From assembly GCF_000024465.1 (NCBI RefSeq), contig NC_014010.1:868001-932000 (forward strand): a stretch of 64,000 nt of DNA, read 5' to 3'. Below are positions 1 to 64,000 of this stretch, one piece after another. The notes under the pieces were generated by a model, which did no database searches, had not been told where the DNA came from, and saw only the letters and a list, made by a program, of their open reading frames with translations. The stretch comes from Candidatus Puniceispirillum marinum IMCC1322 (GTDB lineage Bacteria; Pseudomonadota; Alphaproteobacteria; Puniceispirillales; Puniceispirillaceae). A program made the translations under genes and the position numbers. Numbering within the stretch: position 1 is the first letter of the stretch; each line of letters opens with the position of its first letter.

Positions 1-433
1 GCGCCTGCTTAATAGCTGCAGAAATTGGGTTTTCTTCAGCATCAAGTGTCTCAGCCGTGATCGTTTGCGATGCTGGCTTTGCCGTTGGAATTGATGGAAT
101 TGGTTTGGATGGTTGGGCTGGTTTCGCTGATGGCGATACTGATTTTTGTTGCGATGGTTGCGCAATAGCCAGATTTTTATCCAATTGCACCATGGTGCTT
201 GGCTGACCCTTTGCGGTAAAAATCAAAAACGTCGTGCCCGCAACATCAACAAGCCGCAAACGTTCGTGCGGTGTCATCGACATTTCTTCAATTAGGTGCA
301 TTCGCTTTTCTGGCTGGAACCGCTTTCTTATACCGCCACGAAATCTTCGAACGATAATCAACAGCAAAAGCATTAGCGTCAGGAACGCCAGGGTAATAAC
401 CCCCTGCTCTGTTGTGATTGTTGTCAGCGTCAT
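1..433 (-). CDS. fliO: FliO, flagellar export apparatus protein (partial, runs off the window)
   Basis: The frame opens at an ATG ending at 433 and stays open to base 1, so the C-terminus is missing. The visible 144 residues begin with a short periplasmic stretch and one membrane segment (about residues 10-28, ending LLLLIIVRRFR). A cytoplasmic part follows containing PHERLRLVDVAG and FLIFTAKG, the small beta-rich motif typical of FliO. After that comes a Pro/Ser/Lys/Gln-rich linker. FliO helps assemble the FliP/FliQ/FliR export gate in the inner membrane. It lies downstream of fliN in the same direction but behind a 200-bp gap with its own sigma-54-like site. Assignment rests on the TM plus RLRLVDVAG pattern and position after fliN. 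Confidence 0.8.
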   Translation of the reverse strand, partial: MTLTTITTEQGVITLAFLTLMLLLLIIVRRFRGGIRKRFQPEKRMHLIEEMSMTPHERLRLVDVAGTTFLIFTAKGQPSTMVQLDKNLAIAQPSQQKSVSPSAKPAQPSKPIPSIPTAKPASQTITAETLDAEENPISAAIKQA

Positions 434-471
434 AGTCCGTCTCCGCCTTGAGTGAAATTCACTTCAAACAA

Positions 472-487
472 GGCAAAGACCATGCCA
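472..487 (-). promoter_or_regulatory. sigma-54-type promoter candidate for fliO
   Basis: On the minus strand the site reads TGGCATGGTCTTTGCC, with GG and GC separated by exactly ten bases as in -24/-12 promoters. It lies about 40 bp upstream of the fliO ATG. The same spacing recurs before several other flagellar genes in this window. Confidence 0.65.
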
Positions 488-547
488 GACTTATATTATG
501 AAACAGGTTTTTTCATAACGTACTGTTTATAAATAATTTTAATAGTC

Positions 548-603
548 GCTATCTGATAGAAATCAAAAGTGTGAAGCCTTCATATAATCATCAATCAGAT
601 AGC
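548..603. repeat. Long-spaced perfect inverted repeat between fliN and fliO
   Basis: GCTATCTGAT at 548-557 is matched by its exact reverse complement ATCAGATAGC at 594-603, with a 36-base spacer. It lies in the 200-bp fliN-fliO gap, upstream of the fliO promoter candidate. It could act as an RNA hairpin ending or stabilising the fliN transcript. No U-tract follows, so a classical terminator is not supported. Confidence 0.4.
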
Positions 604-635
604 ATTCATTTTTGTCAGGAAATTGACAGGATGCG

Positions 636-974
636 TTAAAGTGTTTCCATCCGCTTTTCTGGCGCGACAATTTCTGAGAACCGAATACCAAAGCGTTCGC
701 CAACCATAACCACTTCGCCCTTGGCGATCATGGTTCCATTAGCCAAAATATCAAGCGGATCGCCTGCCAAACGGTCTAACTCGATAACCGAGCCTTCATT
801 AAGCCTAAGCAAATCACGGATTTTAATCTCGGCACTACCGACTTCTACGGTTAGGCTAACGTCGATATTTTCAAGAACGCGCATATTTTCCTTGCTGATG
901 CGCTCATCTATGCCCGCACTTTCAGCACCCGGAATTTTGGCTTCTTCAACAACGTTTTCTGCTTCGTCAGACAT
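636..974 (-). CDS. fliN: FliN, flagellar motor switch (C-ring) protein
   Basis: The protein has 112 residues, normal for FliN. The C-terminal SpoA domain occupies about residues 33-108 and shows the family pattern: a 'NIDVSLTVEVG' strand, 'IRDLLRLNEGSVIELDR', the 'GDPLDILANG' turn and 'IAKGEVVMVGERFGIRFSEI'. FliN forms the base of the cytoplasmic C-ring with FliM and FliG and docks the FliH-FliI export complex. The N-terminal 30 residues are acidic and variable. It follows fliM by about 57 bp and is the last gene of the fliE-N run before the gap to fliO. Confidence 0.95.
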   Translation of the reverse strand: MSDEAENVVEEAKIPGAESAGIDERISKENMRVLENIDVSLTVEVGSAEIKIRDLLRLNEGSVIELDRLAGDPLDILANGTMIAKGEVVMVGERFGIRFSEIVAPEKRMETL

Positions 975-1031
975 CTAATTATCCTCTCTAAACACGGATC
1001 CAGTAGAACATACCGGCATATCCCGCTACGA

Positions 1032-2009
1032 CTATTCGACTATTCTTGAGGTCAGGTTGATGGCAGATTGCCCCCCAACTTCACCCATTTCTCCATAATA
1101 AAAACGATGTTCATCCATCAAGACTTCGACACCATCGCCAATCTGGATCGGGAATACATCACCCTCTTTCAAGCGAATTAGTTTGCTCATTGAAACGACA
1201 GGTTCACTTAGCTTGGCCGTCATTTTAATGGGAATATCAAGTACAGCGCGTTCCATCCGGTCACGCCAGCTTTGATCATCTTCAATACGGTCAGACTGAA
1301 CACGTGAGCGCAACTGTGCGGCAATCGGCTTTAAGGTCTGCAATGGGTAAATCACATCAAAACTGGCTGCGTCAATATCCGGCAATTGCACAACAAATGA
1401 ACAAATAATGACCAAATCAGCACCATCAACAAATGATGCGAATTGCGTATTCACCTCACTACTTTGATGCGACAAGGTGATCTCCATAAGATCACGCCAT
1501 GAATTTTCCAGAGTTTCGTTAAGACCGCGATTAATCAACTGAATCACACGTTCTTCCGTGGCGGTAAATTCCGGGCGGCGGGATTTATTACCCTCGATTT
1601 TGCCACCATAATAGGAATTGGTTAGCACCGAAATAAATGACGGTGAAAGAACCGTGAGCATGCTGCCTCGTAATTCTTCAATGCGGCTGATATTCAGACT
1701 CATGAAACTGTCAATACCAGCGGCATATTCATCAAAGCTCTTTACCTCGGGCGGGAATGACGAAATACGTGGCTGCACCCGCAACATTGGCAGAAAAACA
1801 GAACGGGCAAAGCGGGCAAAGCGTTCATTGATCATCCGAAGCGCATAATAGTCACCAAGTAGCGAAAGATCATCCGAACCAAATTTGAACGGACGAACAT
1901 CTGCCATGTCACCAACGTCCAAAGACGCCGGTGATGCGGACGAGTCTGATCCTAGCCCTTCGATAAGGGCATTAACTTCGTCGCTACTTAATTTCCGCGT
2001 GGATGCCAA
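1032..2009 (-). CDS. fliM: FliM, flagellar motor switch protein
   Basis: The protein has 325 residues, the usual FliM size. The N-terminus has LSSDEVNALIEGL, matching the conserved CheY-P-binding peptide of FliM. The CheC/CheX-like middle domain includes NERFARFARSVFLPMLR and MLTVLSPSFISVLTNSYYGG. The C-terminal SpoA domain ends with LIRLKEGDVFPIQIGDGVEVLMD. FliM links FliG to FliN in the C-ring and receives the chemotaxis signal. The start codon is TTG (complement of 2007-2009), with AGGTGT a few bases upstream; no in-frame ATG would keep the CheY-binding peptide. It sits 26 bp after fliL. Confidence 0.96.
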   Translation of the reverse strand: MASTRKLSSDEVNALIEGLGSDSSASPASLDVGDMADVRPFKFGSDDLSLLGDYYALRMINERFARFARSVFLPMLRVQPRISSFPPEVKSFDEYAAGIDSFMSLNISRIEELRGSMLTVLSPSFISVLTNSYYGGKIEGNKSRRPEFTATEERVIQLINRGLNETLENSWRDLMEITLSHQSSEVNTQFASFVDGADLVIICSFVVQLPDIDAASFDVIYPLQTLKPIAAQLRSRVQSDRIEDDQSWRDRMERAVLDIPIKMTAKLSEPVVSMSKLIRLKEGDVFPIQIGDGVEVLMDEHRFYYGEMGEVGGQSAINLTSRIVE

Positions 2010-2035
2010 GATTACACCTATTCTGTCTTAAACGT

Positions 2036-2614
2036 TTATTGCAGTACAAAGGATGTGAAATGCACTTCTGCCACACCACCGAAATCTTCAAGAGATTCAA
2101 GTTTAGCATTCATGGCATCTCTCATGGCGGTGGCAAGCTTTTCACGGCCTGCGATGCCCTGGACATCATCTTCGCCAAACTCGCTCAAAACGCCAAGCAC
2201 GACTGAACGAAGCGCAAGTTGATGCGACTCAACCATTTCCATTATGCTTTCATCATATTGCGTTGATACACCAACACCAACCTGAAGCATTTTACGTGAT
2301 CCCATAAGGTTTGACGTAAATGTGCCCGGAAATTCATAATAGATGGTTACAAAGTTCTCAACTTCGGGAGTGTCCTTTGACACACGCTGTGCTGTCGCAT
2401 TGTCGAGCGCTTCCTGTTCAGCAGCCTCGGCTTCCTGCATCTTGCGTTCTATGATTTCCTCAATCTGCTCGGATGGATCAGGTTGCGCCGCGCCAAACAG
2501 CATGTAGCCCACGCCAAGGCCAGCACCAATCAATACAAATCCGCCAACTACGAACAAGATAATTTTTATAAGAAATCCTTTGGACTTCTTTGGTTCTTCA
2601 TCATTTTCAGCCAT
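2036..2614 (-). CDS. fliL: FliL, basal body-associated protein
   Basis: The protein has 192 residues. A charged cytoplasmic N-terminus (about 13 aa) is followed by one membrane helix (roughly residues 14-39) with a glycine-rich end. A Glu-rich linker of about 30 residues precedes the periplasmic stomatin-like FliL domain, which includes ENFVTIYYEFPGTFTSNL and ends LEDFGGVAEVHFTSFVLQ. FliL surrounds the stator and supports torque and stator activity in other bacteria. It lies between fliK and fliM in the minus-strand operon with short spacers. The glutamate-rich linker after the membrane helix is longer than in many homologues. Confidence 0.93.
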   Translation of the reverse strand: MAENDEEPKKSKGFLIKIILFVVGGFVLIGAGLGVGYMLFGAAQPDPSEQIEEIIERKMQEAEAAEQEALDNATAQRVSKDTPEVENFVTIYYEFPGTFTSNLMGSRKMLQVGVGVSTQYDESIMEMVESHQLALRSVVLGVLSEFGEDDVQGIAGREKLATAMRDAMNAKLESLEDFGGVAEVHFTSFVLQ

Positions 2615-2641
2615 TAATCCGTCCTCTTTAGAAATCTATCA

Positions 2642-4450
2642 TCACGCCAAAATATTCAAAACTGTTTTATTGTCATTTTCTAATGTATTTGGCGTTTCTT
2701 CACCATTATCGGCCTCGTCACGCCCATTCGAGCTTTGGTTTTTGCCAGCTGATTGATCATCATTGCCAGAAGATGTGCCGGTCTGACCAGAATTTGCCTG
2801 GCCACCCATATTATTGTTCTGGTCGAAACCCGATGATCCTGTTGTATTTGTCTGTAAATTGCCAAGTTTGAGCCCTGCCTGATCCAGCATTTGGCTCAAC
2901 CGGCCTTCATTCTCTGACAATAATGCTGCTGCTGCTGAGGTTTCGGTTGTAATCTGGATGCGTGTTGCATCCCCCTGAAATCCAAGCTTTACCTGCATAC
3001 GGCCAAGTTGCCTTGGTTCAAGCGAGATACGAATGACGCCGTCACCATTCTTGATGCTATTTTCAACACGGCGCACAAAACCTTCATGCCAAGTTTTATC
3101 TGCCATGTTCAGGCGATGCGCTGTCATTATTTGCGTGTTGCCACGCGATGCCTGGTCAAAACCACCGCCATCATTTCTATTACCGTTATTCTGGGTTCCT
3201 GACCCATTACTGCTTTCACTGGTTTGAATGATGGCCGCTGTGTCGCCGCCTATGCGCTGGGGAACAGGCTTTTCACTTTGCATGCGGATAGCGCCATTAT
3301 CAACAATGATAGATGCCCGTGCTGCCACATCCTTTGGTGCAGATGGCATGAGGCCACTTTCGATGACATTACTAAGTTGAACTTTATTTTGCTTTGTCGC
3401 TTGCGCCACATCAAATGCCTTCACCTCACCATTTGACTCAATAACTGTATGCGCTTGGCTATACATAACGGCGGCGGTGCCAGACTTGCCAGCAATGGTC
3501 GGCATTGGCGCGGCCTTGGCGATCATATCCGGCGCTGTTAAAACCGTATGCGGGGCATCATAGGTGACAAGGGCACCAGCAGATTTTCCTATAATATTCG
3601 GCATTGGCGTTGCGCTTTCGAGCTTTGCCAATTGCGGTGCTGTTAAAACAGTGTGGGATTCATTATAGGTGACGCTGTCTGGTGCCACCTTAGTAGCTAT
3701 GCGCGGCATCGGGGCTGAATTAGGTGCCATAACCTGAACTGCTGGTACGGTATGCGGGGCATCATAGATGACAAGGGCACCAGCAGGCTGACCAACAATA
3801 TTTGGCATAGCGTCATCAGATAATGGCGTCTCTAGCGTCTGAACGCGCGTTAGCTTATCGTCCTTTGACACCACAGCTTGTTTCAAGAAACTCATCAATT
3901 GATGCACAGGTTGCGGGCCAGTGCCATAATTATTTCGTGATGGCGCGGTCACTTCACCTTTAACAAGCGCGCGCGCCTTGGCAAATAATTCAGCAGGTAC
4001 AGTGACCGGAAGTTCAGGCTCGAAATGATCTTTTTTCAGTGCTGGAATCGGTGACCCAATTTTAAAATCAAGCGTAGCAGGCGCATCTGTATTAGCATTG
4101 GCATCACCATCCGCGTCAACCAAACCAACGCTTTGCGCCACCAAAAGCGTTTGTGCCATGGCCAGCGCACCATCCGAAATTTCAGCTTTAGGTACTGCGG
4201 GCATAGCTATTGTTGATCCCAAGGGCACCGATGCAATGATGGCTGGCAAAGACGCCAGATCAACACCTGGTTCCGGCGCACCATCAACCATAAGGCCAGA
4301 TTGGGCTTCCATAGCATTGGGAATATCTGTCGCCGTTTGCATCAACCCAAAAAGCGTTTCAAACAACGCTGCATTTTCAGATAAAGCGATAGCTTCATTT
4401 CCAGAGGTTGGAACCATTACTGATTTGGCTGATGAATCGATAGTTGTCAT
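2642..4450 (-). CDS. fliK: FliK, hook-length control protein
   Basis: The protein has 602 residues from the ATG ending at 4450. That start is preferred over one 19 codons upstream because AGGAAG lies about 9 bp before it. The long N-terminal ruler region is Pro/Ala/Thr-rich and contains four imperfect repeats starting with MP and ending near HTV. The C-terminal Flg_hook domain (about residues 470-545) carries RISLEPRQLGRMQVKLGF, the substrate-switch motif LxPxxLGxxxVxL. A low-complexity Asn/Ser/Gly/Gln tail follows. FliK is secreted, measures the hook and triggers the export switch. It is about 1.5 times the size of the enterobacterial protein. It lies between fliJ and fliL. Confidence 0.92.
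   Translation of the reverse strand: MTTIDSSAKSVMVPTSGNEAIALSENAALFETLFGLMQTATDIPNAMEAQSGLMVDGAPEPGVDLASLPAIIASVPLGSTIAMPAVPKAEISDGALAMAQTLLVAQSVGLVDADGDANANTDAPATLDFKIGSPIPALKKDHFEPELPVTVPAELFAKARALVKGEVTAPSRNNYGTGPQPVHQLMSFLKQAVVSKDDKLTRVQTLETPLSDDAMPNIVGQPAGALVIYDAPHTVPAVQVMAPNSAPMPRIATKVAPDSVTYNESHTVLTAPQLAKLESATPMPNIIGKSAGALVTYDAPHTVLTAPDMIAKAAPMPTIAGKSGTAAVMYSQAHTVIESNGEVKAFDVAQATKQNKVQLSNVIESGLMPSAPKDVAARASIIVDNGAIRMQSEKPVPQRIGGDTAAIIQTSESSNGSGTQNNGNRNDGGGFDQASRGNTQIMTAHRLNMADKTWHEGFVRRVENSIKNGDGVIRISLEPRQLGRMQVKLGFQGDATRIQITTETSAAAALLSENEGRLSQMLDQAGLKLGNLQTNTTGSSGFDQNNNMGGQANSGQTGTSSGNDDQSAGKNQSSNGRDEADNGEETPNTLENDNKTVLNILA
3440..3810 (-). repeat. Four imperfect protein repeats in the FliK ruler region
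   Basis: Four units of roughly 30-45 residues follow the pattern MPxIxGxxxxALVxYDAPHTVxTAP. Their cores start near MPNIVGQPAG, MPRIATKVAP, MPNIIGKSAG and MPTIAGKSGT. The DNA of the units is partly identical, for example 'tgcggggcatcataggtgac' near 3550 and a close copy near 3750. This points to internal tandem duplication of ruler sequence. Confidence 0.75.
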
Positions 4451-4552
4451 GCTGCACTTCCTGCGATTGATGTCCGGAACATGCCCGGAATGAACTTTGA
4501 TTACCAAAGCTTTGCAAGTTCGGTGCCAGTCACAAAATATCAGGAAATCTAT

Positions 4553-4975
4553 CTAACGATCTGCGAGTGCGCGGTTAATACGCGGCACATCAGTCGCCGC
4601 CTTTTCTTCGCGCTCTTCGCGAAGAATGCGTCGCCTTTCATCAGCTTTTTCAAGCGATTTATTATGCCGGTGTAAAGCTTCTGCAATATGTTTCTTCTGG
4701 GTGCCGACTTCTTCGCTGAGAAATTCTGTCCGGTTTTCGACTGTCACCAATTGTTCATGAATCTGCGCACTATACCAATTTGATGAACGCAGTTCACGAA
4801 CACTCGTTTCACCCTTTTTTATAGCCGTATCGTCAACAATTGACTTGAGCTGATCCTTGATTGAAGTAACGCGTGTCAACTCTTCCTGCAAGGTCTTCAT
4901 GCCACGTGCCTTTTGCATCATCAGCATCTTTTCCTTTAGGGCTAGCTTATCATAAATTGTTTTATCCTTTGCCAT
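4553..4975 (-). CDS. fliJ: FliJ-like export chaperone/stalk protein
   Basis: The protein has 140 residues, is highly charged and is almost entirely predicted coiled coil (KLALKEKMLMMQKARGMKTL at the start, LEKADERRRILREEREE near the end). FliJ inserts into the FliI hexamer like the gamma subunit of F1-ATPase and promotes substrate unloading. Its start codon overlaps the fliI stop by one base (TAATG), indicating translational coupling. The gene order fliI-fliJ-fliK is the classical one. Sequence alone is weakly diagnostic for FliJ; size, coiled coil and position make the call. Confidence 0.85.
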   Translation of the reverse strand: MAKDKTIYDKLALKEKMLMMQKARGMKTLQEELTRVTSIKDQLKSIVDDTAIKKGETSVRELRSSNWYSAQIHEQLVTVENRTEFLSEEVGTQKKHIAEALHRHNKSLEKADERRRILREEREEKAATDVPRINRALADR

Positions 4976-6303
4976 TACGCATTTCTCATCAAGCCAATAA
5001 GTGCATCACGACTGATTGCAAAATTTGCTTTTTCAGCTTCCGGCTGTTGTATATGTTTGGTCAAAGTTGGCCATAATTCAACGGCAAGATCGAGATCCGG
5101 GTCTTGACCAGGGGTATATCCTCCCATAAGGATCAGATCACGGTTTTCCATATATAGGGAAACCAGACGCCGAAAGCGCGCGGCGGAAGCTTGCTGATCT
5201 GCATCAGTAATGTCATTCATAACCCGGCTAACCGATGTTGTAACATCAATAGCAGGATAAATGCCCATTTGCGCTTGCTGACGCGAGAGCAAAATATGAC
5301 CATCCAAAATAGCACGTGCTGTATCAACAACGGGATCATTTGCATCATCACCATCAGCAAGCACGGTATAAATTGCGGTAATTGACCCCTGCCCTTCGAC
5401 ACCGGTACCCGAGCGCTCAATAAGTCTTGGTATCATTGATACAACTGATGGTGGATATCCCTTTGATGTCGGCTGTTCACCAAGAGCAAGACCGATTTCA
5501 CGGCGCGCATGAGCCACACGCGTCAGAGAGTCCATAATGAGTAGAACATTTTTACCTTTATCGCGAAAATATTCAGCAATGGCTGTTGCGCGTTCGGCAC
5601 CACGTATCCGCAATAACGGAGATCTATCAGCTGGCACCGCCACAACAGCGGCGCGATCACGGCTCTCACTGCCAAGGATGTAGTTAACAAAGCTGCCAAC
5701 TTCTCGGCCACGTTCTCCAATCATACCAACGACCACAATATCAGCATCAGTAAACCGGCTCATCATTCCCAGCAAAACTGATTTTCCAACACCCGATCCT
5801 GCGATAATGCCAACACGTTGGCCTTGGCCTACCGAAAGGACCGAATTGATAATGCGCACGCCAACATCCAACGGTTTATCAACGGGTTTACGTTGCAGAG
5901 GGTTCAGTTCTTTTCCCATCAATGGCCACTGACCCTCTAATGGGGGAAGCGGGCGATTATCAAGCGGCACACCAAGCGCATCGGTTACCCGTCCCAAAAG
6001 GCCTTCGCCAACAGGTATATACGCGCCATCATCAACAAGTGACACGCGGGCACCAACAAGGATACGCGCACCATAATCATAAATCGAAAGCAGATTATTT
6101 CCGTTATTGAAACCAATCACTTCTGCCATTGCAGGCGTCTCATTGTCGGTTTTCACCTCACAAATTGATCCTATATTTGCTGGAAACCCATCGCACTCAA
6201 TAATCTGGCCATCATAACGACTGACATGTCCATATAATGAGATAGGTTGATCCAACTTCACAGCGTTCAAATCAGTCATGATTGCGTCGCTCAAGATACT
6301 CAT
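4975..6303 (-). CDS. fliI: FliI, flagellar export ATPase
   Basis: The protein has 442 residues, the normal length. Rossmann-type ATPase motifs are intact: Walker A GIIAGSGVGKS, the GMIGERGREV element, and Walker B VLLIMDSLTRVAHARREIGL. The hallmark GEQPTSKGYPPSVVSMIPRL and the export-specific DGHILLSRQQAQMGIYPAID follow. FliI energises unfolding and entry of flagellar export substrates and works with FliH and FliJ at the C-ring. The gene overlaps fliH by four bases (ATGA) and fliJ by one, so the three are translationally coupled. Confidence 0.97.
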   Translation of the reverse strand: MSILSDAIMTDLNAVKLDQPISLYGHVSRYDGQIIECDGFPANIGSICEVKTDNETPAMAEVIGFNNGNNLLSIYDYGARILVGARVSLVDDGAYIPVGEGLLGRVTDALGVPLDNRPLPPLEGQWPLMGKELNPLQRKPVDKPLDVGVRIINSVLSVGQGQRVGIIAGSGVGKSVLLGMMSRFTDADIVVVGMIGERGREVGSFVNYILGSESRDRAAVVAVPADRSPLLRIRGAERATAIAEYFRDKGKNVLLIMDSLTRVAHARREIGLALGEQPTSKGYPPSVVSMIPRLIERSGTGVEGQGSITAIYTVLADGDDANDPVVDTARAILDGHILLSRQQAQMGIYPAIDVTTSVSRVMNDITDADQQASAARFRRLVSLYMENRDLILMGGYTPGQDPDLDLAVELWPTLTKHIQQPEAEKANFAISRDALIGLMRNA

Positions 6304-7700
6304 TTCGCGCTATCACTCTCAGGCTTAGCATCCTCGGACTTGGCATCCTGGGACTTGGCATCCTCGGACTTGGCATCCTGGGACTTGGCATCCTGGGACT
6401 TGGCATCCTGGGACTTGGCATCCTCAGGCTTGGTGGCTTCTGCTTCACGCTTATCATCACTGGATACCGCTTGGGTATCTGATACAGATGCGTCTGTTAG
6501 GTCTGAAACAGGTGGGGCAAGATCAGCCGCTTTGACATCAGCATCAGATGCAGGGGCTGCGTCCACTTCATCTTCTGATGGGTTGATAGCTTGTGGCTTT
6601 GCAGTGATGGCTAGATCAGCATCTGCGGCTATAGCCGCGTCATATATCTCAGGTTGGCTGGCGGCTTCGTCACTTTTTTGATCTTCAGATAACTGGATGT
6701 TTGTACGATTTGAAATCTGGTCAACAAGCCCGACGCCACCAACCGCTAGTCGTACATCACCACGCGCCATTGTTTCATCAATGGCGAAGTTGCAGCCTTT
6801 AAGCTTTTCACGGTTTCTTGCCAACGGTTTGATGCTGGCAAAATCTTCTGGATTCAGATTAATGGTGGGGCTGGCTGTATCGGACTTGACCATGGTGATC
6901 AAATCTTCAATGCGCTTGGCGAAGGGTTCAGGCATATCTGAAATGGCCTGACCAGCTCGATCACTTGCCAGTGCCATTATACGGCTGGCAATCTGTGCAC
7001 TTAAAGCTGATACATCTAGGGCATCGGGATTAGCCAAGGCCAATGTAGCCTGTTCAAAATTCTGTAGGACTTTCTCAAGCTGTTCTGCCGCTTTTGCCTG
7101 ACCTTCGGTAAGCCCTGCTTCATGACCACGCTTATATTCTGCCTCAAGCACGGCAGGATCCGGCATTGATGGCGTAGCTGCATCAGGCGACAACTGAGTA
7201 GTTTGTTCATTTTGAGCATCTGCCTGTGGATCGACTTGCGCATCTGGCAAACTATCAGATGCGTTGTTTTCCGTTTCCATGCCTGGCGCAACATCGACTG
7301 ATTGATCAGCATTATTTACTGATTGTGGCTCAACGTCTTTGGATACATCAATTGTGTTTGCATCTGCTAGCTCAGTTGTAACCACTTCAGCCGTATCAAG
7401 ATTTTCAGTAGATGATTCACCTGAACCTTCCTTTGGTGATACTGTCGGTTCACCAGCAGATTGTTCAGCAGCAATTTGTTCGGCCATTACCTTTTCAGCC
7501 ACTGCATGCGCTTTTGCTTCATCACGGCGCTTTTGAGCCGCCATGGCTATTTCAACAAGGGTTTTAGGTTCAAACGGACTTGGTTCGCGGACAGGCAAAA
7601 TATCAGACCGAGAATAGCTTGCCTGGTGCGATAATGTAATCAGACGGGATATTTCAGTATCCGCCAATCCATTCGTATTTTCGAGAGCTGCTTCGTTCAT
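6300..7700 (-). CDS. fliH: FliH, export ATPase regulator, with long acidic extensions
   Basis: The protein has 466 residues, about twice the usual 220-240. The recognisable FliH core is central: EYKRGHEAGLTEGQAKAAEQ with glycine-spaced helix repeats, then a region ending GCNFAIDETMARGDVRLAVG and VGLVDQISNRTNIQL, the typical FliH C-terminus. This core is flanked by an acidic, low-complexity N-terminal stretch (about residues 30-165) and a C-terminal extension of about 120 residues. The extension ends in AKSQD/AKSED pentapeptide repeats. FliH inhibits FliI and tethers it to FliN. The extra acidic arms have no counterpart in model FliH. The gene lies between fliG and fliI. Confidence 0.88.
   Translation of the reverse strand: MNEAALENTNGLADTEISRLITLSHQASYSRSDILPVREPSPFEPKTLVEIAMAAQKRRDEAKAHAVAEKVMAEQIAAEQSAGEPTVSPKEGSGESSTENLDTAEVVTTELADANTIDVSKDVEPQSVNNADQSVDVAPGMETENNASDSLPDAQVDPQADAQNEQTTQLSPDAATPSMPDPAVLEAEYKRGHEAGLTEGQAKAAEQLEKVLQNFEQATLALANPDALDVSALSAQIASRIMALASDRAGQAISDMPEPFAKRIEDLITMVKSDTASPTINLNPEDFASIKPLARNREKLKGCNFAIDETMARGDVRLAVGGVGLVDQISNRTNIQLSEDQKSDEAASQPEIYDAAIAADADLAITAKPQAINPSEDEVDAAPASDADVKAADLAPPVSDLTDASVSDTQAVSSDDKREAEATKPEDAKSQDAKSQDAKSQDAKSEDAKSQDAKSEDAKPESDSAK
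6331..6435 (-). repeat. 15-bp tandem repeat encoding the FliH C-terminal pentapeptides
   Basis: Seven consecutive 15-bp units, of the type tcctgggacttggca or tcctcggacttggca on the plus strand, encode the five-residue unit DAKSQ/DAKSE in FliH. Six units are almost identical and the seventh has diverged. A further degenerate copy precedes them at 6316-6330. Near-identity suggests recent expansion and likely copy-number variation between strains. Confidence 0.95.
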
Positions 7701-7734
7701 ATTTTATATGTCCTGTAACTTCATCATCTTCATT

Positions 7735-8766
7735 CTAGACGAAGTCATCACCTCCACGGCCTGCAAGTACGATACTGCCTTCATCAGAAAGGCGACGTGC
7801 TATGTTAATGATACGTTTTTGCGCTTCCTGAACCTCGGTCAGACGGACAGGCCCCAAGGCCTCCATCTCATCAGCAAGGTTGGCCGCAGCACGAGCCGAC
7901 ATACATGAAAACAGCTTTTCACGAAGTGGTTCATCTGCCCCTTTTAGGGCCAGAACCAGATCTTCGGTATCAACGTTACGCATAAGCGTCTGTAATGATT
8001 TATCATCCGATCCAAGCAAGTTATCAAAGACAAACATCGCTTCTTGAATACCTTGCATAAGAAGCTTATCGCCCTTGGCAAGCTCTTTCATGATGCGAGC
8101 TTCCATATCCTGTTTTGTAAAGTTCATAATCCGGGCAGCCGCTTTAACACCGCCAACCTGCGTTGCGCGCAAAGTTGTATTGGCTTTGAACTTGCGTTGC
8201 ATAACGTCTTCAAGCTCGCGCAGCGCATCCGGTTGAACCGTTTCAAGCGTTGCAATACGCCCAATAACATCAGACTGGATTTCATCAGGCAAAAGCATAA
8301 GCACATCGGCACCAAGTCCGAAATCAAGGTAAGAAATAACCAACGCGATGATCTGTGGATGCTCATCGATAACCAGTTCCGAAATAGATCGGGCATCCAT
8401 CCAGTCCAAAATTTCAATTGGACGATCGCTGCTTGAAGGCGTGATCCGGCTAAGAACTGATTGCGCTTTATCTTCACCCAGCGCTTTATTCAGCACGTTA
8501 CGGATATAGTTACCAGCACCAAGACCCAAACTGGTCTGCTCTTTGATGATCGCCAAGAATTCATCAAGAACCCTATTCACCGTATCCTGATCAAGACCTT
8601 GTACCGAATACATAGCGGCACCAAGATGTTGAACTTCACGGGGTGAGAGATTTTTCAAAATCTCCGAGGCTTCTTCTTCACCAAGCAACATCATCAGAAT
8701 GGCTGATTTTTGAGTACCTGATAACTTTTCATAAGCTTCGTCTTTTTTGTTCGGAGCATCTGCCAT
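7735..8766 (-). CDS. fliG: FliG, flagellar motor switch protein (rotor)
   Basis: The protein has 343 residues. The N-terminal domain carries SGTQKSAILMMLLGEEEASEIL, contacting FliF. The middle domain has the EHPQ motif in DEHPQIIALVISYL, the FliM-binding site. The C-terminal domain contains FVFDNLLGSDDKSLQTLMR and DLVLALKGADEPLREKLFSCMSARAA, the charged torque helix that faces MotA. FliG sits on the MS-ring and couples stator motion to rotation. It follows fliF by about 55 bp and precedes fliH by about 34 bp in the same operon. Confidence 0.97.
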   Translation of the reverse strand: MADAPNKKDEAYEKLSGTQKSAILMMLLGEEEASEILKNLSPREVQHLGAAMYSVQGLDQDTVNRVLDEFLAIIKEQTSLGLGAGNYIRNVLNKALGEDKAQSVLSRITPSSSDRPIEILDWMDARSISELVIDEHPQIIALVISYLDFGLGADVLMLLPDEIQSDVIGRIATLETVQPDALRELEDVMQRKFKANTTLRATQVGGVKAAARIMNFTKQDMEARIMKELAKGDKLLMQGIQEAMFVFDNLLGSDDKSLQTLMRNVDTEDLVLALKGADEPLREKLFSCMSARAAANLADEMEALGPVRLTEVQEAQKRIINIARRLSDEGSIVLAGRGGDDFV

Positions 8767-8822
8767 GTCACTCTCTTCTAACCTTGTCTATATCTTCGGC
8801 AAAACTGCCTACATGATTTGAT

Positions 8823-10541
8823 TTATCCGATGTCACGTTCCATCATGGACTTAAACACATTTGAAACGCGACCAGCTTCATCACCTACGATCATTCTGAT
8901 CACAGCGACCTTATCATCATACGTGTTGGCTGTATCTAGCATTTCTGCCGAAATAGCTGCCTTCTTAGGCTTCAGTTTGGCTTTGATGTCCTCAAGGCTT
9001 TCACCTTCTTGAACTTCAATAGCTTCACCGCCCAGATCATCATCAAGACTGACCATTGCTTCGCCTGGTGCACCAACTGCGGCTGGCACCATAATCCGGC
9101 CAATCAACGGGCGGATAACACCCAGCACGACGACACCCATAATGAGGAGTGTCATACCCTGTTTCATAAGATTGATAGCCCATTCCATGTCATACCAGGC
9201 TTTTGTGACACCTTCGATTGCTGACACAAAGGCAGAACTGCTGACAGTAAGCTTGTCACCACGCTCGGCATCAATACCGATAGCATTAGCTACAAGCTTT
9301 TCAATTTCTGCCAGTTTTTCAGGAGTGAAAGGCACAACTTCCATCAGACCCGTTTCAGGGTTCACAACTTCCTTATCTCTAACCAAGACGGCTGCCTGAA
9401 TACCAACGATACGCGTTGAAGGGCTTTGCGTTGTCGATACAGTACGACTTACTTCATAGTTACGCACTTCGTTTGATGATTGTGTCGATACACTGCCTTT
9501 TGCACCAGCATCATCAGCCTGAACAGAATCTATTTCACTTTGCAATGGAGGGCGGTTTGCTGTTGCACCCGGGATGCCGCGCGCATTTGCGTCTGATTTC
9601 ATATCAACACTTTTCTGCTCACTGCGTAAAGCGTTGCCATCGGGATCAACACGTTCTTCGGTTGTTTCGCTGCGCGTATAATCGATATCAATATTAATTT
9701 GTGAGGTAACGTTGCCTGCACCGACAATAGGTGAAACCAACGAAATAACACGGTTGCGATAAATGTTTTCAAGACGAATTCTGTGCTGTAACTGGCTGTC
9801 CGAAAGTAATGACGCCATGTCGTTGGTAGGATTTGACAGCAAAGCTCCAAATTGATCAACAACCGTTACATCTGTTTTTGCCATGCTTGGCACGGATGAC
9901 GAAACAAGATGAACTACAGCTTCAACCTGTTGTGAGCCAAGCGTCCGGCCATTATTCATCTGAATGAAAACAGATGCTGTTGGCGGTGTCGCATTTCGCG
10001 CAAAAACAGATTTTTCGGGAATTGCAAGGTGAACTCGTGCTGAAACAACTCCATCGATTTCACCGATAGAGCGGGCAAGCTCAATTTCCTGGCTTTGTTT
10101 CAGGCGGACATTTTCAACCGAACGGCTAGACCCCATCGGAATGTCACCAACACTGGCATAGCCATCAGGCACTGAGGTTGGCAAACCCTGCGCCGCAAGG
10201 CTCATCTTTGCTTGGTGAAAATCACTTGTTGGCACCAGCACATCACCTGTTGTTGGATCAAGGGTTACCTCGACACCAGAATTGATCAGCGCTTCGACAA
10301 CGCGTGCCTTTTCTGATTCGGGCAAGGACGCATATAAGGTTGTTCGTTGCGGTGCCTGCATGAAAACAAATACAAAAAGACCCGCAACAGCAAATATAAT
10401 GGCCGCAAAGGTTGGTAAAGCTCTGCGCACGGCAGGGTCTGACGTAAACCGTCTTACTGTTGAGAGCATTCCACTGTCTGATTTGACAGCAACGGTTGTC
10501 CCGTCTGCACTTGCGTCACCCATGTTTACTGCTTCAGCCAT
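8823..10541 (-). CDS. fliF: FliF, MS-ring protein
   Basis: The protein has 572 residues, the normal length. A first membrane helix lies around residues 43-62. A YscJ/FliF ring-building domain follows (RTTLYASLPESEKARVVEAL, VPTSDFHQAKMSLAAQGLP, ELARSIGEIDGVVSARVHLAIPE). The FliF-specific beta-collar region comes next, then a second membrane helix near residues 453-473. The C-terminal cytoplasmic tail (AKLKPKKAAISAEMLDT... DKVAVIRMIVGDEAGRVSNVFKSMM) binds FliG. FliF forms the MS-ring housing the export gate. It lies between fliE and fliG. Confidence 0.97.
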   Translation of the reverse strand: MAEAVNMGDASADGTTVAVKSDSGMLSTVRRFTSDPAVRRALPTFAAIIFAVAGLFVFVFMQAPQRTTLYASLPESEKARVVEALINSGVEVTLDPTTGDVLVPTSDFHQAKMSLAAQGLPTSVPDGYASVGDIPMGSSRSVENVRLKQSQEIELARSIGEIDGVVSARVHLAIPEKSVFARNATPPTASVFIQMNNGRTLGSQQVEAVVHLVSSSVPSMAKTDVTVVDQFGALLSNPTNDMASLLSDSQLQHRIRLENIYRNRVISLVSPIVGAGNVTSQINIDIDYTRSETTEERVDPDGNALRSEQKSVDMKSDANARGIPGATANRPPLQSEIDSVQADDAGAKGSVSTQSSNEVRNYEVSRTVSTTQSPSTRIVGIQAAVLVRDKEVVNPETGLMEVVPFTPEKLAEIEKLVANAIGIDAERGDKLTVSSSAFVSAIEGVTKAWYDMEWAINLMKQGMTLLIMGVVVLGVIRPLIGRIMVPAAVGAPGEAMVSLDDDLGGEAIEVQEGESLEDIKAKLKPKKAAISAEMLDTANTYDDKVAVIRMIVGDEAGRVSNVFKSMMERDIG

Positions 10542-10595
10542 TTTAATCTCTCTTTATGCGCCAATGTGGCTTATGAAATTCAAAAAAATATGCGA

Positions 10596-10907
10596 CTAGA
10601 CCGGCATATTCATAATATCTTTATATGCACTCAGAACCTTGTTTCGGACATTCAATGTCATCTGAAAACCAAGTGATGATACCTGCTGATTGACCATGAC
10701 CTTAGTCAGGTCATTTTCTGTGCCCATTTCATAGGCCTTGGTCAATTCGGCAGCGTTTTTCTGGGTATCAGCAACAGATTTCAAAGCATCGCCAATACGG
10801 TCTGAAAAGCCGTTATCTGGTTCCTTGCTCAAGGCTGTATCCGCACGCTTTAAAACCTGTGCGTGCAAGCTTGATATATTACTTCCAACTGGCCCAATAG
10901 ATGTCAT
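10596..10907 (-). CDS. fliE: FliE, MS-ring/rod junction protein
   Basis: The protein has 103 residues, as expected. The family region occupies the second half: DGFSDRIGDALKSVADTQ-type helix, then VNQQVSSLGFQMTLNVRNKVLSAYKDIMNMPV, matching the conserved FliE C-terminus. FliE is the first exported rod-type protein and joins the MS-ring to the rod. It lies 12 bp downstream of the sigma-54 activator gene and about 54 bp upstream of fliF, in the usual fliE-fliF-fliG order. Confidence 0.95.
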   Translation of the reverse strand: MTSIGPVGSNISSLHAQVLKRADTALSKEPDNGFSDRIGDALKSVADTQKNAAELTKAYEMGTENDLTKVMVNQQVSSLGFQMTLNVRNKVLSAYKDIMNMPV

Positions 10908-10919
10908 TGTCTAATCCCC

Positions 10920-12122
10920 TTACCCGACGGCCACATTCTGCAAAGTCTCTGAAGTCAGAGGCTGCCGGTTCATGTTATGAATGGCATCGTCAGTCACGAT
11001 ATCTGCCACGGTGATTTTGTTGTCCATCGCCAGCACCAAAGCGCGCTGTAGAACATTCTCAAGTTCGCGGACATTGCCAGGCCATGCGTAGCTAGTCAGT
11101 TTTTCAACCGCAGCATCGGTGAGCCATGGAATATTTGAAATGTCAGAACAGTGACGACGCATCAAAAATGTGCAAATAGGCACAATGTCGAGTGCGCGAT
11201 CAGCAACACTGATGGTATTCAAAGGAAATACGTTCAACCGGTAATACAAATCCTCGCGGAACCCGCCGGTGCGGATTTCATGCGCCATATCACGGTTGGT
11301 TGTAGCAATAACACGAACATCAACCGGAATGTCGGTCTGTGAACCGATTGGTGTGACCGCCTTTTCCTGAAGCACGCGGAGTAGTTTGGCCTGTAGGCCA
11401 AGCGGCATCTCAGAAATTTCGTCTAACAAAAGCGTACCACTATCAGCCGCCCGGAAAATGCCTTTATTTGATGTAGATGCACCTGTAAAGGCGCCTTTCT
11501 CATAACCAAACAAAATAGCCTCAAGCATATTTTCGGGAATAGCTGCACAATTCACACCCACAAAGGGAGCGGCGGTGCGCGATGAATGATTATGAACAAA
11601 TTTTGCCAGAACCTCTTTGCCGGTGCCCGTGGGCCCATTGACGAAAACAGTTACATCTGTACTGGCAACACGCTTGGCTAGGTTCAGAAGCTCAAAGCTG
11701 GAGCTGTCACCAGCCGCAACATTCTTTTCGCCGGACAACAATGTGGCGATTAATTGCAAACCATAGTCAAGCGCACGATCCGCCAAAGGGTTAGCCAGCT
11801 TTGCTGTTTTAACAGGCAAAGACACACGGATAAATTTTCCGCCAAACTGTTCTTCGATTTTAAATTCTGGCTGATTTTCGTTGACAATAAGGACCTGGCT
11901 AGCACGATATTTCCGGCTCAGCGCAATGACGCCTTCCTGACCACCTGATTTAGCTTCAAAGGCTGCTGAACATACATATGCACTTGCGCGCCCCTGATTT
12001 TCAGCATCTCCAGGTGCAGCATTGTCACCTTTGGATGTGAATGGAAGCATACGGTCATTAAGTATGTCAGCCAGACATGATGCAGCGTCGAAGCTGTCGA
12101 TTTCCAAGTGAATTGAGCCCAT
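10920..12122 (-). CDS. FlrC/FlbD-type sigma-54-dependent activator lacking a DNA-binding domain
   Basis: The protein has 400 residues. The central AAA+ domain (about residues 140-370) has Walker A GPTGTGKE (163-170), the sigma-54 contact loop GAFTGA (210-215), Walker B LLLDEISE and the sensor region WPGNVRELENV. The N-terminal 135 residues show no clear receiver with a phospho-accepting Asp. The chain ends about 30 residues after the AAA+ lid, with no Fis-type helix-turn-helix. It should activate sigma-54 RNA polymerase at flagellar promoters, perhaps without sequence-specific binding or with a partner. It leads the fliE-fliN operon and has its own sigma-54-like promoter. Closest known types are FlrC and FlbD. 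Confidence 0.85.
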   Translation of the reverse strand: MGSIHLEIDSFDAASCLADILNDRMLPFTSKGDNAAPGDAENQGRASAYVCSAAFEAKSGGQEGVIALSRKYRASQVLIVNENQPEFKIEEQFGGKFIRVSLPVKTAKLANPLADRALDYGLQLIATLLSGEKNVAAGDSSSFELLNLAKRVASTDVTVFVNGPTGTGKEVLAKFVHNHSSRTAAPFVGVNCAAIPENMLEAILFGYEKGAFTGASTSNKGIFRAADSGTLLLDEISEMPLGLQAKLLRVLQEKAVTPIGSQTDIPVDVRVIATTNRDMAHEIRTGGFREDLYYRLNVFPLNTISVADRALDIVPICTFLMRRHCSDISNIPWLTDAAVEKLTSYAWPGNVRELENVLQRALVLAMDNKITVADIVTDDAIHNMNRQPLTSETLQNVAVG

Positions 12123-12162
12123 AATATTCGCCTTCGGTTAAAAATTGTTGTCCCCGAAGTAA

Positions 12163-12178
12163 GGCAAAAACCTTGCCA
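12163..12178 (-). promoter_or_regulatory. sigma-54-type promoter candidate for the activator-fliE operon
   Basis: On the minus strand the site reads TTGGCAAGGTTTTTGCC, with GG-N10-GC spacing, about 40 bp before the ATG at 12122. It implies that the operon containing one sigma-54 activator is itself sigma-54 dependent. The rest of the 12123-12341 gap is very AT-rich (long T/A runs near 12180-12240). Confidence 0.65.
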
Positions 12179-12341
12179 ATTTTAATTTTTGGTTAATTTT
12201 TTTTATTAGTTATTGTTTTAATTAGTTTTATTTTTAAAGTAATTTCTGAAAAAAACTGTTCAAAATTCTGACGTTTTGCTTGAAATGTTAACAAATTACT
12301 AACAGAATATTGACACATGACTTTTCAGAGGGATTTGCACT

Positions 12342-13448
12342 GTGCTTCAAACAGATGAGCTTATTGTTGGCAACTCAGCCGCGTCAAAAGATTTAAAAAA
12401 ACTAATAGACGTGGTAGCGCCATCATCAACAACCGTGCTTATTCTGGGCGAAACAGGTGTTGGTAAAGAACTAGTCGCCCGCTCTATTCATAATAGTTCC
12501 AACCGTACCGGTGAACTGATTTCGGTAAATTGCGCCGCCATCCCCAGTGAATTGCTGGAAAGCGAATTGTTCGGGCATGAAAAAGGCGCCTTTACCGGTG
12601 CCGATAAAAACCGCAAAGGTCGTTTTGAAATGGCTGATGGTGGCACGTTGTTTCTTGACGAAATTGGTGACATGCCCCTCTCCCTCCAATCTAAATTGCT
12701 ACGCGCGTTGGAAGATCGCACAATTCAGCGGGTTGGCGGCGGCAAGGATATTAATGTTGATTTCCGCCTTGTCTGCGCAACTCATCAAAATATCCCATCA
12801 AAGGTAGATAACGGTTCATTTCGTGCTGACTTATATTACCGGATCAATGTGTTCCCTATCCAAGTGCCAACTTTGGCTGAACGCGCCGTAGATATCCCCC
12901 AGATTGTTGAGCGTATTTTGTCACAGATGGGTAAGTATGATGATATTATTCCCCCTGAAATATCCGAAAGTGGCTATAGCGAGTTAGGCCGCTATACATG
13001 GCCCGGCAATGTTCGTGAGTTACGCAACGTCATTGAGCGCGCCGTAGTGCTATTCGCTGGTAAAAGCATTTCCGGCACCCAAGTCAAAGAAAACCTTTTA
13101 CGACTAAAAGTTCCCGATCGCGAGGAAGAGATGAATGCCATTTGGGATGCCGCTGATGATTTAAGTGGTATTTCATTAGGTGGCATTGGTGACCCAGAAG
13201 ATGCCCCACTTCCGCATCCATCGCATTATCGGGACTGGTTTAGTTATTTTGATACAATTGATCTGCGCCGACATCTGCGTGACATAGAAGTGGTACTGAT
13301 TGAAGCGTCGTTAGAAAAAAGCGACGGTATGGTCAGCCAGGCGGCTGCCGCGCTGAAATTAAGGCGCACCACGCTGATTGAAAAAATGAAAAAATTAATG
13401 ATCGAAAAACCAGTAGCGCAATCAAGCGCCCTTGAAAATATTGACTAG
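12342..13448 (+). CDS. FlrA/FleQ-type sigma-54-dependent flagellar regulator without receiver domain
   Basis: The protein has 368 residues from a GTG start with GAGGGA upstream; a nearby ATG at 12317 is out of frame. The AAA+ domain begins almost at the N-terminus: Walker A GETGVGKE (36-43), GAFTGA (82-87), Walker B LFLDEIGD and RYTWPGNVRELRNVIERAV. After a linker, a Fis-type helix-turn-helix is visible near residues 327-352 (QAAAALKLRRTTLIEKMKKL). There is no N-terminal sensory domain. It is divergent from the other activator and is the best candidate for a master regulator in a FlrA-FlrC hierarchy. Its 3' end overlaps the convergent FliT-like gene by four bases. Confidence 0.88.
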   Translation: MLQTDELIVGNSAASKDLKKLIDVVAPSSTTVLILGETGVGKELVARSIHNSSNRTGELISVNCAAIPSELLESELFGHEKGAFTGADKNRKGRFEMADGGTLFLDEIGDMPLSLQSKLLRALEDRTIQRVGGGKDINVDFRLVCATHQNIPSKVDNGSFRADLYYRINVFPIQVPTLAERAVDIPQIVERILSQMGKYDDIIPPEISESGYSELGRYTWPGNVRELRNVIERAVVLFAGKSISGTQVKENLLRLKVPDREEEMNAIWDAADDLSGISLGGIGDPEDAPLPHPSHYRDWFSYFDTIDLRRHLRDIEVVLIEASLEKSDGMVSQAAAALKLRRTTLIEKMKKLMIEKPVAQSSALENID

Positions 13449-13768
13449 CTTGGCCGATAACCATTCAATTGTCTTAACTTCGACCCAGTGTTCTGACGTA
13501 ATTCAGCCATCAGCCCCAAAACTCTTTCTTTAGCTGCATCATTCTGCTGGACACACCGTCTGGCAATCTTGAACCATTGTTCGTCAGCAACGGCATCTTG
13601 AGGCACTTCCATCTTATTCACCAGATTCCGGCGCGATTGGTCTAAAACCTCAATAGCCGCAAAATCGGCACGGTTGATGGCATCATCAATTTCATGGCTA
13701 AGCGCCTCAAACTCTTTTATCAAAGCCAGATTATTCGGGAATTTTTTGTTTTTTGATATTACTGTCAT
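13445..13768 (-). CDS. FliT-like flagellar export chaperone candidate
   Basis: The protein has 107 residues from the ATG at 13768, which overlaps the fliS stop by four bases (ATGA). The protein is mostly helical and charged, with KEFEALSHEIDDAINRADFAAI and a C-terminal helix ERVLGLMAELRQNTGSKLRQL. Size, helix content and position directly after fliS match FliT-type chaperones, which escort the cap protein FliD. Sequence similarity to model FliT is not evident by eye, so the function is inferred mainly from context. The stop overlaps that of the convergent activator gene. Confidence 0.55.
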   Translation of the reverse strand: MTVISKNKKFPNNLALIKEFEALSHEIDDAINRADFAAIEVLDQSRRNLVNKMEVPQDAVADEQWFKIARRCVQQNDAAKERVLGLMAELRQNTGSKLRQLNGYRPS

Positions 13769-14160
13769 GTTACTGCCTTTCCTATCATCCCCCATGCATC
13801 ACAAATTTCGTCCAAAGCGCTAATCGCAACCTTAGTTCCCGCAATTTCATTATTCCCTGAGTCGGTAATTAGCTGAATACGTGCGTACTCATATAGCCGA
13901 AACAAATTTTCAGCAATTTCACCACCATCCTCAAAGTTAAGGCTCGTTTGCAGACCATAAATAATGCTTAATGCACGAGACAAAGATTTCGAGCGCTCCT
14001 CTGGAGACCCTTTAGAATCCTCTACGTTCACGACGAATTTGTTCATCGCGCGCAACAACTCTTCAAACATAAGAAAAACCATTGCGTGGGGATCATCCGA
14101 CTCAACAATAGCGTCCTGATCAGATTTTTTATAAGCATGCATCATTTTATTGTAGCTCAT
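13765..14160 (-). CDS. fliS: FliS, flagellin chaperone
   Basis: The protein has 131 residues, as usual. It shows FliS features: tyrosine-bearing N-terminus MSYNKMMHAYKK, the DPHAMVFLMFEELLRAMNKF helix, SKSLSRALSIIYGLQTSLNFEDGGEIAENLFRLYEYAR spanning the central helices, and a C-terminal helix. FliS is a cytosolic four-helix chaperone that binds the flagellin C-terminus and prevents early polymerisation. It is translationally coupled to the FliT-like gene downstream. It lies apart from fliC, on the opposite strand. Confidence 0.92.
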   Translation of the reverse strand: MSYNKMMHAYKKSDQDAIVESDDPHAMVFLMFEELLRAMNKFVVNVEDSKGSPEERSKSLSRALSIIYGLQTSLNFEDGGEIAENLFRLYEYARIQLITDSGNNEIAGTKVAISALDEICDAWGMIGKAVT

Positions 14161-14217
14161 TGAAGAATTTCGCTCCTATTTCTTGCATTTTGACGCAGTT
14201 ATGCTATTGCTAAATTC

Positions 14218-14580
14218 ATGATTAATACTTTAGCAAATCAAGCTATACCACCAGTTTCAGCGGCAAAACCCGCCAACGCATATGCTATGACTGCTATGTC
14301 ACCTGCAAACATTGTGCCAAGTTTGCGCCAAACGGTAATGGGAATCGAGGCAACAAGCGCCTTACAGGTAATGCCGAAGGATTATCCAAACCAACCTGCG
14401 GTGATTATTAGACACCCAAGGCATGCCCCTTCTGCTGTGCCCGCCGAACAATTTCTAGCGGCGCGTGCACTTATGTCACCTGCTTATCAACACAACACAC
14501 TTTTATCTAAAATGGCACGCATTTCTAATATGCATATTGAAACGCCTCGTTTTCGCGATCATGTGGATATTCTGGCCTAA
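14218..14580 (+). CDS. Unknown 120-aa protein with FliK-like segment
   Basis: I do not recognise this protein. It has no signal peptide or membrane helix and is Ala/Pro/Met-rich. One segment, APSAVPAEQFLAARALM, resembles PVTVPAELFAKARALVK in FliK. The preceding NQPAVIIRHPRHAP loosely matches the FliK repeat GALVIYDAPHTV. It is divergent from fliS with only 57 bp between start codons, and convergent with the ClC gene, so it is probably part of the flagellar locus. Codon use looks like its neighbours. A role as an export-related or hook-length accessory factor is speculation. Confidence 0.55.
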   Translation: MINTLANQAIPPVSAAKPANAYAMTAMSPANIVPSLRQTVMGIEATSALQVMPKDYPNQPAVIIRHPRHAPSAVPAEQFLAARALMSPAYQHNTLLSKMARISNMHIETPRFRDHVDILA

Positions 14581-14596
14581 TTCAGAATCGTTTGTG

Positions 14597-16321
14597 TCAG
14601 GCGCGCTCTAAGTCGGCGACACGCCCCTGTAAACCCAAATATAACTTAAATAGGTCGGCTTCGGTTACAACACCAAGCAAAGCATTATTATGCCGATCAA
14701 TAACCGGAATGTTTTCGCCAACAAAATGACTGGCAATTTCGATGGCTTGCTGGAGTGATGCATCATGCTTGATCGATATTGGCTCCAACTGAATATGTGT
14801 TATAGCCAAGTTGTCAGATGGTTCAGCCAGTAACGCATGTAAGCTTAGCTTGCCTTTAAAACCATTACTATCGTCAAGCACATAAGCTTCTGTGGCTTTG
14901 GCGTCAACCATGATCCTGATTGCTTGTTGCGCTGAACAGGTTTCATCTAAATGCACATAGTCATCATGCGCAATATCAGCAATGTAGGTTTCCATCATTT
15001 CTATGTGTCCCCGCCCAAGCGAGACATCTATGCCACGATCAAGAAGTTGCCGGTCAAAAAATGAATGGCCAAACATAACATGCGCTACCATCGAACTTGT
15101 GACAACGCTGAGCATAGCGGCTACGGCAAATTCATAGCTCATTGTTAATTCAAGGATGATCAAAACACCCGAAATGGGCGCACCTATGACCGCGCTTGCA
15201 ACCGCGGCCATACCACAAATAGCCAAGCCGGGCCCTGCGTTGAGGACACCAAGACTGACAAATATACGCCCAACAATGGCGCCAGCAGACGCGCCAACAA
15301 GTAAGGCAGGGGAAAATACGCCACCAAACATCCCAAAGCCAATACAAAGCGCCGTCAGCCCAATTTTGGCAACAAACAAAATCATCAGACTAACATTTAA
15401 CGTTTCTTCGTTCAGAATATTTGAAATTACTGATGTACCTAGACCAAGGGCCTCAGGAACCCACATGCCAACAATGCCCGCCCCCATCGCGGCAGTGATA
15501 AGCAAACGTGCAGGTGACCAGCCAGATGCAGCAGCAAAACGTGCACAATGTCGAATTGACAACATGAATAAAACGGCAATAAGACCAAATAAAGGACCAG
15601 CGATTAATGCCACTGGCAACAGCCCGATGAGATCAACGTTGATGTTATCCATGGCAAACACGTAACTATCGCCAAACATCCATTTACTGACGCCCGCAGC
15701 GGTAATGCTGGCGATAGCAATCGGGGCAATGGCACGAAGCGAGAAATGCCGCAAAATAGCTTCATGCGCAAAAACAATTCCAGCAATTGGGGCGTTAAAA
15801 CCAGCTGCAATGGCGCCTGCAACACCGCATCCAATAAAGATATCCGTTGAAAGCATGCCACCTGTATGCTGGCGCATAAAACTGCCCATTGTGGCACCAA
15901 AATGCACAAGAGGGCCATATTGGCCAACTGACCCGCCACCAGCAGCCGACACAAAGGCTGCAAGAGTTGAACCAATACCAGCCCGCACATCCAACTCGTT
16001 ATCAGTGCGATGAGCCGCAAAAATACTATCAGCGGGACCATGAAAACGATTAATTTTAAATAAGTGACGGATAATCAAAATCGCGGCTACAGCCAATAAT
16101 AATCCACATAAAGGCGCAAAAGACAGGGTAGTTGTTCCGATTGTAAGATCAAGATTGCTAAAGGTACCGCGAGCGTCAGAAAGATATTGAACACCCTTTA
16201 CAAAGCCATTTGACATTAATGCCATGACGAAACCGAACAATAATCCCGTTGCAATCACGACCACGAATGATGTCAAAACAGGAGTATATTTAACAAATTT
16301 ATTGATAACATAATTCATCAC
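14597..16321 (-). CDS. ClC-family chloride channel/transporter with C-terminal CBS pair
   Basis: The protein has 574 residues. The N-terminal 430 residues carry multiple membrane helices with ClC signatures: GGSVGQYGPLVHFGA (selectivity/gating loop), GVAGAIAAGFNAPIAGIVFAHE, and GFGMFGGVFSPALLVGA (GxFxP loop). Two CBS motifs follow (about 450-570), ending IPVIDRHNNALLGVVTEADLFKLY. In transporters the loop reads GREGP with a gating glutamate; here the position is tyrosine (about residue 135), so uncoupled or channel-like behaviour is possible. It sits between fliS/orphan and fliD with no obvious flagellar role. It might serve ion or pH homeostasis. Confidence 0.9.
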   Translation of the reverse strand: MMNYVINKFVKYTPVLTSFVVVIATGLLFGFVMALMSNGFVKGVQYLSDARGTFSNLDLTIGTTTLSFAPLCGLLLAVAAILIIRHLFKINRFHGPADSIFAAHRTDNELDVRAGIGSTLAAFVSAAGGGSVGQYGPLVHFGATMGSFMRQHTGGMLSTDIFIGCGVAGAIAAGFNAPIAGIVFAHEAILRHFSLRAIAPIAIASITAAGVSKWMFGDSYVFAMDNINVDLIGLLPVALIAGPLFGLIAVLFMLSIRHCARFAAASGWSPARLLITAAMGAGIVGMWVPEALGLGTSVISNILNEETLNVSLMILFVAKIGLTALCIGFGMFGGVFSPALLVGASAGAIVGRIFVSLGVLNAGPGLAICGMAAVASAVIGAPISGVLIILELTMSYEFAVAAMLSVVTSSMVAHVMFGHSFFDRQLLDRGIDVSLGRGHIEMMETYIADIAHDDYVHLDETCSAQQAIRIMVDAKATEAYVLDDSNGFKGKLSLHALLAEPSDNLAITHIQLEPISIKHDASLQQAIEIASHFVGENIPVIDRHNNALLGVVTEADLFKLYLGLQGRVADLERA

Positions 16322-16450
16322 TCTAACTCACAAGCATCTCAATTAAACTGCCAAAAACCCCAATTAATAGGCAATTTAACATCCATGTGCCCGCCTCCTT
16401 AACAAAATATTAATATGTTTAAAGCCAGATTGCATTAGTTTTATCTAAAG

Positions 16451-16466
16451 CGGCATAAATCTTGCA
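16451..16466 (+). promoter_or_regulatory. sigma-54-type promoter candidate for fliD
   Basis: The site reads CGGCATAAATCTTGCA, with GG and GC ten bases apart, 47 bp upstream of the fliD start. The -12 element TTGCA is a good match. No other promoter is obvious in the 190-bp gap between the ClC gene and fliD. Confidence 0.6.
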
Positions 16467-16512
16467 GTTTTGAGCCGTTAACATAGATAGATGAAAATTT
16501 AGGCATGATTAA

Positions 16513-19041
16513 ATGGCAGTAGATTATCTAAGCGCCCTCAATGTAGGCTCAGGGCTGAACACGACCGAGTTGATTGATACCCTTGTAAATGCGGAACGCG
16601 CACCGACTGAAAGCCTTATCACCACAGGTAAAGAAGAGCGTACCGTTAATATTTCGAGTGTGGGAAGAATCAAGCAGGGCTATAGCGATTTTAATAGTGC
16701 GTTAACCCCTTTGGACGGCATTACGGGCCTGACTGCGTCACATATTGGAAGTTCGCTTGACATAGAAATTTCTGACTCAACGATTGCTAAGAATTTTTCA
16801 AGCAATATCGAAATCAACAGTCTAGCCGCTAGTCAGAATCTAGTCTTTGATGGTTTTTCAGCGGTTACATCAAGTGTTGGTACCGGCACGTTGGAAATAT
16901 CGCTTGGCAACCGTGAATCACTTACCGTTGTCGAGACAACAGATGGCAGTAGTTCAAATGTTGAAATCCAATCTATTACTGGTTTAGACAGCGTTGCTAT
17001 AACTGCACTTGCGGGCAAAACAATAACTTTATCTGATGGCACAAATACAGTGTCACACACATTTTCTGCGGGGGCATTAACCGTTGCCGAAACATCAACG
17101 GGGTCTGACTCAGTTGTCGAAGTGCAATCAATCACCGGCCTCGATGCCACTGGCCTTGCCAATCTGGCAGGTCAAACACTCACACTCTCTGATGGCACCA
17201 ACTCAATCATACATACTTTTGATAGCGCGCCGGCAGATTTAGATGCGATGGTTACAGCACTTTCAAATGCAACAGGATACGCGGATTTAGAGTTTGGTAT
17301 TACGGCTGGTACCGATGCCCTTACACTCACTTATGAAGCGGTTGGAGAGGCTTCTTTAGCCACCGCCATCACGTCGTCACCTTCAAACTTGGCAGCTATT
17401 GTAACCGGCATTCAAGGCGCAACAGGTTATGCAGACCTTACCTTTGGTGTAGCAGCTGGAACAGATGCGCTTACATTGACCTATGAATCAAATGGTTCTG
17501 TTAGTCTTGCGACAGCTGAAACTTTTGACCCAAATGATGATGTAACCACACAGACTATTACGATCGGTACGCAGTCATCATTTACCGTCAGCGAAACAAC
17601 CACAGGCTCCGACTCAGTGGCTGAAATTCAATCTATTGCTGGTTTTGACAGTGCTGGTTTGACAAGTCTGGCTGGGCAAACTGTGACCATTTCAGACGGC
17701 ACAAACTCTATTGAACATACATTCGCAACTGCCCCCGCCGACCTTGCTGCAGTTGTAACTGCGCTTCAGGGGGCAACAGGCTATGCTGATTTGACCTTTG
17801 GCATTACCGCCGGCACTGATGCACTTACCCTCACCTATGAGTCAGCGGCCGCGCAAGATTTGGCTACAGCGGTTCAAATTGGTGGCGGTGATAGCCTTAC
17901 CGAAGTCCGTGACTACATCAACGCATCTTCACTTGATATAGTCGCATCCGTTGTTAAGAAAAGTGATACCAATTACGCGCTTGCCATTAAATCACGCGAA
18001 GGTTTGGATTACAGCATGAATATAGCTGTAACCGAAACGCCTGCATCTTCGGGGCTCAGTAGCCTTAGCTATACAAAATTCAATAGCTCACAAGAGACCG
18101 TTAGTGCCGCCGATGCCAGTATTACTGTTGATGGGATTTCAGTGACACGTGACAGTAACAGCGTCACCGATCTGATCGATGGTATGACCATCACGTTAAA
18201 ATCGACGACCACAAGCGCAGAAACCATTGGGGCCTCTTACGACTCGAACACTGCCTATGCCGCGATGAGTCTCTTTATAACAAATATCAATACGCTCGCG
18301 GCTAATATAGACGCCGAAAGCAAACGCGGTGTTAATGGGGATGAGAGCGGGCCACTCGCTGGCGACCCATCAATCCGTAGTTTGCGCCAAAAGCTTCGCG
18401 CGTTCAGCACACAAGCGATACCTGGCTTTGGATCCGATTCAATTTATCTTGCTAATTTTGGTGTGCGCACTGAACTTGATGGCACATTGACGCTTAATGA
18501 AACAGAGATGAAAGCCGCCTTTGAGAATGATCCCGATAGCTTTGCTGCGATCATGAATAGTCGGGTTACAACAGGAAGCCCACTTGTTTCAGGAAGCGTA
18601 TCAGGCGATGAATACACACCTGGTGCCTACAGCTTTACACTGACTGATGGCGTTGGAACGCTTGGTGAAACGGTATTAACAAATTACGGGACGGCCTATG
18701 CATCAACATCAGGTGATACAAGCGGCGTCGCTCTATCCATAAGTGGTGGTGGCACCGATACAACAGTCTATGTGGGCAAAAGCCTGCTTGAAACATTTCA
18801 GGAATATGCAGGCAAATTGCTGGCCAGCACTAATGAACTCGATAAAAAAATAGCAGTCTATAATAGTGAGATAGAAGATTATGATGCCCAGCTAGCGGCA
18901 CTCGAAACACGTATGGCAAGCGTCAGGTCACAATATGTGACCAAATTCTCGGCGATGAATTCGGCCGTGGCCAGCATGGAAAGCACAAAGACACAATTAA
19001 CAAGCATGATGGATGCTTGGACAGCATCGCTGAAAGCCTAA
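16513..19041 (+). CDS. fliD: FliD, filament cap protein (HAP2), enlarged by repeats
   Basis: The protein has 842 residues versus about 450-480 in model FliD. The N-terminal FliD domain is clear (VDYLSALNVGSGLNTTELID, LVNAERAPTE). The C-terminal domain contains VNGDESGPLAGDPSIRSLRQ and the closing coiled coil (DAQLAALETRMASVRSQYVTKFSAMNSAVASM). The extra length is an insertion around residues 135-455 made of three related EVQSI/ATGYADL modules, also found in FlgK and FlgE. The cap directs flagellin folding at the filament tip; the insert would be surface exposed. The gene is monocistronic with its own sigma-54-like site. Confidence 0.93.
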   Translation: MAVDYLSALNVGSGLNTTELIDTLVNAERAPTESLITTGKEERTVNISSVGRIKQGYSDFNSALTPLDGITGLTASHIGSSLDIEISDSTIAKNFSSNIEINSLAASQNLVFDGFSAVTSSVGTGTLEISLGNRESLTVVETTDGSSSNVEIQSITGLDSVAITALAGKTITLSDGTNTVSHTFSAGALTVAETSTGSDSVVEVQSITGLDATGLANLAGQTLTLSDGTNSIIHTFDSAPADLDAMVTALSNATGYADLEFGITAGTDALTLTYEAVGEASLATAITSSPSNLAAIVTGIQGATGYADLTFGVAAGTDALTLTYESNGSVSLATAETFDPNDDVTTQTITIGTQSSFTVSETTTGSDSVAEIQSIAGFDSAGLTSLAGQTVTISDGTNSIEHTFATAPADLAAVVTALQGATGYADLTFGITAGTDALTLTYESAAAQDLATAVQIGGGDSLTEVRDYINASSLDIVASVVKKSDTNYALAIKSREGLDYSMNIAVTETPASSGLSSLSYTKFNSSQETVSAADASITVDGISVTRDSNSVTDLIDGMTITLKSTTTSAETIGASYDSNTAYAAMSLFITNINTLAANIDAESKRGVNGDESGPLAGDPSIRSLRQKLRAFSTQAIPGFGSDSIYLANFGVRTELDGTLTLNETEMKAAFENDPDSFAAIMNSRVTTGSPLVSGSVSGDEYTPGAYSFTLTDGVGTLGETVLTNYGTAYASTSGDTSGVALSISGGGTDTTVYVGKSLLETFQEYAGKLLASTNELDKKIAVYNSEIEDYDAQLAALETRMASVRSQYVTKFSAMNSAVASMESTKTQLTSMMDAWTASLKA
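16930..17880 (+). repeat. Repeated axial-protein module inside fliD
   Basis: This segment holds three copies of a unit with the pattern TTGSDSVxEVQSIxGxDxxGL, then NLAGQxLTLSDGTNSIxHTF, APADLxAxVxALQGATGYAD and LTFGxxAGTDALTLTYE. EVQSI-type cores are coded near 16963, 17119 and 17623. Some copies are partial. The same module appears in flgK and flgE on the other strand. Confidence 0.85.
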
Positions 19042-19080
19042 ATGAAACTGGCGTGAGAGATTAGCACTAATAGCTGAGCC

Positions 19081-19584
19081 CTAAAAGGCATCCAACAAAG
19101 ATACAGTTCGACCAGCCAACTCTACAAGATGTGGCAGGTTTTCCTCTTCGTCTTCGACTTTCCATCCCGCTGGTGCCTGAGGAACCGTGTTTGAACGAAG
19201 TCCAAAGACATAAGCTCGAAACCCCTTTATCATAGCAACAGAACCAGCTTCGGCTTGTTTTACTGGATCTTCGGCAGACCCAAACATTGATTTAAGCTTG
19301 CGGGGCTTGCCAACACCCTCATTATGGATACGGTAATAGCAATAATCTGTAATCAAACTGACAGCTTGTTCACCAGCATCTATTTCAGCCAAGAACCCCA
19401 TTAATTCATTAGCTGTGTCACTAAACACCGCCTCATCAATGGGCGCATATCTCTCAGCCAGCCCGTTAGCATATTTTGAGGCAAAAACCTCAAGGTTTAG
19501 CTCTGCTGACAAAAACTCAGCAACGCATCTAGAAACAGCGACATCAAAAACCCAACCTGGACAATGCATTGGATACCCCAACAA
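19081..19584 (-). CDS. Unknown protein between fliD and fliC
   Basis: I do not recognise this protein. The frame starts at a TTG (19584) for 167 aa; an ATG at 19568 giving 162 aa is equally plausible, and neither has a strong ribosome binding site. It has no membrane helix. It contains several Cys and Tyr residues (ISxC-type DVAVSRCVAEF, ITDYCYYRIHNEGVGK) and an acidic patch near the C-terminus (VEDEEENLPHLVELAG). It is transcribed opposite to fliD and flagellin. Position suggests a link to filament assembly, modification or flagellin regulation, but nothing in the sequence shows it. Confidence 0.6.
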   Translation of the reverse strand: MLGYPMHCPGWVFDVAVSRCVAEFLSAELNLEVFASKYANGLAERYAPIDEAVFSDTANELMGFLAEIDAGEQAVSLITDYCYYRIHNEGVGKPRKLKSMFGSAEDPVKQAEAGSVAMIKGFRAYVFGLRSNTVPQAPAGWKVEDEEENLPHLVELAGRTVSLLDAF

Positions 19585-19824
19585 ACCAATTAATTTTAAA
19601 CTGAATAGTTATATTCAATCTCGATATTTATAATAATTTACTTACAGACAATCAAAATAAATTTTTAATCAATAATAAATCAAACAGAAAAAACTTAGCA
19701 GACATATAAATATTATATTATTTTCAATATGTTGAATTTTTTTCACACAGAACGCTAATCATTTTTGCCATGCGTCGTAAACCTTCCTGACGAAGAAACT
19801 TTCACCTAGTTATGGAGATTTACT

Positions 19825-22263
19825 ATGACTGCTATTAACACAAACGTATCTGCCTTGAATGCGCAGTATTATCTTTCGAATACCAACAAAGAAATGGAAC
19901 AGTCGATGCAGCGTCTATCGTCTGGTTTCAAAGTCAACAGCGCCGCCGATGACGCTGCTGGCCTGGCAATTGCTGGTCGTATGGAAGCCCAAACTCGTGG
20001 CCTTACAATGGCGATAAAGAACGCCAATGACGCTGTCTCTCTAGCCCAAACTGCTGAAGGCGCCCTTGGTGAGGTCACCAACATGCTTCAGCGTATCCGT
20101 GAACTAGCCGTTAACTCTGCCAACAGCACTTTGAACGATAGTGACCGTCTGTCACTTGACAATGAAGTTCAGGCGCTTAAGGCCGAGATCGACCGCGTTG
20201 GTTCAACAACAACTTTCAATAGCCAAAACCTGCTTGATGGTACTTATAAAGGTAAGTTCCAGATCGGTGATAAAGATGGCCAGACTGTTGATCTGAAAAT
20301 CGGATCTGCCATGACAAGTGCGCTTGGCATGGGCGGCGGTGCTTCAGGCTCTAACACTCTTGTTAGCGCTCGTATTGCGCTTGCCGACGCAGCTGCTGGT
20401 GACATTGAAATCAACGGTCAGGCTCTTGGTGCTATCGATGTGTCTGGTGGTGAAGATCTAGAAGACGTTCTTGCCAATATCAACTCAAATGTTGATAACA
20501 TCACAGCGACTGGTTTCAACGTCCTGACCGCGGCTACAATTGGTAGTGGTGTTACTGACGGTACTGCTGCTGGTGGTCTTTCGATTGTAACAACTGCAAT
20601 GGGTGCTTCAGCAGCCACAACATTTGTTATCTCGGCTTCATCAAGCATGGATGAGCTGGTTGCCAACATTAACAATGAAACTGGTGGTGTAGTTGCCGCT
20701 ACAGTCAATGAAAGCGGTAAACTTGTACTGTCAAACAACACAGGTGCTTCAATCTCAGTAGAAGATGACTCAACAGGTCAAGGTGCTGGTTTTACATCAA
20801 CTGCCACTGATTATACAGGTTTCATCAAGCTTGAGGCTACTGATGGGTCTGCTGTTCGTGTGGAAGCTGGCAATAAAGGCTTGTCAAGCCCAGGTACTAC
20901 AGCTGATTTGTTGACGCTTGGTTTCCGTGAGACAAAGGCTGTATCAGCTTCTGACGCCTATACAACTGTTGGTGCCGCTCTGACCACCCCAGCCACAGCT
21001 CTTGTCAAAGGTGATCTGACCATCAATGGTGTTGAAATCTTTGATGGGGGTACAACAGCATCAGACAGCTTCCAGGGTAAACTGAACCTGATCAATAAAT
21101 TCAGCTCAGAAACTGGCGTTAGCGCATCAGCAAGCTTCTCTCAGACTTTTGCCATTGATACAGATGATATCGTACTTGGTGAGACTTTGAGCATCAACGG
21201 TCAGCAACTGACGCACGTAACCAAGACAGTTGCAGGTCTGACAACTTTGCTGAACACAGTGTCAGATGAGACAGGTCTTGTTGCCACACAAAATGGTAAC
21301 AATATCACTCTGGCAGGCGAAAATGTCACATCACTTAATATCGACTTTTCTACTGTTGCTGATTTGACTGACGGCTTAACATCGACTGCTACTTCATCAG
21401 CTGCCCTGATCAAAGGTGTCATGCAGGACGGTGGCGTTGCAGCTACAGCTCGTGAACTGACTATTGTTGCTGGTGATGTTAAAGAAGGACGTACATTCAC
21501 ATTCAGTTCTACCGGCGCTACAGGGGCTGACTTCAGTGTTGATTACACAGTTGTAAGTGGTGATACAGCTACGACAGTTGCTCAAGGCATAGCCAACCTG
21601 GTAAGAAACACCGGTTCACCGTTTGATGTTGCTGATGCCTCAGGCATTAGTGCAGCGGCAGGAGTTATCACGATTGTTTCAGGCTTGAACTATGGTGATG
21701 GAACCATGAAGTTTGAAGTAAAAACTGGTAGCTCTAAGGATGTTTTATCAACTGGTGGAACAGCAGGCACGCCTGTAACTAGCTATGCCAGCATCAAGCT
21801 AGACTCTACAAGCAACACGCCTATCAAGATTGATACAGGTGCGACTAACGCTGGTGCAAACCATGCAGCACGTCACGGCTTTATCAATGCAAATGTTGGC
21901 GCTGCTGACTTTGATGTCAATGAGCCTACATTGAGTGCCGCTGGTGGTTCATCAATGTCTGGTTTGAGCATCTCAACAGCAACTGGTGCAGTAGCAGCTT
22001 TGACAACCCTTGATAATGCAATCGACAGTGTAAACTCAATCCGTGGTGATCTGGGTGCGATTCAAAACCGCCTCAGCTACACAACGAACAACCTGTCATC
22101 GATTGTGACGAACACTGAAGGTGCCAAAGGCCGGATCATGGATGCTGACTTTGCTGTGGAAACCAGCAAGCTGGCCAAGACACAGATCCTGTCACAGGCA
22201 GCTACAAGCATGCTGGCTCAGGCTAACCAGTCCAAGCAATCACTGCTGGCTCTACTTCAGTAG
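19825..22263 (+). CDS. fliC: Flagellin, large filament subunit
   Basis: The protein has 812 residues. The conserved N-terminal D0/D1 region (about 1-165) begins MTAINTNVSALNAQYYLSNT and includes LSSGFKVNSAADDAAGLAIA and RIRELAVNSANSTL. The C-terminal D1/D0 region (about 720-812) includes DAIDSVNSIRGDLGAIQNRL, the TEGAKGRIMDADFA stretch and ends QANQSKQSLLALLQ. The central 550 residues are Ala/Thr/Gly/Ser-rich surface domains, far longer than in minimal flagellins. GGAG lies 8 bp before the ATG. A perfect hairpin terminator follows. I found neither a GG-N10-GC site nor a convincing FliA site in the AT-rich 240-bp upstream region. It is the only flagellin in the window. Confidence 0.97.
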   Translation: MTAINTNVSALNAQYYLSNTNKEMEQSMQRLSSGFKVNSAADDAAGLAIAGRMEAQTRGLTMAIKNANDAVSLAQTAEGALGEVTNMLQRIRELAVNSANSTLNDSDRLSLDNEVQALKAEIDRVGSTTTFNSQNLLDGTYKGKFQIGDKDGQTVDLKIGSAMTSALGMGGGASGSNTLVSARIALADAAAGDIEINGQALGAIDVSGGEDLEDVLANINSNVDNITATGFNVLTAATIGSGVTDGTAAGGLSIVTTAMGASAATTFVISASSSMDELVANINNETGGVVAATVNESGKLVLSNNTGASISVEDDSTGQGAGFTSTATDYTGFIKLEATDGSAVRVEAGNKGLSSPGTTADLLTLGFRETKAVSASDAYTTVGAALTTPATALVKGDLTINGVEIFDGGTTASDSFQGKLNLINKFSSETGVSASASFSQTFAIDTDDIVLGETLSINGQQLTHVTKTVAGLTTLLNTVSDETGLVATQNGNNITLAGENVTSLNIDFSTVADLTDGLTSTATSSAALIKGVMQDGGVAATARELTIVAGDVKEGRTFTFSSTGATGADFSVDYTVVSGDTATTVAQGIANLVRNTGSPFDVADASGISAAAGVITIVSGLNYGDGTMKFEVKTGSSKDVLSTGGTAGTPVTSYASIKLDSTSNTPIKIDTGATNAGANHAARHGFINANVGAADFDVNEPTLSAAGGSSMSGLSISTATGAVAALTTLDNAIDSVNSIRGDLGAIQNRLSYTTNNLSSIVTNTEGAKGRIMDADFAVETSKLAKTQILSQAATSMLAQANQSKQSLLALLQ

Positions 22264-22292
22264 TTTCGGCCTGATTAAAAACACAAATACAA

Positions 22293-22320
22293 AAAGAGGG
22301 GTGGTTTTCCACCCCTCTTT
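22293..22320. terminator. Bidirectional rho-independent terminator between fliC and flgL
   Basis: A perfect 12-bp stem AAAGAGGGGTGG / CCACCCCTCTTT with a TTTT loop lies 30 bp after the flagellin stop and 23 bp before the end of the convergent flgL gene. A-rich and T-rich flanks on the two strands allow it to serve both genes. Confidence 0.93.
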
Positions 22321-22342
22321 GCCGTCAGGACTGAATTTAATC

Positions 22343-23245
22343 TTATCGCATAAAGTCAAACAGGCTTTGGCGTCCAATATTTACAAATGCCTGCTGGGCA
22401 GCGTCACGGCTTGTGATCATTGACTGCATTTCAGTCACAATGCTTGCAATATCAGCATCTTCAAGATCAGAGATATTTTCGTTCAATAAAAGCTTTCGTT
22501 GACCCAAAGCATCTGCCTGCATGTCAGCCTTGCTTAACTGCGCGCCAATAAGAGTTTGCTGGCGCGTGATATGTTCGATTGCTTTGCTGATATCATCCAG
22601 CGTGCCTTCTTCCAAAGAACCAGACAATATCTGGTTTTCAACAAGCTCGATAATTTCAAAAGCCGAATCATGGCCATAATCACTTTCAACCCGCATAAAG
22701 GCAGAAGCCCCATCAACACCAGTTTGAAGTCGCATTGATTCAGACACCTGTACATCATGTGTGCCACGATCACCAACAAATTGAACAACGCCATCTTTAT
22801 CGATCTCAAACGCATTTGAGTTTACCTTATACCCCGCAAATAATGACTGGCCAGTCAGATCCTTTTTATTGGCAAGTTCAACCATACCCTTTTTCAACTC
22901 GCCAATTTCCGCCTTTATTGATTGACGGTCAGCAGAAGAATATGTGTCATTCACCGCCTGAATAGACAATTCAAAGATACGCGTCATGACAGTCACCGCC
23001 TGACCAAGCGTCTGATCCGTGAGGGCAAGACGGTATTGCGCCCGGTCGAGATTTGATGAAAACCGGTCAAGAAGAACCTTTTGTTCTTTGGCGGCGGATA
23101 TATTGGTCGCCGCAATGGGGCTATCAGACGAGCGAAGGATTTTCTTGCCTGACGCTATACGCATTTGCGCTTCTTGAATCTGCCCGGTAATTTTATGAAA
23201 TCCAGCCAGCGATTGCGCATTAAATGTTTTGGTACTAATGGGCAT
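22343..23245 (-). CDS. flgL: FlgL, hook-filament junction protein (HAP3)
   Basis: The protein has 300 residues, close to the usual size. It has the flagellin-like N-terminus (ITGQIQEAQMRIASGKKILRSSDSP, then AATNISAAKEQKVLLDRFSSNLDRAQYRLA). The C-terminal helix is flagellin-like (ADMQADALGQRKLLLNENISDLEDADIASIVTEM), ending RDAAQQAFVNIGRQSLFDFMR. FlgL sits between FlgK and the filament. It is 10 bp downstream of flgK and is the last gene of the flgB-flgL series, ending at the bidirectional terminator. Unlike FlgK and FlgE it carries no EVQSI repeat modules. Confidence 0.94.
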   Translation of the reverse strand: MPISTKTFNAQSLAGFHKITGQIQEAQMRIASGKKILRSSDSPIAATNISAAKEQKVLLDRFSSNLDRAQYRLALTDQTLGQAVTVMTRIFELSIQAVNDTYSSADRQSIKAEIGELKKGMVELANKKDLTGQSLFAGYKVNSNAFEIDKDGVVQFVGDRGTHDVQVSESMRLQTGVDGASAFMRVESDYGHDSAFEIIELVENQILSGSLEEGTLDDISKAIEHITRQQTLIGAQLSKADMQADALGQRKLLLNENISDLEDADIASIVTEMQSMITSRDAAQQAFVNIGRQSLFDFMR

Positions 23246-23255
23246 TTTGAATCTC

Positions 23256-26200
23256 CTAAATTGACTGCATCAGCGTTTGAAATAATTCACGCGCTGTTGA
23301 CAATATCCGCGCCGAAGCCTGATATGCCTGTTGTTGTTCGATAAGACGCGAGGCTTCCGTATCCAAATTCACGCCGGAATAGCTGGCTTCTGCCTCAAGA
23401 CTTGCATCGCGCAATGTTTGAGCCGCTTCGAGTGTCAGCTTGCTGGTACGTACGCTTGAACCTAGCTCGGCAACCATTGACCCAAACACTTCCTGGAACC
23501 CACCAATATCAAGCTCTTCATCATTGGGGGTTTGCAGATCAATAATAGCTTTCAGATTACGGCCATCACCAACACCATCATAATTGGTGGCTATGTGAAA
23601 TTTATCTTCAATTTCTAATTCACCAGATAATTTGACAGCAAACCCTTTAGCAGATGCTTCTTTATACGCATCCAAAGTTCGTGTCGCCATCGTGGTGCCG
23701 GTTTCTGTATCAACAAAGTCCACGATACCGTTTATGGGATCTGTCACTGTAACGGCGATGTCGCGGATCATGACCTTGGCCTCAGGTGGGCGCACATCAT
23801 AAGTTGCCGATATTTTTCGGGCGCCTTGCCCAGTAAGCACAACGACAAGATCCTCATCTGGCATATCACCAAGCGTGACGCGTTGCCCCATAAGACTGTC
23901 TGCCGTTGCGCTGGCTTGCAAATCTTCGGTGCTGTCAATATGCGTTGCAATAATGTTCGCACCATTCACCTTGATATTAAAGTCTCGGTCATAAAAGCTG
24001 TTGATTTCAGCTGTTGGTGCGTTGCTGACAGCTGCTTGTGTTTTATAAGTCAGGGTTAAGGCGCCAGTTCCCGTTGACACAGTAAAATCTAGGTCTGCGT
24101 AGCTACTATGGCTTTGAAGAGCAAGAGCCACATCGGATATTGATGGTGTCGTTGAAAATTCTACAGTTACGGCATTGGTGGTCTGGGTATAGCTAGCGGT
24201 GGTCGCCATACCAGAATTTTTATAATTTAATGTCAGTGCATTGGATCCAGTAGCAACGTCAAATAACAGATTGCTGTAACCAGTAGCATTTTGTAATGCG
24301 GATACGATTGCCGAAACGCTAGAGGGTGCTGTAATAAATTTATGTGAAATGGTTGTGACGCCATCAGACAGGGTGATCGTTTGCCCTGCCAAATTAGTTA
24401 ACCCTGTATAATCAAACCCGGCAATAGACTGAACTTCGGCGACATTCTGAGAACCCTCAGTTGTGACACTGACATCATGCTCAAAAATGCGCAGATTCAA
24501 GGTACCATCACCAATTGTCAGTGTATTGCCGACTAATGCAGCAAGGCCAGCCTCATCAAAACCAGATATCGATTGCACTTCATTAGTCGAACTATCGCCT
24601 GCAACCGTTTGCGAGACCGTCATAACAATGCTTTGTTGCGTAAGTGATGCAGTCGGCTGGGTTATGCCACTCGTCAGTCCAAAGCGCGTCGCCGCTTCGG
24701 TATTGTTTTCAATGGTCGTTGATGTTGGTAGCGTAATGTTATCGCTTACCAAAGTGCCATCATTTGACCAGATATGTAGCTTATAATCTGCATTGAAGCT
24801 GGCGCTTAGACGTCCTGTCTCACCACCGGTGACATATAACTCCCCGCCCATCATGGTGATGGTATAGTTCTGCCCCTCAAATGTAACAGTTACGTTTTCA
24901 CCATCAGTAGGAAGGTCTGTTAGCGTTTCAGAAATATTATAAGTGCTTGAATCATAACTGATTGAAATTGTATTCTGGTTACTGCTTGTAATGCCAATTG
25001 AGCCGTCAGCTAACTCTTTTAGCTGGTAGCTCGCCCCATCAAACTGAATATTCAACACGCCTGATTCTGCGAGTATGGTTCGGTTTTCTTCAGACACGGC
25101 AATGGTGTTTGATTTGGTCAAAGAAGCCGCACCGGTAAGATTAGCAATCGGCGCATTAGACCTAAACTTTTTGGCCATAGCATAAGCAATATCAGCAGGT
25201 TCAGTAGAGCCCACATCCGCGCCAGTGACCTTTTCCGTAATATTATCAATTGTTAACGAGTAAGAGACAGTTTCTGCTGACGCACTTGTTCCGGTTACCG
25301 ACTCTTCGTTGCCATCAATATTACCCAAACTATCGAATGTAATAGTCCGACTTGTCGCCACATCACTAATGCTTGTCAAAATGTCTGTTGCGTTAGTCTT
25401 GTTGGATACAGTGGCGCCAAGATACCCATCTTCACCAGTCTTATTCAAATAAGTATCAACATAGGTAGCACCAGCATTAAATCCATTTGCTGTGGTTAAA
25501 AGATCGCTGATCTCGTCAGCTGTTAATGCTGACCCCGCAATATGGCGCCCTTCCCGGGTAAAAATTTGTATATCTGAAGCCACATCACTTCGGCTTGTGA
25601 CCAGACCCGAAATGTCATTAGCGTTGGCAAGGCTAAGTGACGCACTATCACCGATGGTATTTTTAGAGAAGCTGATTGTGATTTGACCACCTGAACCAGA
25701 TGCAAAGCCACCAAGGTCTATCAAGGAAAATTCAGTGTCGCCGTCAATATCATTTGTGCCCGTTATCACACCCTTATTGAGCAGATCGGCAACCCGATTC
25801 ATATCAGTCCAATATCCCGTTCCATCCGGATTGAAAGCGTCATAGCTGAGATCAAAGCTATAGGTTTTTTCGTTCCCATCGGGATCGGTAACACTGAAGG
25901 TGGCTGTTTTGATACCGCCCAGATTTTCATCACTTACCGAGAATGCGAGTTGTGATTGCTGTGTAAGGCTGGCCAAATCAACGTTAGTTACATTTGCAGG
26001 TATTATGACAGCTGAACCGTCAGCACGAAAGGTAGTTCCCGCAACGGCCGAAAGACCATTCGAAAGCACCTTTGTCATGTCTGGCACATTATCGACTGGT
26101 TCATACACTGCAACATCCACGGCCATGGTTGCAGCACTTTCATTATTAGGATCTGCGGACGATAATAGCTTTGAAGCGGCCGCAATATCATGTGGTCTGG

Positions 26201-27464
26201 TAATCACGAGACCAATTGCACTCGCCGATCCAGCGGCTGGTTCCAGAAAAAACTTATCCCCATTGCGAGGATTACCACCAAATTCAATGATTAGGCCGGG
26301 AAGAGATATTCGTGACTCACCTGAACCAACCACTTGATTTTTTTTATCACGCGCTTCCCATAGGTTGCTCTTCGTATCAAATTTAATTTCAAGGGGTTGA
26401 GGGTCAACAATAGTATAATCAGTGACCTCGACAATAACCACGCCACTTCCAAGATTCTGTGAACTCTCAATCGTTTTGATGTCAGCCATCTGAAAGAATT
26501 TACCACCAGGCAAACCCTCTAGATTGATGCCCTGTTCATGAATTGTATTAATATCACGGACAAATGAATATGCCAGCCCATCAACCTTATCCATTGTCTC
26601 GGACGCCTTTGAAAAACTATCACTTAGGCCTTTTAATGAACCATTCTTGATTTGGCTGGTTGGAACGAAACCACTCCCCTCACCAATAAGGAAGCTAAGG
26701 TTTTTATCACCCTCAACAACTTGAAGAGTTGCAAATCTATCATGACGAACAATGGCGGGACCAGTTCCAGTGGTACCAAGTGTCAGACTTGTAGATCCAT
26801 CTTCATTACCCACAATTGTGACTTCAACATAGTTGCTAATTTTATCAATAAGCGCATCACGGGCATCCAACGCAGAATTTGATTTATTAGCTGTTCCCGC
26901 GCCAATCGACCTGTTCAAATTTGCAAGCTCTGCAACGAGCCCGTTGAGATCACGGATATTCTGATTGGTTTGTTGAACAATGCCTTTTTTGACTGCGGTC
27001 ATCTCTGTGGATAACTGCCTAAAACTTTCAGCTAGTGCATTTGCTTGTTCCAAGGCGACTGTTCTAGGGGCACGATCAGCTGGTGCCACTGACACTTCTT
27101 GCAATCCATCAAAAAACTGAGCAAGCATCGAACCAAGATTATGCTCACCAGGCAAAAGCACATCTTCAAGGTTGCTGATATTAGATGAATAGGCCTCAGC
27201 ACCCTCAGCATAAGATGATGTGGCGCGCGCTTTATTCAGCAAAAATTCGTCAAATGAGCGCCTTACATCGGTTACCCGAACACCAAGGCCACTTTGATCT
27301 GGCACACTATTAACACTACCCGTGCTACCCTGAATTTCTTCAAGGTTAGCCTCGCGGCGCTTATATCCATCAGTATTTATATTAGCAATGTTTTGACCCG
27401 TTACCGCCAAAGCCTGCCGGTAAGAACTCAATCCAGATTTACCAATATCAAATAAACTAGCCAT
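23256..27464 (-). CDS. flgK: FlgK, hook-filament junction protein (HAP1), giant form
   Basis: The protein has 1402 residues versus 450-650 in most bacteria. The N-terminus is typical (GKSGLSSYRQALAVTGQNIA then NTDGYKRREANLEEI), as is the C-terminus (GVNLDTEASRLIEQQQAYQA, SARILSTARELFQTLMQ). The first 400 residues contain the HAP1 core with FFDGLQEVSVAPADRAPRTV. Residues about 430-1330 are inserted beta-rich, Thr/Ser/Asp-rich domains. They include two EVQSI-type modules and ATGYSNL/SSYADL units near residues 930-1155. FlgK links hook to filament after the FliK switch. It follows flgJ by two bases. Confidence 0.94.
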   Translation of the reverse strand: MASLFDIGKSGLSSYRQALAVTGQNIANINTDGYKRREANLEEIQGSTGSVNSVPDQSGLGVRVTDVRRSFDEFLLNKARATSSYAEGAEAYSSNISNLEDVLLPGEHNLGSMLAQFFDGLQEVSVAPADRAPRTVALEQANALAESFRQLSTEMTAVKKGIVQQTNQNIRDLNGLVAELANLNRSIGAGTANKSNSALDARDALIDKISNYVEVTIVGNEDGSTSLTLGTTGTGPAIVRHDRFATLQVVEGDKNLSFLIGEGSGFVPTSQIKNGSLKGLSDSFSKASETMDKVDGLAYSFVRDINTIHEQGINLEGLPGGKFFQMADIKTIESSQNLGSGVVIVEVTDYTIVDPQPLEIKFDTKSNLWEARDKKNQVVGSGESRISLPGLIIEFGGNPRNGDKFFLEPAAGSASAIGLVITRPHDIAAASKLLSSADPNNESAATMAVDVAVYEPVDNVPDMTKVLSNGLSAVAGTTFRADGSAVIIPANVTNVDLASLTQQSQLAFSVSDENLGGIKTATFSVTDPDGNEKTYSFDLSYDAFNPDGTGYWTDMNRVADLLNKGVITGTNDIDGDTEFSLIDLGGFASGSGGQITISFSKNTIGDSASLSLANANDISGLVTSRSDVASDIQIFTREGRHIAGSALTADEISDLLTTANGFNAGATYVDTYLNKTGEDGYLGATVSNKTNATDILTSISDVATSRTITFDSLGNIDGNEESVTGTSASAETVSYSLTIDNITEKVTGADVGSTEPADIAYAMAKKFRSNAPIANLTGAASLTKSNTIAVSEENRTILAESGVLNIQFDGASYQLKELADGSIGITSSNQNTISISYDSSTYNISETLTDLPTDGENVTVTFEGQNYTITMMGGELYVTGGETGRLSASFNADYKLHIWSNDGTLVSDNITLPTSTTIENNTEAATRFGLTSGITQPTASLTQQSIVMTVSQTVAGDSSTNEVQSISGFDEAGLAALVGNTLTIGDGTLNLRIFEHDVSVTTEGSQNVAEVQSIAGFDYTGLTNLAGQTITLSDGVTTISHKFITAPSSVSAIVSALQNATGYSNLLFDVATGSNALTLNYKNSGMATTASYTQTTNAVTVEFSTTPSISDVALALQSHSSYADLDFTVSTGTGALTLTYKTQAAVSNAPTAEINSFYDRDFNIKVNGANIIATHIDSTEDLQASATADSLMGQRVTLGDMPDEDLVVVLTGQGARKISATYDVRPPEAKVMIRDIAVTVTDPINGIVDFVDTETGTTMATRTLDAYKEASAKGFAVKLSGELEIEDKFHIATNYDGVGDGRNLKAIIDLQTPNDEELDIGGFQEVFGSMVAELGSSVRTSKLTLEAAQTLRDASLEAEASYSGVNLDTEASRLIEQQQAYQASARILSTARELFQTLMQSI
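24000..24640 (-). repeat. Repeated axial-protein module inside flgK
   Basis: Two copies of the EVQSI unit are encoded near 24430 and 24580 (NEVQSISGFDEAGLAALVG and AEVQSIAGFDYTGLTNLAGQ). They are followed by ITLSDGVTTISHKF, APSSVSAIVSALQNATGYSN and SSYADLDFTVSTGTGALTLT. The order of sub-blocks matches that in flgE more closely than that in fliD. Confidence 0.85.
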
Positions 27465-27466
27465 AT

Positions 27467-27760
27467 TTACATCGCTGACTTATCAAATTGGCGCACTAAC
27501 GCCTCAGCGATACCAAGATCAATTTTTTTGGACATGATATCCGCATGTTCTTGATCGAGCATATCTTCGTAAGTACTTTTAGCGTGACTACCAAAAAGAT
27601 CGTCAGCCAGTTTTGTTTTACGGGCGTCTTTTAAAAATTGATGCAAAAAAATCGCTTCAAATTTTTCAGCAGCATCCCTTAAATCCTCATTTTCATCAGG
27701 TAATTTGGTTTTACTGGCCTCATACATAGCCATGGATGAATCAATAGGTGTTAATTCCAT
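27467..27760 (-). CDS. flgJ: FlgJ-type rod-binding protein (short, no muramidase domain)
   Basis: The protein has 97 residues, covering only the rod-binding domain: RDAAEKFEAIFLHQFLKDARKTK, then STYEDMLDQEHADIMSKKIDLGIAEALVRQF. The C-terminal peptidoglycan hydrolase domain of enterobacterial FlgJ is absent, as is common in alphaproteobacteria, so a separate hydrolase must open the cell wall. FlgJ acts as the rod cap scaffold. It is 9 bp after flgI and 2 bp before flgK. Confidence 0.88.
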   Translation of the reverse strand: MELTPIDSSMAMYEASKTKLPDENEDLRDAAEKFEAIFLHQFLKDARKTKLADDLFGSHAKSTYEDMLDQEHADIMSKKIDLGIAEALVRQFDKSAM

Positions 27761-27769
27761 AGCGACCCC

Positions 27770-28906
27770 CTAAATTACAATTATTTCTGCGCGAAGCGAT
27801 CCAGCCTCACGTAGCGCTTCAAGAATGGCAACCAAATCAGCGGCACTGGCACCAACAGCGTTAATCGAGTCAACAATATCAGCCAGATCAACACCCGTAT
27901 CAAAAACAAAGGCTTTGGCCGTTTCTTCCTCAATTTCAATTTCAGTGTCAGCTGTTTGAACAGCGTCACCAGGCGTGGTTACAGTGCCATTAGCATTTGT
28001 GGTGGTTGTGCCCGTTGCCGTTACATCCATATCTTCGGTCACTTTAACAGTTAGTGATCCATGTGTAACAACTGCTGGTGTTACCCTTACATCTCCACCA
28101 ATAACGATTGTACCTGTGCGAGAATTGACGATGACCTTTGCAGATGGGCGTGCTGGATCGACCTCAACATTTTCAAGCAGGCTTACAAAACTGACTTTCT
28201 GTTTGGGATCAACAGGCGCGCGGACCTTAATTGATGACGCATCCAGCGCAACTGAAACATCAGGCCCAAATATATCATTGATAGCGTCAGACACACGAAT
28301 TGCCGTACTGAAGTCACCTTGATGCAAGTTAAGTATTAAATTATTGGATGACTGAAATGGACTTTCGACCATTTTCTCTACAGAAGCCCCCCGTGGAATA
28401 CGACCAACAGTTGGAATATTCACAATTACAGATGAGCCATCATTTCCCGTTACGCCAAGGCCACCAACAACCATATTTCCTTGTGCAACTGCGTAAGTTT
28501 CACCATCAGCACCCAGCAAAGGCGTCATTAGCAATGTGCCGCCACGTAGTGACTTTGCCGCGCCAATAGTTGAAACTGTAATATCAATGCGCTGACCTGG
28601 TTTGGTAAATGCTGGCAAATCAGCAGTTACCATAACGGCAGCGGCATTTTTACCCGATAAGTTTGATGCATCTGTTACTAAACCAAATTGCGACACCATT
28701 GATTGCAAAGATTGCAACGTCAGGCCTGAGTTTCCATCGCCCGTTCCAGACAGACCCACAACAAGCCCGTAACCAACAAGCTGGTTTGATCGCACGCCAG
28801 CAATTGAAGTCATGTCTTTCAACCGATCAGCTACCGCACTGCCGATGCCTGCAAAGGCACTGAACATAACGATCAAACTGGCAGTAATGATGGTACGAAT
28901 TGACAT
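27770..28906 (-). CDS. flgI: FlgI, flagellar P-ring protein
   Basis: The protein has 378 residues, the normal length. A Sec signal peptide covers residues 1-26 (ending GSAVADR). The mature start shows the family signature [20 protein letters not shown] then GLSGTGDGN. Conserved stretches [20 protein letters not shown]-like and [20 protein letters not shown] are present, and the C-terminus ends [14 protein letters not shown]. FlgI forms the periplasmic P-ring bushing around the rod. It lies between flgH and flgJ. Confidence 0.97.
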
Positions 28907-28933
28907 TTTATATTCCTAACATAACAGAACAGT

Positions 28934-29614
28934 TTAGAATGGCGAGATTGTACGAAGTGTTTTGCTGAGCCACCCTTGGCGCGCCGAGTCAGCTGTTTCG
29001 CCTGCACCTACGTAAGTGATTTGCGCATCAGCAATGCGATTTGATAAAACAAGATTTGACGCCGAAATATCTTGAGGCCGGACAAGACCTGTCAAACGCA
29101 CATATTCATCGCCATTGTTCAAGTTCAGCTTTTTCTGACCTTTGATTTCCATATTACCATTATCAAATACACGCATCACGGTCACAGACAAAAAGCCTGA
29201 CAGCGAATTAGACTGCGCGGCAGAGCCAGAACCAGAAAAACTGCGGGCGGCACCACCAGTTAGTCCCGCATCTGAATATCCGCCAGTTAGAATATTTGGT
29301 AATGCTGTTGGTAAGGTAACACCAAAGCTATCAGTTTTGGCTGATGCAGCAGTTTGCGACTTGGTTGCCGAAAATGATTCACTTAGCGACACTGTCAAAA
29401 TGTCTCCAACATTACGGGCACGGCGATCTGTTGCGAATAGGCCACCTTTGGTCTTTTCAAATATACCGCCAGTTGGTATTGCCACCATTTGCGTAAAATC
29501 GTTTGTTTCGTAGATTGGCTCAAACTCAACCGATGCCTGATTCTCGACATAGGTTGAACAACCACCTAGTCCAAGCATGAATAAAGCAACAAATAAAGAG
29601 CGAGCATTCAACAT
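28934..29614 (-). CDS. flgH: FlgH, flagellar L-ring lipoprotein
   Basis: The protein has 226 residues. The N-terminus is a lipoprotein signal with lipobox LGGC near residue 19. The conserved L-ring region follows: LFATDRRARNVGDILTVSLS, then SGFLSVTVMRVFDNGNMEI and KLNLNNGDEYVRLTGLVRPQ, with SRIADAQITYVGAG near the C-terminus. FlgH forms the outer-membrane L-ring. It lies between flgG and flgI with short spacers. Confidence 0.97.
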   Translation of the reverse strand: MLNARSLFVALFMLGLGGCSTYVENQASVEFEPIYETNDFTQMVAIPTGGIFEKTKGGLFATDRRARNVGDILTVSLSESFSATKSQTAASAKTDSFGVTLPTALPNILTGGYSDAGLTGGAARSFSGSGSAAQSNSLSGFLSVTVMRVFDNGNMEIKGQKKLNLNNGDEYVRLTGLVRPQDISASNLVLSNRIADAQITYVGAGETADSARQGWLSKTLRTISPF

Positions 29615-29641
29615 AACAGGTCCTCAAATATAACAGATCAA

Positions 29642-30430
29642 TTACAGGTTATTGGAGATGAAGCGCAGCATTTCATCAACAGATGTAATCGACTTCGAGC
29701 TCACCTCATAGGCACGCTGTGTTTCAATCATGTTTACAAGTTCTTGCACCACATTAACGTTGGAAGCCTCAAGCGACCCCTGTACCAATTTACCAAAGCC
29801 TTGCTCTTGAGGGTTTGCAATGATGGCCGCGCCACTAGCAGCAGTTTCGATTGAGAAACTCTCACCGATTGGCTGCAAACCACGGCGGTTATTAAAGTCA
29901 GCAATGGTCATCTGGCCAACATTCTGAGGTTCAATTTCACCAGCTACAATCACACTGACAATACCGTCACCAGAGATGTTAATCTGGCTTGCATTTCCAG
30001 GGATCTGGATTTCAGGCTGCAAGACATAACCACTTGGCGTTGTCAGCGTACCTTCGGCGTTAGTTGAAAATGAACCATTTCGTGTATAGCCAATCTGGCC
30101 ATCCGGAAGCAAAACCTGAAAGAAACCAGACCCCTCAATAGCCAGATCAAGAGAATTATCTGTTTGGATCATGCTTCCCTGGCTCATCATCTTTTGGGTG
30201 TTGACGATGCGCGCACCTGTTCCAACGGCAAAAGCTGATGTCAAATCAGTATCTGCGGATGTTTCCTCACCTGCTGAACGGCGAACTTGATAAAGGAGTG
30301 TTTCAAAATTTGCACGATCACGCTTGAAACCTGTTGTATTCACGTTAGCCAGGTTGTTGGCGATGACCTGCATTCTGGTTTGTTGGGCATTCAGGCCTGT
30401 TTTGGCCACATGCATTGAACTCGTTGACAT
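29642..30430 (-). CDS. flgG: FlgG, distal rod protein
   Basis: The protein has 262 residues, the exact usual length. The N-terminal rod motif is GLNAQQTRMQVIANNLANVN followed by TTGFKRDRANFETLLYQ. The internal GSGFFQVLLPDGQIGYTRNG and the C-terminal NVNVVQELVNMIETQRAYEV, SSKSITSVDEMLRFISNNL complete the signature. FlgG is the distal rod, crossing peptidoglycan and rings. It has its own sigma-54-like site about 42 bp upstream. Confidence 0.97.
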   Translation of the reverse strand: MSTSSMHVAKTGLNAQQTRMQVIANNLANVNTTGFKRDRANFETLLYQVRRSAGEETSADTDLTSAFAVGTGARIVNTQKMMSQGSMIQTDNSLDLAIEGSGFFQVLLPDGQIGYTRNGSFSTNAEGTLTTPSGYVLQPEIQIPGNASQINISGDGIVSVIVAGEIEPQNVGQMTIADFNNRRGLQPIGESFSIETAASGAAIIANPQEQGFGKLVQGSLEASNVNVVQELVNMIETQRAYEVSSKSITSVDEMLRFISNNL

Positions 30431-30471
30431 TTACTTGCCTCCAGCAGATTAAAATACTCTGCTGTTATGTA

Positions 30472-30488
30472 AGCAAGACCCGTGCCAA
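30472..30488 (-). promoter_or_regulatory. sigma-54-type promoter candidate for flgG
   Basis: On the minus strand the site reads TTTGGCACGGGTCTTGCTT, a near-perfect TGGCACG...TTGC consensus with GG-N10-GC spacing. It lies about 42 bp before the flgG ATG, in the flgF-flgG gap. It should drive flgG-flgL. Confidence 0.8.
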
Positions 30489-30498
30489 ACCGATGAAA

Positions 30499-31254
30499 TT
30501 AGTTAGGCAACCGCATAAGAGATGACGTGCCTTCGTCAAGTTCCTGAGCAGTAGAGATCAATTTAATGTTTATTTCATACTGACGCTGATCTTCGATTGA
30601 ATTGACCAGCTCTTCGGTAATATTGACGTTACTCAGTTCAACATTGTGCTGGATAACCCTAGGTTTTTGATCGATTTCAGGCACTTCGCCATTTGCCGCA
30701 CGAATTTCCCCATCAGGAAATTTTTTAAGCTGAACATCAACTGCTGAGGTCATTGCCAGCTGCCCAATATTTACCCTTGTGCCAGCCTCAGCACCAACTG
30801 GCTCAATAATTATTTCACCGTTTTCAGAAAAGGTGATTGATCTATTAGCAGGCACTTGAATTGGATTCAGTTCAGCATCGAGAAGCTTTGCTTTTGATCC
30901 ATTGACAAGAAACCCATCAGCACCAACACTTAGATCACCACGACGTGTCAAAGAAACGTCACCTTGACCTTTTACAACAAAATACCCTTCACCACGAATA
31001 GCAATGTCCATAGCTTCATTCGTCTGACTAAGCTGACCGGGAGCACTTTCGAAAATATTATTATTATCTTTCAGGGCAAATGCACGTGATTGAAATCCAT
31101 TCATCACATTTAGAAATGCAGAGCCAGCAGATTTGGTACCTAGGTCTCGTCGATAGCCAGGCACACTGATGTTAGACATGTTTTGCGCGCGAACCGATCG
31201 GTTGTCATAAATATTATTGACCGTATTCATCGCGGTAAAAATAAACTTGTCCAT
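30499..31254 (-). CDS. flgF: FlgF, proximal rod protein
   Basis: The protein has 251 residues, typical for FlgF. The N-terminus (MDKFIFTAMNTVNNIYDNRS then VRAQNMSNISVPGYRRDLGT) is a diverged form of the NNIAN-TGF rod motif. Internal IAIRGEGYFVVKGQGDVSLTRRG and the C-terminal VNITEELVNSIEDQRQYEIN complete the family pattern. It builds the proximal rod with FlgB and FlgC. It has its own sigma-54-like site and lies between flgE and flgG. Confidence 0.94.
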   Translation of the reverse strand: MDKFIFTAMNTVNNIYDNRSVRAQNMSNISVPGYRRDLGTKSAGSAFLNVMNGFQSRAFALKDNNNIFESAPGQLSQTNEAMDIAIRGEGYFVVKGQGDVSLTRRGDLSVGADGFLVNGSKAKLLDAELNPIQVPANRSITFSENGEIIIEPVGAEAGTRVNIGQLAMTSAVDVQLKKFPDGEIRAANGEVPEIDQKPRVIQHNVELSNVNITEELVNSIEDQRQYEINIKLISTAQELDEGTSSLMRLPN

Positions 31255-31286
31255 GGCTATCTCCTAATTGATATCTTAGTTCAATA

Positions 31287-31303
31287 AGCAAGAGCCATGC
31301 CAA
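31287..31303 (-). promoter_or_regulatory. sigma-54-type promoter candidate for flgF
   Basis: On the minus strand the site reads TTTGGCATGGCTCTTGCTT, with GG-N10-GC spacing, about 35 bp upstream of the flgF ATG. It is almost identical to the flgG site, including the TTT before and TT after, suggesting a locally conserved consensus. Confidence 0.8.
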
Positions 31304-31352
31304 ACCAGCCTTAGCCAGTTTGGCATTTAATGTAGCGCTATTTTATCCGAAG

Positions 31353-34300
31353 TTACATACGGATATTAATAATGGTCTGGGTCAGGCCAGTCGTTGTTTC
31401 GATCGCTTTCGCTGACGCCTGATAGTTTCTTTGAGCCGTAATCAAATTCACCAACTCTTCAGTAATATCGACATTCGAACGTTCGAGTGAACCTGACAGG
31501 ATGTTACCAAATCCTTCAGCACCCGCCTCACCAACCTGTGGTGTACCTGAAACAGCGGTTTCAACATATGTCGCATTACCAATCTGTTTCAAACCATTCT
31601 GGTTGTTAAAGTTAGCCACAACGATCTTTCCAAGCGGATTGTTTTGACCGTTTGTATAGTTGGCGCGAATGGTACCCGAAGAGTCAATTTCCAAACCGTC
31701 AAGACGTCCCGATGTGAAACCATCCTGCTGCACAGAAAGCACTGAGAATGGTTGTGCAAACTGGGTTGAAGCTGCAAAATCTACATCCAAGGCGATAGAG
31801 AAACCTTCTTCCTGCTTTTCATAGTGCACATTATTCTTTGGACTCACCAACGCACCTGTTTTGTCAAAGGTCAACTCACCTTCGTCAATGTAAAGTGGAT
31901 AATAGCCTTCTACCAAGTTTTCCGGAGGTGATTCGACAACCTTACCATCTGCACTTACGTAAAGAGCCACACCATTATCATTCGTTGCCTGGACCAGATT
32001 ATAAATCTCTGGAACTGATCCAACACCTAGCGGCACATCATCAAGACCAAGCCGGGCAATACCCTTAACCTTGATCGTCGATGAGTCACCAGTTGTTCCA
32101 GTTGTGAATGAAAGATTGTTGTTTTCCAAATCATAGCTAACTGACACACCACCAATTGGGTCACCTGTAACAGGATCCGAAATTTGGTTGATCCGCTTTT
32201 CAAGTGCAGACGCCAGCGTTGAGCCAACATATGAACCAGCCGGCACCTCAATAATACCGCTAATACCATTAACAGAAATATTGAATACGTTTTCACCTGT
32301 TTGTGCAGATAGCTTGAAAACACTACTCAAATCTTCGTTCGCACTTGCACCGGATGCAACAGCAGCTGTTGCTTTAAGGCCTCTACCTTCGGTGAAGATA
32401 AAGTCTGTCTTTGTTGAGCCAACTCCAAGAAGTTGATTTTCGCCATTACCAATAATACGGGCATCCGCATCAGCGATGGTTTTAATAGCGCTACCATCAG
32501 TTGCACTAATCGTATAGCGACCAACCTGTATATTTGAACTCTTTTGAGTGGTTTCTACACCGATTGCGCCGTCACCAGCTATCGTTTCACCAGTTGAACC
32601 GCTGGAAAATTCAAAATTCTCTAGATCACTATTATAATTTACAGAGATGCCATAGCGTTTGTCGTTTGGCTGAACTTCTTCACCATCGGATATAAAGCTA
32701 TCGCCAAAAAGAATCTCTCCACCCTTGATCGGAACAGTTGATGACGAACTTTGTGAAGGAATACCGAGGTTGTTAGAACCAGTGGCGTTTGATCCATAGA
32801 TCGAATAGGAGCTAAAGTTACTATCAGTTCCACTGCCAAGCACGGTTCTATCAACTGTAAAATTCAGGCGCTGGTTAACAGCATCATAACCAACCTTGAT
32901 GGCAGGGTTTTTCTCATCAACCCAGTCAATAGTTGAATTTTCAGCAGTTGTCGCAACAGCCATCGCATCAAGACCAAGAGCCGCCAGATCAGTTGCCGTA
33001 CCTGTATTATCAAAAGCGGCAGACGAAGCCACAAAACCACCAAGGTCTGTTCTTTTACTACCAATTTCGCGAACAACCATGCGCTTACTTGAATAGTTTT
33101 CCTGTGAACCTTCATATACTGGATAGGATCCTTCGAAAAAGGCTTCGGTTGTCGTTGACTCATTAGCCAGAATATAAACCGAGACATCTGCCGCCGCGCC
33201 AGCAATCGTAAAATCATTTTCAGCAAGCGCGAGACCAGATGTGCTGACCTCAACATAGCCTCGACCCGTGGTATTGCCTGTTGTGGTGCTAGAGGCCACG
33301 GATACGATTTCAAATTCCCGACCATTCAGCGTTCCGGCATTTCCCTCAGTAGCAGGGAATTTGCCTGACAAACGAATGTTTGCACCCACAGTAAAGTTAG
33401 TAGCCTGCGCATCATCAATAAAGATTTTCATCTTATTTTGCGTTGCTGTATAGGAAATATATGATGTTGTTGCATCACCACTTGCTGCCACACGGGTATC
33501 ATAGACATCCATTGATGGACGATTACCGAAGTAGGAATAGGCCATATATTGTGAGTCGACATTATCATCAGAGACCATTTTGCCAACTGACGCCGCTGTT
33601 GTAGTTGCGACCACACCATTACCTGCATATGTCAAGGTAAGAGCATCTGTGCCAGCAGAAACGGTGAAGCCAAGATCAGCATAATTTGAATGGCCTTGAA
33701 CCGCTGATACAACTTCGGCAAGTGTTGGGGTTGTGGTAAAATCAACAGTCACTGCAGCTGATGCCTGGGTAGCTGTTGACGTTGTCGTAATCACAGCTGC
33801 ACTTTTGTAAGTAAGCGAAACAGCGTCGGTACCAGCCGATGCCGTGAACAATAAGTTACCATAACCTGTTGCACCCTGGATGGCTGTTACGACCGCGGCG
33901 ACATCAGCTGGTGCCGACGTGAAGGTATGTGAAATAGAATTTGTTCCGTCTGAAACGGTTAATTTTTGACCTGCCAAATTAGCAAGCCCCGTTGTAGTCA
34001 ATCCTGTGATGGACTGAACTTCAGCAACCGATGCTGTGCCAGTTGTTGTTTTGCTGACGACAAGTGAGCTGGTTCCAAAATTAATCGTTCCACTTTCGCC
34101 AAGTGTTAGGCTCTTTCCAGCCAGATTAGCAAGGCCAGTGGCATCAAGACCGGCAACGCTCTGAACTTCAGTTGCAGATACTGTTCCTGTTGTGGTTTTC
34201 GTTACAGTTAATGTATCCGAAATATCGGCACTGCTTACTTGTAATGATGATCCAGTTGGGAACGTTGAATTTCCTTTAAGCACGGAAAAGTTGACACCAT

Positions 34301-36080
34301 CCGGGCGCGCGATTGTTAGCACACCATTCGAGGCAGACACCTCATATTTGCTTGTCGTACCAGACACATCACTATCAATTGCCAAAGCGGCGGCAATTGT
34401 TGTCGCTGTATCCTGTGCCAGAACCAGTGTTCCTGAATTCAAAGTCACACTGCTCTCAAAAACACCATCACCATCCTCATCAGCGACAAGGTCAATGGTA
34501 AATTCTTCTGAGTTGGCATCATTTATTGTACCAGCAGTGATCGTCACGTCAGTACTTTTGCCTAGGCGATCAAGGGTAACGATATTATTATATTCATAGA
34601 TTGTGTTAATCTTATTACTTGTAGAACGCGTGAACGACAGGTTCTCAACACCCAAAGGATTACCTGATTGTGTGCGGTTATATGAATTCAGTGCTTCATT
34701 GATTTTTACCTGTGTATGCGCAAGAAAATCTTCACGCGTGATATCAGGGGATGAACCATCAATATCAAAGTCGGTGATATTTTCTGATACAAAACTATCT
34801 GTACCCAACAGATCAACCTCGATGGCTGTATCCAAGCTACTTACCGCACCATCTGCATCGGTCCGCTTGAGATCAATTTTGATTTTGTCATCAAGGTTTT
34901 GAACAATTTGGAGCTTCCGGTCATCACCATAAGCGGCGTTAACCGAACGCTCAACTTCTGCAGCAAGCTGGGTCGCATTATAAGTACCAGGTCTGATATC
35001 AATACTGACAGGCTGGTCACTATCATCGACATTGATAAGCAGAAAATCTTTGCCCCAATAAACGTCACCACCAGCATTACCACCTTCACGTGTGGCTTTG
35101 AATTCCAGTGGGTCGGTTACAATCTCAACCAGCTTGTCACCCTCTTCACCAAAGTCGAAGGATGTCTGCTCACCTTTGATTGTTGCAGGAGATGAAGGAA
35201 TCAGCTTCTGTAAATCATCAAGTTTGTAAAGCGGCGAACCCTTACCTTCCAGAAAGTAGTTGTCATCTGGAACGGTTGTTGTCTGGCGTCCAAACCTATC
35301 TATGAATACCTGATTACCCGCTTCATCAACTGAACTTACAAGATCAGGATCAATGATCTGGTCGTTAATGACCAGACGCGTATCGTATTTATTTGTTGGG
35401 TCATCAGCAGATGCCGATTGTGTCTTGATGAAATAGACAGTCGCAATTGTTGGGTTACCCAAATCATCAAAAATCGTAATTGATGTTGAATTTGTGAAGG
35501 TGCTGGCATCATCAGGATTAAATGTATAACCATCAGCAAATTGGGCTTGATCGGTGACAACTTCTGAAGACGCTGGAACGTTCACACCAAGATTAATGTT
35601 ACTTGTGGCCTGTGGATCACCAGATGTAACAGGAAGTTGCAAAGGCACTGCACTTTGAAGATCTTTAGCCGTTACCGATCCGTCATTGTTAACTGGGTAT
35701 GTCAGAAGATACTGACCTGCCGAGTCAACAACATAACGATCATTATCGACGTTCAATGAACCGTTACGCGTATAAACTGTCTGGGCTGACGTCAAAGATG
35801 GTTTCAGAGCAAAGAAACCCTGACCAGAAATCGCCAAATCGAGCGCGTTCAAAGACGATGCAATGTTACCCTGCGTAAACTGCTGTTTTACCCCTTTCAG
35901 GATTGCACCAGAACCAAGCGATGAGGATGAGTTCTGCAACGGTGAGGTCGCAAAGATATCGCCAAATTCAACACGGCTTCGCTTAAAGCCTGTTGTGCCA
36001 ACGTTCGCAATGTTGTTGGAAGTTGCGGAAATATCTGCCGAAGATCCATTCAGTCCAGTCAAAGCTGTATAAAACGACAT
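31353..36080 (-). CDS. flgE: FlgE, hook protein, giant form
   Basis: The protein has 1575 residues against about 400-600 for most hook proteins. The N-terminus is canonical (MSFYTALTGLNGSSADISAT then SNNIANVGTTGFKRSRVEFG), with the downstream DLAISGQGFFALKP block. The C-terminus is canonical (NVDITEELVNLITAQRNYQA, SAKAIETTTGLTQTIINI), preceded by LGKIVVANFNNQNGLKQIG. About 1,000 residues between them are inserted beta-rich domains. Two EVQSI modules with ATGYGNL and SNYADL units lie near residues 625-825. The hook is the universal joint, so a large insert would project outward or stiffen it. RBS AGGAG precedes the ATG. Confidence 0.95.
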   Translation of the reverse strand: MSFYTALTGLNGSSADISATSNNIANVGTTGFKRSRVEFGDIFATSPLQNSSSSLGSGAILKGVKQQFTQGNIASSLNALDLAISGQGFFALKPSLTSAQTVYTRNGSLNVDNDRYVVDSAGQYLLTYPVNNDGSVTAKDLQSAVPLQLPVTSGDPQATSNINLGVNVPASSEVVTDQAQFADGYTFNPDDASTFTNSTSITIFDDLGNPTIATVYFIKTQSASADDPTNKYDTRLVINDQIIDPDLVSSVDEAGNQVFIDRFGRQTTTVPDDNYFLEGKGSPLYKLDDLQKLIPSSPATIKGEQTSFDFGEEGDKLVEIVTDPLEFKATREGGNAGGDVYWGKDFLLINVDDSDQPVSIDIRPGTYNATQLAAEVERSVNAAYGDDRKLQIVQNLDDKIKIDLKRTDADGAVSSLDTAIEVDLLGTDSFVSENITDFDIDGSSPDITREDFLAHTQVKINEALNSYNRTQSGNPLGVENLSFTRSTSNKINTIYEYNNIVTLDRLGKSTDVTITAGTINDANSEEFTIDLVADEDGDGVFESSVTLNSGTLVLAQDTATTIAAALAIDSDVSGTTSKYEVSASNGVLTIARPDGVNFSVLKGNSTFPTGSSLQVSSADISDTLTVTKTTTGTVSATEVQSVAGLDATGLANLAGKSLTLGESGTINFGTSSLVVSKTTTGTASVAEVQSITGLTTTGLANLAGQKLTVSDGTNSISHTFTSAPADVAAVVTAIQGATGYGNLLFTASAGTDAVSLTYKSAAVITTTSTATQASAAVTVDFTTTPTLAEVVSAVQGHSNYADLGFTVSAGTDALTLTYAGNGVVATTTAASVGKMVSDDNVDSQYMAYSYFGNRPSMDVYDTRVAASGDATTSYISYTATQNKMKIFIDDAQATNFTVGANIRLSGKFPATEGNAGTLNGREFEIVSVASSTTTGNTTGRGYVEVSTSGLALAENDFTIAGAAADVSVYILANESTTTEAFFEGSYPVYEGSQENYSSKRMVVREIGSKRTDLGGFVASSAAFDNTGTATDLAALGLDAMAVATTAENSTIDWVDEKNPAIKVGYDAVNQRLNFTVDRTVLGSGTDSNFSSYSIYGSNATGSNNLGIPSQSSSSTVPIKGGEILFGDSFISDGEEVQPNDKRYGISVNYNSDLENFEFSSGSTGETIAGDGAIGVETTQKSSNIQVGRYTISATDGSAIKTIADADARIIGNGENQLLGVGSTKTDFIFTEGRGLKATAAVASGASANEDLSSVFKLSAQTGENVFNISVNGISGIIEVPAGSYVGSTLASALEKRINQISDPVTGDPIGGVSVSYDLENNNLSFTTGTTGDSSTIKVKGIARLGLDDVPLGVGSVPEIYNLVQATNDNGVALYVSADGKVVESPPENLVEGYYPLYIDEGELTFDKTGALVSPKNNVHYEKQEEGFSIALDVDFAASTQFAQPFSVLSVQQDGFTSGRLDGLEIDSSGTIRANYTNGQNNPLGKIVVANFNNQNGLKQIGNATYVETAVSGTPQVGEAGAEGFGNILSGSLERSNVDITEELVNLITAQRNYQASAKAIETTTGLTQTIINIRM
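33600..34215 (-). repeat. Repeated axial-protein module inside flgE
   Basis: Two EVQSI-type units are encoded near 34160 and 34015 (TEVQSVAGLDATGLANLAGK and AEVQSITGLTTTGLANLAGQ). They are followed by SDGTNSISHTFTSAPADVAA, VVTAIQGATGYGNLLFTASA and, after a linker, SNYADLGFTVSAGTDALTLT. The resemblance to fliD reaches long stretches of identical residues. Confidence 0.85.
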
Positions 36081-36150
36081 TAGTTAGTCTCCTGTAATGC
36101 AATATATTATTCAAAATTTCAGTTTATTAGGGTTACTAGTCTGTGCGTCC

Positions 36151-36843
36151 TTAACGGAAACGTGCCACGTCAGCCGCACGCACTTCGCCATAGTCACGAA
36201 CATCAAGCATCACCCCTGTGGTCGCGTCACCAGTAGAGGCAGAGAGAACGTCAGCAAAAATGCTTGGGGTCAGTGTTTCCATGCCATTACCAAAATCGAC
36301 ATGAGCTTCGATACGAACTGGATCCCCGCTGTTTAGAATATCTTCAGGAATATCTTCCCAAGAAAACCCAACAAGGCCAGATGCTTGCGGCCCAAGATCC
36401 TTTTTATGCAACAAGGCTCCAGCTTGATCCGTAAAGGCAAGGCTGGTAACGCCAGATGCAGATGGAAGATCCAGCATCCCGTGAATTTCACCATTATTAT
36501 CTGGACGGGCATAATTACCTGGAATCATAACTGAATTGCCAAGCATGTTTGATGCCGTAGCAATTCTAAATTCCGCCAGGGTTTCAGCCAATCCATTTAG
36601 CGTCTGATTCATGTCAGTGATGCCTGTTACAGTCGAGAACTGCGCCATCTGGGCAATCATGTCTGTATTTTCCATTGGTGCAAACGGGTCCTGATTTTGC
36701 AGCTGTGTAGTCATCAGCGTCAAAAACTCTTCCTGACCCAGCTGATCATTATTAGCTGGAGCTTCATCATCAGCAGATTTCACACCAAGCTTATCCAGAA
36801 TTGAATTCAGCGAGTTCTGGGAAGATGTATCAATAGTGCTCAT
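36151..36843 (-). CDS. flgD: FlgD, hook cap/assembly protein
   Basis: The protein has 230 residues. The N-terminal FlgD signature is clear: LGQEEFLTLMTTQLQNQDPF then APMENTDMIAQMAQFSTVTG. A FlgD Tudor/Ig-like half follows (MLGNSVMIPGNYARPDNNGE ... SLAFTDQAGALLHKKDLGPQ ... GLVGFSWEDIP). FlgD caps the growing hook and is later replaced by FlgK. It lies between flgC and flgE, with 17 bp to flgC and about 70 bp to flgE. Confidence 0.95.
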   Translation of the reverse strand: MSTIDTSSQNSLNSILDKLGVKSADDEAPANNDQLGQEEFLTLMTTQLQNQDPFAPMENTDMIAQMAQFSTVTGITDMNQTLNGLAETLAEFRIATASNMLGNSVMIPGNYARPDNNGEIHGMLDLPSASGVTSLAFTDQAGALLHKKDLGPQASGLVGFSWEDIPEDILNSGDPVRIEAHVDFGNGMETLTPSIFADVLSASTGDATTGVMLDVRDYGEVRAADVARFR

Positions 36844-36860
36844 TTATTCGGTCTCCGTTT

Positions 36861-37277
36861 CTATTTGCCCATGTTGATTGTGCGCATCATCAGAGCGCGT
36901 AAGGTGGTAACGACTTCAATATTATTCTGGTACTGGCGGCTAGCCTCCAGCATTTCTACAAACTCTTCTTCGACATTCACCGCAGCGCTATAGACAAAGC
37001 CTTTTGCGTCAGATTTTGGATGATCTGGCATATAAATACGCTCAGGCTTACGACTAAGCTTTGTTACACCAACCACTTGCGTGGTTGACATGCCGCTATC
37101 ATTAACATTGTCTGCAAAGCGCGTTTCGAAAACTGGCTTCATCGAGCGATAGGCTTCATCCTCGCTACTTGCCAGGTTTCCAGCATTAGCAAGGTTACTG
37201 GCGATCGTGTTGAGGCGCACCATTTGTGCGGCCATCGCCCGACCAGAAATATCAAAAACGTTTTTAATATCGGCCAT
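36861..37277 (-). CDS. flgC: FlgC, proximal rod protein
   Basis: The protein has 138 residues, as usual. The N-terminal motif VRLNTIASNLANAGNLASSE and the region EAYRSMKPVFETRF match FlgC. The C-terminal FVYSAAVNVEEEFVEMLEAS then RQYQNNIEVVTTLRALMMRT is the standard rod-protein end. Its start overlaps the flgB stop by one base, so the two are coupled. Confidence 0.95.
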   Translation of the reverse strand: MADIKNVFDISGRAMAAQMVRLNTIASNLANAGNLASSEDEAYRSMKPVFETRFADNVNDSGMSTTQVVGVTKLSRKPERIYMPDHPKSDAKGFVYSAAVNVEEEFVEMLEASRQYQNNIEVVTTLRALMMRTINMGK

Positions 37278-37663
37278 TACTCGCCCCTTATCGCCGACAT
37301 CAAGCCGGTTATGCGGTTGTTAAGAAAAGTGAGTGATGTTTGATAACGCATAACGTTTTCAGAAAATTCCATCTGTTCAACATTCAGTTCGACTGTATTT
37401 CCATCCAATGATGGATTTAATGGTTGACGATAAAGAACCTGATCTGGCCGACCATTCACCGCAGTTCTGATGTGACGTGCGTCAGAGCCATCCATAGTTC
37501 CATAGCCAGCAACACGACTGATTTCGTCTTCAAAATTAATATCACGTGCTTTGAAATTTGGAGTTGCAGCGTTGGCAATGTTCGACGCAAGAATATCGTT
37601 ACGTTTAGAGCGCAAAGACAATGCTGCCGAATGCACTTGCAAATAATCGCCAATTCCTTTCAT
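37277..37663 (-). CDS. flgB: FlgB, proximal rod protein
   Basis: The protein has 128 residues. It shows the FlgB pattern LRSKRNDILASNIANAATPN then FKARDINFEDEI near the N-terminus. The C-terminus is GNTVELNVEQMEFSENVMRY then QTSLTFLNNRITGLMSAIRG. It is the first gene of the flgB-L series and has a sigma-54-like promoter about 110 bp upstream, which overlaps a second site facing the other way. Confidence 0.96.
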   Translation of the reverse strand: MKGIGDYLQVHSAALSLRSKRNDILASNIANAATPNFKARDINFEDEISRVAGYGTMDGSDARHIRTAVNGRPDQVLYRQPLNPSLDGNTVELNVEQMEFSENVMRYQTSLTFLNNRITGLMSAIRGE

Positions 37664-37756
37664 TGTCTTACCTCTATATAGTTAACATTGATGGTTATAG
37701 ATCTCAGCTTTTCCACCCTTTTCAGGGTTTAAAAAACATCAACATAAACCGTCGAT

Positions 37757-37772
37757 TGGTCTGGAATTTGCA
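37757..37772 (+). promoter_or_regulatory. sigma-54-type promoter candidate for the 37808 gene
   Basis: The site reads TTGGTCTGGAATTTGCA, with GG-N10-GC spacing and a good TTTGC -12 element; the -24 element is weaker (TGGTCTG). It lies 36 bp before the ATG at 37808. Its GC (37770-37771) is shared with the minus-strand flgB site. Confidence 0.5.
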
Positions 37773-37785
37773 ATAAGGATGCCAA
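37770..37785 (-). promoter_or_regulatory. sigma-54-type promoter candidate for the flgB operon
   Basis: On the minus strand the site reads TTGGCATCCTTATTGCA, with GG-N10-GC spacing. It lies about 107 bp upstream of flgB, leaving a longer leader than at other sites. It overlaps the plus-strand candidate for the 37808 gene. Confidence 0.65.
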
Positions 37786-37807
37786 ATACAACGGCAAGGA
37801 TAAAAAA

Positions 37808-38821
37808 ATGGCTAGAACGACATTATCGAATAGTGCAGGTCCCGGCTCTTCAACGCCATTGGCACCTCAGACTATAAAAGTTCGCGATGCTGTAATCGCC
37901 AAGTGTGATGACCAGTCACTTGATGAGATGAATGAGTTTGTTAAAGGGCTGCTTGATCGCGAAACAGATGAACTGAAACGTCTTGGTATTCTGGCGGCGC
38001 GCGTTTACATTCTGCGCCAGCGGATTATGGCACTAATGGAGTCCGGCGCCTTAAAAAGTAACGATAAACAACTTGATTTTATCGATCCTGCACCCGCAGT
38101 AGCAGATGATAATCTTGATGATTTTTCTGATCTTGATAGTGATGTTAAAGACACGAACTGGATGCGTGTCCGCATTATTGAGAATTGTGAAGTTAATGGG
38201 GTTCGGTTCCCAAGCGGGGTTGTCATTGACGTTCATGCTGACGATGCCGCCAAATTAATTGAATTTGAGAAAGCCGAATTACAAGCAACCGATGTGAATG
38301 ATAAACCGCTTCCAGAAATGATTGCCTCGGCCGCTGACTTATCAGACATTCCTGACGACCTGATTGATATTTCTGATGAATTAACAGACATAAGTGAAGA
38401 CATGCTTAAAGAGTCAGATGACACGCTGGACGCGACTGATGGTCTGCCGGACGCGTCGGATGATATGATGGATATATCTGGTGAACTGGATGGGGAAGCT
38501 GAAAACCCTTTAGATACACCAACAGATGACATTATTGCTGAAAATGACATCATGCCTGAGGACATACCTAATGAAATCGATTTAACAGCACCCCTTTTTG
38601 AAGATAATAATGATGAAAATGAAGTTAGCCCATCTGATGATATAGCAGATAACGAGGCGATTGCCGCGGCTGTTGCGGACAAAATGCCAAAGGCTAGCGC
38701 CTCTTCACCCGATGGAGAACCTGTCGAAACCACCGAAGAAGATCTCCTCGCCGGCTTACAAGAGCTCACCGATCTAGACGAGATTGAAGCAGGGTCAGAT
38801 GACAGCAAAAAAGATAGCTGA
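37808..38821 (+). CDS. Unknown acidic protein in the flagellar locus
   Basis: I do not recognise this 337-residue protein. Residues 25-80 are helical (VRDAVIAKCDDQSLDEMNEF, VKGLLDRETDELKRLGILAA, RVYILRQRIMALM). Residues about 115-155 form a compact beta-like block (NWMRVRIIENCEVNGVRFPS, GVVIDVHADDAAKLIEFEKA). The last 170 residues are extremely Asp/Glu-rich with repeated DISDEL/DISED/DASDD motifs and few aromatics, so probably disordered. No signal peptide is seen. AAGGA lies before the ATG, and a sigma-54-like site lies 36 bp upstream, so it is probably in the flagellar regulon. A cytosolic scaffold or regulator is possible. Confidence 0.75.
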   Translation: MARTTLSNSAGPGSSTPLAPQTIKVRDAVIAKCDDQSLDEMNEFVKGLLDRETDELKRLGILAARVYILRQRIMALMESGALKSNDKQLDFIDPAPAVADDNLDDFSDLDSDVKDTNWMRVRIIENCEVNGVRFPSGVVIDVHADDAAKLIEFEKAELQATDVNDKPLPEMIASAADLSDIPDDLIDISDELTDISEDMLKESDDTLDATDGLPDASDDMMDISGELDGEAENPLDTPTDDIIAENDIMPEDIPNEIDLTAPLFEDNNDENEVSPSDDIADNEAIAAAVADKMPKASASSPDGEPVETTEEDLLAGLQELTDLDEIEAGSDDSKKDS

Positions 38822-38826
38822 TAATA

Positions 38827-39147
38827 GTGACGTATAGATTGAAATATTTTGTATATGGCGTTTTTGGATTTGGACTGATAATAGGGTTAACCAGTTGCAA
38901 AGGCATGTCTCGATTTGAACAGGAAACCTTTTCATGCGGTTTAAACGCAACAGGTATTATTGAGATCATTGTAAGGTCTATTGAACGTGGCGAGGATGCG
39001 ATCCTGACAACTGTGGACGGTGAAACTAGAATGCCCATCACGCAAAGCACTGACAATTTGATTGCAATATCTGACGGGCAAACAAACATCGTAATTGACC
39101 GTCACACTAAGATGTTAGAAGTCACCATCGCAGACAAAGTATATTAA
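38827..39147 (+). CDS. Small unknown lipoprotein
   Basis: The protein has 106 residues from a GTG five bases after the stop of the upstream acidic protein, probably co-transcribed. The N-terminus is a lipoprotein signal: a hydrophobic core (YFVYGVFGFGLIIGL) and lipobox LTSC at about residues 21-24. The mature part has an internal Cys, and beta-strand-like segments (TGIIEIIVRSIERGEDAI, LIAISDGQTNIVIDR). No family is recognised. A flagellar basal-body or outer-membrane role is inferred only from context. Confidence 0.65.
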   Translation: MTYRLKYFVYGVFGFGLIIGLTSCKGMSRFEQETFSCGLNATGIIEIIVRSIERGEDAILTTVDGETRMPITQSTDNLIAISDGQTNIVIDRHTKMLEVTIADKVY

Positions 39148-39196
39148 CTTGAATGCAAAAGCAGCATTTTCAAGATGTAGCCTTGTTAACTTTTAT

Positions 39197-39625
39197 CTAT
39201 TTTCCGTGAAACCGAACAATCGCATCAACATCACCTGCAGATAGCTTAGTTGCTTTCATTATCGCGTCTGCAGACGCACCTTTACGCGCCATTTCAATCG
39301 CTTTAGATGTGCCAACCTCACCCCGGACATCGTCAGTCAAACGCAATATATCCTCGCGCATGGAATCAAATGTTGCCCCATGCTCGGTGATCATATCACC
39401 CAATTTTGAAACATGCCCAGCAAGGCGCGACATGGTTTGGTTTTGAACTTCTAATTGTTGCGCTTGGTTTTGGAGCGCCTCGTCAAGTTTTTCTGACAGC
39501 AGCCTCTGTTCAGCCTGAACCGCGAGGCTTCGCCATACAACGACACCAAGTATGATTGCAACAGTCAGTAAAACAATGCCAGCAGGGCTCATAACAAAAG
39601 ATAAAAACGTATTCAGACTGTGCAT
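39197..39625 (-). CDS. DUF2802-like membrane-anchored coiled-coil protein
   Basis: The protein has 142 residues. One membrane helix (about 11-30, PAGIVLLTVAIILGVVVW) is followed by a coiled coil (LLSEKLDEALQNQAQQLEVQ to about residue 95). The C-terminal helix-turn-helix-like end is IEMARKGASADAIMKATKLS then AGDVDAIVRFHGK. This layout, with a C-terminal 'A..GAs...I...cgls..Ea..i...h' motif, matches the DUF2802 proteins that accompany polar flagellar and chemotaxis loci in gammaproteobacteria. It is the last gene of the flgP-flgT-flgA-flgM operon. Its biochemical function is unknown. Confidence 0.6.
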   Translation of the reverse strand: MHSLNTFLSFVMSPAGIVLLTVAIILGVVVWRSLAVQAEQRLLSEKLDEALQNQAQQLEVQNQTMSRLAGHVSKLGDMITEHGATFDSMREDILRLTDDVRGEVGTSKAIEMARKGASADAIMKATKLSAGDVDAIVRFHGK

Positions 39626-39671
39626 AGCAACGCCTTTTCTTTTTGCCAGCTATCAATACTGGCTTCCAATG

Positions 39672-39986
39672 CTAAATCGATTTATCAAGTGATTTGCGAA
39701 TATATTTTCCTAAATCATCTGACCATACGAGCCTAGCTCGCGTTTTAGCTTCCAGTAGATTTATCTTATCCAAGATTGCTGAAAGTTGCACCTTATCATC
39801 GGCACTAAATGTTCCACCTACTTGGGATGATTCAATTTCAGGCCAGACATCTTGAACCTGTTTTTCAATTTCTGCCAGCATAGCACGAAGATTAGCGGCA
39901 TCGTCCAGACGCACCAAAGCACTGTCAAGCGAGCGCTCGACAGTGTCAATAAGGGTCTGCGTTTTGGATGTGCGAATATCTGTCAC
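39672..39986 (-). CDS. FlgN-like flagellar chaperone candidate
   Basis: The protein has 104 residues from a GTG start. It is entirely helical and charged: TLIDTVERSLDSALVRLDDA, NLRAMLAEIEKQVQDVWPEI, LSAILDKINLLEAKTRARLV. FlgN is normally about 140 residues and lies next to flgM, as this gene does (15 bp after flgM). FlgN escorts FlgK and FlgL. The shortness and lack of a clear FlgN signature leave the call open; it could be a different small coiled-coil factor. Confidence 0.5.
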   Translation of the reverse strand: MTDIRTSKTQTLIDTVERSLDSALVRLDDAANLRAMLAEIEKQVQDVWPEIESSQVGGTFSADDKVQLSAILDKINLLEAKTRARLVWSDDLGKYIRKSLDKSI

Positions 39987-40001
39987 CTAAATAACCAGTA
40001 T

Positions 40002-40301
40002 TTAGGTTTTCAAATCCCTGTATGCATCCATTAGCGCATCAGAAATCAAATCAAGGTTAATTGGGTACTCACCGTTAGCAATCGCACTTTTGATGCGGTT
40101 AACCGCCTCAGCATTAACTGGTGGCTTTTCAGCCAGTTGTGCAATAGCCTGGGGTGAAGCCGCACCGCTCATCGTTACAGTATCGCGTGCGACTGGTGCT
40201 ACGTTGGACGCACCTGTTGCAACTGCTTTGCTGTCAAAATCACGATCGCGGGTTCTTTGAACCTCGACTCGATTGACCATATTTTTTATGGCATCAACCA
40301 T
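40002..40301 (-). CDS. flgM: FlgM, anti-sigma-28 factor
   Basis: The protein has 99 residues. The C-terminal FlgM domain is clear: VNAEAVNRIKSAIANGEYPI then NLDLISDALMDAYRDL, matching the helix that grips FliA. The N-terminal half is polar and disordered, as expected for a protein exported through the flagellum. FlgM holds FliA inactive until the hook is finished. Its partner fliA lies in this window at 47917. The gene follows flgA and precedes the FlgN-like gene. Confidence 0.9.
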   Translation of the reverse strand: MVDAIKNMVNRVEVQRTRDRDFDSKAVATGASNVAPVARDTVTMSGAASPQAIAQLAEKPPVNAEAVNRIKSAIANGEYPINLDLISDALMDAYRDLKT

Positions 40302-40337
40302 TAAAATAGCCTCCTAAAGATCATTAACGACTAGAAC

Positions 40338-41225
40338 TCACTGAATGTTAGCCCCTGTTGCAATTTTTTTTGAATTAATTATCTGGCCATGAACAATTTT
40401 ATCGCTATTCGCATTCTTGACCTTAATCCACTCACCAAATTGTCCATTTTCTAGGGCATATCCTAGCATACTGACAGCCACGGCACCAGCGCGATTCACC
40501 AATGTTACTTCTTGGTCTTTTTCGACCATCCAATATGGATGAAGCTGGCGGGCAAAGACTGGTTTCCTTGCAGAAATTGAAGTCTTTAAACGGCGTCCAA
40601 CCACATCATCATGATCAAAAAATACACCAACAACTTCACGCATCGACACATCAATAAACGCAACATCTTCAGGTGTGATTATATCGCCACGCGTCATGCT
40701 ACGGGTCAGGCTTACAACACGAGCCGTTTCCATTTGTTTGTTAGGTTTGGTGACTATGTTTCTTGATGTTCGAATGGTGGCTTTAACACTGGTTTTAGGT
40801 TTAGAAATACTGGTGTCTGGAGTCGCTGTTTTAATTTTTGTTCTTACGGCAACGCGCCACCCCGTTGCGTGTTCGCATTCCACGCGTACAGTTTGAAAAT
40901 TACCAAACATCGGGTTTACAGTCAGATCGCCATCACACTTTCGAAACAAGCGATCAGGATTTAAACTTGGCGTGGCTTCTACACCTTTGACTGACAAAAA
41001 CTGGGTGACAATTTCATTAATATATTCACCAGTAATAATTACACTGTCAGCGACCTTGCTGTCAGCCTTATCATCATTCAAAACTGAGGGCGGCACTGTT
41101 TTATTGGTACTTACAGCAGCCGCTGAACCTGCATTGACAATGCCCACAAACAGCCCAGCAACAACAGGCACCGCTAATTTGCTAATGCACAGCAAATTAT
41201 CCACCAATGAAATAGATCTGATCAC
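40338..41225 (-). CDS. flgA: FlgA, P-ring assembly chaperone
   Basis: The protein has 295 residues from a GTG at 41225, chosen because GGGGGAG lies 8 bp upstream; a GTG at 41246 is also in frame. A membrane/signal helix (KLAVPVVAGLFVGIVNAGSAA) is followed by the periplasmic part. The C-terminal SAF domain is typical: ARVVSLTRSMTRGDIITPED, REVVGVFFDHDDVVGRRLKT, VTLVNRAGAVAVSMLGYALE, then NGQFGEWIKVKNANSDKIVH. FlgA helps FlgI assemble into the P-ring. It overlaps the upstream LysM/FimV-like gene by 29 bp. Confidence 0.9.
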   Translation of the reverse strand: MIRSISLVDNLLCISKLAVPVVAGLFVGIVNAGSAAAVSTNKTVPPSVLNDDKADSKVADSVIITGEYINEIVTQFLSVKGVEATPSLNPDRLFRKCDGDLTVNPMFGNFQTVRVECEHATGWRVAVRTKIKTATPDTSISKPKTSVKATIRTSRNIVTKPNKQMETARVVSLTRSMTRGDIITPEDVAFIDVSMREVVGVFFDHDDVVGRRLKTSISARKPVFARQLHPYWMVEKDQEVTLVNRAGAVAVSMLGYALENGQFGEWIKVKNANSDKIVHGQIINSKKIATGANIQ

Positions 41226-41640
41226 TTTGTGAACTCCCCCCGCCACTGGTTGCCTTTGACTTGTTCTTGCCCAAGATCATATCTTGAATTTCATTCAATG
41301 ACGGCAGATGCAATGTTTTATCAGCATAAAGAAAATTTGGATTACCTCTTACAAAGGCTTTGGCATTAGCAGCAACAATAGCCATTTCGATGAATTTCAA
41401 ATTCAGTCCGCTATTGGCATAATGCTTGTTAATGACATGGCTTAGCGTTTCATTTTGCGCGACCTTGTGTTTAGTTGTGTAATTTGGATCAATGACGAAC
41501 GGATTATTGCTATCCACATTGCCAGACGCTGACTGATTTGGATATTCAAGGACAACAAGCGGTTGAGACTGGGCAAATGCACCTATTGAAACTGTTAAAC
41601 CAGTTAGCAAGGTTATTGTTAAAATAGTACGTATAATCAT
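41197..41640 (-). CDS. Secreted LysM/FimV-N-like protein
   Basis: The protein has 147 residues with a Sec signal peptide (IIRTILTITLLTGLTVSIGAF, cleavage near AFAQS). The mature part contains a LysM/FimV-N-like block: HKVAQNETLSHVINKHYANS, IEMAIVAANAKAFVRGNPNF, then LYADKTLHLPSLNEI. This recalls the FimV pattern of a gapped LysM in which residues are bound in the periplasm near the cell pole. The tail is Gly/Ser-rich. Its start overlaps flgT by four bases. Peptidoglycan binding at the flagellar pole is a reasonable guess. Confidence 0.6.
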   Translation of the reverse strand: MIIRTILTITLLTGLTVSIGAFAQSQPLVVLEYPNQSASGNVDSNNPFVIDPNYTTKHKVAQNETLSHVINKHYANSGLNLKFIEMAIVAANAKAFVRGNPNFLYADKTLHLPSLNEIQDMILGKNKSKATSGGGSSQSDQIYFIGG

Positions 41641-42824
41641 TGCGTTAACTCCATAAATTCAACCTTTGCGCCCTGTAACATATTTTTATCACGCGCGGGG
41701 TTCAAGGGCTCTAGGACGACCGATCGTGCATCCGCTTTTGAAACACGCAAAATAGTCCAGAGGGTATCAGTACCGCTGGTCACAGCTAGTGAATTTTGGC
41801 CTACACCATGTTTTTTGCCAAGAGGCACAGTTAAAACACCATCAGCTAATGTTAGCGTGCTGACAAGAGGGCGGCAGGTGAGTTGTTGCGACAGGTCATT
41901 GATGAAGCGAGGCATCATGCCGAAAATATGGGCAGTGACGTCTTTACGCTTGCCGCGGGACAGCACATTGAACGTACGCGACGGCGATATATCGCTGAGC
42001 TTGATCGTCTGTGTTACGCTGTGATCAAGGACTGGCGCGTAGGACACCCCATCAGCAACATGCATGGTGACGGTCACATCAAGCACCATTTCATCGCGCA
42101 GAAACTTGCCTATTTTTCGGGCATTGAACGAAATTTCGGGGATAAAAGCAAAATCACCTGTAGCAACCCGCACCCGCCCCTGGGTCAGCGAGGTATAGTC
42201 AAACGCATCATTGGTCCGCGCCAGCGCCGCCGCATCAAGCGTGGTGGTAATCGCCCCCCGCGTCTTCAGATTGGGATGACGCTCCATCTGCATCAGCATC
42301 TCGGATACACTGGTTCTGGCAATCGGTGCCAGCCATGCAGGCACCGTTGGCCCGACATAAATAGATGGGGCAAATACGGTCACATTGTGGTGCCGCGGCG
42401 TCACACATTCAACTTTCGGCAGTTCGCCAACAGCCGCCCGCACGCTAACCATATAATGCTGATCATCAACAATCTCATTGGTGATGGTATAATCAAGAAT
42501 GCGGCTCGATGGACGCACAATAAAATGATCGGTCAAGGTGGTATCCGCTGACACCGCCGAAAAGCCGTTCACCTCGGCACCGCCCTGTAAAGCCACCTGA
42601 TAAAGTGCATCTTCAAGCGCAATCATACGGGCTTCATCCTGTGCCGCATCATCCATGATGACAGCGCGGCCTGTGGCCTCGGCAAAACGGAAACCGTCAG
42701 CCCCAATCGCCGCTGACATGAATAGACCACATAGCAAAACGAACCAAACCGGCAGTACTGCAATAATCAGTACACACCAGTTTGGCAGGGAGAACGGGAT
42801 AATGGAAACACCATCTTTTTTCAT
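41637..42824 (-). CDS. flgT: FlgT-like H-ring/outer-membrane ring protein
   Basis: The protein has 395 residues with an N-terminal membrane or signal helix (residues 15-42). The N-terminal FlgT domain is recognisable: AEATGRAVIMDDAAQDEARM then IALEDALYQVALQGGAEVNG. The middle domain has TPRHHNVTVFAPSIYVGPT. The C-terminal domain has TLADGVLTVPLGKKHGVGQN then SLAVTSGTDTLWTILRV, typical of FlgT. In Vibrio, FlgT forms the H-ring that stabilises LP rings and recruits MotX/Y. Neighbour flgP supports the call. Base composition becomes visibly more GC-rich within this gene. Confidence 0.75.
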   Translation of the reverse strand: MKKDGVSIIPFSLPNWCVLIIAVLPVWFVLLCGLFMSAAIGADGFRFAEATGRAVIMDDAAQDEARMIALEDALYQVALQGGAEVNGFSAVSADTTLTDHFIVRPSSRILDYTITNEIVDDQHYMVSVRAAVGELPKVECVTPRHHNVTVFAPSIYVGPTVPAWLAPIARTSVSEMLMQMERHPNLKTRGAITTTLDAAALARTNDAFDYTSLTQGRVRVATGDFAFIPEISFNARKIGKFLRDEMVLDVTVTMHVADGVSYAPVLDHSVTQTIKLSDISPSRTFNVLSRGKRKDVTAHIFGMMPRFINDLSQQLTCRPLVSTLTLADGVLTVPLGKKHGVGQNSLAVTSGTDTLWTILRVSKADARSVVLEPLNPARDKNMLQGAKVEFMELTQ

Positions 42825-42886
42825 TGTTCTGCTTTACACCCCAGAGCGTGACACGGCGTATATTCTGACGCCTGTTAGCAACAGTT

Positions 42887-43441
42887 TTAGCCGACGCTGC
42901 GTGCGCTTCCCATCAGATGCGCAATCATGTCACGGTCAATTTCCAAAACGATTTCGTATGTATCCGAACCTGTCGGGTTGATACGCACGGTACGCGCGCC
43001 CCGGATCGTTCCCGAAACAACACCACGGAAAGTATCATTCTGAACCATAAGATCGATAACTGTTGTCGAACTGTCCACCTGTAGGCCGTGGATCTGTTCG
43101 GCAAGGTCGCGCATAGCAACCATACGGGCTGACCGAATAGCCATCAGACGCTTTTGCGCATCCGAGCGCCCAGGCTGTGATGACACAACAGCATAACCAA
43201 CCGCCGTCAAAGTCGGAATTTCGTCTGCGCCCGCGTCAAACACCTCGGCAACCGATGCCAGTGATGTTGCCTGGCTTTGTTCAAGCGTTGATAAGCCTGT
43301 GCCGCTGGTGGACATCGCCGATTTACCACTAAGGCTATCGGCAAGTTGACAGCCAGACACCGCCAATGACGCCGCCATAAGGGCCGCAAATGTAATTAAA
43401 GTATTCCGCTTGGGTGTATTAAGCATGGATGTTTTTTGCAT
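42887..43441 (-). CDS. flgP: FlgP/LPP20-family flagellar lipoprotein
   Basis: The protein has 184 residues. A lipoprotein signal ends in lipobox VSGC (about residue 31). The LPP20/FlgP region runs from about residue 80: TAVGYAVVSSQPGRSDAQKR, LMAIRSARMVAMRDLAEQIH, GLQVDSSTTVIDLMVQNDTF, then RGVVSGTIRGARTVRI. FlgP forms outer-membrane-associated disks or rings in Vibrio and Campylobacter. It leads the operon flgP-flgT-(LysM)-flgA-flgM and has a good sigma-54-like promoter about 43 bp upstream. Confidence 0.8.
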   Translation of the reverse strand: MQKTSMLNTPKRNTLITFAALMAASLAVSGCQLADSLSGKSAMSTSGTGLSTLEQSQATSLASVAEVFDAGADEIPTLTAVGYAVVSSQPGRSDAQKRLMAIRSARMVAMRDLAEQIHGLQVDSSTTVIDLMVQNDTFRGVVSGTIRGARTVRINPTGSDTYEIVLEIDRDMIAHLMGSARSVG

Positions 43442-43483
43442 GGGTCCGTTCCATTCTTCAAAAATTTGATACGCACCAGCTAT

Positions 43484-43498
43484 GCATTATCCGTGCCA
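43484..43498 (-). promoter_or_regulatory. sigma-54-type promoter candidate for flgP operon
   Basis: On the minus strand the site reads TGGCACGGATAATGC, with a perfect TGGCACG -24 element and GG-N10-GC spacing. It lies 43 bp upstream of the flgP ATG and about 60 bp from the divergent flhA site. Confidence 0.75.
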
Positions 43499-43558
43499 CT
43501 CATCTCAAGTGACGGGTTTTCGGGCTTTTCCCGATGAAAATGCCGGTTTTTTTCATTC

Positions 43559-43574
43559 TGGCACGCTTATTGCC
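43559..43574 (+). promoter_or_regulatory. sigma-54-type promoter candidate for flhA operon
   Basis: The site reads TGGCACGCTTATTGCC, which fits the textbook TGGCACG-N4-TTGC consensus. It lies 167 bp before the flhA ATG and 63 bp before a small leader ORF. It should drive flhA-flhF-flhG-fliA, placing fliA under sigma-54 control. Confidence 0.85.
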
Positions 43575-43636
43575 TTTATTTACGCGGGTGCTGTCAGCTC
43601 AACTGGCTGCAACATATAGTTAAAAAGGCATAAAGC

Positions 43637-43750
43637 ATGTTTATTCAATCTATTAGCAATAATATAGCTAATCCAATCCGGCGCCATGTCCCGGGGTTTG
43701 CATCACATGCTGTTCAATATACTGACAGAGGATATGCGTCATGGAAATGA
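43637..43750 (+). CDS. Possible 37-aa leader peptide overlapping the flhA start
   Basis: A short ORF with AAAGG about 8 bp upstream encodes a 37-residue peptide starting MFIQSISNNIANPIRRHV. Its stop lies 8 bases inside flhA, so it could couple translation into flhA. ISNNIAN resembles the NNIAN motif of rod and hook N-termini. There is no homologue I recognise, and it may be chance. Confidence 0.3.
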   Translation: MFIQSISNNIANPIRRHVPGFASHAVQYTDRGYASWK

Positions 43751-45843
43751 CACTCGCCCGATTTGGCATCAACGATCCAAAGGCTCTGGTAACGACTGGC
43801 ATTTTGCCGGTCGGTATTCTGGTGCTGATTTCAATGATGGTTCTACCCTTACCGGTATTTCTGCTTGATACGTTTTTTGTCTTTAATATCCTGATGTCTT
43901 TACTGATCCTGATGGTGGCGATGAACGCATTGCGGCCACTGGATTTTTCAAGTTTCCCCAGCCTGCTTCTGATCGCCACAATCCTGCGGCTTGGTCTGAA
44001 CGTGGCTTCAACCCGGATTGTGCTAAGCGAAGGCCATACAGGTGGTGATGCTGCCGGTCAGGTCATCAAGGCGTTTGGCGAATTCGTTATTTCCGGCAAT
44101 TACGCTGTCGGTATTTTTGTATTTATCATTCTTATTATTATTAACCTTGTTGTGATCACCAAGGGTGCTGGCCGTGTTTCAGAAGTTTCAGCCCGCTTTA
44201 CTCTTGATGCAATGCCAGGCAAACAGATGGCAATCGACGCCGATTTGAATGCCGGTGTGCTGACCAATGAGGAAGCACGCGACAGGCGCGAAGAAATTGC
44301 CAGTGAGGCCGATTTTTACGGAGCCATGGATGGTGCATCAAAATTTGTCAAAGGTGATGCTGTAGCGTCGATTTTGATCCTGATCATCAATATCGTTGGC
44401 GGTCTGATCATCGGTATTTCACAGCATGATCTGTCAGTCAGCGTGGCTGCCGAAAACTATATTCTACTGTCTATCGGTGATGGTCTGGTCGCGCAGATCC
44501 CGTCTTTGCTATTAGCCATTGCCACAGCGATCATCGTCACCCGCGTATCATCAACCCAAGATATGGCCGCACATATCGGCGATCAGATCAGCCTGTCACG
44601 TGCATGGGCCCCTGTTTCCGGCGTTCTGATGTTGATCGGTTTTGTTCCGGGTATGCCTAATCTGCTGTTTATCGGCGCGGCGCTGATTGCGGCCGGTGCA
44701 GGCTATTGGTCCTATACAAAGGAACGCAAAGCGCTGGAAGATGTTGGTGCCGAAGAGCTGGCCGAACTGGAAGATGTAGCCAAGTCACCCGATCTTATCG
44801 AACTTGACGAAATTGCCGATAATGCGCCGGTTTCAATCCAGCTTGGTTACGGGCTTGTCGAAATGGTCGAGGAAGATACTGGCGGTCCATTGACCAACCG
44901 CGTTACCGGCATTCGCCGTCAGGTATCAAAGGCCCTTGGCTTTATCGTGCCCGCGGTTCGTATCCGCGATGATATGAGCTTGCCAGCGAACACCTATCGC
45001 ATCCGCATTGGCCCGACCATCGTAGGCGAAGATCAGGTCTATCCGGATCGCAAACTGGCCATTCCAGGTGACAATGTGAATATCAAAATTGACGGCATTG
45101 AAGTCAAAGACCCCTCATTCGGTATGGATGCCATCTGGATTACCAGCCAGCAACAGACCGAAGCCGAGGCCAAAGGATATGTCGTGGTGGCACCGGAATC
45201 AGTGCTGTCAACGCATCTGAGCCAGATACTTTACAAATTTGCCGGTCAGCTTATCGGTCAGGATGATGTTCAGGGTCTGCTTGATAATCTGGGACAAACA
45301 TCACCAAGTCTGGTTGAATCAGTTGTGCCAAAGCTGGTGCCGCTTCATACATTGACAGGTATTTTGCGTACCTTGCTTGAGGAGCGTGTGCCGGTCAGCG
45401 ATCTGCGCGGCATTCTGGAGAATATGTCAGGGCTGGCAGCGCGTAATCTGTCCACTGCCGATATGGCCGAGGCGTTGCGCCCTGCCCTTGCCGGATTGCT
45501 GATCCAGCAGGTCGCACCCTTGAACCAGCCTTTGCCCGTTATCACGCTTAATTCCGATCTGGAACATATGCTTATTTCAATGGCACGTCAGAGTGGCGAT
45601 CAGGGACTGGTGCTGGATAACAGCCTAGCCCAGCAGCTTCTGGAAAGAATTTCAGCCGCCAATGAAACATTGGCATCACAAGATAAGCAAGCCGTGATCG
45701 TTGTATCACCAGCGATCCGCCGCGAATTTTCAGCCATTATCCGTCAGCATATCGACGATATGGTTGTCCTAGCCTTTACCGAATTACCTGAAACACGAAA
45801 AATCGAAGTCGTTGCGACCATCAGTGGCGAAGCCAGCGCATAA
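43741..45843 (+). CDS. flhA: FlhA, flagellar export gate protein
   Basis: The protein has 700 residues, the normal length. The N-terminal half holds about eight membrane helices, including VISMMVLPLPVFLLDTFFVF-like and LLLIATILRLGLNVASTRIV. The conserved FHIPEP-type loop is VVITKGAGRVSEVSARFTLD then AMPGKQMAIDADLNAG. The cytoplasmic domain (from about residue 350) forms the nonameric ring that docks chaperone-substrate pairs, with FVVPAVRIRDDMSLPANTYR-like and VAPESVLSTHLSQILYKF. The gene leads flhA-flhF-flhG-fliA, with a strong sigma-54-like site upstream. Confidence 0.97.
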   Translation: MEMTLARFGINDPKALVTTGILPVGILVLISMMVLPLPVFLLDTFFVFNILMSLLILMVAMNALRPLDFSSFPSLLLIATILRLGLNVASTRIVLSEGHTGGDAAGQVIKAFGEFVISGNYAVGIFVFIILIIINLVVITKGAGRVSEVSARFTLDAMPGKQMAIDADLNAGVLTNEEARDRREEIASEADFYGAMDGASKFVKGDAVASILILIINIVGGLIIGISQHDLSVSVAAENYILLSIGDGLVAQIPSLLLAIATAIIVTRVSSTQDMAAHIGDQISLSRAWAPVSGVLMLIGFVPGMPNLLFIGAALIAAGAGYWSYTKERKALEDVGAEELAELEDVAKSPDLIELDEIADNAPVSIQLGYGLVEMVEEDTGGPLTNRVTGIRRQVSKALGFIVPAVRIRDDMSLPANTYRIRIGPTIVGEDQVYPDRKLAIPGDNVNIKIDGIEVKDPSFGMDAIWITSQQQTEAEAKGYVVVAPESVLSTHLSQILYKFAGQLIGQDDVQGLLDNLGQTSPSLVESVVPKLVPLHTLTGILRTLLEERVPVSDLRGILENMSGLAARNLSTADMAEALRPALAGLLIQQVAPLNQPLPVITLNSDLEHMLISMARQSGDQGLVLDNSLAQQLLERISAANETLASQDKQAVIVVSPAIRREFSAIIRQHIDDMVVLAFTELPETRKIEVVATISGEASA

Positions 45844-45891
45844 CCATGATGGCATTCGCCTCAACAGATGTGACTATGAAAGGATAAAATA

Positions 45892-47043
45892 ATGGCAACC
45901 ATAACCGTATCAGCATCAGATACCGCAGCTGCAATGGATGAGATTTTCCAGAAGCTCGGAGATGATGCAATGATCCTGGAAACAGCCAATCGAAATGGCA
46001 AGATCGAAATGGTCGCGACGAATGACGCGGCGCAACGTGTCAAGGTCAGGCCGTCAAAAGTGGCCAAGAAAGCCCCTGCCTTTACCGAGCTTTTCGATCA
46101 GAAACTGGTTCAAGAGCCAATCGAGGACATGCCACAGGGTGATGCCAATATAACGGCGGATTTTGCCCTGAAAGCATTGGCGAAAAGCCAAAGCGAGGAT
46201 CAATCATCACCATCTGATATGGCAGCGATGCGCAAAGATATGGCGATGCTGAAATCGATGCTGACAGGCATGATGATTACCGATGAGAACGGTCTTAGCG
46301 AAAAACTGGGGCATAGCACGACGATCAAGCTCCGTCAGGCCGGATTTTCACCCGAAGTGGTGAACGAATTGCAACATGCGTTTGAAGGCCAAACTTATGA
46401 AAAGGCGCGGTTGAGCTTTATGAACGAACTGGCACGCCAACTGATCCGCCCGAATACCGAGGATCTGTTCGAAGCCCGCCTGATTTGCGTGGTGGGATCA
46501 AGCGGTAGCGGCAAGACAACGCTGGCAACCAAAATTGCGGCGCATTGCAAGGAAACCGGTATCGCCAATAACATGATACTGGGCACGGTCACATCCGAAA
46601 GACAGGCAGGTGACACCATCAAGGATCATGCCCGTTTGATGAATATGCCATCGGTTGATTTTCCGCTTGCGGAACTGCCAATCCGGGTCAAGGAAACAAG
46701 CCGCCGGATGATTATGGATGTATCAGCACAACCAGATCAGGCGGTAGCCGCGATCCGCAAAGCCACGGCAGCGCTGGATCCAGCGCGGGTTGCCGTTGTG
46801 CAGGCCATTCCAGGCGGTAGCAGCAGTGTGATGATCGCGCATCAGTGCGCATTATATAAACAATTGTCACCAACCATTGCGCTGACCAAACTGGATGAGT
46901 GCGAAGCCACCCCGCCAGAGCTTTGCAGTCTGCTGACGCATGGCAATGGTATCGGGCTGTTGACAGGGACAAAGTCCATTGTTGGCGGAATAGCCATTGC
47001 TACAGACGCAATATTAGCGCAATATTTAAAAGAGAACTGCTAA
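45892..47043 (+). CDS. flhF: FlhF, SRP-type GTPase for polar flagellum placement
   Basis: The protein has 383 residues. The N-terminal B domain shows AAMDEIFQKLGDDAMILETA, the FlhF start pattern. A variable linker leads to the NG domain: P-loop VGSSGSGKTT (201-210) and TKLDE specificity motif (332-336). The G3 element, normally DTAGR, reads MDVSAQ (275-280), so hydrolysis may be impaired. FlhF marks the pole where the first flagellar parts assemble. It lies between flhA and flhG, 48 bp after flhA, as in Vibrio and Pseudomonas. Confidence 0.9.
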   Translation: MATITVSASDTAAAMDEIFQKLGDDAMILETANRNGKIEMVATNDAAQRVKVRPSKVAKKAPAFTELFDQKLVQEPIEDMPQGDANITADFALKALAKSQSEDQSSPSDMAAMRKDMAMLKSMLTGMMITDENGLSEKLGHSTTIKLRQAGFSPEVVNELQHAFEGQTYEKARLSFMNELARQLIRPNTEDLFEARLICVVGSSGSGKTTLATKIAAHCKETGIANNMILGTVTSERQAGDTIKDHARLMNMPSVDFPLAELPIRVKETSRRMIMDVSAQPDQAVAAIRKATAALDPARVAVVQAIPGGSSSVMIAHQCALYKQLSPTIALTKLDECEATPPELCSLLTHGNGIGLLTGTKSIVGGIAIATDAILAQYLKENC

Positions 47044-47115
47044 TGAAAGCGCTGATGTATTTACTTTTGTCCGTTACGGGCAACTTTGTTTTTTCTAAGC
47101 CGGAGTGATCCTGAC

Positions 47116-47913
47116 ATGGCATCTTCAATTGCAGTTGCAAGTGGTAAAGGCGGCGTTGGCAAAACCAACATTGCTGTCAATCTTAGCCTGACCCTGTCCC
47201 GCATGGGGAAAAAGGTTACCTTGCTCGACGCCGACTTTGGTATGGCCAACGCCCATATTCTGCTGGGGGTAAATCCGCAAAATTACATCAGTGACGCGAT
47301 TAGCGGCAGTGTGCCATTAGCCGATACGGTTTGTCCGGGGCCTTTGGGGATGAATTTCCTGTCGGGAGGCAGTGGTCTTCTGGACATGCTGAATCTGGAC
47401 AAGAAAACCCGCTATGAAACCATCCGGCTGATGGATAATCTGGAGCCAAAGCCCGATGTTCTGGTGGCGGATGTTCCCGCTGGCGCGTCCGATAATTCGA
47501 TTGCCTTTGTGGCGGCGGCCGACCGCGTTGTTGTGGTTCTGGTTGGTGAGCCGACAAGCTTTCTTGATGCCTATTCGCTGATCAAGGCGGCCAATCTGGA
47601 AGCGGGTGTGCAGAATTTTTCAATTGTCGTGAATATGGTGACAGGCAAAGGCCAAGCGCAAGCACATTTTGCTAAATTCCAAAACATCGTGTACCGTTTT
47701 CTGGATGTAAAGTTAGAGTTAGCTGGATATTTACCGTTGTCAAACCGGATCAGAAAATCGATTGTCGAACGTCGTCCGATTAGTCTGGGTGATAAGAATC
47801 TTCCCGAAAATCTGGCGCTGCAAAGCCTGTCCAAAGCCGTAATGGACGCCACCCCCAACCAATCCAATGGCATTCGCTATTTCAGCAAAACGCCAAATAT
47901 GGTAGGAGCATAG
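47116..47913 (+). CDS. flhG: FlhG/FleN, MinD-type ATPase limiting flagellar number
   Basis: The protein has 265 residues from the ATG at 47116, with GGAG about 10 bp upstream; an in-frame upstream start is less likely. Deviant Walker A ASGKGGVGKTNIAVNLSLTL lies at the very N-terminus. LLDADFGMANAHILLGVNPQ, VLVADVPAGASDNSIAFVAA and EPTSFLDAYSLIKAANLEAG match FleN. The FlhF-stimulating DQAxxLR helix is absent, as in FleN. FlhG antagonises FlhF and, in Pseudomonas, the activator FleQ. It is 3 bp upstream of fliA. Confidence 0.93.
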   Translation: MASSIAVASGKGGVGKTNIAVNLSLTLSRMGKKVTLLDADFGMANAHILLGVNPQNYISDAISGSVPLADTVCPGPLGMNFLSGGSGLLDMLNLDKKTRYETIRLMDNLEPKPDVLVADVPAGASDNSIAFVAAADRVVVVLVGEPTSFLDAYSLIKAANLEAGVQNFSIVVNMVTGKGQAQAHFAKFQNIVYRFLDVKLELAGYLPLSNRIRKSIVERRPISLGDKNLPENLALQSLSKAVMDATPNQSNGIRYFSKTPNMVGA

Positions 47914-47916
47914 CCC

Positions 47917-48642
47917 ATGAAATCCGGTTACGCGGAACAAAAACCCGACGTTGAAGGCCTGATCCGCGATCATATGGAGCTGGTGCGCCAGATCGCATGG
48001 CATATTCATGGCCGGGTTCACGCGTCCGCCGAAATCGAAGATCTGGTGCAGATTGGCTATTACGGGCTGGTCATGGCCGCCCAGAATTATACGGTACAGG
48101 AAGGGGCGACCTTTAGCTCTTATGCCAGCATCCGTATTCGCGGCAGTATTGTCGATCATCTGCGCAAAAATTCAAATCTGTGCCGGACGACAATCCAGAT
48201 GCAAAAAAAGGCACGACAATCCGAAGAAATTCTGCGCCAGAAGCTGGGGCGTGATCCGTCTATTGATGAGGTCGCCAGTGATCTGGATATAGCCCCCGAA
48301 GAAATGCGCGAATGGGAACAAGCCTTTCAGGCGAATGTGCATCAGTCGCTGGATAATGTGTATGACGAATTTTCAATCTGGTTTGTGTCGAATGAAAATA
48401 CCCCAGAAGATAATATAAGCGACAATGAATTGCGCGACGTTCTGAAAGATGCGCTGACCACACTGCCCGAACGTGAGGCCTTGGTTATTCAGCTTTATTA
48501 TGTCGAAGAATTGAATGTATATGAGATTGCCGAAATTCTGGATGTGACCACAGGGCGCGTATCGCAGATCAAAAAGGCAGCCATCGCCCGCCTGCGCGGC
48601 TATATGGAACAGATCGATGAACAGGAAGCCATAAGTGGCTGA
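47917..48642 (+). CDS. fliA: FliA, flagellar sigma-28 factor
   Basis: The protein has 241 residues, the normal length. Region 2 reads AEIEDLVQIGYYGLVMAAQN and ATFSSYASIRIRGSIVDHLR. Region 3 is LRQKLGRDPSIDEVASDLDI. Region 4 has LTTLPEREALVIQLYYVEEL then NVYEIAEILDVTTGRVSQIK. FliA transcribes late flagellar genes and is held by FlgM. GGAGCATAGCCC precedes the ATG. It is unusual among alphaproteobacteria, many of which lack FliA. Confidence 0.95.
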   Translation: MKSGYAEQKPDVEGLIRDHMELVRQIAWHIHGRVHASAEIEDLVQIGYYGLVMAAQNYTVQEGATFSSYASIRIRGSIVDHLRKNSNLCRTTIQMQKKARQSEEILRQKLGRDPSIDEVASDLDIAPEEMREWEQAFQANVHQSLDNVYDEFSIWFVSNENTPEDNISDNELRDVLKDALTTLPEREALVIQLYYVEELNVYEIAEILDVTTGRVSQIKKAAIARLRGYMEQIDEQEAISG

Positions 48643-49099
48643 GGCCAAGGCAAGCATGTGGCACCAAACCGACCAGATCAATATGTCGGTACAAATGGCC
48701 GATATATCGCTGGATGCGTCTAGGGCAGCTCTTGATGGGTCTAGCGAAGCTCTGACGCTGAAAATCAACTGCAATTTGAAGAATATCGCCCGTGGCCAAT
48801 GCGCCGTGACGATCCAGCCCCGTGCAGATGCCCCCGATGACAGCGGGACAGCCGAGAACGCAGCGCGTGGGCAACTGCATATTTTTGTTGATCGTCCACT
48901 TATGACCGCCACGGTAACCGTATCGGCGCGTTATTTTGACCAGCTTACAGGTTTTATGAGCAGGGCCAGTAGCCGCCCGATGGAGCTGGTTCTGACGCTG
49001 GAAGATGCGTTGGCGGTGAGCCTCGACGGGGATTTGCGCATCGATAGCGAAACCATCATCGCCATCACCGGCATAGTGGCCACTATACCGGTGAAATAG
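48635..49099 (+). CDS. Unknown protein overlapping fliA
   Basis: I do not recognise this 154-residue protein. It starts with GTG and overlaps the end of fliA by 8 bp, so it is translationally coupled. It has no signal peptide or membrane helix. The second half is beta-rich (ARGQLHIFVDRPLMTATVTV, SARYFDQLTGFMSRA, MELVLTLEDALAVSLDGDLR). It is the last gene of the flhA-fliA unit, convergent with the rod-like gene. A motility-linked cytosolic role is inferred from coupling only. Confidence 0.65.
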   Translation: MAEAKASMWHQTDQINMSVQMADISLDASRAALDGSSEALTLKINCNLKNIARGQCAVTIQPRADAPDDSGTAENAARGQLHIFVDRPLMTATVTVSARYFDQLTGFMSRASSRPMELVLTLEDALAVSLDGDLRIDSETIIAITGIVATIPVK

Positions 49100-49124
49100 C
49101 TGTATCAGCCGAATGACAAGAAGA

Positions 49125-49934
49125 TTAAAGGAATTTCTTGACGATATCAGAGTCAGCCTGCAACATCCGCGAGGAAGCCGAATAAGCCTGTTGTGCGCGG
49201 ATCATGCTGGTCAACTCGTCATTGATCTTGACGTTTGAAACTTCAAGATTGCCGCTTAGCACATCGCCGAAATTGCCCTGGCTAGCGGCGCCAACCGCCG
49301 GCAAGCCGGTTTTGGCATTCATGATAAACTGGCCATTGCCCTTGGAGGTCAGATCAGCCTCGTTCTGAAAGCGTGCCAAAGCAATGGTCCCGCGATTGAT
49401 AACCGCACCATTGCCGCGGGTCATCGCGCCAGCATATGTCGCCTTGATCTGGCCATCAACGCCAATCGAAACCGAGGTCAGAAGCTCTTCAGCCGCGACA
49501 TCGCCATCTTCAGCAGGATTGCGCCGCAACGGCAAACGCAACGGGGCACCATCAAGGCCAATCAGAAAATGACCTTCGTTATTGACAATGAAACCATTCT
49601 CATCAAGGCGCATCGAACCATCGCGCGTGTAGCGTAGCTCATTGCCTGCATTCGGCGGGGCGACGATAAACATGCCCTCGCCAGCAACCGCCAGATCAAG
49701 CTCGCTGCCGCTGGTCTTGAACGCCCCTTGCGCATGATTACGGCGGGATGCGTCAAACACCGTGCCCTTGCCCACCTGCGCGGCGGCGCGCTTCTCACCA
49801 GCTATGCCATAAATATCCTGAAACTGGGCGGATGACCGCTTGAAGCCATTGGTGCTGGCATTGGCGATATTGTTGGAAATGACACCGATTTCCTTGTTGG
49901 CGGCGGCGATTCCTGACCTGATTATGGCTAGCAT
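49125..49934 (-). CDS. Orphan rod/hook-family protein (FlgE/F/G type)
   Basis: The protein has 269 residues. The N-terminal rod motif is IAAANKEIGVISNNIANAST then NGFKRSSAQFQDIYGI. The DLAVAGEGMFIVAPP block and the C-terminal LSGNLEVSNVKINDELTSMI then RAQQAYSASSRMLQAD complete the flagellar basal-body rod pattern. flgF and flgG are already present in the flgB-L series, so this is a third paralogue. It lacks large hook inserts and is FlgF-sized. GGGTCACT precedes the ATG. A weaker GG-N10-GA sequence lies at 49970-49983 on the minus strand. Confidence 0.88.
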   Translation of the reverse strand: MLAIIRSGIAAANKEIGVISNNIANASTNGFKRSSAQFQDIYGIAGEKRAAAQVGKGTVFDASRRNHAQGAFKTSGSELDLAVAGEGMFIVAPPNAGNELRYTRDGSMRLDENGFIVNNEGHFLIGLDGAPLRLPLRRNPAEDGDVAAEELLTSVSIGVDGQIKATYAGAMTRGNGAVINRGTIALARFQNEADLTSKGNGQFIMNAKTGLPAVGAASQGNFGDVLSGNLEVSNVKINDELTSMIRAQQAYSASSRMLQADSDIVKKFL

Positions 49935-50078
49935 AGTGACCCTCTTTGATTAATTTCACACATCTACATTCAATTTCTGTGCCGAAATCACCAGCTTTGA
50001 TATTTTTATCACGCCGATAGTTTTTTTCATCGCTGATAGGCTTACTATCGCTTAATTAGTTGCCATTTTACAATTTTC

Positions 50079-50094
50079 AGGCATGATATGAGCA
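50079..50094 (+). promoter_or_regulatory. Weak sigma-54-type promoter candidate for the 50131 gene
   Basis: The site reads CAGGCATGATATGAGCA, with GG-N10-GC spacing and a good GGCATG -24 element; the -12 is GAGC instead of TTGC. It lies 37 bp before the 50131 ATG, the same distance as the flagellar sites. Confidence 0.4.
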
Positions 50095-50130
50095 TTATCT
50101 AAATTATGATTATATGTTCATTCGGGTGTC

Positions 50131-50517
50131 ATGAGTACAAATCCACCAAATGCGCTTATCACTGTGCCGAAAGCCAATCCGCCAGCACGGCGCAACGACA
50201 ATGACAGCAGCGGCTTCCGTCTGGTCAATGGCGATGTGCATCTGGGTGACCGCAAAGATGTGCAGAACCGCCTGCCGGACATTTTGGGTAAGGCGCTGGC
50301 GCTGATCTGGATCGATAAGGAATTTAACGACCAGTTTTCACGCGACCCGCAAGGCACGCTGACCAGCCATGGTGTGCATCTGCCCGAAAATATGGTGATC
50401 GAATTCCAAAAACCAGGCACCGACCGGCCACGCATCGTCGTATATGAACGCCGCCCCAATTCCAAATTCAAGCTACGGGTGTTCTATCTCCAACTTGTGA
50501 TGATGGCAGGGCGGTAA
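50131..50517 (+). CDS. NHLP (nitrile hydratase-like leader)-type small protein
   Basis: The protein has 128 residues with no signal peptide. Residues 52-105 resemble the nitrile hydratase alpha-like leader family: LGKALALIWIDKEFNDQFSR then DPQGTLTSHGVHLPENMVIE. These fit the pattern A.xW.D..F...L..DP...L...G...P....v.v. Members are stand-alone or leaders of ribosomal natural-product precursors. The C-terminal 24 residues are basic/hydrophobic (RRPNSKFKLRVFYLQLVMMA) with no GG cleavage site. No modifying enzyme or exporter is visible nearby. It overlaps the next gene by one base (TAATG). Confidence 0.6.
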   Translation: MSTNPPNALITVPKANPPARRNDNDSSGFRLVNGDVHLGDRKDVQNRLPDILGKALALIWIDKEFNDQFSRDPQGTLTSHGVHLPENMVIEFQKPGTDRPRIVVYERRPNSKFKLRVFYLQLVMMAGR

Positions 50518-51176
50518 TGGTCAGGCGCATGTTGACATACAGCACCCGGATTCTGGCTGGTCTAATACTGGTGCTGACGCTGGCCACACAAGCCAGCCTA
50601 GCAACGGATAATGCCACCGCCAGCGATGCCGATCTGACCAGTGACGCCGCATTTAACCGCGCGGTACAAGCGGTCAAAAGCAAGAATTATGACGCTGCCA
50701 TTAGTATTTTCGAAGCCCAAGCAGAGGCCTCACAACATGATGCCCAATATAATCTGGCAGTGCTGTTACATGCTGGAAAAGGCCGCCCACAAAATTTCCA
50801 GCAAGCCTTGATCTGGGCGTGGTCAGCAGTGCTTGGCGGCATTGAAGAAGCAGCCGAGCTGGCCGATGAGCTGGCTGACATGATACCCGAAAAAGCACTG
50901 GATGATGCCCGCGAAAGCCTGCGTGACAAATTACAGACGCGGATCGATGCTGGCGACCGCACTGCGGTCATGCAGTTTGCGTCCTATCATGCGACATTGC
51001 TCGCGGAAGCTGACTTTGAAACAGCCTATATCTGGTATTCAATTGCCGCCGCCATTGGCGAAGATGGTAGCATCGAAGCCCGCGATGACGCCAAAGGCAA
51101 AGTCGATGATGAAGAAATCGTCAAACTACAGGTCAAGGCTGGCACAATTTTTGAAGGGCTGACCTTCAATAACTAG
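50517..51176 (+). CDS. Secreted SEL1/TPR-like protein
   Basis: The protein has 219 residues with an N-terminal signal peptide (TRILAGLILVLTLATQASLA, then TDNAT). The mature part has SEL1/TPR-like helical repeats: NYDAAISIFEAQAEASQHDA, QYNLAVLLHAGKGRPQNFQQ, ALIWAWSAVLGGIEEAAELA, and later FETAYIWYSIAAAIGEDGSI. Such proteins mediate protein-protein contacts in the periplasm. Its ATG overlaps the stop of the NHLP-like gene, so the two are coupled. Specific partners are unknown. Confidence 0.75.
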   Translation: MVRRMLTYSTRILAGLILVLTLATQASLATDNATASDADLTSDAAFNRAVQAVKSKNYDAAISIFEAQAEASQHDAQYNLAVLLHAGKGRPQNFQQALIWAWSAVLGGIEEAAELADELADMIPEKALDDARESLRDKLQTRIDAGDRTAVMQFASYHATLLAEADFETAYIWYSIAAAIGEDGSIEARDDAKGKVDDEEIVKLQVKAGTIFEGLTFNN

Positions 51177-51214
51177 CCTTCGATGACCGATGGCTGTCAG
51201 AACAGGAGACGAAA

Positions 51215-51430
51215 ATGCAGGTTAAAGTTCACTGGATCATCGACGGTGTTGCCGAGATGGACGCAGAGTCATTCGAGGCTGCCGAAAAGCATATTGAAGA
51301 TACAATCCGTGGTCTTATCAGCGACAAACCTGACTTGCTGGACAAGCTGGGCGCGCGTGCGATTCAAGGCAAGGCCTATCTGCCCGGATCCGAAGATGAT
51401 ATCGACATGGCCAATAACAGCGAGGGTTAG
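51215..51430 (+). CDS. Unknown 71-aa cytosolic protein
   Basis: This small acidic protein has AGGAGACGAAA directly before the ATG. The sequence shows one strand (VKVHWIIDGVAEMDAESFEA), a helix (AEKHIEDTIRGLISDKPDLL) and an acidic tail. I recognise no family. It lies 38 bp after the SEL1-like gene and four bases before the next small gene, so all four probably share a transcript. Confidence 0.6.
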   Translation: MQVKVHWIIDGVAEMDAESFEAAEKHIEDTIRGLISDKPDLLDKLGARAIQGKAYLPGSEDDIDMANNSEG

Positions 51431-51434
51431 GACG

Positions 51435-51731
51435 ATGCCACAGGCTATCATCACTACCCTGATTGCGACTATCCTTGTGGCTGGCCTTGTGGCTGGCCTT
51501 GTGGCTGGCCTTGCCAGCCCTGCCCTTGCGATTGGTAAAACATATGTGCCGCGTGATGACAGCAAAGAAGTGCCAAAAATGGAAATTTGCCGCCTGATGA
51601 AGGTCGAACGTGACCCTGAACAAGGTACCAAATGTATTTATCAACGGCAAAGCCGCGGGCAACCTGCGCAAATTTCGAATGATAGCCCAACTGCGGCCTG
51701 TCAAAAAACCTTTCAGTGCAAGCGTGAATAA
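51435..51731 (+). CDS. Small secreted four-cysteine protein
   Basis: The protein has 98 residues from the ATG at 51435, preceded by GAGGGTTAGGACG. The signal peptide contains three copies of VAGL encoded by a 12-bp tandem repeat (about 51477-51512) and likely cleaves after PALA. The mature part has four Cys (EICR, TKCIY, AACQ, FQCKRE), suited to two disulfides, and is basic. No family is recognised. It could be a secreted effector, adhesin fragment or envelope protein. Confidence 0.65.
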   Translation: MPQAIITTLIATILVAGLVAGLVAGLASPALAIGKTYVPRDDSKEVPKMEICRLMKVERDPEQGTKCIYQRQSRGQPAQISNDSPTAACQKTFQCKRE

Positions 51732-51734
51732 AGC

Positions 51735-52985
51735 TTATAATTGAAACTGTTTTATAGCTTCTGACGCCAAATTTTGCACGCCACTTGAGGCCGCAACCTT
51801 ATTATGTGTAGCAAATGCTTCGTGGTTATCAGCCAGATGTGGCACATCATATAGATAGTTTACCATCAAACCTGCCGATTGCTGTTTGCCCTTTGGTGAT
51901 ATGTCAGCGTCGCCATGAATCGCCTGTACCCTGGCCCCATTATTGAGATGAAACCGCGCGACAGGATCGAGAGGCCGGTTATCTGCGCGCTTGGCGTTGA
52001 GCAGATAATGCGCAACCAGCCGCCGTAAATCACCCGTGTCCAGATTATCCGTCTGGAGGTCACGGCCATTACACCAGCTTTTAAAGCCCGGAATTGGTGA
52101 TAAGGTCACAAATACCGATAGGCTGGGCAATTCCCGCGACAAGGTCTGCACAACGGTTTTAATAAGCGAATTACCGAATGAAATGCCAGCTAACCCCTGC
52201 TGGCAATTAGAGATCGAATAGAAGGTAGCGGTGGTGGCAGTATCTGCGCTGATCGCCTCACGATCATCCGACAGGATTGCCTGAATTGAATGTGCCATCG
52301 AATCTGTCAACGCCACCTGCACAAAAATCAAGGGTTCATCGGGCATTGAAGGATGGAAAAAGGCAAAACACCGCCGGTCTTCAGGTTGCAGACGTCGCCG
52401 CAAATCATCCCAGCTATCAATTTCATGCACCGCTTCATAGGCAATGATTTTTTCAAGGATATGCGCCGGACTCGCCCAGTTGATAGGCCGGATCACCAGA
52501 AACCCCCGGTTAAACCAGCTTAGAAACAGCGTTTTGAAATCATAATCAATAATAGCAATATCGGGATTGTCTTTGGCCAGACGCAACAAATCCTGACGCA
52601 TGGCCACAAGTTGCGCGGTGGCACCAGGCACCTGGTTAAGGCGGCGTATAAGCTCCTGACGCTGTGGGTCAACCGCGTGCATGAATGTAGCATAGTTTTT
52701 CTGGTCAGGGTTTTGCTGGTAAACCGACAATGCCATTTTTGCGGCATCTGCATTGAGATCAAATTCATCACGAAGCTGGCAGAAGAAAGCAAGCTTATCC
52801 GCATCGTCAAGGGCGGTATATTCATTCAGAACGGCTTGTGCCAAAGTAGCGCCAGAGACCTCGCCCTTGCTGGTCAATAATTCCCGACATAACACATCAA
52901 GCGGTGCCTGTTTCCGCGCTGATAGTTTGCCAAGGCTGGAAGCACGTTCGAATAATGTCGATAAAAGATCAGCGAAATAGCTCAT
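51735..52985 (-). CDS. Malonyl-CoA decarboxylase
   Basis: The protein has 416 residues, typical for bacterial MCD. A helical N-terminal domain is followed by the GNAT-like catalytic domain. It contains LFLSWFNRGFLVIRPINWAS, DRRCFAFFHPSMPDEPLIFV, FYSISNCQQGLAGISFGNSL, and LPSLSVFVTLSPIPGFKSWC. Conserved C-terminal DPVARFHLNNGARVQAIHGD and MVNYLYDVPHL complete the signature. The enzyme converts malonyl-CoA to acetyl-CoA. The start is ATG at 52985 behind a small palindrome. It lies beside other acyl-CoA genes. Confidence 0.92.
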   Translation of the reverse strand: MSYFADLLSTLFERASSLGKLSARKQAPLDVLCRELLTSKGEVSGATLAQAVLNEYTALDDADKLAFFCQLRDEFDLNADAAKMALSVYQQNPDQKNYATFMHAVDPQRQELIRRLNQVPGATAQLVAMRQDLLRLAKDNPDIAIIDYDFKTLFLSWFNRGFLVIRPINWASPAHILEKIIAYEAVHEIDSWDDLRRRLQPEDRRCFAFFHPSMPDEPLIFVQVALTDSMAHSIQAILSDDREAISADTATTATFYSISNCQQGLAGISFGNSLIKTVVQTLSRELPSLSVFVTLSPIPGFKSWCNGRDLQTDNLDTGDLRRLVAHYLLNAKRADNRPLDPVARFHLNNGARVQAIHGDADISPKGKQQSAGLMVNYLYDVPHLADNHEAFATHNKVAASSGVQNLASEAIKQFQL

Positions 52986-53012
52986 ATTTTCCCTAATCAG
53001 TTTAATGGCGTT

Positions 53013-53031
53013 TGTTTAACAGGGTTAAACA
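53013..53031. promoter_or_regulatory. Palindrome upstream of malonyl-CoA decarboxylase
   Basis: TGTTTAA and TTAAACA, separated by CAGGG, form a perfect 7-bp inverted repeat 28 bp before the MCD start. Size and position fit a repressor operator, but no regulator gene lies nearby and the sequence was not matched to a known site. Confidence 0.3.
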
Positions 53032-53064
53032 TAATGTACTATATGAAGCTGGGTAGTGACTAGG

Positions 53065-54312
53065 CTATGTTTGTGCTGTCGCATTAGCCGCTTTTTTTTT
53101 CGTCGCTGGTTTTGTCTTTGCCAGAATCGCTGCCTGTTCTTCTTCAAGCAGTTTCTTTTTTTCCGCATCCTTTATGGCAAGTTTTTCAAAGATCGCCAGC
53201 GCTTCATCAGCTTTGAGTTTATGCAGAACGCCTTTTTTCACCTGATCTGGTGACCACATCCAGTTTTTGTTGAAATCATATTTCATCGCCCATGCGCCGA
53301 AAACACGTCCATTCACGTTCTTTCCACGCAATCTTTTGATATCCGTATGACGTTTATCAACGAGTATTTTTTCGTAAAGGGCATCGATGGATTCTTTCGG
53401 CCCTTCCAGAAATTGAAGATAGAAATCAGACCGGCAAATAAGACAGCCTGTCACTTTCAGGGGGGCATTATTCGCCATAGCAGACCGCAGAACATCTTTC
53501 AAGATGCCGTTACTGAAATCGGTTGGCTTTGAAACATAAATAATCTGTTTCACCTTTTCAGGTTTCGGCACTTTTTTCTTGGGGCCCGATTTTATGGGCA
53601 GAACAGTTTTAACATTGTAATCAATATCATGGATAGTGAATAATTTGTCATGCGCGGTGGTTCTTTCCTCTTCCCATAGTTGTTCATCTTCCTTGCTTTC
53701 AAAAACGAAAAAGCTGCCCAGAATCTGTTGGCGACGCCGGATGGTTATTAGCGTAATCTGTTCGACGGTTCTGGCGTAAATCGTTTCGATCGTTTCCATC
53801 GTGGGTTTGATATCAAATTCTTCGATATATTCACGATCTACGGCGGCGCGTAAGCGCTCTAATGTATCACGCTTGACGTTTGCCGCGGCCTGACGGGTGG
53901 CGCGTTCCAATCGGCTGGCTTCAAGTGCCAACTCATGGCGCTGGTCATAGCTAGGCCGTTTGATGATGATCCATAAAGTCATATTATCTTCATCAAACTT
54001 CATCTCGTCAAAACCAGCAGACCGCATAACCCGCCTTACATCACGGACAATATCCAATCGGGTAACAGACACACTGAAAAATCTGGCTTTGGGGTCATTT
54101 TCGAGATGGACTTCGGCAAAGTCGGTAAGATGACGGTTGCGATAATCGATAACAACCCGCACACCATATAAAATATTTTTGAGGGTATCGAGTGACGCCA
54201 ATTCATTTAGCGAATGGATGTAGCCATCAAGCATGGCTTCGATACGGTTTTTACACGCACGGGAATAGGAGTCTGCAACCTTCCCCATTCCTAAATCCAT
54301 AAGACCACCCAC
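53065..54312 (-). CDS. BLUF blue-light sensor protein with RRF-like N-terminal domain
   Basis: The protein has 415 residues. Residues about 255-350 are a BLUF domain: KQIIYVSKPTDFS, ANNAPLKVTGCLICRSDFYL, QFLEGPKESIDALYEKILVD, and FGAWAMKYDF. The flavin-site residues Tyr259, Asn282, Gln300, Trp341 and Met343 match AppA Tyr21, Asn45, Gln63, Trp104 and Met106. Residues about 12-195 resemble ribosome recycling factor: a long helix, a compact beta block, MTLWIIIKRPSYDQRHELAL and RQAAANVKRDTLERLRA, matching RRF 'L.I.iP...eERR.elvk' and 'iRRdaN..lk'. The tail is Lys/Ala-rich coiled coil. Light-tuned ribosome binding is inference. BLUF is near certain; the RRF-like part needs structural comparison. 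Confidence 0.8.
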   Translation of the reverse strand: MGGLMDLGMGKVADSYSRACKNRIEAMLDGYIHSLNELASLDTLKNILYGVRVVIDYRNRHLTDFAEVHLENDPKARFFSVSVTRLDIVRDVRRVMRSAGFDEMKFDEDNMTLWIIIKRPSYDQRHELALEASRLERATRQAAANVKRDTLERLRAAVDREYIEEFDIKPTMETIETIYARTVEQITLITIRRRQQILGSFFVFESKEDEQLWEEERTTAHDKLFTIHDIDYNVKTVLPIKSGPKKKVPKPEKVKQIIYVSKPTDFSNGILKDVLRSAMANNAPLKVTGCLICRSDFYLQFLEGPKESIDALYEKILVDKRHTDIKRLRGKNVNGRVFGAWAMKYDFNKNWMWSPDQVKKGVLHKLKADEALAIFEKLAIKDAEKKKLLEEEQAAILAKTKPATKKKAANATAQT

Positions 54313-54359
54313 ATGTTAGATTTTACCTTCAAACTATAACTTGTGATGTGTTACTAAAC

Positions 54360-54409
54360 TGCTACAAAACAGAAAAATATTCAGCTCAAGGTGCGTTGAT
54401 TTTGTAGCA
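54360..54409. repeat. Long-spaced perfect inverted repeat upstream of the BLUF gene
   Basis: TGCTACAAAA (54360-54369) and its exact reverse complement TTTTGTAGCA (54400-54409) flank a 30-base spacer, about 48 bp upstream of the BLUF start. It could form an mRNA leader stem or a pair of operator half-sites. No other gene lies in 54313-54517. Confidence 0.45.
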
Positions 54410-54444
54410 TGGCAGTGCCAAAAATGCACAGCAAGATCACGGCA

Positions 54445-54461
54445 TGAATAATGTTTATTCA
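54445..54461. promoter_or_regulatory. Operator-like palindrome upstream of the BLUF gene
   Basis: TGAATAATGTTTATTCA is a perfect 7-bp inverted repeat around TGT. It lies in the same 205-bp gap as the longer inverted repeat, about 133 bp from the BLUF start and 57 bp after the end of the CoA-transferase gene. Regulator unknown. Confidence 0.35.
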
Positions 54462-54517
54462 TAACAAGGGATTACTACCTATTATTGTGAAATCAATGCG
54501 GGGATAAAACCTGAAAA

Positions 54518-55657
54518 TTATTTTACCTTGCTATCAGAAAATTCACGACGCAACGTATCATCATGTTCACCCAGCGTCGGGACAGCGCCAAAGCCATGCG
54601 ATTCGCCCATAACGGTGGCACCAGGGGCAAGCAATTCAAGCTCACCTTCGCTGGTTTTCACCGTCACAAAACGCGACTGCGGATGACTGGCCAGTTGATC
54701 AAGATTGTTGAGCCGTCCATAGGCAATATCAGCTCTGGCCAGCAAATCAATCACCGCATCACTGTCATGACGGGCGAACACCGACAGGATCATCGCATCA
54801 AGCGCTGGCCTGTTTTCAACACGGGCGATATTGCTGTGAAAGCGAGGGTCGCTGGCGATGGCTGTATCACCCAGTACACCAGTACATAAATGTTTCCATT
54901 CGCGTTCATTCTGGATCGAGATCAGAATGACCTGCCCGTCACCACATTGATAAGCACCATAAGGGGCGATAGACGGATGATGCAGCCCCGGTCGTGCAAT
55001 GGTCTTGCCGCCATAATGATGCTGGAGATAAGGCACATTCATCCAGTCAGCCAAGGCCCCGAACAATGAAACCTCAATGCCACGCCCAAGGCCCGTTTTA
55101 TAGCGTGCTATGATGGCCTGTAGTATAGCCTGATAGGCTGTCATGCCGGCGGCAATGTCACATATAGACACGCCCACCCGGCCAGGTGCTTGCGGGGCAC
55201 CGGTAATCTGTGCCAGCCCGACTTCGGCCTGTACCAGAAAATCATAGGCTTTCATCTGGCTCAATTCACCTGTCGATCCATAACCGCTGATGTCACAGGT
55301 GATAAGACGCGGATATGTATCGCGCAGGCTTTGTGAGGAAAAACCAAGTCGTTCAATTGCACCTGGCATCAAGTTCTGGATAAAGATATCCGCCTTGGCA
55401 ATCATCCGATGGAGCATGGCCAGATCATTGGCATCTTTCAAATCAAGACGCAATGATTCCTTGCCCCGATTGAGCCAGACAAAATACGAGCTATTGCCAC
55501 GGGCATCAGCATCATATTTACGCGCAAAATCACCCTCGGCGCGTTCTATCTTTACGACGCGCGCGCCCGCATCGGCAAGTTTACATGACGCATAGGGGGC
55601 AGCAACCGCCTGTTCGATACTGACAACAAACAACCCATCAAGTTCTTTTTCCGACAT
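54518..55657 (-). CDS. CaiB/BaiF family III CoA-transferase
   Basis: The protein has 379 residues, normal for family III. The N-terminal signature includes FVVSIEQAVAAPYASCKLAD, AGARVVKIERAEGDFARKYD and WLNRGKESLRLDLKD. The region LIQNLMPGAIERLGFSSQSL-like and PRLITCDISGYGSTGE precedes the catalytic Asp segment (MKAYDFLVQAEVGLAQITGA). The enzyme moves CoA between dicarboxylic acids. Beside the CitE-like lyase and MaoC-like hydratase it could act as a mesaconyl- or itaconyl-type CoA transferase. It is 22 bp after the CitE-like gene. Confidence 0.88.
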   Translation of the reverse strand: MSEKELDGLFVVSIEQAVAAPYASCKLADAGARVVKIERAEGDFARKYDADARGNSSYFVWLNRGKESLRLDLKDANDLAMLHRMIAKADIFIQNLMPGAIERLGFSSQSLRDTYPRLITCDISGYGSTGELSQMKAYDFLVQAEVGLAQITGAPQAPGRVGVSICDIAAGMTAYQAILQAIIARYKTGLGRGIEVSLFGALADWMNVPYLQHHYGGKTIARPGLHHPSIAPYGAYQCGDGQVILISIQNEREWKHLCTGVLGDTAIASDPRFHSNIARVENRPALDAMILSVFARHDSDAVIDLLARADIAYGRLNNLDQLASHPQSRFVTVKTSEGELELLAPGATVMGESHGFGAVPTLGEHDDTLRREFSDSKVK

Positions 55658-55679
55658 TGGTCACTCTCCATCAAACAGG

Positions 55680-56501
55680 CTATGAATTTGTTTTATTATG
55701 GTTTTCATAGTCCCGGATTATCTGTTTTGCCTTTTTTATGACGGGCAAATCAAGCATCTGGCCATCCATCTTGACGGCGGCACCAGATTGCGACTGTTCA
55801 AGTGCAGCGCATGCCCATTCATAGGCCTGCTGATCCGGCACAAAGGCCGCCATAGCGGGAGCCACATGGTTTGGATGAATAAGAAGCTTGCCACCAAAGC
55901 CCATGGCACGGGCTCGCTTTGCCGCGTGGCTGACCGCATCGATATCATCAATTTCGACACTGACGCCATCAAGCGGCTTTGGCTTATTGGCCAGACGTGA
56001 TTGCAAGACAAGCTGATGACGCGCATATAATAGCGGTTCCCAATCCGGACTGGTGCCAAGATCAAGCGCAAAATCCAGATGACCAAAGGCACATACCGCC
56101 ACCCCCGGATGTGCCAGAATATCAGCAAGATTGGCTATGCCACGCGCTGTTTCGACAAGCGCAATGATAAAGGCATCGGGGCCAAGAACAGCCTGTACCG
56201 CCTCTATCTGATCGGGGGTTTCTGATTTTGGGACAATCACACCCGCGGCGACCGAGTCACGTATGGCACGCAGATCATCGGCACACCATTGACTGTCAGT
56301 AGCATTACAACGCACGAATAGCGGCACATCAAAAGCAGATAGCGTTGCAAGGACTTTGCGCGCGCTGGCCTTATTATCGGGGATAACGGCATCTTCAAGA
56401 TCCATAACAATGGCGTCGGCACCTGATGCCGCGGCCTTTGCCAGCCGGTCAGACCGATCTCCCGGCACAAATAGCATCGCTGTGGGAATGATATATGTCA
56501 T
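55680..56501 (-). CDS. HpcH/HpaI (CitE-like) acyl-CoA lyase
   Basis: The protein has 273 residues. It has CitE/Mcl features: AMLFVPGDRSDRLAKAAASG, ADAIVMDLEDAVIPDNKASA, RCNATDSQW, VIVPKSETPDQIEAV, IALVETARGIANLADILAHP, and the metal-binding AFGHLDFALDLG. The C-terminal GKLLIHPNHVAPAMAAF is the usual substrate loop. Members cleave malyl-, methylmalyl- or citramalyl-CoA. Its ATG overlaps the stop of the MaoC-like gene by four bases, so hydration and cleavage are translationally coupled. Confidence 0.9.
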   Translation of the reverse strand: MTYIIPTAMLFVPGDRSDRLAKAAASGADAIVMDLEDAVIPDNKASARKVLATLSAFDVPLFVRCNATDSQWCADDLRAIRDSVAAGVIVPKSETPDQIEAVQAVLGPDAFIIALVETARGIANLADILAHPGVAVCAFGHLDFALDLGTSPDWEPLLYARHQLVLQSRLANKPKPLDGVSVEIDDIDAVSHAAKRARAMGFGGKLLIHPNHVAPAMAAFVPDQQAYEWACAALEQSQSGAAVKMDGQMLDLPVIKKAKQIIRDYENHNKTNS

Positions 56502-57316
56502 GTGATCTTTGCCTTTGTCGTTACGGTACCGTCTGCAGCTCTGACAGATCCGGCGAGATGATCGTTAGCATCGCGGGTCAATGTAACATCGATTGTTCCA
56601 CCCAGCACAAGCGGTGCCACACCGCGATAGGAAAAGGTTGCTGGCGACTGGCCTAAATGGGTGGCGGCAAGATTGAGCAGCAACGTGGCCTGCATCGGCC
56701 CATGCACAAGCAAGCCATCATAACCTTCAACACCGGTGGCATAGGGCTGGTCGTAATGAATCCGGTGGCCGTTAAAGGTCAAGGCCGAATAGCGAAACAT
56801 CATCAGCGTGGTGGGGGTGACCTGCCATCTGGCAAGCGTGGTATCAGCATCGGGTGTGACAGGCGGCAGCATGGCAGCATTGTCGGTGGTTTCGCGATAG
56901 ACAACATCCTGACGCTCGGACAGGATCAGATCATCAGCAACATGATAATCATGCCCGATAGTGACAAAGCAGAGATTGCCGCTTTGGCCGCGTTTGAACT
57001 GAACATCGCGGATGGTCGTGGTTTTGGTGACATTGTCGCCGGTTTTGAAACTGCCAGAAAAGGTCAGGCTGCCGCCTGCCCACATGCGCCGTTCATAGCC
57101 GATCTCGGGCAAAAAGATGCCAAGGCGGGGATGACCATCAGCACCAGCATCCGAAGCTGGCACCGTATCCGGACATAAGCACCAGAACACACCCAGCGGC
57201 ACATCAGAATGAGCATAAATATGCGGCGTGAAGGTGTCGGTAAAATGCGCCACAAGACGCGGGGTGATAATATCGGTGCGGCTAAAGCTATGGCCAATCC
57301 AGTCATCAACATTCAT
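56498..57316 (-). CDS. MaoC-like acyl-CoA hydratase (mesaconyl-C4/itaconyl-CoA hydratase type)
   Basis: The protein has 272 residues, a two-hot-dog protein. The N-terminal half has FWCLCPDTVPASDAGADGHP then FLPEIGYERRMWAGGSLTFS, the FAS1-like dehydratase pattern. The C-terminal half has MMFRYSALTFNGHRIHYDQP then YATGVEGYDGLLVHGPMQAT, containing the Asp/His catalytic motif of hydratase 2. This matches mesaconyl-C4-CoA hydratase and itaconyl-CoA hydratase more than fatty-acid MaoC. The product would be citramalyl-CoA, the substrate for the coupled lyase. Confidence 0.85.
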   Translation of the reverse strand: MNVDDWIGHSFSRTDIITPRLVAHFTDTFTPHIYAHSDVPLGVFWCLCPDTVPASDAGADGHPRLGIFLPEIGYERRMWAGGSLTFSGSFKTGDNVTKTTTIRDVQFKRGQSGNLCFVTIGHDYHVADDLILSERQDVVYRETTDNAAMLPPVTPDADTTLARWQVTPTTLMMFRYSALTFNGHRIHYDQPYATGVEGYDGLLVHGPMQATLLLNLAATHLGQSPATFSYRGVAPLVLGGTIDVTLTRDANDHLAGSVRAADGTVTTKAKIT

Positions 57317-57360
57317 CTTAGCCCCCTTTCATATGATGGCACGGCGTGATGTGGCCGTGG

Positions 57361-58551
57361 CTAGTAGGATTTTGGCAGACCCAGCACGCGCTCGGCAATA
57401 TAGGACAGAATCAAATTGGTCGAAATCGGCGCAATCTGGTACAGCCGCGTTTCGCGGAATTTGCGCTCGATGTCATATTCCTCGGCAAAGGCAAAGCCGC
57501 CATGCGTCTGCATACAGGCCTCGGCTGCTTCCCAAGACGCATCAGCCGCCAGCAATTTCGCCATATTCGCATCTGCCCCGGGATCCTCGCCAGCGTCATA
57601 ACAGGCAGCGGCGCGATAGACGATGGCCTCGGCCGCGATCATATGCGCATAGGCTTTGGCAAGCGGAAACTGGACGCCCTGATTCTTGCCGATCGGCTGG
57701 CCAAAGACCGAACGTTCACTGGCATAGGCGCTGGCCTTGTCGATGAACCATTTGGCATCGCCAATACATTCAGCCGCGATCAAGATGCGCTCGGCATTCA
57801 TGCCTGAGAGAATATAGCGAAAGCCCTTGCCTTCGTCGCCAATCAGCGCGTCTGCCGGAATTGACACATTGTCAAAAAACACCTCGGTGGTGGCGTGATT
57901 GATCATCGTGCGGATCGGCCGGATCGTGACCCCCTTATCCAGCAGGCTGTTCAAATCGAGCAGAAAAACCGAGAGGCCATCGGTGCGTTTGGTCACCGCA
58001 TCGCGCGGCGTGGTGCGGGCCAGCAACAGCATCAAATCGGAATGTTCAGCGCGTGAGGTCCAGATTTTCTGGCCATTGATAATATAGCGATCACCTTCAC
58101 GGCGGGCGGTGGTTTGCAAAGCCAGCGTATCGGTGCCCGACGTCGGCTCGGTAACGCCAAAGGCCTGTAGCCGCAAAGAACCATCGGCAATGCGTGGCAG
58201 ATAGGCACGTTTCTGCGCATCGCTACCATGGCGTAATACTGTTCCCATCGTATAGATCTGCGCATGACAGGCCGCCGCATTGGCACCCTGTTTGTGGATT
58301 TCTTCAAGAATAACCGCCGCCGCCGTTAGATCAAGTCCCGAACCACCATAGGCTTCGGGGATCAGACATCCCAGATATCCCGCCTTGGTCAAGGCCGCGA
58401 CAAACGCCTCGGGATAGGCCCGGTCAGCATCAAGCGCGCGCCAGTAGCTACCCGGAAAGTCTGCGCATATCTTGGCAATGCCAGCGCGTATATCGGCATA
58501 AAGCCCCGCATTCAATCCAGCTGGCCTATTGGCATTTTGTGTGGGCGTCAT
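57361..58551 (-). CDS. Acyl-CoA dehydrogenase
   Basis: The protein has 396 residues from the ATG at 58551, preferred because AGAGGA lies nine bases upstream. It has the ACAD fold: LGCLIPEAYGGSGLDLTAAA, LQAFGVTEPTSGTDTLALQT (FAD-binding), NGQKIWTSRAEHSDLMLLLA, and QTHGGFAFAEEYDIERKFRE. In that last stretch the usual catalytic Glu region is present (GGFAFAEEYDIER). The enzyme makes an enoyl-CoA with electron transfer flavoprotein. It is 44 bp upstream of the MaoC-like gene in the same direction. Substrate is not clear from sequence; short dicarboxylyl-CoA is possible. Confidence 0.92.
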   Translation of the reverse strand: MTPTQNANRPAGLNAGLYADIRAGIAKICADFPGSYWRALDADRAYPEAFVAALTKAGYLGCLIPEAYGGSGLDLTAAAVILEEIHKQGANAAACHAQIYTMGTVLRHGSDAQKRAYLPRIADGSLRLQAFGVTEPTSGTDTLALQTTARREGDRYIINGQKIWTSRAEHSDLMLLLARTTPRDAVTKRTDGLSVFLLDLNSLLDKGVTIRPIRTMINHATTEVFFDNVSIPADALIGDEGKGFRYILSGMNAERILIAAECIGDAKWFIDKASAYASERSVFGQPIGKNQGVQFPLAKAYAHMIAAEAIVYRAAACYDAGEDPGADANMAKLLAADASWEAAEACMQTHGGFAFAEEYDIERKFRETRLYQIAPISTNLILSYIAERVLGLPKSY

Positions 58552-58732
58552 TGGCTTCATTCCTCTAACAATAGACTGCACCCGTCGTGACAATCTCAGT
58601 CATAGCATATTTTGTCAGCGACGGCATCTAGTTCGCGGTGACGGGTTGTCAAAGCGCGTGATACAGGGCATATCTCTGGAATATTCTAGTCACTGCAACA
58701 TTCTAGCCCCACCAACCCGAAATCGAGATATT

Positions 58733-60361
58733 ATGCCCAACCCCTTTTTCCATGGCATCGCCAAAATGATCGGCATGCCATCGTCGCCTGCATCCGACAG
58801 CAATACAGCCAAGACAGCTATCACCCCGATGCAGGCCAAGACCGAAATATTATCGGGTCTGACCGTCGCTCTGGCGCTGGTTCCCGAAGCGATCGCCTTT
58901 GCCTTTGTTGCTGGCGTGGCACCGCTTGTAGGGCTATATGCGGCCTTTATCGTCGGTTTGATCACCGCCGTATTTGGTGGCCGCCCGGGGATGATTTCAG
59001 GTGCGACTGGCGCGCTGGCCGTGGTGATGGTCGCATTGGTCATGGATCATGGGGCGGAATATCTGTTTGCTACGGTCGTGCTGATGGGCATTTTGCAGTT
59101 GCTGGCAGGTGTTTTCCGGCTGGGTAAATTCATCCGTATGGTGCCGCATCCGGTAATGCTGGGCTTTGTCAACGGGCTGGCGATTGTGATCGGGCTGGCG
59201 CAGCTGCAACAATTCCAGATCGTCAATGCCGATGGTACATCAAGCTGGATGGCTGGACCCATGCTCTATATGACGCTGGCGCTGGTAGCGGTGACCATGG
59301 TGATGATCTGGGTCACACCGAAGATTACAAAAGCCATTCCAGCACCGCTGGTAGCGATTGCATCGGTCACATTGATCGTGATTGTTGGCGATCTGAATGT
59401 GTTTCGGGTTGGCGATATGGCCAGCGTCGCAGGCGGCTTGCCACAATTTGCCTTGCCAGATGTGCCGATGAATATGGAGACGCTGAAGATTATTTTCCCC
59501 TATGCCTTTATTCTGGCGGCGATTGGCCTGATTGAAAGTCTGCTGACGCTGAATCTGGTTGGTGATCTGACTAATCAGCGTGGTGGGGCATCGCGCGAAT
59601 GCGTCGCCCAGGGCGCGGCCAATTTTGTTACCGGTTTTTTTGGTGGCATGGGCGGTTGTGCGATGATCGGCCAGTCAATGATCAATGTGAAATCAGGCGG
59701 GCGGACGCGTCTGGCTGGCATTGCCGCCGCGCTGTTCCTGCTTGCCTTTATTCTGTTTACGTCGGATCTGATTGAAATGATTCCGCTTGCCGCCTTGGTC
59801 GGGGTGATGTTCATGGTGGTAATCGGCACCTTTGCGTGGAATTCACTGATGATAATGCGGCGGGTACCGCGCGCAGATGCCTTTGTTATTATTCTGGTGA
59901 CAGCGGTGACTGTGTATAAGGATCTGGCGATCGCGGTGATTGTCGGGGTTATCATTTCGGCGCTGGTCTATGCGTGGAATGCGGCCAAGCGGATTCAGGC
60001 CTCGACACGCCCTTCGGTGCGTGAAACAGGCGCGCTGGTCTATGATATCAGGGGCCCGCTTTTCTTTGGTTCAACCGCCAGTTTCATCGAATTGTTCGAT
60101 ATTGCTAATGACCCGAAGCTGGTGATCCTCGATTTTGCCGAGTCCCGCATTGTCGATCAATCAGGCTTGCAGGCAATTGAAGATATTGCCGGTAAATATG
60201 CCGCCGCCAATAAGCAGATCATGCTACGGCATCTGTCGCGTGACTGTCATAAGTTGCTGTCACGCGCGGGGCAGATCATTATCGATAGTGATGATGATCC
60301 GGACTATGGTGTTGCGGTCGATTATTCGGTTAAGATCGGTGCTATGGGCGGCGGGCATTAA
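58733..60361 (+). CDS. SulP-family anion transporter with STAS domain
   Basis: The protein has 542 residues from the ATG at 58733; an upstream in-frame start would overlap the divergent dehydrogenase gene. The SulP signature is present: ILSGLTVALALVPEAIAFAF, VAGVAPLVGLYAAFIVGLIT, GGRPGMISGATGALAVVMVA. About 10-12 membrane helices precede a C-terminal STAS domain (from about residue 445; LVYDIRGPLFFGSTASFIEL, VILDFAESRIVDQSGLQAIE). Members move sulfate, bicarbonate or other anions. The transported ion cannot be told from sequence. The gap to the dehydrogenase is 181 bp. Confidence 0.92.
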   Translation: MPNPFFHGIAKMIGMPSSPASDSNTAKTAITPMQAKTEILSGLTVALALVPEAIAFAFVAGVAPLVGLYAAFIVGLITAVFGGRPGMISGATGALAVVMVALVMDHGAEYLFATVVLMGILQLLAGVFRLGKFIRMVPHPVMLGFVNGLAIVIGLAQLQQFQIVNADGTSSWMAGPMLYMTLALVAVTMVMIWVTPKITKAIPAPLVAIASVTLIVIVGDLNVFRVGDMASVAGGLPQFALPDVPMNMETLKIIFPYAFILAAIGLIESLLTLNLVGDLTNQRGGASRECVAQGAANFVTGFFGGMGGCAMIGQSMINVKSGGRTRLAGIAAALFLLAFILFTSDLIEMIPLAALVGVMFMVVIGTFAWNSLMIMRRVPRADAFVIILVTAVTVYKDLAIAVIVGVIISALVYAWNAAKRIQASTRPSVRETGALVYDIRGPLFFGSTASFIELFDIANDPKLVILDFAESRIVDQSGLQAIEDIAGKYAAANKQIMLRHLSRDCHKLLSRAGQIIIDSDDDPDYGVAVDYSVKIGAMGGGH

Positions 60362-60497
60362 GCTGAGTCAGGTTGATTGCCCATCATAGTCACCTTTAAA
60401 GTGTCTTTGGGAGGATAGGCATATCGACAACGCATTCTGGAATCAGCTGGATATAGGCGCGCTGACGCCTTCTGACAGGCATGCCAAAACTGGTCAT

Positions 60498-60968
60498 TTG
60501 GGTGCCATTTTGCTGGCGTCCTGTCCGGGGTTGCGGGGGCATGGCATCGCCAATGATGATGATATTAAAACCGATATTGAAACACTGGCGGCGGCAGGTG
60601 CGGGCGTTATTCTGACATTGCTGGAAGCGGGTGACCGCGTGCGGCTGGGGGTGACAGCGCTTGACGAGATTATTGCCAAGGCCGGACTTGAAGGAGCCAG
60701 CTTTCCGATCCGCGATCATGACATTCCGCATAGTGACCAGAGCGCAGCACTTGGCCAGTTGCTTGATGATCTGGAAGCGCGTATCCGCACCGGCCAGAAC
60801 ATAGCGATTCATTGTCAGGCCGGACTGGGTCGCACCGGCATGATGGCAGCTATTTTGCTGGGGCGTTTTGGCATTGATACGGCGGCGGCGATCACGGCGA
60901 TCAGGCAGGTGCGACCGGGCAGTATCGAAACAGAAGCACAGGAAGATTTTGTCAGGGGATGGGGTTAG
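60498..60968 (+). CDS. Dual-specificity phosphatase-like protein
   Basis: The protein has 156 residues from a TTG, but the true start is unclear. The frame is open back to a stop at 60387-60389 without ATG or GTG, while GGGAGG at 60409-60414 sits 8 bp before an in-frame ATC (60423). The catalytic loop HCQAGLGRTG is a full CX5R signature, and the general acid lies in IRDHDIPHSD. Substrates could be phosphoproteins or nucleotides. It follows SulP by 137 bp and is convergent with the acetyltransferase gene. Confidence 0.85.
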   Translation: MGAILLASCPGLRGHGIANDDDIKTDIETLAAAGAGVILTLLEAGDRVRLGVTALDEIIAKAGLEGASFPIRDHDIPHSDQSAALGQLLDDLEARIRTGQNIAIHCQAGLGRTGMMAAILLGRFGIDTAAAITAIRQVRPGSIETEAQEDFVRGWG

Positions 60969-60985
60969 ACCTATAACAAGCCTAG

Positions 60986-61732
60986 TTAGTCCAAAGCCGG
61001 ATCGCGCGCCACAAGGATGGGTGCGGTCAGGGTGGATAGGGATTTATACTGGCATCCTTCGGCGTCAAAATTAGTCATATCAAGCCACGTCGTAAACGCC
61101 AGTTTCAGCGCTGGCCATTCGGCGTCAATGGCTGCAAACCATGCGGTATCGCGATTATGCCCTTTGGCAACTAATGCCTGACGGAACACGCCTTCATAGG
61201 AAAAGCCTAGCCGCTGCGCCGCGCGGCGCGAGCGCAGATTACGCGCATTACATTTCCATTCATAACGGCGATAGCCAGCCTCAAACGCCCATTGCATCAT
61301 CATGAACATCGCTTCGGTCGCACCAATGGTCGATTGCAAGGCCGGTGCAAAACAAAGATGCCCAACCTCAATCGATCCGGCAGTTGGATTGATACGCAAA
61401 TAGGATGCAACACCAACAAAACGGCCTGTTGCATTATCCTGAATGGCGAAAAAGAACACATCCTTTGATGCTGTCATGACCCGCACATAATCGCTGTAAT
61501 CGGCCAGCGTTGCAAAGGGACCATAGGGCAAATAGTGCCAGATGGCGCCTTTTTCATCTTCGGCAAAGCTGGCAAAAAGTCCGTCAGCGTGAAGATCGGC
61601 ATCAAGCGGCACAAGCGTAACGTGATCACCTATCAGACCGGTATTTTCAAATCCTGCGTCAAAGGGCGATGGCGGCGGTTGCCAATTAGGTACTTTTGGC
61701 CCCAAGATAGATGTAAGATCAATGTCGGACAT
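60986..61732 (-). CDS. GNAT-family N-acetyltransferase
   Basis: The protein has 248 residues from the ATG at 61732, with GGGGG 4-8 bases upstream. It shows RimJ/RimL-type acetyltransferase features: DHVTLVPLDADLHADGLF, ATGRFVGVASYLRINPTAGS, IEVGHLCFAPALQSTIGATE, and RRYEWKCNARNLRSRRAAQR followed by LGFSYEGVFRQAL. It acetylates a small molecule or protein N-terminus. It is convergent with the phosphatase gene and has no evident operon partner. Confidence 0.9.
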   Translation of the reverse strand: MSDIDLTSILGPKVPNWQPPPSPFDAGFENTGLIGDHVTLVPLDADLHADGLFASFAEDEKGAIWHYLPYGPFATLADYSDYVRVMTASKDVFFFAIQDNATGRFVGVASYLRINPTAGSIEVGHLCFAPALQSTIGATEAMFMMMQWAFEAGYRRYEWKCNARNLRSRRAAQRLGFSYEGVFRQALVAKGHNRDTAWFAAIDAEWPALKLAFTTWLDMTNFDAEGCQYKSLSTLTAPILVARDPALD

Positions 61733-61912
61733 GATGCCCCCTGTTACTCTGGCTAGATGAACCGAAATCATCCTGTTACAGCCATAACACATTTATAGCA
61801 TAAGCAGAATTAACCACTGTGATATACCAGCCAGCCATAGACGTATGGTCTGATGAGTTTCTGTCTGCTGTTATTACCGACAGCTGTTAAATTGCCACGT
61901 TCGAGGCATGAT

Positions 61913-63058
61913 TTATTGTTGTGGCCTGACCATCATAAGATTATTGCTGTTACGTGTTTCAAGACGTTCCAGATTCACAATGGTCGAGAGCATGAGACGA
62001 TCATGACTCCAGTCAGCCGGACTGCGCATCATCACCGCGCTCATCATGGTAAATGTAACCAAAGGCACCAAGATCAGCATATATATCAGGCGCGAGCCAT
62101 GCTTGCGGCCATCATAGCCAGTGAGCGCCAGAATCCGCTGGCGTAACATGCTGTTGCTAATCGCCGGACGCAAGGCATCGATATCAACAAAAGCGACTGA
62201 CATGCGCATTGTTGACACCGGATTACCCACCATCATTGAACGACGACCCGCGCGCAACAAACATTCGCAATAAGCACGAATATCATAGCGCCGACGCGTG
62301 ATAAGGGACTGGTCACAAGCCATTTCCCGGAGCCGCCCTACATTTTTTCTGAGCAGATAAAAGGCCGGATTCCAGAAGAATAACGGTTGTAAAAAGGCCA
62401 GTGCCATATCCCATTCAACATCACGCTGGCGGAAATGCTGAAGCTCGTGGCTGATCGCCATTCTGACATCAGCCATATCTTCAAGCATGACCTCAGGCAA
62501 CACAATATAACGCCGCCGCAGACCGCGTGTTGAAAACGGCACCAGAACCGTATCACTAATCAGAAAGGTGACCGAGCCTATGGTACGTAGCGGATGACAT
62601 GCCTGCAACACCCGGCGCAATGCCAGCAGATTGATAATGGCTTTGAGCAGAAAACCGACTGTGCCAGCAGTGATAAGCATGGCAAGAGTCACCATGAAGG
62701 TACCCGATTGACCAACAAAATCACGGACAAAATGGCTAGGCGCATCAATCAGCAACTGCATTGTCGATGGTTTGATTTCATAATCACCGTCAAGATAATG
62801 CGCAACGATGAGATCAAAGACATTCAACGAATATTGGGAAATGATACCATCAGCAAGATAGATCACCACAGGACATAAAGCCCCTGCCAGCATGACGCCA
62901 TTGAGTAAGCGCAATTGCGCATCATAAGCCCCCGCAAGCCCGGTTCTGGACAAGATACGCACGGCAAGCCACCATAAGGCAAAAATCACAAATAGTAGCA
63001 AATTTGCATCAATATAGGCGTTCACCACCAGTTCATTTAACAACAGATCATTTAGCAT
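61913..63058 (-). CDS. BlaR1/MecR1-type M56 membrane metallopeptidase
   Basis: The protein has 381 residues from the ATG at 63058, inside the end of the blaI-like gene. Several membrane helices are visible (LLLFVIFALWWLAVRIL, VMLAGALCPVVIYLADGII, FMVTLAMLITAGTVGFLLKA). The M56 zinc motif is ISHELQHFRQRDVEWD, with the third ligand region REMACDQSLI. No C-terminal penicillin-binding sensor domain follows; after the peptidase part there is one more helix near the end. It probably cleaves its coupled repressor in response to an unknown signal. Confidence 0.85.
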   Translation of the reverse strand: MLNDLLLNELVVNAYIDANLLLFVIFALWWLAVRILSRTGLAGAYDAQLRLLNGVMLAGALCPVVIYLADGIISQYSLNVFDLIVAHYLDGDYEIKPSTMQLLIDAPSHFVRDFVGQSGTFMVTLAMLITAGTVGFLLKAIINLLALRRVLQACHPLRTIGSVTFLISDTVLVPFSTRGLRRRYIVLPEVMLEDMADVRMAISHELQHFRQRDVEWDMALAFLQPLFFWNPAFYLLRKNVGRLREMACDQSLITRRRYDIRAYCECLLRAGRRSMMVGNPVSTMRMSVAFVDIDALRPAISNSMLRQRILALTGYDGRKHGSRLIYMLILVPLVTFTMMSAVMMRSPADWSHDRLMLSTIVNLERLETRNSNNLMMVRPQQ

Positions 63059-63446
63059 TTTTTTCAAGCCTCCGATCCAACAGTTCACGCATTTCAGAAA
63101 GCATGTCTTCGGTCAGGTTCTCATCATCGACAAGACGCGCCACCATAGCTGATGGTGTATTGTCAAAAAGCTTTTGCGACACATTCATTAAATAGGTTGA
63201 TTGATAGTCCTCTTTTTCAATAAGCGGTTTATAGATGAAAGACTTTTCCGAGCGTTCACTCACTAAAAAATTCTTTTGTTCAAGGATACGCAAAATCGTT
63301 GATGCCGAAGTATAGGCAAGATCACGGTCAGCATCCAGCTGTGCCATAACCTGGCGTACAGTACCCCCATTGATCTGCCAAACAGCACTCATAAATTCCA
63401 ACTCGACTTCGGTTAAAATCATGCTGTTTTTCTTCTGCCGCATCAA
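63048..63446 (-). CDS. BlaI/MecI-type transcriptional repressor
   Basis: The protein has 132 residues. The N-terminal winged helix is typical: LTEVELEFMSAVWQINGGTV then RQVMAQLDADRDLAYTSAST, ILRILEQKNFLVSERSEKSF, ending IYKPLIEKEDY. A dimerisation helix follows (LVDDENLTEDMLSEMRELLD). It represses its own operon until cut by the coupled M56 peptidase. The stop overlaps the peptidase start by 11 bp. No beta-lactamase gene is in view. Confidence 0.9.
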   Translation of the reverse strand: MMRQKKNSMILTEVELEFMSAVWQINGGTVRQVMAQLDADRDLAYTSASTILRILEQKNFLVSERSEKSFIYKPLIEKEDYQSTYLMNVSQKLFDNTPSAMVARLVDDENLTEDMLSEMRELLDRRLEKNAK

Positions 63447-63518
63447 ACATTCCTCATATACCCATTAACATATTCGCTTAGTAAACACGAAAAATCCGGC
63501 TTTGCAAAGCCTTGGGCA

Positions 63519-64000
63519 TCAGGCCAATTTGCCAAGCCATGCTGCCGTATCAAGCATCCGGTTTGAAAAACCCCATTCATTGTCATACCACGTCAGGATA
63601 CGAACAAAATTGCCATCCATCACCCGGGTCTGTTCACCGGCAAAGATCGATGAATGCGGGTCATGGTTCATGTCCATCGAGACAACCTTATCCATGGTGA
63701 AATCAAGCACATTTGCCATAGCGCCTTTTGCCGCCGCCGCAATGGCATCATTGATTTCTTCACTGGTGGTATCGCGGCCAGCCTCGAAGGTCAGATCGAC
63801 AACCGATACATTCGGTGTTGGCACGCGCACGGCAACACCATCAAGCTTGCCCGACAATTCAGGCAGAACCAGACCAACCGCCTTGGCCGCCCCGGTTGAG
63901 GTCGGGATCATATTGACCGCCGCCGCCCGCGCCCGATAAAGATCATTATGGAACGCATCCAAGGTCGGCTGGTCGCCCGTATAGCTGTGAATTGTGGTCA
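63519..64000 (-). CDS. gap: Glyceraldehyde-3-phosphate dehydrogenase, type I (partial, N-terminus off window)
   Basis: Only the C-terminal 160 residues are present; the frame runs to base 64000 without a start. The visible part begins with [14 protein letters not shown]-type sequence ([20 protein letters not shown]) and continues [40 protein letters not shown], and [20 protein letters not shown], ending [20 protein letters not shown]. These are standard GAPDH substrate- and NAD-contact stretches. The catalytic Cys lies outside the window. It makes 1,3-bisphosphoglycerate in glycolysis/gluconeogenesis. Confidence 0.95.

Follow-up and report, generated by a model that had tools for sequence, protein, structure and literature searches.

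What does a BLUF photoreceptor domain do when it is joined to a protein with the fold of ribosome recycling factor (RRF)? The question is raised by one open reading frame of Candidatus Puniceispirillum marinum IMCC1322, a marine bacterium of SAR116 type, situated in the stretch of 64,000 nucleotides that we analyzed (NC_014010.1, positions 868,001 to 932,000; hereafter the window). Read from a GTG start at 54312 on the minus strand, it encodes 415 aa without internal stop; its true coding start may be the in-frame ATG at residue 5 (Met5) or at residue 9 (Met9). The following parts can be distinguished:

53065..54312, minus strand: whole fusion ORF, open reading frame of 415 aa
53713..54276, minus strand: RRF-fold module, residues 13-200, three-helix bundle plus beta domain (Pfam RRF, model, VIA match)
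53557..53712, minus strand: linker, residues 201-252 (model); net charge of the whole linker -2
53167..53556, minus strand: BLUF domain and C-terminal cap, residues 253-382 (Pfam, alignment, VIA)
53068..53166, minus strand: end of the C-terminal helix and Lys/Ala-rich tail, residues 383-415 (alignment, model)

The fusion of RRF-like and BLUF domains is real in sequence and in predicted structure. An AlphaFold2 model, based on 48 related sequences of which three are canonical RRFs, has a mean pLDDT of 83.8 and presents its elements in the order of an RRF followed by a BLUF domain. Given its pTM of 0.55, the model does not fix the mutual placement of the two domains. Foldseek returned RRFs and BLUF proteins together for this model (6vud at 8.4e-10, 1x0p at 6.8e-10). 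The reading frame is open across the linker, which contains a helix at 207-230, falls below pLDDT 50 at 225-245 and is, by eye, lysine-rich in its last part. Most of the Lys/Ala tail extends beyond the ends of 15 aligned standalone BLUF proteins.

The C-terminal half is, as judged from its sequence and model, a BLUF domain with intact photochemical residues and hence a predicted photoreceptor. Pfam BLUF (PF04940) covers residues 256-344 (2.9e-24, 85.4 bits against a cut-off of 25), and VIA-align places residues 252-383 on BLUF protein 2hfo with Z 19.1 and rmsd 2.3 over 130 aligned residues. Tyr259, Asn282, Gln300, Trp341 and Met343, the five residues named in the original prediction, do not vary when the fusion is aligned with 15 standalone BLUFs from the host order. 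The predicted AppA-like spacing is present as well: the steps from Asn to Gln (18) and from Gln to Trp (41) are the same in both proteins, while Tyr to Asn is 23 in the fusion and 24 in AppA. The nearest relatives of this half are standalone proteins of one genus (g8), identical at 55.6-57.8% of positions; together with a second genus (g4) the range is 42-58%. A BLUF tree unites the fusion, with 100/100 support, with the g8 proteins and some of those from g4. In the g8 genomes, BLUF and RRF-like genes are on different contigs, and no flagellar gene was found near standalone BLUFs in six loci.

One separate observation concerns an unrelated alphaproteobacterium (G371), in which pyrH and canonical frr are separated by a BLUF gene (L172:4750-6854; G371:C1:2126000-2138000). 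The BLUF gene occupies 5654-6139 of that locus, scores 60.2 bits with Pfam BLUF and has, by eye, Asp at the expected Asn. A search of the other 198 genomes of the G371 family gave no close homolog (the next best is 34% identical over most of the length), and we therefore treat this adjacency as an isolated case.

For the N-terminal part, the original prediction had proposed the RRF order of elements and had named a fold search as a test that could refute this reading. The search returned RRFs. Residues 13-200 align with residues 2-185 of RRF 1dd5 at Z 16.0 (VIA-align, rmsd 5.1, 181 aligned) and with E. coli RRF 1ek8 at Z 14.7 (rmsd 5.8, 182 aligned); the high rmsd across both RRF domains may come from a different hinge in the model. 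Pfam RRF (PF01765) matches residues 36-198 at 7.5e-8, with 32.8 bits against a cut-off of 29.7. The idea of an unrelated helical protein in residues 1-200 was rejected on this match, on the fold comparison and on the paralog profile described below. In a PDB sequence search with the fusion, BLUF proteins matched well and one RRF appeared at E 0.15, and the NCBIfam frr equivalog model (TIGR00496) gives 16.8 bits, far under its cut-off of 149.1.

The sequence of this half places it in a divergent family of RRF paralogs that has lost most canonical residues. The family is apparently undescribed; no name for it was found in the open-licence papers searched. The window genome itself (G000) carries a standalone member at 1602997-1603602, 30% identical to the N-terminal half of the fusion and matched by the fusion at 5.3e-26. 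When the 136 genomes of the host order were searched with a profile built from the paralogs, 78 gave hits, or 76 after removal of G052 and G058, whose weak hits resemble canonical frr; a weak second hit in G135 was also dropped. The fusion aside, open frames at the hits in these 136 genomes reach at most 293 aa. In a sample of the class, 13 of 288 genomes are hit, and the strong hits outside the order belong to family f11 (three genomes) and family f19 (one).

A relation of these paralogs to RRF can also be seen without canonical sequences. A paralog profile containing no canonical rows hits canonical RRFs at 7.4e-6 to 1.5e-11 and the frr of the window genome at 6.5e-7, the E-values of this comparison with canonical RRFs being computed for a small set of fetched ORFs. 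The predicted structure of the standalone paralog, built from 31 sequences that include no canonical RRF, likewise has the RRF fold, with RRF 4gfq as the best match (Z 15.7, rmsd 2.7, 183 aligned). Pfam RRF matches 23 of 31 family members at E of 1 or less; the standalone paralog of the window genome is matched at 0.001, below cut-off. In a tree of 78 rows (L071 removed for its overlong frame, rows identical in the last 150 residues collapsed), all 34 canonical RRFs lie on one side of a 100/100 branch of length 4.13 and the fusion on the other. The bootstrap of this tree had not settled, and the fusion sits on a long branch (1.59) with an unsure nearest neighbor (95/45).

The window genome, a single contig of 2,753,527 bases with completeness of 100%, has a canonical frr at 545601-546089 (7.5e-64). 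It stands in tsf-pyrH-frr-uppS (neighbors named by eye); the fusion is located outside the pyrH-frr operon. The fusion cannot be the sole RRF of the organism with this gene elsewhere in the genome. Further, of the positions at which at least 95% of 34 canonical RRFs agree, 43 by a count that depends on the alignment, it retains only 8. We conclude from both facts that it is not the housekeeping RRF. The standalone paralog retains 7 of the 43, and family members on average 16%. Numbered as in the host's own canonical RRF, Arg28, Arg31 and Arg129 are replaced in the fusion by Ala, Asp and Ala, and Arg132 by Lys. Among 43 other paralogs, Arg31 and Arg129 are kept in none. The family has near-invariant positions of its own, which in fusion numbering are Y16, R60, a Pro, K147, E161, I163 and G199. 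The fusion keeps six of these seven (each shared by at least 90% of the members), with Lys118 in place of Pro. Considering also the high model confidence, the RRF-like half is not visibly decaying.

These residues bear on the inference drawn in the original prediction, namely that blue light might be linked to the ribosome. The RRF-like module would then bind 50S or 70S, either competing with RRF or serving in hibernation or stalling, and would be gated by the BLUF domain. Both RRF domains are indeed present in order and fold. R132 is important for E. coli RRF (a structure titled Arg132Gly mutant, 1ise, is among the RRF structural matches), and a positive residue persists there: Lys in 42 of the 43 other paralogs, and NVKRD in the fusion where the host's own canonical RRF has NVRRD. 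At position 28, four of these paralogs have Arg and 18 have Lys, together 22 of 43. The BLUF gene between pyrH and frr in G371 could likewise be read as a second link between BLUF and RRF; its Asp for Asn and its lack of close homologs in 198 related genomes speak against this. The remaining 35 of 43 near-invariant positions lost, the equivalog score and the normal frr in its usual operon weigh against a ribosomal function, and so does the fact that the recurrent neighbors of the family, where there are any, are flagellar. The domains named in the original prediction thus stand, while the link from light to ribosome has been weakened by residue loss, the normal frr and the linkage to motAB. 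We regard a light-gated ribosome factor as unlikely.

Flagellar linkage of the family was counted from the places of MotB and RRF-like hits in the 136 genomes of the order. Both are found in 66 genomes, on the same contig in 46 and within 2.5 kb in 42. The close pairs comprise family f4, where the distance holds in 40 of 40 genomes from four genera, and genus g5 (2 of 2). In eight measured loci the RRF-like gene lies 3' of motB in the same direction after a gap of 15-167 bp. For example, in L039 (2962-5777) it starts 36 bp past motB, MotA and MotB being confirmed by Pfam. Away from f4, the two genes are this close in only 2 of the 26 genomes that carry them; in 20 of the 26 they are on different contigs of mostly draft assemblies. 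Larger distances between RRF-like gene and motB are 13 kb (G011), 16 kb (G001) and 1.8 Mb (G013). In the window genome the fusion is 60 kb from motB and the standalone paralog 742 kb.

Of 31 RRF-like loci, read over 6 to 12.6 kb, 10 contain MotB and one (L216) another flagellar gene. The 20 with no flagellar neighbor include the standalone paralog of the window genome, g2, g4, g8, g10, g15, g20, part of g7, f19 and other f11 copies; a single setting common to the RRF-like genes of all lineages was not found. That most loci outside f4, g5 and f11 have no flagellar neighbor is a point in favor of the ribosomal alternative. In f11, which lies outside the host order, two loci (L217, L218) read rpoN, an Lcl_C-like gene, motA, motB, a 307-aa ORF, the RRF-like gene (on the other strand), two conserved ORFs, flhB, fliR and fliP, where rpoN and fliP were named by eye. 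The same neighborhood is found in two g5 loci (L222, L227). Copies in f11 at L220 (4998-5600) and L221 (3-596) have no such flagellar neighbors. The f11 genomes G337 and G142 carry two RRF-like genes each; the second one of G337 and that of G256 have no flagellar neighbor in the stretch read. In G124, a genome with 7% contamination, the RRF-like gene is on the contig of fliF, fliG and fliI.

In the window genome, rpoN, motA, motB, flhB and fliR follow the same order as in linked relatives. The gap after motB (L226:6360-6720; G000:C1:856001-868100) contains no RRF-like gene, and a six-frame profile search of it gave nothing significant. From the shared order and the empty gap we infer that the place next to motAB is probably ancestral and was vacated in this genome and in other lineages.

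Co-occurrence points in the same direction as linkage, in tests that ignore relatedness. In the 136 genomes, 66 have both RRF-like and MotB hits, 10 only RRF-like, 23 only MotB and 37 neither (Fisher p 3e-9); the 43 good genomes are divided 21/4/9/9 in the same order (p 0.02). With FliG the counts are 56/20/27/33 for the whole set (p 8e-4) and 21/4/8/10 for the good genomes (p 0.009). Four of the 25 good genomes with an RRF-like gene have no MotB hit (G015, G026, G027, G121), two of these (G026, G121) have neither FliG nor MotB, and G031 and G048 give no FliG hits. Nine good genomes have MotB without the RRF-like gene. Given G026, G121 and these nine, the RRF-like family is not strictly needed for flagella, nor flagella for the family.

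The fusion itself is placed near, not within, a large group of flagellar genes:

1032..49934, no strand assigned: flagellar gene cluster, the part within the window, with a few other genes interspersed (Pfam and by-eye naming)

FliM, FliG, FliF, flagellin, FlgE, FlhA, a FliA-type sigma factor and a FlgF/G-type rod protein were checked with Pfam and the remaining genes of the cluster named by eye. The fusion follows 3.1 kb past the end opposite motB. A 128-aa ORF, a Sel1-type repeat protein (below the Pfam cut-off) and malonyl-CoA decarboxylase stand between, and a CoA-transferase is upstream, so that the immediate neighbors are the decarboxylase and the transferase. These metabolic neighbors support neither translation nor motility. 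In 18 loci of relatives with RRF-like or BLUF genes, no synteny with genes of the window was found except for the fusion itself.

Sigma-54 consensus sites without mismatch occur in the region of the flagellar cluster at 4514, 14305, 30473 and 43559. Control of the fusion by sigma-54 was rejected, as 54313-54518 contains no site within two mismatches; no sigma-28 site was found in this interval either. A weak sigma-70-like site at 54347-54320 was not counted as evidence. An inverted repeat TGGCA-C-TGCCA lies at 54410-54420, at a distance of 98 bases upstream from the GTG; if two mismatches or fewer are allowed, the pattern is commoner in the window (49) than in shuffled sequence (26.5).

We suggest, with a probability of roughly 0.43, that the fusion is a two-domain photoreceptor that provides a blue-light input to motility, the RRF-like family being a flagellar accessory which is here gated by BLUF. 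What turns us to motility rather than ribosome recycling is the position of RRF-like relatives beside motAB in f4, g5 and f11. With less assurance, and as a tentative proposal, we extend this to the fold as such: it might have left translation and become a stator or motor accessory of flagella in marine Alphaproteobacteria, which fusion to BLUF in this organism would turn into a single-protein switch for swimming. Standalone members would be soluble accessory factors that work on the stator or motor or close to it, or that influence how stators are produced. In the fusion, the flavin of the BLUF domain would absorb blue light and the assembly or contacts of this domain would change. Across the flexible linker, predicted to be partly disordered, the changed contacts might alter the availability of the RRF-like module, and swimming would be adjusted by blue light. 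The release of PixE by PixD on blue light (PMC5812497) can serve as a template for the gating step.

Several observations stand against this proposal: the linkage in 2 of 26 genomes outside f4 and the 20 loci without flagellar neighbor; the position of the fusion away from motAB, among metabolic genes and with no sigma-54 site; the standalone paralog of the same genome being remote from flagellar loci; and the presence of the fusion in a single genome. Moreover, gene linkage to motAB is not interaction. A role from light to motility is nevertheless the best-supported candidate function of the fusion.

A combination of both ideas can also be considered. The RRF-like family might influence how flagellar proteins are translated or assembled, for example at ribosomes making membrane stator proteins, and the fusion would add light control. 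Such a role would join the RRF fold with the motAB linkage; it inherits the difficulty of 8 of 43 canonical positions kept. It appears improbable to us. We judge in much the same way the option that the RRF-like half is only a scaffold or relic, while BLUF, in the manner of short BLUF proteins, acts through a partner of its own. The standalone state of the closest BLUF relatives (g8 and g4) and the very low confidence of the linker at 225-245 would fit this, but a half that keeps six of seven family positions and is modelled with high confidence does not look like a relic. It is very unlikely that two adjacent genes were joined by a sequencing error or that the fusion is a functionless accident of the strain: it occurs in one genome only, whose genus has no other member in the comparison set, but the contig is single and complete, the frame is open across the linker, and four relatives with both genes (G007, G020, G022, G033) have them on different contigs, so that adjacency is not their usual state.

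As for distribution, the search for the same architecture proposed in the original prediction confirmed the fusion in the window genome and brought no second copy; the RRF-BLUF fusion therefore rests on one genome. PF04940 is found in 13 of 136 genomes of the order at 17 places, and only the open frame of the fusion, 416 aa by this count, exceeds 185 aa. In the class sample it is found in 55 of 385 genomes at 76 places. Forty loci of this sample were read, comprising every above-cut-off place with a frame of at least 296 aa except the window's own, plus others; three below-cut-off places (frames of 313-325 aa) and further places are outside this reading. The only RRF match in the 40 is the canonical frr of L172. 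A scan of GTDB with exact short patterns of the fusion gave no relative, and a scan with the BLUF alignment gave 11 loci, eight of them labelled SAR116 cluster or Candidatus Puniceispirillum and none with an RRF-like or RRF frame. Plasmid origin was rejected: 149 plasmid records match, none covering 80% of the query, and the best 20 of the 149 match the BLUF side only. Phage origin was rejected too, since the two matching phage records share only a BLUF part. A pattern scan of viral contigs found no relatives of the fusion, a viral fold library gave no convincing match, and no PHROG was matched.

In the open-licence literature we found no paper on BLUF together with ribosome recycling factor, nor on SAR116 with ribosome recycling factor. 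By title, nothing related was found for Puniceispirillum with BLUF, and nothing on a link between RRF-like proteins and the motor for ribosome recycling factor with flagellar motor. Published work reports that BLUF homologs are widespread in marine microorganisms (PMC8805636) and that motility of Acinetobacter is altered by blue light (PMC3554667). Effects of BLUF proteins on motility are thus on record, for PixD (PMC5812497) and in this last case, and they favor our reading.

RRF is among the most conserved translation factors. If our reading is true, a family that keeps its fold, loses its signature residues and accompanies flagellar motor genes in several lineages would be a clear example of a translation-factor fold with a new job. 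BLUF domains commonly regulate the domains joined to them, and for this reason the fusion is a clue to the job of the RRF-like family; light makes this job accessible to assays. Sunlit surface water is rich in SAR116 bacteria, so a direct route from light to motility would bear on their behavior.

Taken together, the fusion can be compared with several known systems. With the BLUF photoreceptors AppA, PixD/Slr1694, BlrB, TePixD and the photoactivated adenylyl cyclases it has the fold and the five residues in common, and it differs in the partner, an N-terminal RRF-fold module where the usual partner domains are EAL, GGDEF or cyclase. With Frr (PF01765, TIGR00496) it shares the full two-domain fold and a Pfam RRF score over the cut-off; it differs in residues (8/43), operon place and equivalog score. 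Standalone RRF-like paralogs of SAR116 and relatives share its fold, its side of the tree and six of seven family positions, and unlike the fusion they have no BLUF domain and, in f4 and g5, lie directly 3' of motAB. Standalone BLUFs of SAR116 (MED-G116, AG-901-J20, AG-893-M18) are 56-58% identical to it over about 130 residues and, at 147-166 aa, possess neither the RRF-like part nor the Lys/Ala tail. Comparable in the working we propose is the phototaxis module PixD-PixE of Synechocystis, in which a BLUF protein is proposed to hold or release a motility regulator (PMC5812497). There the two are separate proteins, the partner is of CheY-PATAN type and the machinery is type IV pili, whereas here a single fusion would act on flagella.
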